From contig NC_052488.1 in the NCBI RefSeq assembly GCF_009730915.1, positions 21,632,305 to 21,696,304 of the forward strand: a stretch of 64,000 nt of DNA, given 5' to 3'. The translations under genes were made by a program, and so were the position numbers. This document shows, piece after piece, positions 1 to 64,000 of the stretch; position 1 is the first letter of the stretch, and each line of letters opens with the position of its first letter. The DNA is from Dioscorea cayenensis subsp. rotundata. Its lineage: Eukaryota > Streptophyta > Magnoliopsida > Dioscoreales > Dioscoreaceae. The notes below the pieces were generated by a model. It made no database searches and was not told the origin of the DNA. It worked only from the letters and a program-made list of their open reading frames with translations.

Positions 1-1190
1 TATCTAAACTTTGGACTTTTAGTAAAACATATACAGCCTGGTTTACTAAAATAGGTGATGGTGAACATATGTCTAGCAATCTCCATCTTTTGAGGACATC
101 TTTCTCCCTAATTAGTTGCTAAAAACAATTTTAAATAAAATCAATCCAAATCCCATGGTTGCCCATGGCAAGAATCTAGTAATAACAAACAACATTTTAA
201 GCACCCCTTCAAAGTTGTTAACATGATTGACTTTAAAGATGATCAAAACAATGAGCAAGATCTACATATTAAGCAATTTATGTAGAAAAGTTACTCACAA
301 ACCAAGCTTGGGCATGGGTAAATAAGCATATAGAGTCTTGAAAGGAAGAACATCCTTTGACTAGCCACCTTGTAGTTACATAAAAGATGAGTCAAAGCAG
401 TTCAAAAAGACTAAACCAACCAGGCGATGACCCATCCTTCAATATGCTGTTGATAAATGAACCATATATGTACAATTCCGATGATTAATTATATTATTCC
501 AGAGATGAATATGAAGGACCAATATCTTGAGCCTTAACCATACATGTTCAATTATCATCGACAATCATATTCAACAAATAACTAACCGTAGCAATAGCAG
601 ATGAAAACTTGAATAGCAATAATTGAAAGGCAAAAATACGAAAGGCTAAGAAATGAAAACATGGAATAATCAGAAATTCAGAATCCATGGGCAAGAAAAA
701 CTTCATAAAAATTTCAAAATCCCCTCTGAACACGACAAATGTGTCATTACACACCATAAAAATTCCATTCATATTTACAAATTGATACAGTGTATTGTAT
801 CATAAGCAATAGGAAGGTTTCTTCTATGCGGCCAAAATGATAATGCAGGTACAAAATCATAAAGAAGAGATAACCACAAAGAATCAAACTTAGATATACA
901 TCCAAAAGAGGAAAATTACGTTGAATAGCTTCAATAAACGTAGGAATATGAACAACTTTGTATATATGGAATAAAGAAAAAGAGATACAACAATAGAGAA
1001 ATACCATTTTTTACACTGGGCGCCTAATTGGAACGCGAAGTAAAAAAGAACCACTCACATTGCACCAGCCGCCACAAAAGAATCATCTTTTCCACTCCCA
1101 ACAAAGAAATTCACACACCCTTCACCAATCTTCAGTTTTCACGAAAAAAAGAATAATTTTTTCTCAAACCCCACGTCTCAAATCCAAGAA
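1..1190. other. Spacer and probable 3' flank of the proline-rich gene
   Basis: AT-rich sequence without a convincing coding region, RNA gene or transposon end. The part next to position 1190 lies directly downstream of the stop codon of the minus-strand proline-rich gene and probably holds its 3' UTR. Short open frames here show no recognisable motif. Confidence 0.5.
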
Positions 1191-1859
1191 CTAAGAAGAG
1201 GAAGCCGAGGATGGAATCCTGAGGCGTCGCCGGCCACTCCGCGTCACCTGCGGCCCATCCTCCAACATCTTCAATTGCCATCGTTTGAAAGCCAAGAAGC
1301 CACCCAATCCGATCTGCAAAAGGACACCGATGCCAGCGAACAAAAGCCCGAGCTTTTTCCCGAAATTGAGACGCCCCTTGCGGAGAGGTGGTGGTGGTGG
1401 CCCTGGTGGGGCGTTGCGGAGGGGGAAGCGGGTCTCATTGCGGCAAATCTGGCCGGGAGTGCTGCAGGGAGGATGCTGCTGGTTGGAAGGATGGGCAACG
1501 TGGATGGCATTGGGATTGGCATTTAAGGTGGCTGGAGACTTGGTGAGGTGAAGGGGCTGGGGAGGATGAGGCTGATGAGGGGGAGACGGATGGGATTTTA
1601 GAGGCGGAGTGGGCTTGGGATGGAGAGGTGGAGAGGGATGCGAATTGTGAGAAGGAGGGGGATGCTTTTGGGGAGGAGAAGGGCGGCGGGCTGGAGACGG
1701 CGATGGATGTGGCAATGGATGCGGCAATGGAGTGGCGGACAGGAAAGGGGAGAGGGCAAGGATTAGGATTAGGGTTAGGGTTAGAGATCGGGGAGAGAGG
1801 ATCGCCATGGACGTGGGATTAGGGTTAGGGTTAGGGTTAGGGTTAGGGCCACCAGTCAT
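1191..1859 (-). CDS. Small proline-rich protein with signal peptide and one membrane segment
   Basis: A single open frame of 222 codons. A Met-initiated leader with Pro-Asn dipeptides (residues 1-17) is followed by a second Met (18) and a classic signal peptide with a Leu/Ile/Thr core (about 18-42). Next come a Pro/His/Ser-rich stretch (about 43-120), a short middle part with two Cys, a Pro run, and a hydrophobic segment near residues 170-191. The tail is basic and Ser-rich (GRRRLRIPSSASSS). This reads as a secreted or plasma-membrane hydroxyproline-rich-like protein with a short cytoplasmic tail; I do not recognise a named family. Both ATGs are possible starts. The upstream one has A at -3. 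The downstream one (ATG at 1808-1806) has G at +4 and puts the signal peptide at the N-terminus, so it may be the real one. Composition is compatible with a real gene: the frame is long and has an ordered domain plan, whereas the antisense frames are fragmentary. Function unknown. Confidence 0.6.
   Translation of the reverse strand: MTGGPNPNPNPNPNPTSMAILSPRSLTLTLILILALSPFLSATPLPHPLPHPSPSPARRPSPPQKHPPPSHNSHPSPPLHPKPTPPLKSHPSPPHQPHPPQPLHLTKSPATLNANPNAIHVAHPSNQQHPPCSTPGQICRNETRFPLRNAPPGPPPPPLRKGRLNFGKKLGLLFAGIGVLLQIGLGGFLAFKRWQLKMLEDGPQVTRSGRRRLRIPSSASSS
1760..1848. repeat. TTAGGG telomere-like hexamers inside coding sequence
   Basis: Two short runs of TTAGGG/ATTAGG hexamers, at about 1760-1786 and 1820-1848. 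On the minus strand they are coding. The first-read block encodes Pro-Asn repeats and the second, in another frame, encodes Leu-Thr/Leu-Ile repeats of the signal-peptide core. The unit is the 6-bp type, not the 7-bp TTTAGGG usual for plant telomeres. The runs are too short to be a telomere. Confidence 0.85.
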
Positions 1860-4800
1860 CGTCCGGCGAGGGAGGAGAGGTAGGGGAAAAGGGAAGCCAT
1901 GAAATGCCCATTTTCCTGCTTTTTTTGGGAATTTTTTTGGACAATTTTCCAGATGGGCATTGCTTTGAGATCTGAAATTTTGGGAAGATGCACGGCTGTG
2001 ATTAAATCTAAAGCTGTTGTATTTTTAGAAGGATATCTGGATTTAACTGATTTTTGTCTGGATTTAAATTTACTAAACATAGTTTTACAAGACGTATGAC
2101 TTGTGAAATTCTTTGATTAACGTTCTAGGATTAGCAGACAACAAAGATTATAGGTAATAAATTACCATTATTAACTGATTTAGGGTAAATATATGTAGAA
2201 ATATAGATATGACTTAAGAAGGGAAATGAGAACTAATTTGTGGATCACAGATTAATTTGAGTTTTGTGATTCATTTGTGATAGAATATGATTAATGATAA
2301 ATATATTTTGTAAAACTAAATGAGAGTGAAGTTTCGAAACATATTTGCATATAAAATATAAAAATGTAAATGACTCATCACATTTATTGGAGAAAAAATA
2401 ATTATAAAGTTATTACTAAAATAAAATGACTTGCTTTATTACTTCCTTGAGTGATTATTTTCTCATGCGGCCGCTCATGTTGATGTATTTCTTCTATAAT
2501 TTTCTCTTCATTAATTAAATGTGATTTTTTTAAAAAATTACCAAGAAGATGGGTGAGGAAACTATTTTTCTTTTGTGAAAGGGCCATCCAAATTTGGTGT
2601 CTTTTGTTTGCCATTAACAAAGAATTCCAAAGCATGTGTTTACCTTATAATGTCAAAACTACAATGCAAAATAAGATTTGAAAGTTTTGGAACTCAATAA
2701 TGGAACATATATTTTTCTAACAAAATATGAATTGCTTCTTTGTTTTTACAACTATGTCATGTATAGTATGTGTTTTTTTTTCTCCATCCAACTGGTGCAT
2801 TCCCAAGACAGGATTAAAAGAAAACTTTCCAGTAATACATAATCTCAGCTGTGATATGAACAGAAGTATCAAAAGGAGGCCTTCAATTGAAAGAGTGAGG
2901 ACTATCTTCCAACTATGGTTGACATACATCCAGCAACAGGACTATCAACAGGCCCCATGATGCCAAAACTCTTTGAAGCAATCCTTTTTTGTTTTACTAA
3001 AACAGCATCCATGCCACATTGCCATCATGATATAAATTTCTCTTTCAAAGAAACATACATATATACATTGACTTTCATCTCATTTGACTTGTTTTAAATG
3101 TTTGGCATGGAACCTTATGTAGTAATCTTAAGGTATATATCAGTGAAATTGCCACTTTCCTTGTTTTAAAAGACTAAAGTAGAAAACTAGGATTCTTTGC
3201 CACTATAGCCAAATTGGAGCATCCAATGCTGCATCCTATACTGGATACAATTCATACTGATGTTAAGAACAAATTCTCTTTTACAGTCTTGCAGTTGAAG
3301 ATTAAAGTTTTAAAGTTTGAAGTGTATGGATTCTAGAAAGGAAGTTCCATGGCATTCATCCTTGATCTGGAAGGCCAAACATCCATGAAATAGAATTTTT
3401 GTGTATTTCTTGTCCAAATGCATGCTTAATTTCTTCCAGACTTAGTTTTAGTTAATTAGTTGTCGAAAACTGTTTAATCTATCAACACATAATCCATTGT
3501 GTTTTTATACTTGTAATGCTTTGTCAGACGTTGAATGTGTTCAGAAAATGACAACAGTGATAAGCGTTTTATATCTTATATAAAACCTTATGCACAAGCT
3601 AGCATGATAATAAACTAAGTCATCTAACAGTTCTTGTGCCTCTATCAAACCCTACTGAAAGAAAAGAAAAAGAAAAAGAGATTGAATTCAACCTGTGGCC
3701 AAAAACCAACAGAAAAAATGGATATACAGACCCATTAAAGCATGTATAAAATAAACATTAAGAATTCAAAAGTGTAATAATTGATCAAAAGGCATGTTGA
3801 AAATGAGTTTGCTCAATTGACAAAAGTTATCCAAGTATCATCAGTACTGAATATAACTGGTTCTTCAATGAAGCTTAATTAAATAAATTAAAGAGAATTT
3901 CTTTGTCAAGTGCATTGCCAATCACTTATCTTCTCACCCAACAATTTTTAACTTAAAAGGATAAGAAAGCAAAAGAAAAAAGAAGCATTTGCCTGCCCAT
4001 AGTTGAAATCAATGAGGACTAATTATTGAACTAAAAAAAGCAGATATCGCCGCAAAAGGAAGGGTACCTTGGATGATCAAACTTGGCAATATAATGTATC
4101 TGGCCAATGAAAAGATTGCTTCCAATCACTGATAAAGAACTGTCATTGTACTAAACGTAGCAATTAACATATGGTGCAAGTGAATCAGTTCTTTTATTCT
4201 ATGAAGAATCCAATGATGAAGACAGTGAGGAATCTTTAGACAATTTAGCAAACATGATTAACTTTTTTTCGGTTCATTACACGACAATTAAAGCCAGAAA
4301 AAGGATCTCTAAAAAGAGTCAATGGTGAAGAGAATTTCAATGAAGGAGAGGGACATCAAGGGTTTGTCTTTGCAGAACACTTTTTTTTTAAAATTTTAAT
4401 TCATGTATAGTCAATAAAAATACTAGTATATACAAAGGAGTGAATATGATGTTAGTGATATTTTGAGTCATGCTAGCACTACTACTTTGATGGACTCATG
4501 AAAGAAAGGACAAGGACTAAAGGTGTCTATGATGAGATTCTTTTAAAGTCAGGGGGCAAACATTTATATTCATCAAAGACCTAGCTTGTTGATTCCCTAG
4601 ACAACATGATGTGGTTCTCTATAAGAGTACAACTCAATCTTCCCCTCAATTCATTTGAAGAATCATTGGCAGGAGGACACATGATTCTATCTAGCTATAT
4701 ATATACCCATGCAAAACCATTTCTAAACTTAAACCCAACTTATTAATTACCATAATGTGCAATGGATGAAAATCTGGTTTGATAACCAAATTAACACAGT

Positions 4801-5357
4801 ATTGAACTAATGAGAACCATCCAATATTGGGTGTCAGATTCTACTCAAGACATGACTGAAGGGACTGATTCCCATGTTTGCACATGCCAACTCCATTGTG
4901 ACACACCCTTCAATTATTGACAGCAATTTCTTGCCTAGCTAGACATGAATCACATTCTACATGTTTTTTATTTTTCTTGACAAAGATCATGACTTCAAAT
5001 TGAAAGTTCCATCTTAATGCCATGTATGATGTTTCTCATTTACTAAAGCTGGCAGATAAATATACTTGTCCATAGTTTTTTAAAACAAGGGAGCTTGCCA
5101 AACTATAGAGTGAGCACTAGTGGGTTGCTAAACTTCAATTGAATAAACATTGTAGCTGATTGTCACAGTTGATGGCTGATTTGTAGTGATTTCAGTTGTC
5201 CAATTTGATTGATTTGGGGAGGTATATGTCTGATTTGAGTGATGGGTCAACTCAGTAGTCAATTGTGCGGAGGATGAAGTGGCTCACATGCATTCATGTC
5301 ATTCATACCATCATATCATCGTCCCATTTAACCCATAACGCTTGTGAAATTATTTCA

Positions 5358-5389
<32 letters not shown>

Positions 5390-5530
5390 ACATCATCTTA
5401 TTTCATTTCAATCATTCCAATTCCATCTACAATTATCTTCCCATAATACCCATTTTACTTCCTATACCTCGGATTCTGGAATTTCTAATTTTATTTATTT
5501 ATTTATTTATTGAATTACCGCAATGCCCCT
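1860..5530. other. Intergenic spacer without recognised genes
   Basis: About 3.7 kb of AT-rich sequence between the proline-rich gene and the cytokinin oxidase promoter. All open frames are short and lack motifs. No tRNA, LTR end or inverted repeat was recognised by eye. The left edge must contain the promoter of the minus-strand proline-rich gene and the right edge the upstream region of the CKX gene. Confidence 0.5.
5356..5398. repeat. (CAT)n microsatellite upstream of CKX
   Basis: A run of about a dozen CAT triplets ending in CAACATCATC, about 240 bp upstream of the CKX start codon. It is followed by a pyrimidine-rich stretch and a TTTA run at about 5490-5511. It lies in the promoter region and may be length-variable. 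Confidence 0.85.
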
Positions 5531-5540
5531 GTGATCTTTT

Positions 5541-5550
5541 GTATATAAGT
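5541..5550 (+). promoter_or_regulatory. Probable TATA box of the CKX gene
   Basis: GTATATAAGT lies 85-92 bp upstream of the chosen CKX start codon, in the right orientation, with a plausible 5' leader of roughly 50-60 nt between the expected start site and the ATG. Identified by sequence and position only. Confidence 0.55.
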
Positions 5551-5593
5551 GAACATCCCACAAGCGGCGCATCTAAACGGTTACAAGAGATAA

Positions 5594-7744
<2,151 letters not shown>

Positions 7745-10004
7745 ACCCAACCGAAATCCTGACCGTTGGATGAGGAAATCTATGTATGACCATGATCTTT
7801 TCCTTTATTTTGCTTTTGTACATCATTGATAAAAAAGAAGAAGAAGGGATGGAAATTAAGAAGGTTTTTGGAATTTATTAAAAAAAAGGAATCCTTTATA
7901 GAACTTCAGTTTGGTAGAATTATACATAATCCGATTCGAATAATTGTAAAATATAGATCCAGGTCAAGCTAACGTCTTAGCATGTTTAAGTTGGGTCCCA
8001 TGATAGTTCAGAACACAAGCACGCGTGCACAAACCCCTCCAAAAACCTTTAAGTAACAACAATACTCACTTTTTTTTTTAAGGTATTAATAGAAATTAAA
8101 AAGAAAAATAATTATTCCATATATATATATATATATATCTGGAGGAAAAATGGAAAAGAAAAAGGTAACATTATTGGTGGAGATGGAGATGGAGATGGAG
8201 ATGGAGGTAGTGGTTGGTTGGAGTAGCTAGATGGAGAAAAGGGAGTGGGTTTTGGTGGTATATGAAAATTACCTAGTATGCTTCTCAAATGACAAGTGAC
8301 AAGCACTTACAGCCAGATGAGGAGACAAAAAGGGTGTAAGGTAATGGAGTCATGCATGCAAAGCATGGTACAAGAAAAAGAAGAGGTAATGTGCAGGGTT
8401 GAACTAATGTTCATGGATTGTGACACTTTTTTTTTATAGGCCACACTAATTTCCTCTTCTTTTCTTTATGATTATTATTATTATTATATTTATGATTTTG
8501 CATCAACTGGTTATTACCTCGGACTATGACATCAACTTTTTACCTCTCCTTCATAACTTGCTTTCTTCTTCATTAATGCAATCCAGCAGTTTGTACTTTC
8601 TACCACATTGGGCCAAAGAAAAGGTTTTTTTTGCCCCCCTTAAACCAATATAACAGATTTTAGCTAGACAGGTGTTATATATATATATATATACCCCTAC
8701 TATTAATTAAGTTGTTTAACTTATTAGATTATGTGTTTTTACATGTGTTTAAAACAGACAATGCTGATGACTTTAAGTGGCCCAAGATATATTAAAAAAA
8801 AAAAAACTAGCATGGGTTATTGAAAATCGTCAAATTTAACTAATTGCACAGTAATTTAAGATGTCAACTAAGTTTAACATAAAACAAGGATGTTTTAAAT
8901 AATTTACTTTTTAATATCCCTGACTAAGTGATAAATTTACTTTGTATATATACATATATGTGTGCATGCGTGTGTTTAGACACACACACACACAAACATA
9001 AATATATATTTTTTCTAAATTACAAGTTTACAGGTAACATACATAGAAGAGGGTTTTTTGGAAATTAAACCCATGCAAATCAAGACATCAGTGAATCCTT
9101 TAGTGCATTAAAGTTCTCTAAGGGTCATGATAATAAAGTAAGGGAATTTTTGGTAACTTTACTCCAAACAAACACGTACATATGTCCATCCCAACCAATA
9201 GATATACAAATAAATATATAAGTAGGAAACATAAAAGTCATGCATGGTGATTATTAATAGTTGTGGTAGCTTTAATTGGCACAAGGCCACACACAAGTGC
9301 ATGCAAATTAAATGAGAAGAAGCAAAAGCAAGAAAGATAACAAGCAATGCCAACTAGCACAACCATTCCTTTAGGGGACCAAAGACACCTGATCACTCCT
9401 TTTTAAACCTAACCAATTAAACAGCTCTTCAAAATATCACTTCAAAGTGACAATTAAGAAAGCAAGATTCCGACCAAAGACACTATTTGAGCTTCTAAAC
9501 TCCAGACATCCTCAGTCATTCAAACCCACTTCAAATCTTAAACTAAGATTAACCACCCAACCCCACTTGTGCTTAAACAAGCCTTGCTTTTGTAGACTGA
9601 GGATTAGGTTGGTCGGAAAAATCTATATCTTTCTTTGATAAACCTTTAGACAGACCTCAATATTTTATTGTTGCTATTATTATTATTATTATTATTATTA
9701 ATATGTTTAATTAAGTTGATGGAGTCCAAATCTATTGGAGTTATATTAACTTATAAAAACAAGAATGATTGAATCTTATGATAGATCACACCATCTTTAA
9801 TAATTAATACTGCATGGAATGCAATAATTGACGTAAGGGTGGCTTTCAAACATCATCTTCTTTCACGCATGTTGGCATAACCAGTCACCATCTTTGGATG
9901 GTTGCCAGAGAGCTCATCTTTGTCCTTTGTTTAATATTATGCATGGCCATCAAATGAAAAACATGATGGAGTATTAAACTAATTAAAGATGGATGCATGG
10001 TTGA

Positions 10005-10008
<4 letters not shown>

Positions 10009-10037
<29 letters not shown>
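10009..10037. repeat. (GA)n microsatellite
   Basis: Uninterrupted GA dinucleotide run of about 14 units in gene-free spacer. Confidence 0.9.
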
Positions 10038-10040
<3 letters not shown>

Positions 10041-10698
10041 AAACAAAAAGCAGGTTCTTTTACTTTTTCATGAGTCACAACTCACAAGATGGGAGGGAAT
10101 CTGATTCCCCATGCAAATCTGCATGGATTTTAACCTAAAAAGCAGATAACGTAGCAGTAAAAAGATGAGCCACTCACCTTCCCATGCAATGATACCAGCA
10201 TAATTTCCCCTCTCCCCACACCTTTAGTTTAAGGACCATACAAAGGTTCAAATCTGCATAAAAAAACTCAAAACACAGTAAACTAAGGAGATACTACCAT
10301 GTTATACACTAGTCCCAATGTCATGCATGCATGCCATGCAAAACTGTAGATTACTAGATAGGAAGCTTTGGGAAAATATATATTGCTGGCCTTGGGTTTT
10401 GAGCTGAATGAATCACTTTAGGGTAAAGAGATTGGCTTTGTTGATGATGGTGTGGTCTTATAGCCAATGGATATTCTTCCAAGTACCGAGATGGATTTTG
10501 TCAAGACTTGGTGAAGTCTATTATATTAAGCAGTCTATATATATATGTCTTTGTTCTCTGACTCTTCTCTCCATGCACAAATATATATCATGTCATGAGA
10601 CTTTTCTTTCTTTCTTATTTATTTATTTTTAATAAATATTTATTAGGACTACCTAGTTTGCTTTGTTGCTTGGCTGGTGGAGATTAGTGTGTGTGTGC

Positions 10699-10726
10699 GA
10701 GAGAGAGAGAGAGAGAGAGAGAGAGC
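10699..10726. repeat. (GA)n microsatellite
   Basis: Second GA run of about 13 units, preceded by a short GT run. It lies in spacer. Confidence 0.9.
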
Positions 10727-11166
10727 TAATGGTCACATCTGAAGCTTTGTTTTTCTTCAACCTTTAGACAAGAAGTATGATGTAGCACTTCGATGGATTT
10801 AGACTTTGAGCAGAGAGATAAAAGATATTTTATATGGAGAAAGGACGTCCTTTAATTAGAGAGTACTTAGTGGATCGTTGGAGTGGGCCTTTCTTGGGCT
10901 AAATCTTGTTAGAAGGCCTTCAATTCGACTCCAAATCATTGCCCATCACAAAAAAGCTCACTTATGCATGCATATGCCCATGAAAAAGACATTAATGTAT
11001 AATTTAATGTTACAAGAAGTATGATGATGAAGGTGAATGTTAATATTTTTTAGTAATCTTGGGTTTTCAATCGTTTTCTTTATGATACATATATGCTACA
11101 TGATTCATATATATATTAGTTTTAAGATTTTAGATTGAATTAAATCTTTTAATTTTCATGATGGAG

Positions 11167-11220
<54 letters not shown>
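11167..11220. repeat. Compound (TA)n(TG)n microsatellite
   Basis: TA units change directly into about 18 TG units, with no recognised gene nearby. Confidence 0.9.
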
Positions 11221-11224
<4 letters not shown>

Positions 11225-11928
11225 GTTAAAAGATCCATCACTCTCTTGGTTTTAAGACAAGTTAGCTCATGTAATATGTCAAAAAAATAAAAATAAAAAT
11301 AACAAAAGAAGATCAGCATCTCCATTTAATTAAACTTAAGAGCTATTCTCCAAATTCTAATTAAACTGAGAACAAATTAAATGATATCATCTTAGACTTT
11401 CTTGCAAACAGGAAGGCCCACAAGTATTCAGATCTATATATATGAGATAGGTGATAATGATGGGAAGGCCAATTTATAAGGCTAATAAATACCAAATTGG
11501 AGCTAACATATAATGAAAGGCATTGATCAATTGAACATTGTGGTCCTAGAACTCTCATGGTCCCAAAATGGATGGGCATTATACTGGAGTTCAATAAACA
11601 ACTCAATATGACAAGCATATCTCACCCACTCAACACAACCCCAACAACGTAGCTACTTCTTCTATAATCCCTTCTGGTACCATTGCTCCCAAAAATCAAC
11701 ATATATAGCTGTCCTCTTAATTATGTTCATTAGCTATGAGAACATTAGTAGTTAGATTTTGGGTAGTGAGACTCATATATAAGAACTAATTATGATCACT
11801 AAACAATGAAATAATCATGTATAGAATTCTTTCTTTATTATCTTGCCAACTTTTGTTGCAGAAATTAGCTAACAAGGATGATGAAATACCACCACCACAT
11901 AATATAAGAACTTTTGTTGCAGAAGTTA

Positions 11929-12534
11929 GGTGGTGGGTCCCTATCTTAATACGTAGATCGGTATGGCCATGCAGGATCTCGGTCCCACATCCGTGCAGCC
12001 TGCGGGGTGTGGGACGCGATGGGCTAGGACCATAGTCCCCACATCGCCCTGCGAGACGCTCCTCTGATTGATATACCACCACCAACCCTTCCCTCAGAAT
12101 CGCAGCTATGGAAGTTAGAATGGTGGGTCCCCTGCCTTAATACTGAGTATCGAGCTATGGCTAGATCTTGGGTCCCACATCCGCTGTGGGCCCGGGGAGG
12201 GGTGTTGGGGACGCAGCTGGCTAGGGACCATAGTCCCACATCGCTCGTGGGACGCCTCATCTAGTTGATATACCACCACCAACCTTTCCCTGAATCGCTA
12301 GGCTATGGAGAGTTAGGGTGGTGGGTCCCTGTCTTAACATGGTATCGTAGCTATGGCTAGGATCTCGGGTCTCACATCTGCCTGGGCCCGTGGGGGTGTT
12401 GGGACGCAGTGGCTTAGGACCATAGTCCCACATCGCCTGTGGGAGACGCTTCCCTCTAGTTGATATACCACCACCAACCCTTCCCTGTAACTGCGGTTAT
12501 GGAGAAGTTAGGGTGGTGGGTCCCTGTCTTAACA
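11929..12534 (+). mobile_element. Tandem array of very small LTR (TRIM/SMART-like) elements
   Basis: A ~194-bp unit is repeated about three times. Each unit can be read as a ~137-bp LTR plus a ~57-bp internal region. The LTRs start TGTT(G)GGACGC and end CTTAACA, so the ends are TGTT...AACA inverted repeats. Clear LTR copies are 12008-12142, 12203-12339 and 12397-12534; a degraded first copy ends near 11951. Directly after the LTR ending at 12339 comes TGGTATCGTAGC, close to the initiator-Met tRNA primer-binding site TGGTATCAGAGC. Directly before LTR starts comes a purine/G-rich tract (CCGGGGAGGGG, CCGTGGGGG) acting as a polypurine tract. Each LTR carries AGTCCCACATCG and, about 25-30 bp on, GATATACC, a plausible promoter pair. 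There is no coding capacity. Copies differ mainly by single-base indels, which could be age or sequencing error. Calling it TRIM/SMART-like is inference from structure. Confidence 0.75.
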
Positions 12535-12657
12535 ATTACTACATGATTTCTCAATGAACACTGGCAATTAGACAACAAGCTCACGGAATGTATCCATTTC
12601 TTAAGGAAATTTTCTAATTTATTATAGAAGGAATGAGATTAGATTTTGAGGCTTCAT

Positions 12658-13650
12658 GCATAGTTATTTTTTTATTTTTTATTTTTTGAGGTAGGGCGCG
12701 GGTGGGGAAATTGCCACAACGTCTTCACCCTCTTGAAACTAGAGAGCGCGGTCAGGAGGAATCAAACTCGCGTCTCTCCCAAGTGCATAGTGTGAGGTGT
12801 CCAGCACTGTTTGAAGCTCTAAGATGGATGTATAACTTAATATTGAGTTTGTGCAGGAATTACTGTAGCAACGGGGATGCAGAGAATGGCTGTAAACCTC
12901 ACTGAAAATTTTCTTTTCTGCCAGGTACTGCAGCAAAGTTACTGTAGCATATATACAGTAGCATCCGTGAGAGAATTTCTAGTTCTGGGAATTTCGTGCG
13001 GGCGCCATGTGACCCGCATGGAGACCGTATGGGTTACTGTAGCATCCCGAATGAGATACTTAACTCTTTATTCTCTCTTCAATGAATAGTGCATTCTCTG
13101 AGGTTTTTTGAGAGAAAAAGAAAGGGAGAGAGGGCTATGGGTTAGGGCTTCAACATCCATCAAAGGGGAAGCCTTGAAGACATCCTAGAGCTTCGGATCC
13201 GAGCTTGTGAGCTCATGAGAAGAAGAAGTGAAGGTATATTTGTACTCTTCTACTTCATTCTTGTAAACCTAAGCTAGGGGTTGCAAGAAAGTGGGAAAGT
13301 TGCTAGGGCAAGTTGTTTATCATCTTGTTGTGTGTTCTTATTTGCTCAAGAGAGGCTTATTGTATGTTTGTATGCATTGATTAGCCGGATTAAACTAGGT
13401 TGTAGCTTAAGGGAGAAGAAGAACACTGTAGCACTTCCCATATCAATTGAACACTCTAGGTCCTTGTGGTTTCTCTTTGTAGTGAGGAGTTTTCCCACAA
13501 GGATTCTTCCTGAAAAATGATGTACATTGGTTTTTGAATGAGAATTGTGTATTTGTTTGTCGTTTGATCCAAAGGGGGTGAATAGTATTGACTGCCAGGT
13601 TTTGTCCGCTGTGTGTTGTATACCCCGGGCTCCCCAACACATAGTTATTT
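12658..13650 (-). mobile_element. Retroposed segment with SINE-like, A-rich 3' end and 11-bp target duplication
   Basis: The sequence CATAGTTATTT occurs at both edges (about 12658-12668 and 13638-13648), and the left copy runs into a T-rich tract. This is the pattern of a minus-strand, poly(A)-tailed retroposition. Next to the tail, minus-strand positions about 12821-12740 look like a tRNA-derived SINE head. There is an A-box-like part around GTGCTGGACACC, and a B-box-like GAGTTTGATTCCTCC following GAGACGC. The remaining ~800 bp is unlike a SINE. It contains several ACTGTAGCA motifs on the plus strand and reads like retroelement LTR/UTR sequence. No protein is encoded. The chimeric nature is inferred. 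Confidence 0.5.
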
Positions 13651-13868
13651 CTTTTGATGAATCTTGCATATTGTTAAACCAATAAATTCCAATTTGCTTG
13701 ACCTTCTAGTTTTTATAGTCGAGTTATTGGCTGGATGGCAAATGATGATCATATGTATGTATATATGCATTTATTTATTTTGATATAAGTAGATTGATCA
13801 CTTAATTATTGGAAAGAAAAATATATTATGAGAGGAATCTAGGTAAATTTATGGAAGGCTACTATAAT

Positions 13869-13871
<3 letters not shown>

Positions 13872-13914
<43 letters not shown>
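13872..13914. repeat. (TAA)n microsatellite
   Basis: About 14 TAA triplets in spacer between two transposon remnants. Confidence 0.9.
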
Positions 13915-13916
<2 letters not shown>

Positions 13917-14348
13917 TACAGGTGACACTTGTGACAAACAAACTATTAATCGTTTGCCTTGGTAGCACAACCAAGAAAATATGAAATTGAGAGCTTAGGT
14001 GGGATCGATGTTGGTCAACGAATTTTTGGATCACTTGCAAGAGATGTCAATGCTTTCCTTTTTAATCATAGAGCTGGAGTCCTTGAGCTTTATTTTCTTA
14101 ACTGAGAGATTGCAAATACTTAGAGAAAAATCATATGATTAATTTTAAATATAATCGGAACAATTCAATGGGAGTAAATAGAATTAAAATTGCGGTTTTT
14201 CCGTCATAATCACGTAATATAAGTAGTGGCATGGACTAGGAGGTGTTAGGCATTCTTAAGCAAAATCTCAAAGTCGTTCTTCTAGGAGGCCCATAAATCA
14301 CCAAAGGAAATTTTATAATGGGTTAGGCTGAGTATGTGACTGGATATT

Positions 14349-16176
14349 TGTGGGCCCCACACTTTTTTTTTTTTTTTAAAATTTATTTCATTTAATTGTT
14401 TTGCATGTAAGACTGTTAGAAAAGAAATTTTCTTTTTTTTTATTAATTTTTTTTTTTAATTTTTATATCTTATTAGGTTTTCAAACCCTAGCCGCCATCC
14501 TTTGTTTTTTCCGATATAGTCTCTCGTTTGAACCAAAAAAGAGAGAGAGATCTTGCCTCTTTCCTTTTCTTTTTTTCTTTTTGGTGTGTGGTGCCGGCGG
14601 CGAGGACGGAGATAGACCTCTTCGTCAAGGTTATGTGGTTATCGTTGGGAGGTAAGCGTGCTCTTCCTAGATCTAGGGTTAAGTGGTGTAATTTATCTCC
14701 TAGATCTTGTTGTGGTATGTCAATGTTTATTTAGAGATTAAGTGGTGAAATTCTTTTTATCTCCTAGATCTTGTCGTGGCATTACTACATATTCTTGTTT
14801 AGGGTTCTGATATATGTTTAGTGGTTTGATTATTGTAGGATAAAACCGGCTATTACACAGTGGTTTTTCTACATTGATTTGAATTCTTCTTGTTGCCTTC
14901 ATTCATGCACAAATTCTTTATGTTTTAAAAAAACATTATTATTATTATTTTTGGGGAAAAATCAGAATTTTTTTCAAATTTTGTTTTTCATTTGAATGTG
15001 GATTTACAATTAGTGTGCTGACGTCACTAAGCACACACACATAATATATATATATATATTGATAGGTTATAATGGCTTCATGATCTGTGTAGAGTTGTCC
15101 AAATCTTTATATATTAATAATATATATATATATTCTTTTTATTATAATGAAGCATAGTTTTGTAATTTTTGTAATTATTATTTTATTAGTTATTAGAGTT
15201 CAGATGCTCATGAATTTTAATGATGATAATGTCATTAATTTTGTTTTTTTTTCTAATTATTAGAAACTATTCATGTATGGTATTGGGTTGTTGGATGTTT
15301 AAGTGTTATGATAGTTAGTGTGGGAATTTGATCTACTGTATATCCTTGTGTATTTTTAGTATGTTTAGCATCTTAATACCTTTGGGATATGCTCTCAATT
15401 ATAGGGTATTTTGTGGAAGCCTAATTTCGTGGCGCTTATAGTTTTGATGTTAGCTAGTCAGGTAAGTAAACCACCTATATATATATATATATATATTAAC
15501 TTTGGCTATTTATTTATTGTTTTGTTAAGTGTGTTATTGTTGATATAATTGGTTTAATTTTTTTGTAAGAAAAACGGGATCACCGGTATTTTTGTGGACA
15601 ATGATTTTTGGACTCAACATATTTTTGTTATAGAAATTGTAGTCCCCAATTAATCGTGCGATAACCCCTCGTCACGGGGTTAAACATTGGCGAGTGTCGA
15701 CACGCATCTTCGACATGAAACTATAGTTTCGCACCGCTCCGTCGGTGAAGAATAACGACTCGATATTCTTGCTCGGGTCACCGAGGGTAAACCCTATGAG
15801 TTCGAAATCCGACTCGGGTCACCGAGTTTAAATAAATGAGTTATGATATTTTTGTTTTTAGCGATTAGTTGTTTGGGGGACATATATGCTTGTTATTTTT
15901 GGTAAAAGTAAATCATATGATTTATTTTTCGATTTCTAAATTTCACTTTGTTATTTATTCCGCTTTGTTACATTTTGTATGTTTTTTGAAATTATTGAAT
16001 ATTTTTGTGATCCCGATATTTTTAGTGGTTGCTTATTGGGCTCTCAAGCTCATAATCCTGTTGTTAATTATTTTTTCAGGTTTTGAGGCCTTGTATGTCT
16101 ACTTGGTTTCGGCTTTGTAGGTGTGCGGCCGTTTGTCAGCGCACTGGGCCTGATGAGCCGGGTTCGGGGCGTGACA
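14349..16176 (-). mobile_element. Apparent solo LTR, 1.83 kb, with 5-bp target duplication
   Basis: The segment starts TGTGGGCCCC and ends GGGGCGTGACA, and is flanked on both sides by ATATT (14344-14348 and 16177-16181). Read on the minus strand it begins TGTCACGCCCCGAACC, a beginning familiar from long LTRs of plant Gypsy-type retrotransposons. No gag or pol coding sequence lies inside and no second copy is adjacent, so a solo LTR left by recombination is the simplest reading. Orientation and superfamily are inferred; the TG...CA ends and the target duplication are seen directly. Plus-strand open frames inside (14401-14734, 15869-16120) are not supported as genes. Confidence 0.7.
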
Positions 16177-16181
16177 ATATT

Positions 16182-17566
16182 CATTATACTTTTATCCATT
16201 AATCTCCTACTCCAGTTGATGCTTACGAGCTCTGCTACTTGTCTTCAGAATATACAACACATTCAGTTTATTGGAGTTTAAAAGCTAATTTTTTCTCATT
16301 TCTTTACCCTTATTTCTAGTGGATTATTTTATTATTGCTTATTTCTAGTGGATTATTTTATTATTGATTAGTTAATTAAGAACTTATTATTTTGGTTTTA
16401 TAAAGTGGACAATTCATGAACCCTCAATCGTGTATTTGAAAAAGTTGACTCTCAACCTTTTACTTTGAAAAAAAATGAATTATCGGCTTTCTAGCGGTTA
16501 GGACTTATCATTAATTTTTTTTATTATTATCTTGAGAGTAGTATCTAAGATATTTTATACACCGAAAAAATTTAAGAACCAAGACTCTTTTTTCTTCTCT
16601 TCCAACCTCACAACCTTTAAGAACATGAACCATGGGGAGAATTTTTCAAAAAATTTATTTGACTAGAACTTGATATGTATATACAAATAAAGTGGATAAA
16701 ATATAAACTTATAATAAACTAAAAATACAAAAAAATTAAGGTATCATGAGAAGGAGAGATAAAAACAAAACAGAAAACAACCGAAAAAAAAAATCTATTG
16801 AGAAAAAAGAGAATGATAAAAAGTAATTAAAGAGATTGATAACACCATTCGAACTAGGCCTCATGGCTGAAAAGAAGCGCTTGATATATATTATACTTTG
16901 TTTTTGTATGATTAATTTTTTTTAAAAAAATTGGATAAATCAGGTGCTTATACACCATTAAATAAAACTTATATTGCTTCAATAATAATTAAAAAAAAAG
17001 CATTTTATAGCATGTTGTGTCATAGATGTAGAGTGACAAAGCAGAGCAACAGTATGATTGATTTTGAGTTTAAAGGTTGTTTCTTCCATGAATCATGAGT
17101 ATTGTTGAGAAATTTACGTACTGATTCCAAGTCTTGCATATATTATTCATTGACATGCTTGAAGTCATTTACTCGTGTTTTTTTTTATCCTAGTCTTGCA
17201 TATATATTCTTGGTTGAGTAACTGGCCTGGACAGCCAATGCTGACAACACTTTTGAGACGTTTGTCTGTTAATGTCCTTTTCCATCCATCTTCTTGTGTC
17301 CTTCCATTAACTTTCACATGTCTTGTGGATTTATGTGTGACTTTTTTTTAAAATACTAAAAAAAAACATGGATAAACCATTGCCACTAAAGAGTTTTATC
17401 CAATTTTTTTTTAAAAAAATTGTTCAATTGTTTTTTTTTTTAATAATTATGGGAGAAGACCATTGACTTGGGCTTGTTATCTACTAATCTGACGGCCGTG
17501 TGGAACGCATATATATCATTGCAAAAGAACACACAGTTTTCTTTGGTGACAAACCTTCAGCTCATC
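16182..17566. other. Spacer and 5' flank of NLR1
   Basis: AT-rich, with many homopolymer T runs. There is a tandem-like duplication of TTATTTCTAGTGGATTATTT near 16310-16360. No gene recognised. The last few hundred bases must include the NLR1 promoter, but no single TATA element stands out. Confidence 0.5.
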
Positions 17567-20500
17567 ATGGTTTCTGTTAACTTAGCAGGCATGACAGGAG
17601 CCATTCTTGCACCATTATTACCTCATGCTCTGGACAAATTAATCAGCTGTTTGGTGGAGTATCTTTCCAGGGACGAGGCATCATCCTCTAGTGAAGTAGA
17701 TAAACATCAACAACTGCAGAATGAGCAGGAAGCCTTGGAAGATGCCAATATCAAGCTCAAGATTATGCAAGATGAAGTCAGGAAGTTGCATAAACGAGAT
17801 AAAAAAAATATGAGGCTTATCCATATCAACAACAAACTCAGAGATGTGGGTTATGAGATTCAAGACTTGGAAGGTGATTTGGAGTACATGGAGCTGCAAC
17901 GAAAGGTTGAGGAGATCAACCTGCAGGATGAAGCTGATGACAAGAGACAATCTAAAAAACCAAAACGCTTGTTTTGGTTTTCTTGGATAACAGGACAATC
18001 AAGCAACAAAAGACGTCGGCTTTCTTCATCTGTGTCCACAGGTTTGTTGTCTTTTATATTTGTCTTAATTAATTTATCCAGTATATTTTTCATGTTCCTC
18101 TCAATCTGTATATATATTTGCATGCTAGATGGATAAATTAATCAAGGCAGATTTAATTTATGGAAATTATACTTTGGAATTTAATTATATTGCAGATGAT
18201 ATAGTGAATAGGATGAGGACTATTGTAAAACAAATTAATTGCATTGACTCAGAGATGACTACTGAAATTAAGGTGGATCAGTTGTTTCAACAAATTGTCC
18301 TGAATGGTGTTTATGATCCTTGGGGACAACATCAAGTGAAAAAAAACCATGGACGTGAGACGACATCATCAATAAAGGAAAGGAAGATATATGGTCGAGA
18401 CTCGGAAATTGAAAGGTTGACAGAGTTGCTGACAAAACCAACTAAGCTCATTGGCAATATTTCTGTTGTATCAATTAGTGGGATGGGTGGTATTGGCAAA
18501 ACTGCTCTGGCAGAATTTGTCTTTAACAGCCAAGAAATTAAAGATCATTTTGACAAAAGAGTATGGATATGTGTTACAGACAACTATGACAGATTCAGAA
18601 TCATCAAAGAAATCATAGATTTACTTTCTATGGATGATGACATTAAATTTCCACATGATACTACCAGTTTGGATCTTCTTGAGACAAAACTTAAAAGAAG
18701 TCTAACAGGGAAAAAGTTTCTGCTGGTGCTAGATGATGTTTGGTCTGCTGAATGGCAACAACTCCTTGACTCTCTTCGATCTTCACAGGTTAAGATTGTT
18801 AAAATCTTGGTGACTTGTAGAAATCCTAAAGCATTAGGAAGTCAAGACAGAAATTATGGCATTTCTTTGGAAGGTTTATATGATGCAGAATGCTGGTCAT
18901 TTTTTTTTAATTGTGTCTTCGCAGATGAGAATTCTGATAACTACCCGAAAAGACTACTTAGCATCGGATGGCAGATAATGAAAAAGCTGAATGGGTCACC
19001 ATTAGCAGTGAAAACAGTGGGAAGAATTTTAGGATGCAGTTTGACTGAAAAGCATTGGAAGGATCTATTAGAGAGTGATTTGTGGAAATTAGAAAATGAT
19101 GAAAATGATATTATGTCTGTGCTTGCATTAAGTTATTATCATCTACCTCAGCATCTTCAGTTGTGCATTGCCTTTTGTTCGGTGTTTCCCAAAAATTTTA
19201 GTTTTGACAAGTTAAGTGCTATTGACATGTGGATAGCTCATGGTTATGTACATGAAAATGGAAGCAGTTCAAAGACAATGAGAGATATCGGAAGAGAGTA
19301 TTATGCTGAACTAGTAGCAATGGGTTTCTTTAGCAATAATGTATCTTTCAAAATGCATAATTTAATTCATGATTTGGTCCATTCAATTTCTCATGGGGAA
19401 ATTTATATTTATGAGGGTCGAAAAGATGAAAAAATCTCAAAAAATGTCCGCCATTTATGTGCACGAAGTTTGTTTGATCTTGGATTGGTGTACAAAACTA
19501 ATAACTTGCGCACACTTGTGTTATACAGAGCTGGTGACGTGTGTGCTTTTCTCAACCATGGAGCGTTCAAAAGAATCAGAGTGTTGGTCATCTTAGATAC
19601 TAATATGGAAGAACTCCCCGAAACTATTGTGAATCTAAGATACTTGCAATATCTAGATTTGGAGAAAACCAATATCAAATCAATACCAGAATCAATATGT
19701 GTGCTTTATCAGTTGAGAGTGTTGAAATTGCCACCTCTGTATACCCACCCAAGTCTATTTCATAGCCTCATAGAATTTCGAGAGTGGAACTTATTTAAAG
19801 CTGATAATGCAATTTACTCCTCGCGGGGCTGGCCAATATTTTCTGTGAAAAGGGGAGGAAATAACATGATCTCACAATTGAGGAATATGAACGAACTAAG
19901 GGGATCAATTATGATTAATGGCTTGGAGAACATTGACACTGCAGAAGAAGGGATGAAAGCCAAATTGAAGGAAAAATGTCACATTGATGTATTAACTTTA
20001 AGTTGGAAATATACAGCGGATGGTTGCAAGCATGATGTCCAAGAAGAAGTACTTGAAGGTTTTCAACCTCATCCTAACTTAAATTGTCTATTCATTGAAG
20101 GGTACATGGGTTCCAAATCGCCAAGCTGGCTTATGATATTACAGAAGCTACAAACACTATACTTATTTGAATGTAGAAACTGGGCACGTCTACCTGCAGC
20201 ACTTGGGTTGTTACCCTCCCTTGTAGCACTGGGGTTATCAGGCATTAATAACATAACAATTGAGGGTGATGATACTGTGACTCAAATGTTTACTTCACTG
20301 GAATTCCTTGAATTGAAGAAAGCAACAGTTTCTTTCGAGGGCATGTTGTTGTCATCATCATCATCTTTAACAACAGCAAGTTGCCGCAAGTTATTTCCTC
20401 GTCTTCAGAGTCTGATAGTGGAGAAATGCAACGGAGTGAATGGATTACCCTGGAAAATGCTTTCTTCATTAAAAGCTCTCAAAATAAATGCTAGTCGTGG

Positions 20501-21614
20501 GCTCCAAGGTCAAGTGCCAGGATGCCTCCAAAACCTAAATTCTCTTACTTCATTGAAAATAAAAGGGTTAAAGATTGAAAACACGAACATGAGGGCACAA
20601 CAGCAGCAGCTGGGGGGACTCGTACCAAATTTACGAAAGCTTAACATAGAATGTTGTGAAAATGTGGGATTTCTACTTGATGTATTGCTTAGTATTCCTT
20701 CACTAAAGAAATTGACTATTTCCAAATGTGGTGGTCCAGTAAGTCTTTCTTCACTTTCACACTTGTCTTTCCTTACATACATTTCATTACAAGAGGTGGA
20801 GATAACAGTGGATGACGTCACTCTAGTGTTTCCGTCTCTTCAAACTTTGAGATTGAAAGAAGCATCAATGATTTTCCAGAACATGCCATCATCGTCGTCG
20901 TTGTCGGAAACAACACAAAATCTAAACCACTTTCCCATGCTTACCGACCTCACAATTGCGTGTCGTGAAGTGAATGGGTTACATTGGCCCTTGTTTTCAA
21001 CACTAAAGAGCCTAAAGAACATAAATAGTCCTGAACTGGATGACCACTTGTTGCCAGGATGTCTCAATGCCTCCTCTGTTCTTACTTCTTTGCAACTGAC
21101 TGGGGCAAAGATTAAAACCTTTCATGCAGAGTTGATGGCGACACCGAATGCACTTCGGTATTTATGTCTTGAAGATTGTAATGAGCTGATATCAGTGGAG
21201 GGTCTACATGCCCTTCCCTCCCTGATATTTTTACGGATCATTAATTGCCACCAATTCAGAACCCTATTTATGGAGCAGATCACAGAACAGGGTGTCTTTC
21301 TTCCAAAACTCTCTGACATATATATTGAGTCTTGTGAAAATCTGGAATCTCTGCCGGCTTGGGTGCCTCGTCTTCCTTTGCTCATATCATTGAGTATTAC
21401 CAAGTGTCCCAAGTTCCATTCATTGCCGGAGGGCGGCCTCCCTTCCTCACTTCAAAGATTGACGATAAGAGAATGTGACCCCAGCTTAATGAAACAGTGC
21501 CAACAAGAGGGCTCTCCTGATTGGTTAATGATTGAGCACATCCCTGTACAAACTTATAAATGGAATGAAATTTATTTGGTATGGATCCTTCTCTTCTTCT
21601 CATTTGATTATTGA
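17567..21614 (+). CDS. NLR1: CC-NB-ARC-LRR immune receptor
   Basis: Two coding exons, 17567-18041 and 18196-21614, joined by a phase-1 GT-AG intron that is conserved in the two neighbouring NLR genes. The product is about 1297 residues. The N-terminus is a coiled-coil (Rx-N type) with an EDVID-like EIQDLEGDLEY. NB-ARC motifs follow in order: P-loop GMGGIGKT (about 254-261), RNBS-A HFDKRVWICV, kinase-2 LLVLDDVW (about 334), RNBS-B, GSPLA (about 424), CSVFPKNF, and MHN in place of MHD (about 545). Leucine-rich repeats fill the rest. The family recognises pathogen effectors and triggers cell death. The start was set at 17567 (MVSVNLAGM) because the longer frame from 17468 has no domain content. 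The final residues after PVQTYKWNEIYL look like read-through into an intron (a GT follows), so the true 3' end may be spliced. No inactivating lesion seen. Confidence 0.88.
20290..21120 (+). repeat. Duplicated LRR block within NLR1
   Basis: The block beginning TSLEFLELKKATVSFEGM (about 20292) and running through the NGLPWKMLSSLKAL and PGCLQNL parts is repeated about 540 bp later. The second copy begins PSLQTLRLKEASMIFQNM (about 20832) and runs through NGLHWPLFSTLKSL and PGCLNAS. NLR2 and NLR3 carry this block once and stop just after it, so NLR1 appears to have gained repeats by internal duplication. Confidence 0.7.
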
Positions 21615-24600
21615 TCACATTATTATTTTCACTTTCATATGACCAGTCAAAATTTTATCTTAAGCAAATAATCATCTTCTCATATCTTATATGGTTTTGA
21701 TCTCATTTTTTGTCAACCCATGTCATATACCGCCTTTTTAGGATATTTTCACCTTAGATTACATGGAATTGTATCTTATGCATATCTTTATTTCTAAATT
21801 AGTGCGCAAGCACCACAATCCACTTGGTAAATAATCCACAAAAAATTGTGAAAAAACAACTAAGTAATGAAAATCCAGACCTTTTTTTCTTCTTTTTTTT
21901 ACAACCATCCTTACGAAAGACATGAATGAATTGCTTATGTATTCCTTTAGTCAGACATTAGGGTTCTTGTTTTATTTATTTATAGAGTATAGTTAATATT
22001 TATTTTTCATTATGTTATGCTTTCGCTTTATGTAAATAATCAGGAGGGTGTCCTGTTATAATATATGTGAGTTGTTTATCCATTTTTCTAAAAACTAAAT
22101 GATGGATGTCTATGTTAGTTATTTGCCATTTAGCATTTAAACTCTTTAGCTCTTGCAATTTCTTATTTTTTAAACCTTTTCATGCAGTGAGCATTTTTGG
22201 ATTAAATTCTGGCCAGTGATTATAGGCTGCAAGCCTACAAAGAGACCTCTCACAATTTGTCTATGGCAGTGAGTTGTTTTTGTTCGTTAATGAAAACTAA
22301 AGTGTGAACATGGTTGCCATTATTATCGGTAATGCCATATTTTATGAGTATTTGATGCTATTATTTAATTTATGCCCTTTTCATTGATGGTGGTTCATCA
22401 AGTGCGTTCTTTACTGTTCTAGAGTTTTCTTTGGGCACACATTGTAGCATATTCCTCAATTACTTTTTTGTTTTGTGGTTGCAGCTAAATTACATGCCCT
22501 TCTAGGCGCTCACCAGGGGGAGTAATTGCAGAGGAGTTGATCATTTTAACGTTATGATAGGAAAACAATCTGTCCTTTTTGTCAACTTTTGCTCAGTGGA
22601 ATTCAACAACTCAAAAGCATAACTCTCTTACACTCATGGTTTCAAAGTTACTTTCCACCCCACAAGAAGGAGGTAAATTTGTGCATGATTATGAAACATT
22701 TTGCCAGTGTGATTTTCTATACTTCATATTCGCACTTCTGTTGTCTGTTCATACTACATTTTTTTTGGTGTTATTATATATTTTAATTTCACTTAATGTT
22801 CATCAGTATTTACTGGTCATATTACTTGCTAGTTAGTGTCCTCAGCCTCACTGTCTCACAATTCCTTATTCTTTTAGCCTTTTAATGCATTTCTCTTTCT
22901 CAATGAATTCCAGCTAGTGATCACAGCTGTGAAGGACCCTCTAGGAATTTATCTATAATTTGTAACCATAATATATTTTTTTTTCTCTAGAAAAACCATA
23001 AATTTGTTTTGGCTCAAAAAAATTAATGAAGACATGATTTCGGTAATCATCAAGAACATGATCTTGTTTGGCTAACACCCTCCTGGCTGTTGTAGGTTCA
23101 TCAAGTTTGTGTTTTACTGGCATGGATCCTTTTCTATTTGTTAAAAAAATTATCTTCAGAAAAGGAACACATATATGAGGAAGCCTTGAATTTTGACTAG
23201 TGATTTTTTATCTGGTACTTCTCCTTCGAGTTATTTACTGTTTATAATTTATAATCTTTCATTTTATTACTTCGGAAAATGAGTTTGGATTAACTCCCAT
23301 ACCCCATGAATAAATTTTGTCACTGTTTCAAAGCATTTTTCAATTATGAAGCAGATGGATGAATAGTTTTCTCTTTTTGTAAAAATTGCAAATACATCTA
23401 TTACATAACTTCTTTGAACTAATGCAGACTTCATTTTGAAATAACCTGGTCAATGGAAGTGAGGACAAGCAAAGTCAAAGTTTTCTCCAACAAATGCTCA
23501 ATACTTGCGTCTCTTTAACATGCTGCTTGGGCTTGAATTTATAGCATCAATTATATGACTGACACTCTTGAAAGATTGGAGGCAAATGTGATTGCATCAC
23601 CACCACTCATCTGAAGCATTCAAGATTTCATTAAACAAACTGTGAAGAGAAATGTGGATGAAGCTTTTTTTTTTCCTTTTTGGTTGGAGAGCTAATAACT
23701 GTTGTGTTATTAATATCGATTTACTCTTTCTCGATTTCAATGTTGCTGCAAAAGCAAAATGTTATATGTTTTTGTTCCGACACATTTTTTTAATTAATAA
23801 AAATAGATAAATCACAAATTTATTGAGACTTGTCACTATAACAAAGGATCCTAGTTGTTGTATTAACCTCTGCTTTGCAGATGGATTCATAAACATATAT
23901 AACATGGTCTTTAGAAAATTGGCAGAAGCTGGGAAGCACTTGTTATTGTTTAATTATGAATTTGTGGTGCAGGAGAGAACCTGGATTGACCTCTAAGTGT
24001 GACCTTTTCATGTTGCCTGAATGGAAAATTTTAATAGATGCTTAATTAATCATCTCGTTCTTTTAAAGAAAAGCATCTCAGTATTATTTGATCAGCCTTT
24101 TTTGACAGATGTTTATCTAAATTACAAAGGAAAGGTTAAAGTGGGAGAAATAAAAAAAAGAAAAACTGGGTGGAAAAATCAATAATTAATCCAAGACAAG
24201 GTGTTCCATAAAACAATTTGCATCAGTTTATACTGAATTCAGTCAGATTCATTCAATTTTCTATATAAAGTTACTGACTAATGTGCCCAGTTCTCATTTT
24301 GTCTGAATGAAACAAAGCAATAAATCATACAGCCTCATAGTCTTGGCACCAAAAACATGGAGAAATTGGAGAGAAATCTTTCACCATGTGTAGTCATCAC
24401 CAATCACAAATATAAAAAAGCAGCCTTCCTCTTGAGATTAAAGAATAATTAGCTGCAAAATAGAGTGACACTGAAGGGCAATTAAGCATAATCATTCCTG
24501 ACAACTCTGAACATAATGAACTTTTGATATGAAATCACATAGCAGGTCCACGGTAGTAGCATCAACAACAGAAAACAACATGTCCAATGGAAGCATACTA

Positions 24601-24948
24601 AGTAAACATACACAAGTTAAAAAATGATAACATGAAAATAACAGAACAAACGATGATAGATATAACCCAAGAGGTTAACCAGAATCCAGTCATCAATGTG
24701 AAGCTCCAACAAATCCGATGAAGTATCAAGACCTGATAAACAAATGTAATTATCAAAAAGCATTCCAGAAAAAATCACAATCATAACCTATGTATGGATG
24801 CAGCAATCAATCCTAGAGCATGAGAAAACCATACATACACTTGGCGAAAGAAGATTAAAGTGCTGATTAGTTGAAACTGGAAAATAAGAAGGTAAACCAA
24901 TTAATCTAATGAAAAATAGAAGAGGTTTGATAGCATCCACATACCGAA
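21615..24948. other. Spacer between the tail-to-tail NLR1 and NLR2, with an internal duplication
   Basis: No coding gene recognised. Related passages occur about 0.7 kb apart. GGATTAAATTCTGGCCAGTG near 22200 matches AATGAATTCCAGCTAGTGATC near 22900, and GGTTCATCAAGTGCG near 22391 matches GGTTCATCAAGTTTG near 23096. They may be duplicated 3' UTR exons or introns of NLR1-like genes. The remainder is AT-rich. Confidence 0.45.
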
Positions 24949-27566
24949 TCATCTTTTTGAGTCTGTTGTTATATCCAAATATCTAAGAGAGGTGAGGCCA
25001 GAGATGCATGGCAGTTGTCCATTGAGTCTAGGACTAGAAATTATTCGGAGCCGCTTCAGTGATGAAAGCATGGACCACGGAAATCCATTCAGACTACTGC
25101 ATTTTGAAATACGGAGATAACGAAGCCGAGGAAAAAAACTGCGGTCTTGCATTGTTGCTTCGGACAATGACATTCCCTCAAATGACACTGAAACTCTCTC
25201 CAATTCCAGCTTCTCTAAGGATGGAAACACCACCTGTATGTTGTCACTGCCCTCAATTAAAACATGGTCCATGCCACTCAAATACAGATACTTGAGGAAC
25301 AGGAGTTGTCCAATTTGTGGTAGCCTTGATAAGTTTTCACAAGAACACAACTTAATCTCATGTAGATTCTGTAATTCAAGTGTTGAAAGCCAACTTGGAG
25401 ATTGGAAGCCATTGTATCCATCAATGTAGAGATACTTCAGAGAGTGATGAGGTTGGAGAGCTTCAAGTACTTGCAATGCAACTTCAGAATCACAACCTGA
25501 ACCAGAATTCGACCAAACCAAGAGCAAACACTCAACTTGATCTCTTTCTTTCAATTTAGCAATATTGCTCACATCTTCAATTTTCTTGATGTTCTCAAGG
25601 GATCTGATGGTAACGATTCCTCTTAGTTCCCTCATGTCATTCAGTTGGTGCATCCATTGGCCAACATCTTCATTCACAGGACATTTTAGGTCATAATGCA
25701 TGATGAAATCAGGCACAATTCCATGGTTTACTCTGGAAAATGGAAGACCAGTGTGGTTGCTAGAAGAGTGGAGAAATATATCCGTGTCTGGTAATCTCAA
25801 TACTTTCAGGTGGTGAAGTTCAGGAAATGATTCAGGCCATGACTTGATGCTTGTTTGGCGTAAATCAAGGTAGCGCAAGTGCTTCAGTTGGTGAACAACA
25901 TTTGGAAATTCTTGGACATCATAATCAACTATAATCAATACACGGATGTTTTTCACTGCTTCAAGCACAAGTACATCTAATTCTGATTTATATAACACAA
26001 GTGTACGCAAGATTTTAATCTCATATACACCGCTAAGTTCGAGCTGGCCTCGCACACACAAGTGGTGAACATTCTTGGGAATTTTTTTTCGTGATTGACC
26101 TTCATATATATAACATTCATTTGAAGAAACAAAATGTGCCAGATCATGCAATTGATTATGGATGATGTAGGATGGCAAACAGGGATGAGGTGTGAAGATA
26201 GACATAGCCAATAGTTCATTAAAGCATTCACATCCCACCTCCTCAGCTGTCTTTGAAGTATTCTCAGCTCGAGGCAAATAACCATGTGCTAACCACATGT
26301 AGACTAATTCAGTCACATCAAACTGATAACCCTTAGGGAAAACTGAACAGAAAACAAAGCATAATTGAAGATGAGAGGAAAGAAGACTGAACCAAACCGT
26401 TAGTGCTGGCATAATGCCATCTGGATAATAAAATTTTGAATCCCTCAGATTTCTGTCCCAGACATTTTTCCAGTGCTTCTCACTCCGGTCTTGTCTTAAT
26501 ATTTTTCCTACCATATTTGCTGCTAAAGGTGATCCTTTCAATGTCATTGCAATCTCCCTGCCCATCGTCTGCAGTTCATCGGAGTACTTTTGAGGATGAT
26601 CATCATCATTCATAAGGATCCACCAACAGTCATCTTCCTTGAGACCTTTAAGAATTGTTTCATATCTCTTGCCCATTCCCTTCAATAACTTTTGATCCCT
26701 GGCTATAACAATGATTTTAACACAATCAATCTCAGTAGATTCTAGAAATAACAAGAGTTCCATCCATTCACTTGAACAAACATCATCGAGCACCAAAAGG
26801 AACTTCTTTGATGCTAAATTCACTTCAAGCATTCGCTCCAATAATTCCAAATTTGCGTAATGTGAAAATCTGGAACCTCTGTATGTGGAAAATGACTCTA
26901 GAATCTCTCTTGTGATCCTCAGCCTATCAAAATTTTCAGAGACACAGATCCATGCTTTTTCATGGAAGTGATTAGCGACATCTTGACTGTTGAATACACA
27001 CTGAACTAGGGTAGTCTTGCCAACTTCACCTGTTCCAATCACTGGGTAAACTGAAATCTGTCCACTGATACTCAACTGCCTCAACATCTTTGTTAATTTC
27101 TCTATCTCCCTGTCTCGGCCATAGATTTTTCCAGCATTTGTTGACACTGTCATCACAGGTTTATTGGGGGTCATATGTTGCTGCTTTCCAACTTCACTAT
27201 CTTTCTTCATCATCTTTGGTTGTCTAACCCTACGATTCAGACAACCTTGGATGAGGTGTTGTGCAATGTTTCTTATTTGATCAATCAAACTGGAATCTGC
27301 ATAATAAATTTGAATGAACTATAACTAAACTAGGGCAACGAAGAGCAATGAATTTATTTATCTGTTTTTTTTATTAAAAAAATTGCAATAAAAATGAATT
27401 TGGTAGAAAGACAAACCTTGGGGACGTTTTCTTCTTCTACCAGATGGACTTGGAACAGTTTCAAGTAACTCTGTGTACTCCAACTCATCTAACAAGTCTT
27501 GAATCTTATAGACAACATCGCTGACTTTGTGAGAGCTCGTTGGAACGTGTTGGGTGTTAAACAACA

Positions 27567-27607
<41 letters not shown>

Positions 27608-27825
27608 CCCATCCAAAACATCATCATCTGTTGCTGGGATCTATCTTTCTCGATATTTTTCTTGATCATTTTCAAAACATCATTGAGGGAAACCATTTCA
27701 TCTCTCAAAACATCGGATGCAGAGAGTTCCTGTTTGGAAAGATAATCATCAACATAGCTGTGTAGTTTGTCAAACTCAACCTCAGCCAAAAAATCGAAAG
27801 CCTGTGAGAAACTTGAGGATGCCAT
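24949..27825 (-). CDS. NLR2: CC-NB-ARC-LRR protein with Asp tract
   Basis: Two exons on the minus strand, 27825-27417 and 27296-24949, with the same phase-1 intron as NLR1 and NLR3. The product is about 918 residues. The CC domain begins MASSSFSQAFDFLAEV and contains an EDVID-like VYKIQDLLDELEY. Between its helices sits a run of about 13 Asp encoded by a GAT microsatellite. NB-ARC motifs are present but partly atypical. The P-loop is GTGEVGKTT, still fitting GxxxxGK[ST], although the usual GMGG is altered. Kinase-2 ends DDVC instead of DDVW. GSPLA and CSVFPKGY are normal, and MHD is replaced by IHN. The LRR region stops after ISGLTSLRYLDI, at the same homologous point as NLR3. The frame is open throughout, so it may be expressed. 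The altered P-loop and kinase-2 residues raise the question of nucleotide binding or a helper/decoy role, which is speculative. Confidence 0.83.
27568..27606. repeat. (CAT)n microsatellite coding for poly-Asp in NLR2
   Basis: About 13 CAT triplets on the plus strand, read as GAT (Asp) on the minus strand, inside the coiled-coil exon of NLR2. Length changes would alter the Asp run without shifting the frame. Confidence 0.9.
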
Positions 27826-28114
27826 GCTGATACATTTCAGGGAAGGGAAGAAGAGGTTTTGTGTGTTTTTGTTACAGTAATAATTAAAGTGGGTAAACCA
27901 TAATTTTAGAAGAATAAACCCGGAAGGAAAACAAATACTAGAGTTCTCTCACTAGCAATGAGACTGAGGCACTTGATACAAGAAAAAGAGGAGAAGAGGA
28001 AAATAAAGAAGAAACTGAAAAGGGTAGGGAAGTTGGATCGGCGAAGGCTACTAACTAGAATCACAGGCCTGTCCGAGCTGACTGAGGGAGTAGACTACTC
28101 CTAAGCTATATTAG

Positions 28115-28885
28115 GGTTTGAATTGCCGGGAATGTTCGCAACTTTTGCGCTCATGAAATTGAGGGAGCGCTTGAAAGCTATGGAAAACCACCATGAAAGA
28201 AGCATATTAGCAATTTTAAGGATAATAGTATGAAAAGATAAAGCAAGTAATTGAAAGATATGAGTATTTCGTTCCAGCCAGATATTTTAAATAATTGCTC
28301 CAAAACCGAGGTCCCACAAAGTCCGTTGACTAGAATTTAACGATGGAGCCAGGATGTCTAAATTCAAGAGATAGATGGAAGGGGTAAATGTAACTCGAAT
28401 AATTGATTAAAGAAGGACCAAATTCGTTCCGAGTATTCACATTCGAGAAAAAAAGGTGTTCCACTGTTTAAGAAATTTAGAAGTTTTGTGATAGAGAACA
28501 ATTGTATCTATGGCATTTTGACTACATCCTTTTTTGAACAAATTTAAGAAAGTTAGAATTTTATTATCCCAAACATGGCAACAAAATAAAGTAATTTTAT
28601 ATGGGCAATAGAGATTTTAGAATTGAGAGTATTGCGGATTGCGCGAGCCTCCATCTATTAAAATTTGTAGAAGGACTTAACAGAGAAGATTCCATTTTTT
28701 TTTTTTTCTAGTACCCAGGTATTGAAATCATCCTGGTTGTTAGAGCAGTCAGGAATTAAATTCAAAAGAGACAAGTGCAAAGACTTGGTGTTGGAAGTTA
28801 GATATAAAACAGATATCAATAAAGTAAAAGACCAAGTATCAATAGGCCAAGCAACCGTTAGGCAAGTTGTTACATTTGACAAATA
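28115..28885 (-). pseudogene. LINE reverse-transcriptase C-terminal fragment
   Basis: Minus-strand frames, broken by stops and frame changes, read in order: DDFNTWVLEKKKNGIFSVKSF, then a part with DNKILTFLNLFKKG, then FFLECEYSERIW, and finally NIWLERNTHIF. These are the hallmarks of the zf-RVT and C-terminal region of plant L1-type LINE polymerases. The fragment lacks the endonuclease and catalytic reverse-transcriptase domains. It lies about 0.3 kb upstream of the NLR2 start codon, in the shared NLR2/NLR3 upstream region. It is a decayed 5'-truncated insertion; exact ends were not determined. Confidence 0.75.
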
Positions 28886-29092
28886 GCCTCTTGTTTTGTT
28901 TAGGATATTTATTTAGAATAATCAAATATTTTATGCAACATGTGGACACGATTGCTTTGGAAAAATCGGATGTTAAATTTTAAAATTTATGTAACATGAG
29001 GACACAATTAAACGCGTTTGTAAAAAATAAAATTATCCAATGGAGAATACCAAATTTCCACTTTCTCAAGTTGAGAAAAGAAAGTACAATAT

Positions 29093-29977
29093 GTTTGGAT
29101 GGAGGTAATCATCCCCCTCTAGAGGGGGATGATTACTAATCCCAATGCACACCCATGTTTGGGTGTGCATTGGATTCTTTGATTACCCTCCATGGGGTGA
29201 TGTTATCACCCCATGGAGGGTGATCATCATTCCCCCCAAAATTGGGGGGAATGAGGGGAAGGGAGAGGGTAATGGACATGAAATGTCAATTTTACCCTCT
29301 CCCAATGTATATATATATATATATATATAATATTAATATTAAAATAATTAATTTATAATAATTAGATAATAATTCTATATTAAATAAATAAATATTTGGG
29401 GGTAATGGGTATTTTTTCACGGAAAATTTTTATTTTACCCTAATCCAAATTATTTGTATTAAAAAATATTAATTTAATTAAGAATTATTATAATTAATTC
29501 CAATAATTATTAAATGAAGATATGTTATTTAAATATTTAATTTAAATATTAAAATTAATAAATGATATTTAAAATATGTATAATTAAAGAAAATTTATTA
29601 ATTAACCGTTAATTATAATAATTAAATCATAAAGTGAGAAAACTAATTAAATATTTAAACATAATTAAATATTTTATAACTAAAATAATTAATTGATTTA
29701 ATTAGTTAACTATAATAATTAATATGAATAATACAAAATATTATTATAAATAAAAATTATTTATTATTAAAGAAAAACTCACTATATTATTTAGTATTAT
29801 TTGATTATATTAAGGGCACAAATGTAATCATACACTATCTTCCTTTTTTATTTTTTTATTTCTAATAAATTACTTATATACTTTTCTCATTCCCAATGAA
29901 TTACTCTCTCAACCAAACAAAGTTTTCATTCCCATCCCCCTCTCCAAAGTTTTCATTCCCCATTCCATCATCCAAAC
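29093..29977. mobile_element. MITE-like element with tandem perfect hairpins
   Basis: The left end GTTTGGATGGAGG and the right end (CCATCATCCAAAC) form short terminal inverted repeats. The left ~210 bp contains five successive hairpins; the interior is very AT-rich. This arrangement is common in non-autonomous DNA transposons of plants. No clear target duplication was found, so the limits are approximate. The right end lies about 135 bp upstream of the NLR3 start codon. Confidence 0.55.
29105..29303. repeat. Five consecutive inverted repeats
   Basis: 29105-29136 is a perfect 32-bp palindrome. 29142-29154 pairs with 29161-29173. 29185-29201 pairs with 29205-29221 (17-bp arms, 3-nt loop). 29228-29239 pairs with 29242-29253. 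29261-29272 pairs with 29292-29303 and encloses a smaller GACAT/ATGTC stem. All arms were checked by eye as exact complements. Confidence 0.9.
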
Positions 29978-30056
29978 GGTACCGAAGAGCTGTCTCCACA
30001 ATCTCTTTCTCCCTCTCGATCTCGAGCTGTAAAGCCATCTGTATCCTCCACAATCG

Positions 30057-30059
<3 letters not shown>

Positions 30060-30096
<37 letters not shown>
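30060..30096. repeat. (TC)n microsatellite in the NLR3 5' leader
   Basis: Pyrimidine TC/CTCT run immediately upstream of the NLR3 start codon (30114), probably in its 5' UTR. Confidence 0.85.
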
Positions 30097-30097
<1 letters not shown>

Positions 30098-30113
30098 TGT
30101 TGCTGCTGCTGCC

Positions 30114-32963
30114 ATGGCTTCAGCTAGCTTGTCAGCCTTGGCAAGATTTTTGCTGTCTCCTCTGCCTAACGTGGTAGTGGACAAATTATTCACTTATTTA
30201 TTTGATTATCTATCCGAAGATGACCCATCATCATCATCAGCCACCGATGCAAATTCCCACAATATTTCGAAAGATGATTTGGAAGCCTTGAAGCGCTGCA
30301 TTGGCAACATCAAGTTCAATCTAAATACAGCCAAACAGCTTCAGAAGCAAGACCAGAACCTCTCCCACTTGCTGACACAATTCAAAGATGTTGCCTATGA
30401 GATAGAAGACTCGCAAGATGAATTGGAGTACAGGGACCTGCAGAAAAAACTCGAGGAAGATCAGCTATCGCCGCCAGGTTTGTCTTTCTTCCATATCAAT
30501 TCAATACATGAAATAAAAATAAAAAAATCTACTTAAAATGAGTTGAAATTCATCATGCATGCAGCCATCTTCGTTAGCGATCTGCGGAACATTATAAAAC
30601 GATTTAATAGAATTGAGTCTGATCTAAGGCGTGCCGTTGAGATATCTGTGCATATGACCAAGCCAAATCTTGGTTTACAGCATGAACGAATAACTTCATC
30701 TGCTGTTACTGAAAGTAAAATCTATGGACGAGAGGATGAAAGAAAGCAGTTAATTTAAATGCTGAAGATGACAGGAGTTGGAAATGTCTGTGTCCTGCCA
30801 ATTGTGGGGTTGGGTGGTACTGGAAAGACAGCTCTTGCTCAAATTGTATTCAACGATAAACAAATTGAAAAACATTTTCATTATAGGACATGGGTTTATG
30901 ATTCTCAAGAATTTGATCGAGTGACTATCACAAGAGAGGTCCTGGAATCTGTTAGTAACAATGAATTCTCATGCAGTACGAATTTGGACAGTATGGAAAG
31001 AAAGCTCAAAAAAGCTTTGGCAGGGAAGAGGTTTTTGCTTGTTTTGGATGATGTTTGGACTCATGATTGGAAATGTTTACCAAGTTGGAAAGGTTATTCA
31101 GGTTGGAAAGGTTTTACAGGTTTTCTAGAATCTGCTGGTGCAGAGTGTGTCAAAATTGTGGTGACAACTAGAAACTCATCGGTACTGGAAGGGCGGCTAA
31201 CTCCAGACATATTTACTCTGAAAGGATTGAAGAAGAAGGAATACTGGTCATTTTTTGTAAAATGTGTATTCGGTGAGGAAGAAGACCCGGCTAAGTGCCC
31301 TGTTACGTTGCAAAGTATCGGAGAACGGATAGTGCAGAAGCTGAAAGGATCACCTCTGGCAGCGAAAACAATAGGAAGGCTCTTATGGAAGGACACTAGA
31401 GAGGAGCAATGGATGCGTGTCTTGGAGAGCAATTTGTGGGAATTAGGGACTAATACCGATGATATCATGCCTGCACTCGCATTGAGCTATGATCATCTAC
31501 CTGACCATCTTCAAAGGTGCTTTGTTTTTTGTTCTATCTTTCCCACAAATTACATGTTCACAATGCAAGATGTGGTCTACATGTGGATAGCACAGGGCTT
31601 TGTAAGTTCAGAGACACCAGAAGACACAGGAAGAGAATATTTTGATGAGCTATTGTCTAGGCATTTCTTCCAACCTTGCCAAGGTTCACCGTTCTTCAAA
31701 TTTCATTCCTTAGCGCATGATTTGGCACGCTCAGTTTGCGCTGGTGAGTGTTGTTCATATGATATGAGAGACATATCACATACTGTTCGGCACTTGTGGG
31801 CTCCAGGACTGAATAGTATTCAGCTTGAACCCCAACAGAAAAGTTTGCGCTCATTTGTGGTGGGAAAATTTGAAAGCAATTTTCATCTCTTCAATCGAAA
31901 TGAATTAAATGGCATATTGCATCACAATAGTGCAGCATTTAAAAGGATCCGGGTGCTGGTGTTAATTAATTGTAATGTGGTGTCTACATTTCCTGATGTT
32001 TTCAGTGACATGAAGCACTTGCGGTACCTGGATCTTTACAGAACCAGCATCATATCGGCACCAAAATCACTGTTTGTTCTTTACCACTTGAAATTGTTGA
32101 GATTACCGAATATTGATGTACTACCAGATCAATTCCACAAACTCATAAACCTTCGCTTTTTCAGAGTGAACACCGAAACTGTGACTAAAGACACAGTTCA
32201 TGCCTATGAGATTGAATTTCCTGTGAAAAAGGAGAGTGGCTACAAGATAGCACAGCTGAGGGACATGAATGACTTAAGAGGAACACTTGTGATCAGAAAG
32301 CTCGAGAACATCGACAACAAGGAAGATGCAAGAAACGCCAATCTACACAAGAAATGCAACATCGAGTGCCTGCGCTTAATTTGGTCAAATTCTGGAGATG
32401 GCTGTGAGTCTAGTATTGCAGAAGAAGTGCTTGAAAGTCTCCGGCCGCATTCCCAACTGAAGAAACTACACATCAATGGTTACATGGGTGTGAATTCTCC
32501 CAGCTGGTTCATGACACTTCAACTGGAAAGGCTTCAAACAATAGAATTCTATGCTTGCAAGAATTGGGCAACTCTTCCTCCACTCGGCCAGTTGCAGTTT
32601 CTCACCTTTCTATCCTTAAATGCCATAGATGACATAACAATTGAGGGTGATGATCAGGTTGTCTCTCCCATATTCCCATTCTTGAAAGAGTTGGAATTGA
32701 AGGAGGTTTCTGTGACTTTCAGAGGTATGCCATTGTCAGCAGGAACAGGTGGTTGCAGCTACTTTCCTTGTCTTGTTCATCTCAGGATTGTGTGCTGTGA
32801 TAGAGTTAGTGGATTGCCATGGCCAGTGTTGTCAGCTCTTCAAGTGCTACAAATTGAAGATAGTGAGGGTCTGGGTGATCAATTGCCAGGTTGCTTCAAA
32901 TACCTCACTTCTCTTAAACATATTGACATTAAGGGACAAACATGCAATGCTCTTCAGTGGTGA
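30114..32963 (+). pseudogene. NLR3: CC-NB-ARC-LRR gene with one in-frame stop
   Basis: Exons 30114-30477 and 30565-32963 with the same phase-1 intron as NLR1 and NLR2. Read through, this would give about 920 codons, matching NLR2 in length. The CC domain begins MASASLSALARFLLS, with an EDVID-like YEIEDSQDELEY. Codon 186 (30756-30758) is TAA, between KIYGREDERKQLI and MLKMTGVGNV, just before the P-loop. Everything after it is intact: GLGGTGKT, LLVLDDVW, GSPLA, CSIFPTNY and about ten LRRs ending LTSLKHIDI. An ATG follows the stop directly. Possible products are a 185-residue CC-only protein and, if reinitiation happened, an NB-LRR protein. MHD is replaced by FHSLAHDL. A single-base assembly error cannot be excluded. 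No other lesion was seen. Confidence 0.8.
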
Positions 32964-33440
32964 AGGTCCTGGAAGTTATAAGACATTGTCATCTAACTTA
33001 GGTGGGTTGAATGCTTGTTGATTCTCTTCTGTGAAGATCTCCATTACTTTCTGCACTCGTGTTTTGTACTCATGTTTGCATATTGTATAGTTTACTATGT
33101 AATGAATTACAAATCACTTATTGGAGATGTATTGAATTGATGCAGCACTGAAAGAGAAAGAGAAAGAGAGAGTCAATGGAGATTGACAATGCAGACTGAA
33201 AAGAAGAAGGATGCAGACAGCAATAAGTCCATATTGTTGAAGAGTTCACTCAGAAACTAAGCAAAGTTGACTCTTCTTTATTAGATTGGATTACACTGTG
33301 TACGTAGAACAAATTAATCAAGTGCTGGTGTTTGATTGGATGTTTGTTTTGTTACTTTTGTGTGCTTTGTCAGCTTCCATGTTGGCAAGCTTTTAATGTT
33401 GTGTCTGTATATTATGTTTCTAAGTTAGTGTCTAAGCTAA

Positions 33441-33528
33441 GCTCGTCACTGTAAGCTTCATCAGTTATTTGAACTTCTCTGCAAAGCTCGTCACTGTAAG
33501 CTTAATCAGTTATTTGAACTTCTCTGCA
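33441..33528. repeat. 44-bp tandem duplication
   Basis: GCTCGTCACTGTAAGCTT and the following bases through AACTTCTCTGCA occur twice in a row with one or two differences, just downstream of NLR3. Confidence 0.9.
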
Positions 33529-33644
33529 TCCTTGAGAGTGTCTTTTGAATGTGTATTTGACTGAGTGTTTAATTCTTCAACTTCTTTAGTTCTTAATTAT
33601 TACGTATGACATTTTATATTTAGCCCTTTGTTGATGCCTATGCT

Positions 33645-34025
33645 ATTTATATCTACTCTCAGTACTTGTAAATTTTCATATAGTATTTAATTATGTTTGA
33701 TTTGGGTAAGTGAACTATATATGCTTGGATTTTGTATTTGAAATGACCATTAGATGAGCAAACTCCTTTTCATGTTGACAAATTGTTAGTTTGTTCACGT
33801 TTAATTATTTGTACAAAAATCAAACCAATATCATTTTATATCTACTCTCAGTACTTGTAAATTTTCATATAGTATTTAATTATGTTTGATTTGGGTAAGT
33901 GAACTATATATGCTTGGATTTTGTATTTGAAATGACCATTAGATGAGCAAACTCCTTTTCATGTTGACAAATTGTGAGTTTGTTCACGTTTAATTATTTG
34001 TACAAAAATCAAACCAATATCATTT
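33645..34025. repeat. 189-bp tandem duplication
   Basis: Two nearly identical copies run from ATCTACTCTCAGTACTTG through to AAACCAATATCATTTT, starting at about 33651 and 33840. A third, more diverged copy lies at about 35793-36000. Confidence 0.9.
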
Positions 34026-34249
34026 TGTATGTTTATTATTACCAATAGTTTTAATCAAAATTCTATTGGATAGAACCAAAATCATTTTGCATGTTGCTAA
34101 CTAGAGAAGCTCCCTCTCTAGTTTGGGCCTTTTTTTCTGTTGGTTTTTTTGTATGGTGTTGTAGTTGGTTCTCCTATTTCTTGTGGGCGTGGGGTCTTGT
34201 TTTATTTGTAGCTTATGTTTGTTGCTCTCCTTTTTAATGAATGTGGTTT

Positions 34250-34290
<41 letters not shown>

Positions 34291-36601
34291 AAAGAACCAT
34301 TATAATTTGATTTCCAATTATACATCAAGGGTGCAATTCTTGATAGCTATTCAACATTCATCTACAAATGAATGACTTGTCCATCATTTTATGAGTTTCA
34401 AATGGTACTCCAAAGTTTTTCTATCCAAACTTTCTAATAATTGTTTGTTTTTTTGTTTTAATAAATAGATGACAAGCACGGAAGCCCTTCTTATTTAAGA
34501 GAAGCCAGTGTACACAGAAGTGGAGTTAATAATTCAACACACATGTGCTCTTACCTTATATAGATTTTGGAGTTCGATCTCAAGTCATTTTAAAATAAAC
34601 ACTCTAAAGGACTTGATGTTAAAAAACCAAAAGTCCATGACCACCAATTATATTTTACACATATTGACATTAGATCTCCTTTTTTTTATTTAATATCATG
34701 ATAAGATCTTGCCCATTGAAAATCAAGCTTTTGCTTTGGTCGACATTTGATTTTTTTTTTTTTTTTATAATTTAAAAACAGTGAGAACAATCACATACCC
34801 AAACAATCACATAATAATTAGCATCAAAGTAATCTCACTGAGTAATGGCGGCTGGATCAAAACCTAAACTGATAGTTTCTTGTGCATGTTAGGGAGTTAA
34901 ACTGGTAATTCATCTTATGTTGCTTTGCTTTATCTGAGAAAATTTTGTGAGCACTTTTTTACCAAATGCTCAAGGTTGATGATTTAAGATCAGTAGGGCA
35001 CCATCTATCAACTATTAGCAAGTGAGTGAGGGCCCAATTACTTTTGTTATTTTATGAAAATTGACTTAAATGAAAAAGATGTCTTGATATAAACACTGTG
35101 TTTGTACTAAATTAAATTTAAATATTGATTTTTTTTTCTCTCTCTCTCTCTTAATTTGATGAGGCTCATGTGTATACTTTCACATGAATGGCCCTGCACA
35201 ACCAGGTTGAAGATGACCCTACATTGCATGACTTCTCAAAGTGAGTTTGTCCTTAAATTAAACTTTTCTTGTACATGTTTAGTTGGAGAAAATGTCTTAT
35301 TCCTCAATTGAACAACTAAGAATAACTAGTATTTATATATTTTAAAAAAATAAAAATAAAAAATATTTAATAATTAACTTTTAGAAATATAAAAATAATA
35401 AATATTTATTATTCCATAGAAGAGTATAATTTTAATTTTAAAATAATTAATTTTTATTAATATTAATTAAGCCAAAATTTAGTCGGTTCAAATAAAAATT
35501 TTCCTTCAACCAAAACTTAAAAAAAAAAACTCTTTAAGCCTGCATCCTTATCTAATTAAACATGCTTTTGGGAAAAAAAAAAAGAAAAGAAAAAAATACC
35601 TTCAACCTATTTCTAGTGTCTCTTTTCTATCAACTATACCCTTTTTTGTTTTTTTGGGAAGTATCAACATTATTTAGCTATATATATATATATATATATA
35701 TAACTTGTTAATGGAGATTGACAATACAGAGTGAAAAAGAAGGTTTTAGACAACATTGAGTCCACATAACATATTGTACTCGGCCCTTTGTTAAGGCCCA
35801 TGTTATCTTCGTCTACCTCTGATCTGTGCTTGTAAAGTTTAATATAGTAATTAAGTTTAATTTGGGTTATTGAACTATGTTTAGATTTTGCATTTGAAAT
35901 GAATATTAGATGAGCAATCTCTTTTTCATGTTAACCAATTGTGAGTTTGTTCACGCTTATTTGTACAAAAAATTAAACCATAATCATTTTTTATGTTAAT
36001 TATTACCAATATTAATTTAACAAAAACTCTATTGGATAGAAGGACTATGATTCATCAAGGTTGACAATCCTTGGTAGCCATTCAACCTCCTCAACTGAAT
36101 GGCTTAATCTATTAGATGATGGCTTCAAATCTCTCCTCAGGCTTTTGATTTTTTTTTTTTAATTTTAAAATTAAACCTTATCTATTGAAGACCAACTTTT
36201 CACTCGGTTGGTGTTTGATTTATATTTCTTTAATTATTTAATTAAAATGGATAAAATTGTAAAGAAGTAGGATAAATTACAACTTTATTGAAAACAATGA
36301 TAGCAATCGCATAATATCAGCTATGACAGGTAAAAACAAAAGGAGATATTAATGTTTGCTGATTTTTTGTGCATGTTAGGAAGTGATTTGGTAATTATTT
36401 TATATGACTATGCTCTGCTAGAAATGAAATAAAATTCCATTTTTACCACTTGTTCAAAATTAAAAATTAATGCACCATCTATTCATTGTTAGATGATAAT
36501 TTATTTCAGATGAGTTCATACTTAGTTGCTTTTGCTATTTTAGGAATCTTTTGCGTAAGTGAAAGGGAGCATAATTTATTTACTGGTTTTCTGTTTTCTA
36601 G

Positions 36602-37235
36602 GTTTGAGAAATTTTTTGGGAGGACGGCCGATGGATCCTTATGTGTTACACAGGCAATGCAACATGAGTTTGCTCAAAACTGGGGAATCAAGTGAGTTAG
36701 ATATTTGCAGGCATTTTCACCAGAAAATCCAATTTCTTATGCAGTCATTTTGTCATGTTTCATAGCCACCGTCCCTCTCGGACTGACCCTCCTAAATTTT
36801 TTTCCATCCCGCTTCAACCGAGGAGAAACATGAGGTTTACTTGATTCTAAGTTTGCTTGCAAGTTGCCTAATCTCTAGTTCGGATGCATGATCTTCGTAA
36901 ATATCATAGTTGTTTTTGTAGGTTAGGGGAACAACATCCGCCATCAAGACAACTATATGTGATTGTGTTTCTTTTTGGTAATTTTTTTATGGGTAAAAAG
37001 TTTTTTTCATTAATGGTTGTAAAAGTCGCAGCCTTTTCATCGTCAATTTGTGAGTTGATCTTTTTGAGTTATAACCTTATTACTTTCATCTATCTCCAAC
37101 GTGGTAGGAGTCGAAGGCTTGAAAGGTCGTACCTCATCCCATGTAATGGATGATTAAGCCAAAAGCATATTTATCGGCCATGTCGGGTAATGACTTTTTC
37201 TTGAAGCCAAATAGGCCTCGCTCTTGTGGTTAGCA
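36602..37235 (+). pseudogene. ALG1/TURAN-like beta-mannosyltransferase gene fragment
   Basis: Exon-like 36602-36691, with TTTTCTAG before and GTGAGT after, reads FEKFFGRTADGSLCVTQAMQ and continues HEFAQNWGIK. This matches a mid-protein region of plant ALG1-like glycosyltransferases, which add the first mannose to dolichol-linked chitobiose at the ER. Further pieces follow in order: FFHPASTEEKHEVYL near 36800-36850 in another frame, FCRLGEQHPP near 36920, and LKPNRP followed by ALVVS across a frameshift near 37195-37225. Introns are retained, so the copy arose by DNA capture and not by retroposition. It is broken by frameshifts and lacks both ends of the gene. It sits inside the CACTA element. 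Confidence 0.7.
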
Positions 37236-37323
37236 GATCAGCTTGGTGAGATTTTTTTATTTTTTTAATATGATGATTTTTATGGGCATTACTTCATTAA
37301 TGTTGTGTTCATGGTTATTTCAG

Positions 37324-37592
37324 TTCCGTTAAGCGGTGCAAACCGCAAAGAACTAGCAAAGAAAGCCTCGACGTAGATGGATTCCTCGTCGGTGGAGCTT
37401 CTTTGAAGGTACTATTTTTCCTTTCATCTAATTTACATCAAAAACCATTGGAGAGAATCTGGTTTTCAACACTCTGCTTGTCAAGATTAGTTTGTTTAAC
37501 TTTCACTTGTCTCATTTTTGTTCTCTTTGTTTTCCTCGCAGCCGGAGTTCATCGACATCATCAAATCCGCGACCGTGAAATCATCTACCTAG
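37324..37592 (+). pseudogene. Triosephosphate isomerase C-terminal exons (fragment)
   Basis: Two exon-like pieces. 37324-37408 contains GANRKELAKKA and, after a frame change, DVDGFLVGGASLK. 37542-37592 reads PEFIDIIKSATVKSST and a stop. These are the last two exons of a cytosolic-type triosephosphate isomerase, the glycolytic enzyme that interconverts dihydroxyacetone phosphate and glyceraldehyde 3-phosphate. Splice sites are kept (TTTCAG before, GTACTA after, CTCGCAG before the last piece). Small insertions shift the frame in the first piece, and the rest of the gene is absent. It lies only ~90 bp after the ALG1-like fragment, within the CACTA element. Confidence 0.8.
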
Positions 37593-37964
37593 AGTGCCAC
37601 TCTTAATGTTCATTATATGAATTTCCGGGGAAGAGATCCTGTTTTCGGTGATCAAAATAATCTAATTAAAATTTTTGTTCTACAAATGTTATCAACCTGG
37701 ATCTTGTTTGTTCCCCAGCAACAAGGCTGCAATACTAAATTTTAATGTTGCATGAGGAATGGAGTTTTAATGTTGTTTTGATACAAGTGTATGTATAGTT
37801 ATACTACATGATTTCCAATGTATATATAGGGCATCTATATGGATTGTTAATTTAATAAGATGATTTTTGTTTGGTAATTCAAAATTTTTAACTAGTGCAA
37901 TTAAAAATAAAATTAAATAAAATTAATTTCATATAAATTATTTTTTTTCACAGATTAAACAAAA

Positions 37965-38340
37965 GCGTGCCGAAAGCCTAACAAAAAAGTTTTATTAAAA
38001 ACTGTGCCAAATACCATGAAAGAAAAGTATATTATATAAAATCGTGTTAAAAATCGTGCCAAATAATGAACCAATAAAACAGTGCCAAAATAGTGCCAAA
38101 TGTAGAATCAAAGTCCGTGCCAAACATCAATGGCAATGGTTGGCACAATAGTAAAAAACCGTGCCGAAAACAGTGACAAAGTTCGTCACAGTATTAAAAA
38201 AACGGTGCCAAAATATATTTGTGACGGGGGCTATAGGCACGGTTAATTTTTGGTGCCAAATACAGTGCCAAAATTATTTTGGCACGGTTTTTAACTCTAT
38301 TTCCGTGCCAATTGTACCGTGCCGATTTATGATTTTTCTT
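37965..38340. repeat. CACTA subterminal repeat region
   Basis: At least a dozen short GTGCCAAA, GTGCCGAA, CCGTGCC and inverted GGCAC motifs occur within ~380 bp, ending at the TATAGTG terminus. Confidence 0.8.
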
Positions 38341-38346
38341 ATAGTG

Positions 38347-41300
38347 TAAGTTGAATATAAATATTAATTGTTTTTTATCTCAAAATTTGATATAGCATAT
38401 GTGTATGCTTTCACGTAAATGGCCATGCACCACTAGGTTGAAGATGACCCACAACATGACCTCTTGAATTATTCCTTTAGTTTTCCTTGTTAATTAATAA
38501 ACCATCTATCCATGGTTAGTTCACAAATCACTTCAGATGAGTTGGGACATATTTTTTTTTTTTTTTCAAGATGAGTTGGGACATAATTGATTTGATTTGT
38601 TATCTTAGAAATCTTTGACTTAAACGAAAAAGAAGATATCATGCACTGTATCGATGCAAAACTAAATTTAAATATTAATTGTTTGTCTCTATTGATTTGA
38701 TATAACGCATATCTATGCTAGCTTTCACATGAATGGCCCTCCACTACCAAGTTGAAGATGACCTAAAGCATAACTTCTCAAAGTAATCCTTAATTTTTCC
38801 TTAAATCAAACTTTTAATTTCTTGCACATGTTTGGTGGGAGTATATATAATATTTTCCAATCAAACAACAATTATTCATATTTTTACAAAAAAAATCATT
38901 TTATAAATATATTTAACATTTAATTTTTTTTTAAAGTACTAGATATATTTTATTATAGATAAAAATAAAATTTTAATTTTAAAATAATTAATTTTTATGA
39001 GTATTAATTAAGTCAAAATTTTAATCAATTCAAATGAAAAATTTCTCACCAACCCAAAATTTATATATAAAACAAAAATTTAACTCACATTCTTCTCCCC
39101 AACTAAACATCCTTTTGAAATATATATTAGACACTTTTGTTGATGGATAGAAGGATTATGGCTTGATTTCCTAATTACTCATCAAGGGTAACTATCTTTA
39201 GTAGCCATTCAACATCATCAATTGAATGGCTTGTCTATCATTTTTATAAAGTTTCACACATATACACCCTATTCTCCTACCAACCCTAGTTAATCCAATC
39301 TCTCTCCCAATATTATTTAGACAGTGGCATTAGATTTTCTTAATTTATTTTAAGATAAGACCTTGCATTTTGAAAAAGTTGATGTTTAATAATGAAATCA
39401 AGAACATCTCTCCCTAAAGTTTAACTAATAATTCATCTTATGTATCTATACTATATTGAATAAGAATTTTTGTACTGTTTTTACCACATCTAATGGTAGT
39501 TGTACCTGTTTGTTCTCTCTAATTTAAATGGTTTATCTATTTTTTCAAAAAAAATAAAAAATTTGAAAGCATTTTTTTTATCACTTGTTCAAGCTTAAGC
39601 TATAGAAAAAAATATTTCAATAATAAAACAGTAAAATTTATACTAAACTGAATTTAGATATTAATTATTTTTTCTATCTTAGTTTGATGTAAACAAGACC
39701 TTAAGCTAATGGAAACATATATATTTAATGCTTTCACATGATAAATGGGACCCCTGCATGTACCAGGTGAAGATGACGCAGAAAGTGACTTATCAAAGCA
39801 ACCCTTCATTTTTCCTTAAACTAGTCATGCATATGTTTAGCCAGAGGATATGTCGTATTCCTACAATCATACAATTTAGGACAACTATTGTTCATATTTT
39901 TATAAAAACTTTATTTTTTTAAATAAATAGATTTAATAATTAAAGTTTAAAATATTAAAAGTAATAAATATTTGTTATTATATAGAGAAATAAAATTTTA
40001 GTTTTAAAATAACTAATTTTTATTAGTACTAGATTAAGCCAAATTTTAATAACTTCAATTTTTTCAACAAAAAAGTTTTAGAATAATTCTTTAATCACAT
40101 GATTCACATACCCCTTACAAAATATAAATAATAATAATAATAAATCTCTTATGCACATTTCTACCATCTCTTTTCTATCAAGTATAATTCTTCCTATTAA
40201 TCAACATTATTATATATATACATATAAGTTTCATATGATATAGTACGGTAATTAGTCCATCATTAATCAATATATAGCGTCCGTAAGTTGTTAATCTTAA
40301 ATACATGCATAGGATGACAAGTTCAATAACCATTTTCTTGCTACGTTATTTAAAAAAAATCATAAATATCTTTTTTTAAAATGAATGAATCACAAGTATC
40401 AAGTAAATATACATATATACACATAAAACATAACAACAACATGTAAACAAAACACATAAAAAGACACAGAAGATGATCACTATTTGTGGATCAAGATGAG
40501 ACGTGAAAAACAAAATAAAAGACAAAAGACTAAATAAAAGTCAAAATCTCTTGGCAAAAAATGTTAGTGTTCATGATTCTCTAGAGGAAACATGAGCGAT
40601 GTTGCTAGGTAAAACCCTGATATGACCTATGCTCTCCAAAATTATTCATGTTCCCTCCACAGGACACCAGAAAATCAATCAAGACTGTGCTTTGCCAAGC
40701 TGATTGAACACTAGAACTCTTTATTTATTTTTATTTTATTATTATTATTATTATTTTAAGTATGGTGCGTCAAACAACAACCACTAGAACATGTAAATGA
40801 TATTGATACTTCATATAATGGCTCTGGCCAAGAGATCCCCAGTGGCTTTGCTTTTCAGGTTCCCAACACACTGCCAAGGAATTATGTAACTGGGATAAAC
40901 CAAAAAGACAATGAAAAACACCCAAATTCATTGTACGAAAGAGTACCGGAAGAAAAAAAAATGATCTTCAGACTTAATCATTGCATGACAAAAAAAAAAA
41001 TATAGAGGTGGCAGTTGAGAGCATGCTACATCTCCTGGCTATAAGATTTTTCAGTGCATAAATTTTACTATCCCAGAATGTTCAATTAAAAATATTAATC
41101 TTATGTGGACAAGCACATTTCCAAATAACCGAAGTGACTTGACAATGCAAGCCACTATCAAAAGAAAGCCATAAAATGACTTGACAATGAAAACCACCAA
41201 AGGATCTAACCACTGATCAGATAAAGTACTGTAGATCCAACCACTGATCTCTAGCAAAGCATGGTCAGAAAATGAGAGTGAAACATGAAAGTAATGGAGC

Positions 41301-43309
41301 TGGTTGTTAACAGAACCAATCCAGGAATGAGTGTTTCAAAAAGCCTCCGGCAATAGGTACTGCATACCCAGCTCTCCCACCGGAATAAGTTGGTATCACT
41401 ATTCTGTACTACTGAAGTAACAATACTGATAACCAAGAGTTTATTTCACTTCCAAGTTTAAAAGAGCATATATACATACTGTGCTGACTCTTTAATTTAT
41501 AATAAAATAGTGCTTTATTTTTTTTAATAAAAATAAATATATCGCATTCATTCATTAAAACTCAAACAACGACAGTAATATAACGAGATGTGGAAACTAA
41601 GACATAAATAATATTTAATTATTGTTATAAAACAGCTTCTCAAGTCATTGGTTAATTTTCCAACAACACGTGGGAATGTAAAAACTGACATGGGCAGGGC
41701 CGATTTTGAACTCCGTGCTCTTTTTTTATTCACTTATTGCGCACCTGCATTTATTAAAAAGTAAAAATAATTATTACTAATTGTCCAACTAATTATATAT
41801 CTATTTATTTATTTACTTTTAAAGAATGGACAAACAACACCACTGTTAAAAGAGCATTGAGAGGAAGTCAATTATGCTATAAATGAGCGGTTTTGAGATT
41901 AATAATTAACTACGTGATAAATTTTAATTATTTTAAGAAACATAGATATGCCATGTTGAAAAGTTGGTAAAACATGCTATCCTCCCCAATTTTAGCGCCA
42001 CATGCATCAATAATCCTAAATGATACAAAATTTTCTTTTTATTAAGTAAATACATTAAAATTGATGTTTACATACAAATTATAAAACAAAGAGCAAAAAA
42101 AAAACATAATAAAAAATATAAAAGTCCTCAAATGAAGGATAGAAGGATAGAAGGATCAAGGTGTGATTTTCCAAATATTAATGAGGGGCGACAATCCAAG
42201 TATCCTCAAATGAATGGCTTGTACATCATTCTATGAGTTTCACATGGGCACTATTTTATAGATAGTCGCATTAGATCCATAAGATCTCTTCTCCAGCTGT
42301 TTTTTTTATTGGCCAAAACATCAAATTTTATGCTTAGCTGATGTTTGATTGAAAGAAGGTTATCTTATTAAGAAATACTGGATCATGAACTAAACTGATG
42401 GTATTTTGTGTGTGTTGGAAAATGAATTGATTCATTTTATTTTGTTATGCTCTATCAGAGAAGAATTTGGGAGTACTTTTTAACACTTAAAGTGGATAAG
42501 CTGATTCAGACGAGTTAGGATCTAGTTGTTTTTACTTTTTACTATCTTATGAAACTTCTGATTTAAATGAAAGACAAGATGCATGTCTCTGTGGTAGACA
42601 TTGTGCTTATATTAAACTAAATTTAGATATATTTTTTTTTCTCTTTTGATTGGATGTATATTTCAAGGCCTTAAGCTAGTAGAAGCTAAATATGTAATGC
42701 TTAATGCTTTCACATGAACGGGACTATGCATGAATAGGTTGTAGATTTAACTCATGAGTGTGACTTGTTGAAGTGGCCCTTAATTTATTCTTCCTTAAAT
42801 CATATCTTTCTTGCACCATGCTTGGTGGGGATTAAATCTTATTCCCCCAATCAAACATCTTAGGATAATAATTGTTCATATTTTTATTGAAAAATTAGTT
42901 ATTAATCAACATTATTTATTCAGTATATATGTAAGTTTCATATGATGGAATAATAAATAGTCCATCATTAAAACAATTATAGCATCTGTAAGTTGTTAAT
43001 CTCAAACACATGCATAAGCAATAACATGATCAATAACTTTTTGTGAAGAAATCAATAACCTTTTTCAGTTATCTTATTGTTTAAAAAATTGTAACTACTC
43101 ATTTTAACCTTTTAGGCCACAGCCAAGAGTTTATTTCACTAATTAGCTGAGACGATTAATTAATTAATTATTAATAACATATATAGTCCTCTATGATTGA
43201 TTTTTTTTTATATAAAAAAAGATATAAATAAATTAATTGATATAAAATAGGGCCCCTTGCTTTTACTATCTTATGAAACCTCTTATATGAACGAAAGATA
43301 AACATCTGC
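38347..43309. other. Spacer made of diverged repeat-family copies
   Basis: No supported gene. It contains several copies of the dispersed family, AT-rich tracts, and a 17-bp duplication with a poly-T insertion at 38535-38585. The part at about 40480-41760 is not obviously repeat-family sequence and holds short frames without motifs. Confidence 0.5.
38535..38585 (-). mobile_element. Poly(A)-only retro-insertion with 17-bp target duplication
   Basis: AGATGAGTTGGGACATA occurs at 38535-38551 and again at 38569-38585, separated only by T15CA. This is what an extremely 5'-truncated LINE-type insertion on the minus strand leaves behind: a poly(A) tail and a target duplication. Confidence 0.6.
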
Positions 43310-43740
43310 TTCTTCACCACATTTTTACTGCAAACCAGGATATTCATCACATTCTCATCAGCAATCAAACTAATCCTGACCGGAGCCTTAACCATTGGAT
43401 TCATATTATCAGATTCATGCTCAACACGGTGGGCAACCCTCGCATTCATCATATTCCCAAGGCTTGGATTAGTCCGACCAATAAATTAGCTATTCATGGC
43501 AGAAGTCTTCATGTCCTTACTTCTTTTAATCATGGCAGGGATCTTCCAAAATGGATTATGAAAAGCTTTAATTTCTCTAGTTTTCAATTCTAATTTGTTT
43601 GTCTTTTTCCTTTTTGTTTTCCATTTCCACATTTTTTAGATTTCGTTGTTGTATCTGTTTAGTTGTCCTTGTTTTTGTTGTCACCTTTCTTTCAATAAAA
43701 TAGCCTTTGGATCCTTACTTCAAAAAAATAAATAAATAAA
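43310..43740 (+). mobile_element. Retroposon with poly(A)-like tail and ~10-bp target duplication
   Basis: ATAAACATCT occurs at about 43298-43307 and again at about 43740-43749. The enclosed ~430 bp ends TTTCAATAAAATAG...CTTC followed by A7 and TAAA repeats. Joining the flanks restores the dispersed-family sequence seen uninterrupted near 42560, so the insertion is well bracketed. The inside has no complete protein, and it may be the 3' end of a LINE or a processed transcript. Confidence 0.65.
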
Positions 43741-44113
43741 TAAACATCTCTATAATAGATATTGTGCTTATATTAAACTAAATTTAGATATTATTTTTTC
43801 CCCTCTCTTGATTTGGTGTAGCCCATGTGTGTGTGTGTGTGTTTTTTTTTTGCCAAAACGGAGCTTAACAACTAAAGAAAAGAAAAACACAAGAACAAGA
43901 ATGGGAACGAGACTACTAAAACTGGAAACCACAGGCCGAGGTTGCTTCCACTAGCCAATTTGGAAGCTCCATTCCCTTATGAAATAAAGTCACCACAGGA
44001 TTCCTTAAAGCAAATTTTTCAAGTTCGTCTGCCACCCGATTCAGATGTCTGGGGATATACTCCACTTTTGCATCATTAGAGCTAATGATATAGCTTCAGA
44101 TCTTCTCTAATAG

Positions 44114-45052
44114 CTACTTATATCTCCACATTACCAACGGATCATCCTTGTACATCAGATCAACTAAATTCGTACAGTCTGAAAAGATATAATTTGGATA
44201 CAATTTCCTGTCCAAGCATGTCCAGAGAGCAGACTCCATGGCCTTCACTTCAGCTTCAAAACTCCAATCCGCCATGCAAAAACCAGCTCCTACAAAAACA
44301 ACCAACTTATTATTGCTGCCAGAACAAAACTAGTGCCACAATACTGGTTATGCTCTGTCCAAGCAACATCAGTGGACAGACTTAAGGATGAATTAAACGG
44401 GTATTGAGTTAACTTCCCTGTATTGGTTCTCTGGTCCTTGTACATGTCTTCTACCAGCGCAATAGCCTTTTGGCATAGGTTTCCCCGTTTGGAATTTCTC
44501 TGTTGAAGACCATGTTGCATCTCATTTTCCAAATTAACCTTGCACCGATGGCAAGTAGAGATTTAAACCTGTGACTCCCACACTTTGTCTTCCATCCTCT
44601 AATAATCAACTCCCCCATCAGTGAAAGAATTAATCTCATTTAGGTTACCTCTTGTGTAGTTTCTTATGATGTTCCAGAACAGATGGCTCCTCTGGCACTT
44701 CCATAGAATATGCTCAGCAGTTTCAATCTCCAATCCACAAAAACAACATTCCCTTGCAGGCCCCATATTTAATCTACAAAGGTAGGCAAAGGTTGGGGTT
44801 CTCCCATGCACCATCCTCCAAAAAAAAACATTTCACTCTAGGAATGGTATTTAACTTCCATATGTGACTCCAGCCCTCCCAACTATCCTCGTTACCAGAA
44901 ACATTCGAGTTTAACCAATTATAATTAGAGCTAGCTAAAGAAGAGTTGGGACTTTTTTGCCTCCACACAAAGTGGCTTTTACTATCTCTGATTACCTTCC
45001 AATTTCTCATTTGGGACCAATCCGCATTGTTATCGAACAACCATTTACACAA
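44114..45052 (-). pseudogene. LINE ORF2 C-terminal part: zf-RVT and RNase H
   Basis: Successive broken frames include SWEGWSHIWKLNTIPRVKCF and then a Cys-rich zf-RVT part (RECCFCGLEIETAEHILWKC). A linker with IWKMRCNMVFN follows, then an RNase H-like ADWSFEAEVKAMESALWTC with FSDCTNLVDLM. The family domain degrades the RNA strand of the hybrid. It is inactive here because it is split over at least four frames. Confidence 0.75.
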
Positions 45053-45399
45053 GTCTTGATTCAGCCGTCCATGCTAGCTCCAAACAGTCTTCCACCGAAA
45101 AATTTTCAACAAAGATGTCCATGTTCAAGAAAGTCAGCTTGAACCCCAAAGGAATCTCAAAAAGCCATGGGTCGTTCAAGAAATTTAAGCTAGCAGGGTT
45201 GCATTCATTAATCCAATAGTTAGGCTTAACTTTAGCCGCTGCAGAACAAAGAGCTTTGTAAAAGCTGGAAGCTTTAGGAACAGGTTTGTTGTTCCAGCAA
45301 TTGAATTCACCATACTTTAAATTAAAAATGTGAATCCACAGCTTGTCATCCTAGTTTAGAACCGAAAACACATTTTTAGACATTAAAGCAATTTTTACA

Positions 45400-46600
45400 A
45401 TCCTTAGATTTCTATTACCTAGACCCCCTTCAGTTTTAGCAAGTGTAGTGGTGCTCCAACCCATAGTATGGAAGCCGCTATGATTATAACTCCCCCTTAC
45501 CCAACTAGAATTTTGTAGCAATTTTCAAGGTTTGGTCAAGGATAGACTCATGAACATTAACACACAATAGCTGATAGGTAGTAATCGGCATCAACACACT
45601 ATTAATTAAAGTCGCCCTACCAGCCAAGGATACAGGATTATGATTCCAAGCTTTAATACAATTATGAGCTTTGGTAACAAGGGGTTGAAAACTATTTTTT
45701 TGAATTCTCCTAGGGCTAATTAGGCTCCCCAGGTACTTAAAGGGAAACGATCCCTCATCCATACCCAAGATTCCCACAATGGCCCTTCGAACCCTCTTAT
45801 TTAATCAACTGGGAAAATATGAATAGAGGACTTGCTCACATTAGGGGTTTGGCCGGTAAGATCAATATAGATAGACAAACAGATTTTACAAGCCTTAGCA
45901 ATATCACGAGACACCTTGGTAACAACAATTAAATCATCAAGAAACATAAGATGATTGAAATTACTGTTCAATCTACTATCAAACCCAGGAATCCAATTTC
46001 TCTATAAAGCATGATTTAGCATCACAGATAGGTTTTGAGAAACAAGCAGAAAAAGGTAAGTGGAAAAAGGGTCTCCTTGTCTAAGGCCCCTACAGCTAGA
46101 AAACGGCCAGGTGGAGAGTTGCAAATAGCAGGAAAATAGCATGAAATGTAGGCTCTAATCCACTTAATCCAAATAGCAGGAAAATTCATCAGGTGGAGAG
46201 TTGCAAGAACAACCTCCCATTCTACCATATCATAGGCTTTGGCCATATCGATTTTTAAAAACATCCTCGGGGGATTACCAGTATCAGATTCTAAGGAATG
46301 CACTATTTCTTGGACAATAATAATGTTATCAAAACTGGACTTGCCAGTTAAGAACGCACTTTGCTCATGTCCGACTAGTTTTAAACGATTAGTCAAAATC
46401 TTCGAAACAATTTTATATGAAGGTTGGCAGTAGAGAAGAAGTAAGAGATGGCATCCAAGAGAGGTTTTTTAATGATGTCCCAATAGAAGAGGTAAAACTC
46501 CATATTCAACCCATCAGGCCCAGGACTCTTGCATTTAGCCATGCCTTTAATAGTATTAAGGATCTCAAGGTAACTCACAGGTTTAGTCAAAAGAACCTTG
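45400..46600 (-). pseudogene. LINE ORF2 reverse-transcriptase domain
   Basis: Motifs in order: KCKSPGPDGLNMEFY (46540 region), GHEQSAFLTGKSSFDNI, LKIDMAKAYDMVEW, then FLDD near 45940 where most LINEs have F/YADD, and FKYLGSLISPRR with SLAGRATLINSVLMP. The motif order is that of non-LTR reverse transcriptases. It is broken into several frames. Confidence 0.8.
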
Positions 46601-46677
46601 CCCTCATTAGATAAACTATTATGATCAGGAGGAAGGGCTTTAACAAGATCCTCGAAGGACCATCTTCCTTTGGCACC

Positions 46678-47856
46678 TCACAGGTCAAGGAAAAAATTTG
46701 AGAAACAATTCTCTATACTAGCTTGATCAGTGAAGGAATTACCAACGTTATTCTGGATGATAGAAATTTTATTTCTATGGGTATTAGTGTGAGCCATGTT
46801 TTGGAAAAACTTAGAGTTAAGGTCACCTTGCTCAAGCCATAACATGTGAGTTCGCTGAGCCCAGCCAATGCTATTATGCTTAAGAAGGGCCTTATGTCTG
46901 TTGTTAAGGGCTATAAGTGTCCTATGGTCCAGAGAATTTCGGTCCATTCTGCTATCCAGGTTTTCAAGGTACAAAATGCTTCTCTCGGTTTCCTTAATAT
47001 CCACATCCAACGGGGATAAGCCAGAAGCACTCCAAGACAAAGCTGATTCTTGGTACGGGACAAGAGGTGGGAAAAAGCATGCAAGGGAGAGATGATCGGG
47101 GGCAAAATTCCATGCTCTATTCACAACATCATGACATCCCTTATAGTCTAACTAAAAATTTTCAAACTTAAAAATTATCTTTTTTAAACTAGAACGAAAG
47201 CGAGCTTTAAGTAAAAGAGGGTTGTGGTCAGAAGAAATGCGATGAAGATGTAAAACCAAGTAAGACTCATGCAACCCAGTCCAGTCCAGATTCGCAAGGA
47301 ACCTGTCAAGACGAGCCTAGAGATGGGCACCACCCAATTGACCATTACACCAAGTAAAAGAAGGCCCCGAGAAATCCAAACCAAATAAATTATTAAAACT
47401 AATAAAATCATTGAAGTAATTTGACTTAGTTGCATAGTGATTGAAGTTTCCTCCCAGATGTTCATCCTCCGATTCGACGGTGTTAAAGTCACCAACGATC
47501 ACCCAAGGAACGCCAATTCTTGAAAGTTTAGAGAGCTCATTCCAAACACGAATTTGTGTCGAGAGAGCCTGAGAATTATAGACAATTGATAGAGTCAAGC
47601 CATCCATGTGGTTCGAAGAAATTACTAGATACAAGACACTCCGGGAAATCATAAGAAGGGTAAATGAGCCCAGCCCCTTCCTCCAAAGTGTCAGTATTCC
47701 ACCGGACATTCCAAGGGCCGGCACAACAACCCAATCCCAATCCCTGGATAATTTCATACAAAAAAGAATGCAACGTTCCTTATTTGCTCGGGTCTCTACC
47801 ATGCAAACAATCTGCGGCATATGATTTTTGATCAGTTCCCACATCCAGTTCCTCAT
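46678..47856 (-). pseudogene. LINE ORF2 endonuclease and linker
   Basis: Starts MRNWMWELIKNHMPQIVCMVETRA and contains SGGILTLWRKG, WVIVGDFNTVESEDEHLG and LDFSGPSFTWCN. These are the conserved blocks of the apurinic-type endonuclease that nicks the target. Past a frame change come HRISSDHNPLLL and the linker up to QGDLNSKFFQNMAHT. The copy is degenerate. Confidence 0.8.
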
Positions 47857-47921
47857 GTTCGGGTTGGAAATACCCCTACAATTCCAGTATTAAATATCAA
47901 AAATTGTATTGTACTTCATGA

Positions 47922-49448
47922 TTAAACTAGATGCAAACCCATCCCAAGAAAACCAACACACACTACATAAAAGCAGAAAAACATTATTTTATCCGCTTTT
48001 GCTACCCCTCTTCTTCCCATTGCTTCTGCCTTAGCCTCCTTTTGGAACTGCACCAAGGTCATGTCTTCATCTGATTCGACTCTATCGCTGGACCCATCAT
48101 GGTTACCCTCTTCCCCAGCACCAGAGGTTGCATTCTGAAGGGCATCCATTATTCGCACCACAAGGTTGTTGTGGTCTCCATTCTTCATCTGGCTTTGATT
48201 CGGTAGGGGAGACAAAGTACAATCTCTCCCTCATCTCAGAATAGGTTATTAGGAGAGCCGTTTGAGAAGGAGAAACCATAACCCCTTTCCTTTCTCAATT
48301 TTCTTCTTGTTTTCAAGATTAACCTGTTCCTGTAGGGACCCACTTCCAACAGAAATTTTCCCACCACTACTCTCACCTACCAGGGGCTTGGGCTGAAAGC
48401 CCTTTACTTCCCTCAGATCCAAAGAAGGCTCTGTCATATCACAGCCTGGGAACTCTCCCCCTTCCCTTCCGCTCACCAAAGCATCCATCTTCTCAACGGC
48501 TGAGTCCCTAGGCTGCATGGGATCAAGATTCTCGCTTCAAAGATCCGAGAGGAGCGGTATCGCATCCCGAGGCAAAGATGCGTGCCCACCACACAAAGAC
48601 CGCCTCCCACCATGGGTCGTTTGCCCTCCTTTGAAGCTAGTCACGTGACGGTTGGAAGGCAACACTTGGTGATTATTCAGTTTTGATTATTGCCACGTGT
48701 CTTCCTTACTAGCTTTGTCATTGATCCTATTCCCAGGAGCCGGTCCCCAGCCGCGACCCCAATTCCGGCGATGCTAAACCACCATTCATGAGCCAAACTG
48801 ATTTGCATCATCTTGCCCATCTGCTTTTTCGGCAACACACCATTTCCTTCATCCATCAGAGGTTTCAACCCATTATTCCCTTCCATCATATCCAAAACCA
48901 TAGCCTGATAATCTTGACTATGGTCATGAGCCAAAGTCCCATTGCTAGTCTCTCCTTCAACTGGATTACAATTTCTGATAGGACAAATGTCTTCTCCATG
49001 TCCAATAAGTCCACATCTATAGCAGAATACAGGTAGCCTCTCGTAGAACACGACCACCATGCATTGATCCTCCTCATCTCCTATTTAAAGCCCCCCACTT
49101 TAGGGGTTTTAAGAGATTCATTTCTACACAGATGCGAGCATATTTAGCTCTTGATAATTTCTCAGTGTGGTCATCCACCTTCAAAAGTCTGCCAAATTGC
49201 TCTCCAATTATTTCTAACACCTCCCTATCCCAATACTCTAGAGGAAGATGATGTAGTTGCACCCACACAGCCGCTCTATGAAGTTTCTCAAAAGTCGGTT
49301 GGAAGTGATCTCTCCAGGGTGTCAGCTGCAACACCATGCCTCCAATCGTCCAAGGCCCTTCCCAGATCACCATCTCCACCATTTCGGGCTTCTCACAACG
49401 GATGAGGTAAAAGCCATTAGCCATGTCAGCTACCAAGAAAGGATCCAT
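47922..49448 (-). pseudogene. LINE ORF1 with DUF4283-like domain and zinc knuckle
   Basis: Starts MDPFLVADMANGFYLIRCEK and contains WEGPWTIGGMVLQLTPWRDHF, WVQLHHLPLEYWDREVL and, after a stop, a CCHC knuckle CYRCGLIGHGEDIC. The rest is low-complexity sequence in other frames, ending near 47922. In this family ORF1 binds the element RNA. Broken by at least three stops. Confidence 0.75.
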
Positions 49449-49458
49449 CCTCCTCCAC

Positions 49459-50770
49459 TGTTAGGATTATGCCCTCGAATGCCAACGAGGATACTTGTAT
49501 TAGGGTATTTCATTTATAGTATACATTCTTATTCTTATTAAATAGGCATTTATTTTGATGTTCATATAAATCTTGTGATGGCATTATAATTAGTTTTGAA
49601 TATCATAGTCCATGTATATTAAGTTAAACCTTCTACTCTTTGTGCGATAAAGAGAAGAGAACTAGAAGGGTTTGGTACTTATACATTTAAATAGTTCACA
49701 AATCAGAGAATCTTTAATTGGGCGTTATAGGTTCGTAAAGATTTGTATGATACATACTTTGACAAAGAGTGTTAGTTGAACACTATGGAATAGTGAGAGC
49801 ATATGTCATAAATACATCATTGGGAATTGGTGTATTCGAACATGATTTGCAACAATCCAATCACATGGGTTTTACTCTTTGACAGTCAATGATTGGGATT
49901 GTTGGTTATGATCATATGAGTGGACCTTAGACCTGAGGTATCATGATCACAATGTACTTGTGACGTCTTGTCTGTTACTAGAGTTGTTAGGCTCAATTTA
50001 CCTTTTGGTAGGGCCAACCTCAAAGTGTGACTATGTCGGGCAAGTAGCAGTCGTGAGTGATCATCAAGAAGGAATTTGTTCACTCAGAAGTAAACGAGTA
50101 AGTATCCTATGCGATTATAAGTATGTGAGATTAGAAGACCTTGGCCAAGGCAGTCAAACTAATCGTGTGGACACGAAGGGTAGTTTGGTAAACTCACCCT
50201 ACTATAGTTATTTGCATATGATCGAGTTCAGTAAATTTGACAATTACCATGGCTCTCACTCGGTTGGGATACAAGAACGAAAGATTTATACACATATGGT
50301 AATCATAATCAGAAAGGTTCGTAATGATCTACTCATTCACGTTCAATTGAGCTACGACGTGGGGCCACGGGGTTGGCTAGCTAGGTGTCACCCACGTCCT
50401 TTGGTATCCTACCATTGCCAATCAGAACAAACCTAAGGAGTCACGCTTAAAGGGATAAAGAATCAGTCTCGTTTTGAGTACAGGGGTAAAATTATCAATT
50501 TACAATTTTACTTCATCGGATGAGTGAAATTGTAAATTGGTCTAGGATTTGTCTTAAGTTTAAATTTTGATTTAAATTCGATGGAGTTGAATAGATAATC
50601 AAAATTATGAGGACTCAAAGATAAAAATGGTTTTAGTTAGATTAGGACTCATATTTCTAATAGAACTTCTATGATGATGTTTATCAAATTATGAAGGTTC
50701 ATATTTCGAATAGAACTCATTAATCTAGTCATTAATCTAACTAAAACATCGTAGGTAACCATCCTAGGTA
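49459..50770 (+). mobile_element. Copia-type LTR, truncated at its 3' side
   Basis: It begins TGTTAGGATTATGCCCTC, a start I know from LTRs of plant Copia elements. It continues with the typical non-coding text, such as TGGACCTTAGACCTGAGG and TAGGGCCAACCTCAAA. No CA end with a matching target duplication was found before repeat-family sequence resumes near 50780, so the LTR is probably truncated. The 158-codon open frame at 49960-50436 lies inside it and is not a gene. Assignment to Copia is from recognition, not from coding evidence. Confidence 0.6.
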
Positions 50771-51012
50771 ACCACTTCTATGGTGTCTTAAGTCTTATTC
50801 CCCCAATCAAACATAGTAAGTAACCATTTTTACAGTTTTATAAAAAATTATTTATAAATCAATATTATCATATATATATATATATATATATATAAGTTTC
50901 ATATGATATGATGATAAATAATCCATCATTAAAACAAGTATAGCATCTGTAAGTTGTTAATCTCAAACACATGCATGACCAATAACAAGTTCAAGAACTA
51001 TTTTTCGACTAT

Positions 51013-51046
<34 letters not shown>

Positions 51047-52717
51047 AGAATGTCAGCCTTTGAGATAAATAAACTAATTTCTCTCTTTTTGTCAATTAAT
51101 TTGAGTGATTTATTTATTTTTAAATATAAATCTATCATAAAAAATTGATATAAAACGCTTCTTTACCCAATTTTAATGACTAATGCACCAGTGATGCTAA
51201 ATGATACTAATTAAAAAATAATAATTTTTTTCTCCATAACTCATTTTAAATAATCTAATAGTACCTAACAAAATATTATATAAACCTTCTCACAGTAGTT
51301 TAAAAATCTCCCTAATTGTTCAAATGGACATGATTGGCTCTCTAATTAAACTTATATTATTTTTTTTATACAAGTCACCTAAAATTTTAGTAACTTAGAA
51401 GAACGTCAGATAGATACATGAAAAGCCACTTGATGTTATTTTACTTTATTTTGTTTTATTTATTTAGAATGAATACGGAATACCCCACATTTTAAAGTTG
51501 AATGCCAAACACTGAACTATCGAATATATATATATATATATATATATATTAATTGAGTGTCATTTCCAATTCAAAAGCATGCTCAATAATGTATCACAAC
51601 TCACAAGTCATCCATTCTTTTAAACAAAAACCCGTCTACTTACAATAATCAGAGGCTTGCTCTGAAAAGCAATTGAAAGAGACCTTTTCTGTCTTTTTGG
51701 TTAAATCAAATACAAACCAATCTACAAATTGCCAACTTGAGAGCTCTTAAATTGACCCTTACCAATTAAATAAAATCTGTTTTTTTAAAAAAAAATTAAA
51801 AACTTTACAACAACTGAGTTTAGTTCATATTTAACAATATCTTGTGTTTTAAAGATCTTAGGACTTAAAAAAATAAGAGAAAATTCCACCATACCAATTA
51901 TTTGAGGTACGGATTCATCTCACTTGTATTGATAAACCGAAAAAATTATTTCATTTAAACTGAAAAATTTTATAATATTAATGAACATCAATATTAATTA
52001 AATTTGATCAACTTAGGTAAATATTTTTTTTTTCCCAACAGCCAATGTCATTAACCTCCTTTCTTTGTGGGGGATGTTTCACTGATTATTGGGTGCTTAG
52101 CAAATGTAACAAAGGGCCAAGGAAAAAGCAAAGCATGCAAGGTTTTAAATGAATACCACTCTCTAGGCCTGTTGCCTGTTGTTATTTTGGTTTCTATTGG
52201 GAGACATGTTCACTGTTTATGCATTGACGTTGATGAGACTACTGTCCTTATTTCTGACAACGAAGATGATTATGGAAGTATTCTCTGTTGTTCTGTTTAG
52301 CAAAAACTGATATTATGTCGCAATAAATTCATAGAATAAATATATTAACATTTTCTAATAGATATATATATATATATATATATATGAACAAAATGTATAG
52401 TTTAGGAAAGAAATGAATGTTTTCCTTGATTTTCAATTATGAACGACAAAGTTTGTGGGGGATCCCAAAGGAAATAATTCAATAATGGTGGTACCGAACC
52501 AGTTGGTTGGTATAGGGATATTCAAAGAGAAAATGTAAGTATATGCTTTAAATTATAAATATAAATATAAATATAAATGGAAATTGGAATCTCACATTTT
52601 TATAGTCATTATCAAAGAGGAAACAACACCTCACTTTATTTTGCTTACATTATGAGAACTCCATGCTTGCATGGATGGATGGATTAGAAATTAATAATAT
52701 TAATAGTAATGATCTAA
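50771..52717. other. AT-rich spacer with (TA)n tracts
   Basis: It begins with the last copy of the dispersed family (to about 51020), then AT-rich sequence with TA runs near 50874-50892, 51017-51044, 51526-51550 and 52363-52385. An open frame at 52067-52300 has no recognisable motif and starts from GTG, not ATG. No gene called. Confidence 0.5.
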
Positions 52718-53845
52718 TCAAGCATAAGTCTCCCAATCCAAGAAAGCAGCCAATGCATTGAGATCCAAATCAAGATCAGGCTTCCTTGTTTCATCAGCCT
52801 CAGACTCAATCATGACTTGATGATGGTCATCATCATCATCTCCTTCAGCTTCAGCAACATTAATATTATGAATTGGTGGTGATGATGCTTCATTCATCCA
52901 AGTCCAGTCATCATTCATATTGAAATCCATTAATGCATCCCACCAGCTCTCAATCTCATGACCAGTGTTTTCATCCCCATTTGCAGCTTCATTTCCATGA
53001 AGTAGTACACCTGTATTCATGTGCTCTTCATTATGATCATCAAAGTGTGGCTGTTGCTGCTGTGGTGTGGTTGTGATAAAGACATTACTAGTACATCTTC
53101 TGGCCTTTGTCCTAACTACATTGTTTGTGTCCACAATTGCCAATGTCTTTTCCTTTTTCGTCTCTATCTTATTCTGATGCTCATCATGTCCATTTCCATG
53201 CTTTATTAATGTCTTACTCAAATGTGTGTTCCAATAATTCTTTATTTCATTGTCTGTGCGCCCTGGCAATCTTCCTGCAATCAGTGACCACCTGCAAATT
53301 AACACAAAGAAACCTCTAAGCGCTCAAAACACTCAAAAACTTTTTCAATAATAATAATAATAATAATAATAATTCAGAATTTTAATGACTAGCTACTTGT
53401 TTCCTAAGAGCTTGTGAAGTCTGATGATAAGGTCATCTTCCTCCTGAGATATGTTTCCTCTCTTTATATCCGGCCTTAAATAGTTCAGCCATCGAAGCCG
53501 GCAACTCTTTCCGCATCTCTTAAGTCCTACATAATTAAACAATTCAACCAAGAAACATACATACATAAATACATACATATATATATATAGTACTATATAT
53601 ATATATATATACATAGTGATCAAAGAGAAGATGATGAAGTATATATGCAACTAGCTAGCTAGGTATGTAGTTTGGAGATACATATATATATATATATATA
53701 TATAGATTGCACCTGCTCTGCTAGGAAGACTCCTCCATCTCCCTTCACCATGAGCTTTGATATAAGCACTTAGAATCTTGTCCTCTTCTTGAGTCCATGC
53801 ACCTCTTCTAAGGCCATCCCTAGAGCAACAAGGCTTCCTGCCCAT
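52718..53845 (-). CDS. R2R3-MYB transcription factor, TT2/C1 type (subgroup 5)
   Basis: Three exons on the minus strand: 53845-53713, 53526-53397 and 53291-52718, with GT-AG introns at the two positions usual for R2R3-MYB genes. The product is 278 residues. It starts [21 protein letters not shown]2 covers about 13-63 and R3 about 66-114. R3 carries the bHLH-interaction signature DLxxRxxxLxxxxxxLxxxR (residues 76-95). After the MYB domain, VVRTKARRC (about 146-154) resembles the VxRTKAxRCS motif of TT2-type proanthocyanidin regulators. The C-terminus is acidic and ends FLDWETYA, a likely activation region. By family, such factors act in the nucleus with bHLH and WD40 partners on late flavonoid genes (ANR, DFR, LAR); the exact target is inferred. 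The introns contain (TA)n and (TAA)n runs. No lesion seen. Confidence 0.92.
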
Positions 53846-56599
53846 CTCTTAGGACAGAGTTGAGATGTCGTCCTAACAAGCACTCCTTCACTTCTCCTTT
53901 TAAATGTATGAATGTTTATGCAGAGAAAGGAACTCTAAAGAAACTGACAACATACATGTTTATTTACCAACATGTGAGAAGGACAGTAGATCACATGCAA
54001 AGAATCAAGGCCACCTCAGAATCTTCATAGGCAAAGATATTACCTAGCTATGTATATATATATGTATATATATTTTTTTTTATTTTAACATGTGAAATTA
54101 TTAGAAAATTAACAGGACCAAACCATCAAGCCAGCAGCTAACTCCACTACAAGATGAATAATTAATTATTCTTTACCTGTTGAAAGTAAACAAAACGAAT
54201 CCTCATTATATGATTATGACTGCTCGGAATTTTACAGAGTGGCAGAAAGAGACGTGGCTGAGCTCATAACAAAACATGACAAGTTTATATATATATATAT
54301 ATATATGTATAGCCATCTAACCTTCTTTTTGGAGTCATGCAACCTCTTCTTTCTTCTCCTCATGCACTTGCTATTCAAAGCATTGTTCCGTTAATGCATC
54401 AGTTTCTTTCTGTGTTTCAACAACCAGCACAAGTTAGAACTCTAGTTCCGTACTTGGTCTGTTTTCCTTAAAGGCAATTTTATTATAGATTCAATTGTCT
54501 TGATTTATTTTTAACTGATTGATAGCTAGGTTGCAGCTTTAAAGGGCTTTCATGCTTTACTTTTTTCCCCCATGCTAGGAGACCTAGGTCTGCATAATTG
54601 AACAAGGGTACTATCTAGTGATACATATAATTAATCTCTATAATTCAGAATACATATATACTTTCCTTAAAAGGTACCTGTTTAACCTAGTTATTCCTGA
54701 TTAAATTAAGTAGGTTATTTCTTTTGCATTTGGCTCTTTCCATCTTCATCATTAGCCTCCACAATGTCTCCACCTTATGATTTAGTTTTCTTTAATTTCA
54801 AGTTGCATAATTGATGATGAAGTTTCCTAATGGAGATTAGTACTACAGCTCATACACTCATGATTTTGGCTTGATATATAATGAAGTATGGTGCAATGTA
54901 CTAACCATGATGGCTTATAAAATAGACCTGTTAAGTCACTAATTTATTAGAATAATATATATATATAATAACTAGCAAGGAAGCTAGAAAGCATAATAGC
55001 TAGTTCTTTCCTTCATCTTGTAATTAATCTTGATTTAAGTTCAGGCTCTATATATGTATTACATGATTTCAAGCGGTGATGTAATAAAGCATGTCATAAA
55101 CATTCACAACGTGACAAGTGAGACATCCATGTCCCTGTATTTAATATATTATATATATATATATAATGTGAAAAAGATAATTCTGAGTTTTAAAAGCATG
55201 TAACCCCACATGAATGTATGGTCCATAGAATTCAGTGAACAATTGTAACACACCTCAAAATCAAAACCCAAACAGTGTCTACAAAGACCGTTTGTTAGAG
55301 AGGCATGATTTCAAAGTCATATAGCCACGGGCCTCCGTCTCCATCATTGAGGAGTACAAATAATGAGACAAATTCACGGCTGCTCTCCATATAAATATTT
55401 ACGTATTTCTGTCTTGCATTCATACTTAGTTTAGACTTTAGAGACTTCAAAGAAATTAACCTTATAATTAATTCTTCTTCATCTTCTTCTTCTTAAGTGA
55501 TTAGGACTTTTTATCTTTATAATTAAAACAAATAAAACACGAATTTTGAATTAAAAAAAAAAGAGAGAGAAATAAAAATAAACAAAAAGGACAATGTTCA
55601 TAGATTTGAACTTCATTAAGGCTTAGGTTTTTTTTTGCTTTTTGTTTTTTGTTTTTTTTAATTATTAGTACTTTGGAGAGAACAGTGGAATGAGACATTA
55701 TAATTCACACTTATCATTGGTTAAGTGTCTACGCTATAATAATTAAAGGATTAGACATTTTTTGTGTACTAAATAAAGTATAGTAGACAATTAATCATTA
55801 AAAGCAAACAAAAAAATTTGTATTAGATTAATTTTTAAAATTTATATATCTTTAAATTAAAATTGGTGAATCAAGTCCTTTGTTTTTAATTTAAAAATTT
55901 AAATTAATCATTCCACCTAAAATAGAGCTAATTATGTTTTACTACTAATATTCTTCATTTTAAAACCATTCTAAAATCATATAATGATATTTTTGACTTT
56001 AAAAGTTTAGAAACTTCATTTTGATGTCGTTGCATATTTGAATTTTTCATATGATTGATGTCAATACAATAATGTATTGAAGATAACTTATCTAATTTGA
56101 ACACTAAAACGAATATTTTTAGTTAAAGATGAAAATGAATGATGATTATGACTTTGATATTTCTAATTTTAGTACGGATAACAATTCCATTTCAAATTCT
56201 ATTATTATTATTATTTTAATTTAATACTAACTAAACATTTTTTACTTACAAAATAATTAAACAAATACTGACTCAAAGTTGAAATATCTTTGTCCAAGAA
56301 AAAAAAACCAAACAAAATTATAACGTTATGCATGAAAATAAATATTTTCTTGGATTTCATGGTTCCCCACAAACACAATGTTATGCTTTGACTTGACATG
56401 TGTGAAATTTTATTATTATTATTATTGATTAATAAGAACCCGACACGTATTCAATAATTCTTCAATAATTCTGAGACCTCACTAGACGTCATGATATATC
56501 CTGCCGCCTGCCAAGCCACCATGTCTAAGTCCCATTAAAAAGTGACCCAATCAGCTTTTTTTTTTTTTTTAAAAAAAAGATTATTGTTATTATTATTAC

Positions 56600-56633
<34 letters not shown>

Positions 56634-57109
56634 AAAAAGAGCAAATTAGACTGATATCCATACACATTAAGAAAATCATTTTCTTAAAACACACGAGAAC
56701 TTGAGATGATATTCAAGTGACGTGGCTCAACACAGTATATATATATATTATATTATATATATATAAGAGCCCACATCAATGAGCAACCACCTTCCATTCT
56801 CACCGGTTCTTCAAAGATAGTGTTTCTTGGATGCTTTTTGGTTGGCCAACAAGAACTGTATCTCTTTGCATAACTTTAAATAATAAAATAAATAATAATA
56901 AAAATTCACCGTGCACACAACATCACTCATTAAATATAAATATTTTTTTTATAGTAACCATTTAATGCATTTGCTCTACATTCTATCACTGTTTGGATGT
57001 TGTAACTTTCTCGAGTGTTTTAATGAGAGCAGAACAAATAAATAAATAAATAAATAACGGTTCACAAAATTATTTCTTTGGTGACTGGGTTATTTTTAAT
57101 TATTATTAT
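53846..57109. other. MYB upstream region and AT-rich spacer
   Basis: The first ~1 kb must hold the MYB promoter; a weak TATA-like TTTAAAA lies about 50 bp upstream of the ATG. Beyond that there is only AT-rich sequence, with TA tracts and a (TTA)n array at about 56592-56632. Open frames at 55501-55698 and 56211-56399 have no motifs. Confidence 0.5.
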
Positions 57110-58070
57110 ATGATAAATATCATTGTTATAGGTTGTCAGTGACATCATTTGACTAGCCTGTCAATTTGTCTAATCGCCTGTTTGATGAACGTGTAATTTA
57201 TAATTATATTAATTATTTTATTATTGAGAAAGTGAAATCTTTTATTACTTTTTTTATGTAGAAAAATAATAATAATATGTTAACCAGTAAGTAAAATTTC
57301 TATAAAATTTCACATCTTATACATCAGCAAGTAATACAAGAAAAAAGGGATTTTAATGACTTTGTATTCTAGCAATCATTGGTTAGGCTGTCAATTTATC
57401 TAATTACTTTTCTGATGATTATGTAATGTTTAATTATATTAATTTTTAACTTTTTATTAATTAATGAAAAAGTGAAATATTTGTTATTTATTTTTATGTA
57501 AAAAATAAAAATAACATTTTAACCAATAAAATCTTTAAAAAATCTTAAGCGTCAGCAAGTAATAAAAGATGAAAATGATTTTATTAGTTTTGTATTATGA
57601 TAATTATTATTGGTTAAGTTATCAATTTGTCTAATTGCCTGTCTGATGATTATGTAATATATAATTATATTAATTTTTTACTTTTTATTAATGAGAAAGT
57701 GAAATATTTGTTTTTTTATGGAAAAAAAATGTCATAATTGCATGTTAACCAGTAAAACCTCTAAAAAATTTCACATCTAAAACATCAGCAAGTAATAAAA
57801 GAAAAAAAGTGATTTTAGTGGCTTGTATTTTGACAATCATTGCTTAGCCTATAGGCTGTCACTCTGTCTAACTATTTGTCTAATAATTATGTAATATATA
57901 ATTATATTAATTGTTTTACTTTTTTATTAATAAGAAAGTGAAATATTTGTTATTTTTTATGAAAAAAATGTAATATTTACATATTAATCTGTAAAACCTT
58001 TAAAAAATTCCACATCTCAAACGTCAGTAAAACCATCAAGCAATAAAGAAGAAAGGGATTCTAGTGGCTT
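57110..58070. repeat. Four-copy ~230-bp tandem repeat
   Basis: CTGTCAATTTGTCTAAT-like text followed by GATGATTATGTAATATATAA recurs at about 57161, 57389, 57620 and 57857 (spacings about 228, 231 and 237 bp). Each unit also has a GAAAGTGAAATATTTGTTATT part and a CATCAGCAAGTAATAAAAGA part. It is very AT-rich and non-coding. The copies are diverged, so the array is old. Confidence 0.85.
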
Positions 58071-59153
58071 CCATTATATTCTAAAATCTGTATTTAATTT
58101 TGAAAAATACATTTGTAATAAAAAGAAATATTCTGATTTTTATTTTTTACTTCCCTAATATCATTAATTATCCAAAAAGATGCTGAGCAACATTGGCAGA
58201 TTTAAATATTTGTTAAATTTGTAACAAATATGTTGTACATTGAGAACATCCCAAAAGTTTACCTTATTAAAGAATTTATATACATTTACACTAATTATGA
58301 CAAATGGATCAATGAATCACTAAGATAAAAATGGGTTTGATTATAAAGTTTACAAATAGATTGGACGGTCCATTTGGATTCAAATCTATAATCTTTGGAT
58401 TCTCGATCCATTTGATGAATGGATTAATTTTTTTTCTCCATATTATTACATAAAATTATCAAACTGAAGAAGTTACCTAGTATATATTAAAATAGGGTAG
58501 ACGTAATCGTAGACGTTGGTAGAAAACGTTAAATCTATGAACATTCATAGATAACAAACCCTCTATTAGAACATATTCAATTAAAATTCAAAATGTTATT
58601 TAAAGAAAACATATTATAATCACTGAGTTTATTTAGTTAATATCGGTGTAATTCATGATAAGTTTCATCATTTCACACTAGGTAAGTAATATAAATAATT
58701 ATTTATCTATTTTATTTTAAAAAAATTATTTAATATATTATTATCAATAAAAAGTAAGTTTTTTTATATTTTATTCTTTAAGAAGGACCACTTTGATTAT
58801 TCTTTGTACGGTGACGTCTAAAAAGGGGAACCAAATAAATAAATAACCTCTGATGTTTGCTGATGTCAAAAGAGTCCATTTCCGGTTTTCGAGCGCCTTA
58901 ATTTGTTTCAGTTATGGAACAGTTTTATTTTATAATATATATATATATTATATCACTTCTTCTATATATAGAAGTGCTATATATATATATTTATAGAAGT
59001 TCTCTTGTCGGAATTATGATATTTATAATATATTAAATTTAAATTGCATAATCATCACATCATGCAGGTTCTTTGGCCCACATCACTGATACTACTATTA
59101 TTCTTTCATGTCAAGTTTGTCTTGAGTGTTGTTTGATGGTATCAATCCAGTGG

Positions 59154-59196
<43 letters not shown>

Positions 59197-60071
59197 TTGA
59201 TAAAATAAATAAACCACAATTACATTAAAAAGAACAGAAAACAGTAAAAAAACAAAGTGCTACAAATCATTTGAGTGTTGAAAATTCTCATTTTCAAACA
59301 AGAGCTACAAATCTGTGTATACATTCATAAAACACACAATTCATTGGAAGCATTTATCATATACACAATGCCAGATATCATCTGAGAAACACTGACACCG
59401 GAAACTATCCTCGACCTCATCAGTAATACAGTCGTGATTTGTTAAAAAAAGGTAGTTTGCCTGAGACATATAAGAAAGCTCATAAAAAATTTGACAATGG
59501 AAGTGTCATGAATTCGATTGTTCCAACTTTAATCCCACAAGTACATAAACCATAGAGTATGAAATAGTTCCACTAATATATATATATATATATATATGAA
59601 CTAAATTTATGCCAGAGCCAAAAGTACCGGCCGGCTTGCTCTACCAAGGTCTTGAGTCATGAGTTGGCCGTGGTAATTGAGTTTCCTGAAATAATAACTT
59701 GCAATAGTACAAAATGTGGGTCCGAAACTCTGAAAATACACTATAACTTAAAGTGTTATATGAATTACAAACCTGTGATATCTGTTGGATGTTCCAGTGA
59801 GGGGCTGACTGATAGGTTACTGGATGTGGTTCACTCTGACCCTGGGAAGTACATCTAAATCGATAAATAATTACTGCAGTAAATGCATTAATAAATTTTA
59901 CAAAATGAGATTATTGTCCTTTGTTTATCTCACCGTATGCTGGAAAAATTCAAACTGAGGATAGTTCACAGCCTCTCACTTGCATAGGATTGTGACATAG
60001 TCTTCATGGCCGACATCTTCGCTGTCATTGATATTCATATCAATGACATTGTGGTTCACAGTATCATCTTA
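58071..60071. other. AT-rich spacer and 3' flank of the FAR1-like pseudogene
   Basis: It contains a small inverted repeat around CACTTCTTCTATATATAGAAGTG (58947-58971), a (TTA)n array at about 59155-59197 and a (TA)n tract near 59578-59597. The 59652-59858 open frame is probably fortuitous. No gene called. Confidence 0.5.
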
Positions 60072-63000
60072 TCAGAGTGAATCTTTGCGCACAGTATCAT
60101 CTGTGAGAAGCTTCTGCATTGCTTCATTGACAACTTTCAATGCAAATTCATAATTTTCCTCAAATATTAAACTTATCTCAGCAAGTTTTAGGCAATGCTT
60201 ATAAAAATTTTCACGGCGTTCTGTTGGGCCATCAGCATCCATCTTATCAGAGTGAAAAGTCGGAGCGCGCATGCGCTTAAAGTCCTACCTCCACCTTTCA
60301 AGGATGTGTTTTGATGGAATTTCAACCACATCTTGGAAACTAAGGGCAGATAGTAGTACATGCCTGCACAGAATTCCTCTTGATTGAAAAGAAAAGCAGA
60401 TGCAACGCATGCCCAAATCAGTCACGTTGTACAAAACTTTATAAATCTTTTGCTCCATAGTTTTGCCATCTTTGCTTCTTACGCGTTCTTTAACTTCAAA
60501 TATACATACTGGATCATCTGCTCCAACGATTGCAGAGACACAAAGTACCAGTGCCTTTAATTCAACTTGGAATTTTCAGAAGATGCCAGCTGTATAAATT
60601 TTGGATGCCTATTCTATTGTGTCAACAATAATGGGCCCTTGTGGACTGAATCTGCATCCGCATTAAATTCTTTTTCGCATTTGCTTCTTACAACCTTCTC
60701 ATACTTATCAAGACATTGTTGTAATGAAAGCCTTGGATGTATGTAGCCATCATGGAAAGATTTCAAAATCTCGCTCCGGTGAGTAGTGTACACTCCAGCC
60801 AAAAATATTTCTTTCACAAAACCAGGGACGCAGAGATGCCGATCATGGTACAATTAAGTAAAGCATTCATTATCTTCAAGTTTTTATTTCCCTACAACTT
60901 TATTCCAACCTCCAACAAACTCATCTCCTATTAAAGAATCATACACAACTTTTTTAATATCTTTCTTAATTTCTTTGTAATCACCAAGTTCTCTCAAGTT
61001 TTCTCGAATCCGTTTCATAACATACCTTAGGTCCAAACAGTGATGAGAACTTGGAAATACCTAAGAGACTGCTCCTTTTAGGGCCTCAGAATTGTGAGTG
61101 ATAATGGCAGCTGGAGGGTGGCCAAACCTGCAAGATAGNNNNNNNNNNNNNNNNNNNNNNNNNNNNNNNNNNNNNNNNNNNNNNNNNNNNNNNNNNNNNN
61201 NNNNNNNNNNNNNNNNNNNNNNNNNNNNNNNNNNNNNNNNNNNNNNNNNNNNNNNNNNNNNNNNNNNNNNNNNNNNNNNNNNNNNNNNNNNNNNNNNNNN
61301 NNNNNNNNNNNNNNNNNNNNNNNNNNNNNNNNNNNNNNNNNNNNNNNNNNNNNNNNNNNNNNNNNNNNNNNNNNNNNNNNNNNNNNNNNNNNNNNNNNNN
61401 NNNNNNNNNNNNNNNNNNNNNNNNNNNNNNNNNNNNNNNNNNNNNNNNNNNNNNNNNNNNNNNNNNNNNNNNNNNNNNNNNNNNNNNNNNNNNNNNNNNN
61501 NNNNNNNNNNNNNNNNNNNNNNNNNNNNNNNNNNNNNNNNNNNNNNNNNNNNNNNNNNNNNNNNNNNNNNNNNNNNNNNNNNNNNNNNNNNNNNNNNNNN
61601 NNNNNNNNNNNNNNNNNNNNNNNNNNNNNNNNNNNNNNNNNNNNNNNNNNNNNNNNNNNNNNNNNNNNNNNNNNNNNNNNNNNNNNNNNNNNNNNNNNNN
61701 NNNNNNNNNNNNNNNNNNNNNNNNNNNNNNNNNNNNNNNNNNNNNNNNNNNNNNNNNNNNNNNNNNNNNNNNNNNNNNNNNNNNNNNNNNNNNNNNNNNN
61801 NNNNNNNNNNNNNNNNNNNNNNNNNNNNNNNNNNNNNNNNNNNNNNNNNNNNNNNNNNNNNNNNNNNNNNNNNNNNNNNNNNNNNNNNNNNNNNNNNNNN
61901 NNNNNNNNNNNNNNNNNNNNNNNNNNNNNNNNNNNNNNNNNNNNNNNNNNNNNNNNNNNNNNNNNNNNNNNNNNNNNNNNNNNNNNNNNNNNNNNNNNNN
62001 NNNNNNNNNNNNNNNNNNNNNNNNNNNNNNNNNNNNNNNNNNNNNNNNNNNNNNNNNNNNNNNNNNNNNNNNNNNNNNNNNNNNNNNNNNNNNNNNNNNN
62101 NNNNNNNNNNNNNNNNNNNNNNNNNNNNNNNNNNNNNNCATGCTTCAAATAACCACACATGGGCTTCAACAGTATCATCTGAAAGCAAACCACAACCAAG
62201 CAACACTAATTGGCCATGATGGTTAACTCCAAGAAAATTAAAAAATAAGAGACAGTTCATACTTATCGGTCAAACAAGTAGTATCCACAAACAGGACATC
62301 ACCAAAATATTGATACGCCGTCCTAGACCTGCCATCAGCCCAAAACACATTCTTTAAACAGCCATTACTATTCAAATCCATCAAATGAAAGAAATAGGAA
62401 TTCCTTGTTTGCATGTCAACAACAAACCTACTGATAGCATCAATATCTCCTTTTTTGAGTCTCAGTTTCCTTACCCCTTCAATATTCTCTCGCCATACCT
62501 TCTCTCTGGAAGGTAAATTTTCCTGCTCACATGCTTGGGCAACTTCCTGGGATGAACTGCCATGTTGAATACTTTCCCCAACATTATCTCCAAAAAAACT
62601 TTCTCCTCTTCTTTGACGGATTGGACTGTGCTAGCAAGGGAGTAAGTTCGTGATTATGTTCATCTTTAAACTCCTTGACATGCACTAATCCATCAGCTCA
62701 CTTGGCCAGTTTAATGCTTGCCTGGCAATCTGTTTTAACTACTGGTCTTGACAAATGAAAATAAGGTGTCTAGTACTAAGTCTTGCCACTCTTATTACAA
62801 GCAGCCATGATAATATGTCTGCATCGCCCATCCTTAAAGTAATTAGAATGTGCAATTCTCACACCAAATCCTCTGCCACGAGCATAGTCCTCATAAAATT
62901 CAATAGCTTCCTCAAATGATTTGAATGCAATTGTTTCCCGAGGTATACCCCTATCATCTCCAGTTCTTGCATGCACCAGGTCCGACACATTTTCAGCATT

Positions 63001-63236
63001 AGGAGAATCATCAACAAAACTTACTTCCTTGTCCCTGTTCAATGGCACATTTTCACAGATTTTGAAACCATCCTAGAAGCTTCCGATTGCTCATATCCTC
63101 TTGCTGTTTCACAAAAAGGTTCATAATCTTTTTCGGCAAGGGGTGACTTATCCGTGGATATCACATCCACTTGCTCACACATAGAAATACAAGAGCACCA
63201 AATCAAATTCTGCAATAAAACACAGAAATGCATCAT
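60072..63236 (-). pseudogene. FAR1/FHY3-related (FRS) gene, decayed
   Basis: Minus-strand frames give the full domain plan of FAR1-related sequences, proteins derived from MULE transposases. Near 62950-62780 is a FAR1 DNA-binding domain (FKSFEEAIEFYEDYARGRGF, then RCRHIIMAACNKSGK). EFKDEHNHEL lies near 62650. The transposase core starts FWADGRSRTAYQYFGDVLFV and continues [20 protein letters not shown], up to the gap. After the gap come ALKGAVS and VFPSSHHCLDLR, then LYHDRHLCVPGFVKEIFLAG, TTHRSEILKSFHDGYI, and a SWIM-type zinc finger MRCICFSFQSRGILCRHVLL. In-frame stops interrupt it at 62776-62778, 62770-62772, 62698-62700, 61061-61063, 60854-60856, 60609-60611, 60578-60580 and 60285-60287, besides frame changes. 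A functional gene is unlikely. FRS gene or domesticated-transposase remnant cannot be separated here. Confidence 0.85.
61139..62138. other. Assembly gap of exactly 1000 N
   Basis: Exactly 1000 unresolved bases inside the FAR1-related pseudogene, covering most of its transposase core. The round length suggests a placeholder and not a measured size. Open frames spanning it are artefacts. Confidence 0.97.
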
Positions 63237-64000
63237 CTTATTCTTTTATAAAAAAGGCGCCTCATCCTTATTCAACAAGAGATAACACATAGACAGAGAT
63301 CATATTCATTTGCTCATACACTGAACTTATCATTGATAAATTTCACAATTTCTTTTAAAACAAGAAAGACACATAAGTTCTGCTACAAATAAAAGAAATG
63401 GATATAGTGAAGGATATATCACAGGCATACCATTACTAACTTTACCAGAATATTGTAGGATTTTACACTCTGCTATTGATTAAATTAACATAATGGACCT
63501 TAGATCAGTAGTATTCCTAAGATAACATAAAATCCAGGGACTCAGAGCTAGATACAACATATACTTAAAACTAGAAAACATTAAACTTAATACATCTTTC
63601 ACTCGATTCCCTTTCCTTAAAGCCCCGAAAAACTTATCAGGATAAACCCAAATCACAATTGAATACACTACAAAAACAATCTAGCTGAATGCAGCACCAA
63701 ATAGGAAATTAATTACCATCTTAAGGGAAATAGAAAGCTCTATTAGCATCAAACTCAGTGGCATAACATTATGGATGACCCAAAAAAAAAAATGAAAGCT
63801 TAATACCAAATCCTAAAAATACAATAAAAAATCGAGACTTTCTTCTCTAAAAATAAAAAAGAGAACGAAATTTCCATCACTTTCCACTTAGATCGTTCCA
63901 AAACAGTAAAAATTCCGCCTTTATCGAACAAAATTGCTTCAAAAAATTTTAGCTAAAATGAACAGAATATCAGAACTGCATGTGACTCTGGATTTAGAAA
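63237..64000. other. 5' flank of the FAR1-related pseudogene
   Basis: AT-rich sequence with A-runs. No domain-bearing frame. It may include upstream UTR exons or the promoter of the FAR1-related locus. Confidence 0.4.

Follow-up and report, generated by a model that had tools for sequence, protein, structure and literature searches.

A short, GC-rich tandem repeat interrupts the 64-kb window (the whole stretch of Dioscorea cayenensis subsp. rotundata DNA that was analysed), and its layout raises the question of whether the units are LTRs and internal regions of a small retroelement, monomers of an ordinary satellite, or small RNA genes. Self-comparison, regular-expression searches and alignments resolve about 3.3 units of ~195 bp, arranged head-to-tail at 11882-12534. 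For positions 12004-12534, Tandem Repeats Finder gives a period of 197, 2.7 copies, 82% matches, 8% indels and a score of 675, and the ungapped repeat families that occur once per unit recur with a step of 187-198 bp. The array constitutes a GC-rich island, its GC content of 55% exceeding that of either flank (11000-11880, 30%; 12535-13400, 41%); the window as a whole has 34% GC, 1000 N being included in its length. Judged from its sequence features, the array is very probably a degenerate, 5′-truncated tandemly arrayed TRIM (TA-TRIM).

Within the array, three whole LTR-like blocks of 135, 137 and 138 bp and one 5′ LTR fragment alternate with three internal regions of 56, 60 and 57 bp, all in one orientation, which is the content of a TA-TRIM (Table 1). 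The alternation of ~137-bp repeats and ~57-bp spacers given in a preliminary description is thereby confirmed, whereas the extent of 11929-12534 proposed there holds at its right end only, the left coordinate falling within the 3′ fragment of the first LTR. The TGTT...AACA ends reported for the repeats are exact in LTR3 and LTR4, which supply the direct terminal repeats of TG...CA type; LTR2 has diverged to TGTG...AATA, and LTR1 has no 5′ end. In the case of LTR1, the two end motifs are spaced by 42 bp, compared with 44-45 bp in LTR2 to LTR4. No ORF of at least 100 aa in the ORF list lies within the array, and the basic unit measures ~332 bp, in keeping with the non-coding character and the size (<1 kb) of TRIMs.

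Table 1. Positions of the array components and of the duplication at its left junction, numbered along the window.
Feature	Position	Strand	Sequence features
Direct repeat, 61-bp spacing	11848..11929	+	AACTTTTGTTGCAGAARTTAG at 11848 and 11909; at broken left junction
LTR1, 3′ fragment	11882..11951	+	TGAAATACCACCACCA ... AAGTTAGGTGGTGGGTCCCTATCTTAATA; both ends match by sequence; 5′ half missing, middle strongly diverged
INT1, 56 bp, degenerate spacer	11952..12007	+	
LTR2, 135 bp, TGTG...AATA	12008..12142	+	USE-like GTCCCCACATCG at 12035; TATA at 12072
INT2, 60 bp	12143..12202	+	Degenerate primer-binding site GAGTATCGAGCTATGG; 3′ tract GGGGAGGGG
LTR3, 137 bp, TGTT...AACA	12203..12339	+	USE GTCCCACATCG at 12233; TATA at 12269
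INT3, 57 bp	12340..12396	+	Primer-binding-site-like TGGTATCGTAGC at 12340-12351; 3′ tract GTGGGGG
LTR4, 138 bp, TGTT...AACA	12397..12534	+	USE GTCCCACATCG at 12425; TATA at 12464; array stops at its end

Because the phase of the unit in a tandem is arbitrary, the facts that do not depend on phase weigh most. The right edge of the array is the end of LTR4, where CTTAACA is followed by the flank ATTACTACATG, which has no similarity to the repeat; one unit earlier, an identical CTTAACA runs straight into TGGTATCGTAGC. This sequence thus opens INT3 at offset 0 and is identical to TGGTATCAGAGC at 10 of 12 bases, so that the near-match to a primer-binding site (PBS) described for the start of the best-preserved spacer is borne out; the initiator-Met name given to the site there follows common usage. 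Across the ~128,000 positions of the window, 3.6 matches to this PBS with at most two mismatches are expected by chance (~3e-5 per position and strand) and 2 were found, and the match is meaningful only because it is placed exactly at the LTR end. Such a site is present in one of the three spacers, INT3, while in INT2 (GAGTATCGAGCTATGG) and in the poorly preserved INT1 it is degenerate. For the Cassandra TRIM, TGGTATCAGAGC is given as the PBS (PMC7215508). G-rich tracts stand directly 5′ of TGTT in INT2 (GGGGAGGGG) and INT3 (GTGGGGG), as had been claimed for the spacers in general; that of INT1 (GCGGGG) is weak. These candidate polypurine tracts are short and lie within a GC-rich array.

The left side of the array is broken: LTR1 is without its 5′ half and a local duplication spaced by 61 bp occupies the junction, from which we conclude that the original left border is gone. 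The duplicated AACTTTTGTTGCAGAARTTAG at this edge is perhaps a repair or filler duplication. Target-site duplications of LTR retrotransposons measure 4-6 bp, commonly 5 bp; with the left end truncated, ATTAC, the 3′ flank of LTR4, does not recur at 11700-11960 as such a duplication. The LTR/TRIM interpretation of the preliminary description is supported in part, by the terminal motifs, the edge at the LTR end, the PBS at offset 0 and the G-rich tract in two of three spacers. When 11801-12600 was compared with the whole window by BLASTN, no convincing second copy was obtained: matches outside the array span 18-43 bp with E values of 0.4 or worse, and the remainder consists of the units themselves and of inverted self-matches, the longest of which measures 52 bp and lies within LTR4. 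A 17-base LTR core was also encountered in 2 viral and 8 prokaryote stretches (BLASTN, 17-35 bases, best E 0.003); these matches, which include no plant relatives, are attributed to chance.

Elsewhere in the window, NB-ARC/LRR, cytokinin-dehydrogenase and MYB domains are encoded, which mark the DNA as that of a plant. An NBS-LRR-like resistance gene cluster with members in both orientations extends over 17468-32963, comprising NB-ARC, winged-helix and LRR domains identified by Pfam at 18129-21614 (+) and NBS-LRR-like sequences, judged by eye from the ORFs, at 24949-27825 (-) and 30114-32963 (+). Pieces of a cytokinin dehydrogenase gene, with the FAD-binding and cytokinin-binding domains on separate ORFs, are located at 5633-7744. 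In a broken LINE-type element at 46022-49448 (-), Pfam recognizes pieces of a reverse transcriptase and a zinc knuckle, while an endonuclease-like piece scores 24.3 bits against a cut-off of 24.5. Other repeats include a tandem repeat with a period of about 231-239 bp and 3-4 copies at 57144-58070. At 33646-34030 and 35766-36041, a 189-bp segment is directly duplicated (98% matches), and diverged copies of it lie some 2 kb away. A run of unknown bases (1000 N in the window) at about 61100-62150 is probably a scaffold gap.

Comparison with published small LTR elements places the array among familiar forms. TA-TRIMs are reported as common in plants, with 129 subfamilies in 35 of 43 genomes, and those of maize range from L3I2 to L5I4 and include examples confirmed by PCR and sequencing (PMC4717578). 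The earlier claim that the sharing of LTRs is unusual thus finds no support, the same pattern being found in Wukong and Cassandra. The maize TA-TRIM Zma-SMART (PMC4717578) has the same LTR-INT-LTR-INT-LTR run with shared LTRs, the likeness considered here being one of layout. By our own arithmetic from that source, its array of five LTRs and four internal regions (862 bp, against a basic element of 280 bp) implies a unit of ~194 bp, and its array of three LTRs and two internal regions (499 bp) a unit of 219 bp. Zma-SMART has target duplications (PMC4717578), whereas none was found here, where the left end is truncated. In the case of Wukong, a maize TRIM (PMC4528315), a short internal region (72 bp, with PBS and PPT) and members with three to seven LTRs resemble the present array, while LTRs of 230 bp and an overall length of 532 bp do not; three LTRs occur in 8 and four in 5 of its 89 intact elements, and another 2 have six and seven, forms that its authors attribute to recombination between elements (PMC4528315). 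Cassandra (PMC7215508) likewise forms tandem LTR/internal arrays and carries the PBS TGGTATCAGAGC inside the LTR. Its LTRs contain 5S rRNA sequence (PMC7215508), in contrast to the array, which has no Rfam family at gathering score according to a cmscan of the window; 5S rRNA is absent at gathering score from the window and also from the four matches obtained up to E = 5 at 11001-14000.

With respect to size, the preliminary description had placed the unit close to the smallest elements known; ~332 bp is no record, elements of 292 bp (PMC3281118) and 233 bp (PMC4717578) having been published. FRetro129, a SMART (PMC3281118), is similarly very small and has TGT...ACA termini; its 292 bp comprise LTRs of 85 bp around an internal region of 122 bp, so that the array has longer LTRs and a shorter internal region. 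CcaRetroS9 (233 bp, 52-bp LTRs; PMC4717578) is also very small, and the LTRs of the array are longer than its own. At 57 bp, the internal region of the array falls below the three with which it was compared, namely those of Wukong (72 bp), Helenus-1_SMo (85 bp) and FRetro129 (122 bp).

As a TRIM, the basic element of ~332 bp would consist of an LTR of ~137 bp, the ~57-bp internal region and a second LTR; apart from the PBS, a purine tract and a GC-rich stretch, the internal region would hold little. By analogy with other TRIMs, its mobility would depend on an autonomous LTR retrotransposon, which would supply the reverse transcriptase and integrase that copy it in trans. As the most likely origin of the LTR-INT-LTR-INT-LTR run we infer unequal recombination among copies of one element by way of their LTRs, the explanation also given for Wukong (PMC4528315).

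The LTRs contain a further layout that may bear on transcription. In plant snRNA genes, the upstream sequence element (USE) has the consensus RTCCCACATCG; promoters of the U6/U3 class combine it with a TATA box, the USE being nearer by one helical turn than in the snRNA genes of Pol II, and monocot snRNA promoters require an additional element, MSP. The exact 11-mer occurs in the window only twice, in LTR3 and LTR4, where 0.01 occurrences per window are expected (one match in 100 first-order Markov simulations), and LTR2 has a version with one inserted C; these copies are paralogous and represent one event. A TATA motif follows 25, 25 and 28 bp downstream of the USE in LTR2, LTR3 and LTR4, respectively, a spacing within the range of plant U6 genes, although the TATA itself is weak (GATATAC). 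Near-matches to the USE (GTCCCACATCC) are present in INT1 and INT2 as well, and the motif may be a mere hairpin feature, since it folds as a hairpin arm in INT2, LTR3 and LTR4. Stretches resembling CCCACATCG may be frequent near the starts of plant LTRs, in which case the USE would be a common LTR feature. Among the matches listed from the open-access literature, no paper combines by title a TRIM with an snRNA-type promoter, nor the LTR core, or a USE, snRNA or Pol III promoter, with LTR retrotransposons. In the TRIMp3 group (Helenus, Ajax and Cassandra), the LTR carries promoters of small-RNA genes, which would be an analogue if the USE/TATA lead is real; those promoters are tRNA- or 5S-rRNA-derived (PMC10886601), whereas the motif described here, a candidate only, is reminiscent of the external U6/snRNA type. 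On sequence grounds the USE/TATA layout is a weak lead. It is improbable that an external promoter of U6/snRNA type, with USE and TATA about three helical turns apart, drives this LTR in place of the tRNA or 5S promoters of Helenus, Ajax and Cassandra; if it did, one transcript could span several units, given that the whole LTRs contain no TTTT.

The same motifs could alternatively mean that the array consists of tandem snRNA- or snoRNA-type genes, each unit providing a plant snRNA promoter followed by a hairpin RNA. Besides the exact USE in LTR3 and LTR4, its form with one extra base in LTR2 and the spaced TATA, this proposal can point to a hairpin at 12464-12526 (-28.5 kcal/mol, z -3.07, 2 of 200 shuffles folding equally well), a segment in the 3′ half of LTR4 that was selected after a first fold, which flatters its z value, and to a sub-threshold match to the U3 snoRNA family ACEA_U3 (20.1 bits, E 0.55) at 11806-11949, overlapping the left edge. 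Against it, a cmscan of the window brought no Rfam family up to its gathering score, and the four matches at 11001-14000 score 17.9-20.1 bits where the gathering scores are 37.5-80, so known RNA genes were rejected; ARAGORN found no tRNA. TTTT, which would end a Pol III transcript, is absent from all three whole LTRs, and folds of whole LTRs beat shuffled sequences mildly (z -2.18 for LTR4, -1.79 for LTR3 and -1.11 for LTR2). The two spacers that were folded are no stabler than shuffles (INT2, z -0.31; INT3, z 0.28), and no functional conclusion is drawn from the folding results. An RNA-gene origin, which also leaves the TRIM features unexplained, is highly unlikely. A foldback element, MITE or hairpin gene, suggested by the pairing of CCACCACC with GGTGGTGG in the LTRs, was rejected on the position of its arms, which are internal to the LTR. 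The TGTT and AACA borders might also be coincidental, the array being a plain local satellite or minisatellite with a period of ~195 bp: in a pure tandem the division into LTR and spacer is partly a choice of phase, other copies are absent from the window and the target duplication was not found. Such a satellite would have to accommodate a right edge that coincides with the LTR end independently of phase, a PBS-like sequence at the very next base after the LTR end in the neighbouring unit, and G-rich tracts preceding TGTT in two of the three spacers, and we consider it unlikely.

A further explanation, compatible with the TA-TRIM interpretation, concerns the differences between copies, and perhaps their number, which may be in part an artefact of assembly or polishing; the true copies would then be near-identical and the tandem recent or mis-sized. 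Units 2 and 3 (LTR plus INT) are separated by 17 substitutions and 18 indels, of which 15 involve a single base. As controls, the BLAST self-comparison supplied 10 further pairs of diverged repeats from the window, which together show 315 substitutions and 93 indels. Fisher's test gives p = 4e-4 under the main scoring; with one aligner and five scoring schemes, p lies between 3e-4 and 3e-3, and the unit pair shows 15-18 indels, mostly of 1 bp, and 17-21 substitutions; the test covers only the most extreme of three array pairs. The window also contains 1000 N. The other two pairs are milder, with 7 indels and 10 substitutions for LTR3/LTR4 and 8 and 16 for LTR2/LTR4. The ratio in single controls reaches 0.44, or 0.75 under one scoring, under which LTR3/LTR4 (0.70) and LTR2/LTR4 (0.50) sit within the control range. 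In addition, the control pairs partly overlap, so that they are not independent, and derive from a low-GC window as opposed to an array of 55% GC. The indel pattern suggests residual long-read error of the kind that polishing does not easily remove from a tandem, and a partial artefact is a serious possibility, albeit one to which we give less than even weight. Because of the indel excess, the age of the array was not derived from LTR divergence.

As a TA-TRIM, the array is an ordinary one, a further plant case of LTR-sharing arrays. Its use lies mainly in the caution that the divergence between copies in such arrays may include sequencing error. If the USE/TATA layout works as a promoter, it would represent a further promoter logic among the TRIMs that carry small-RNA promoters.
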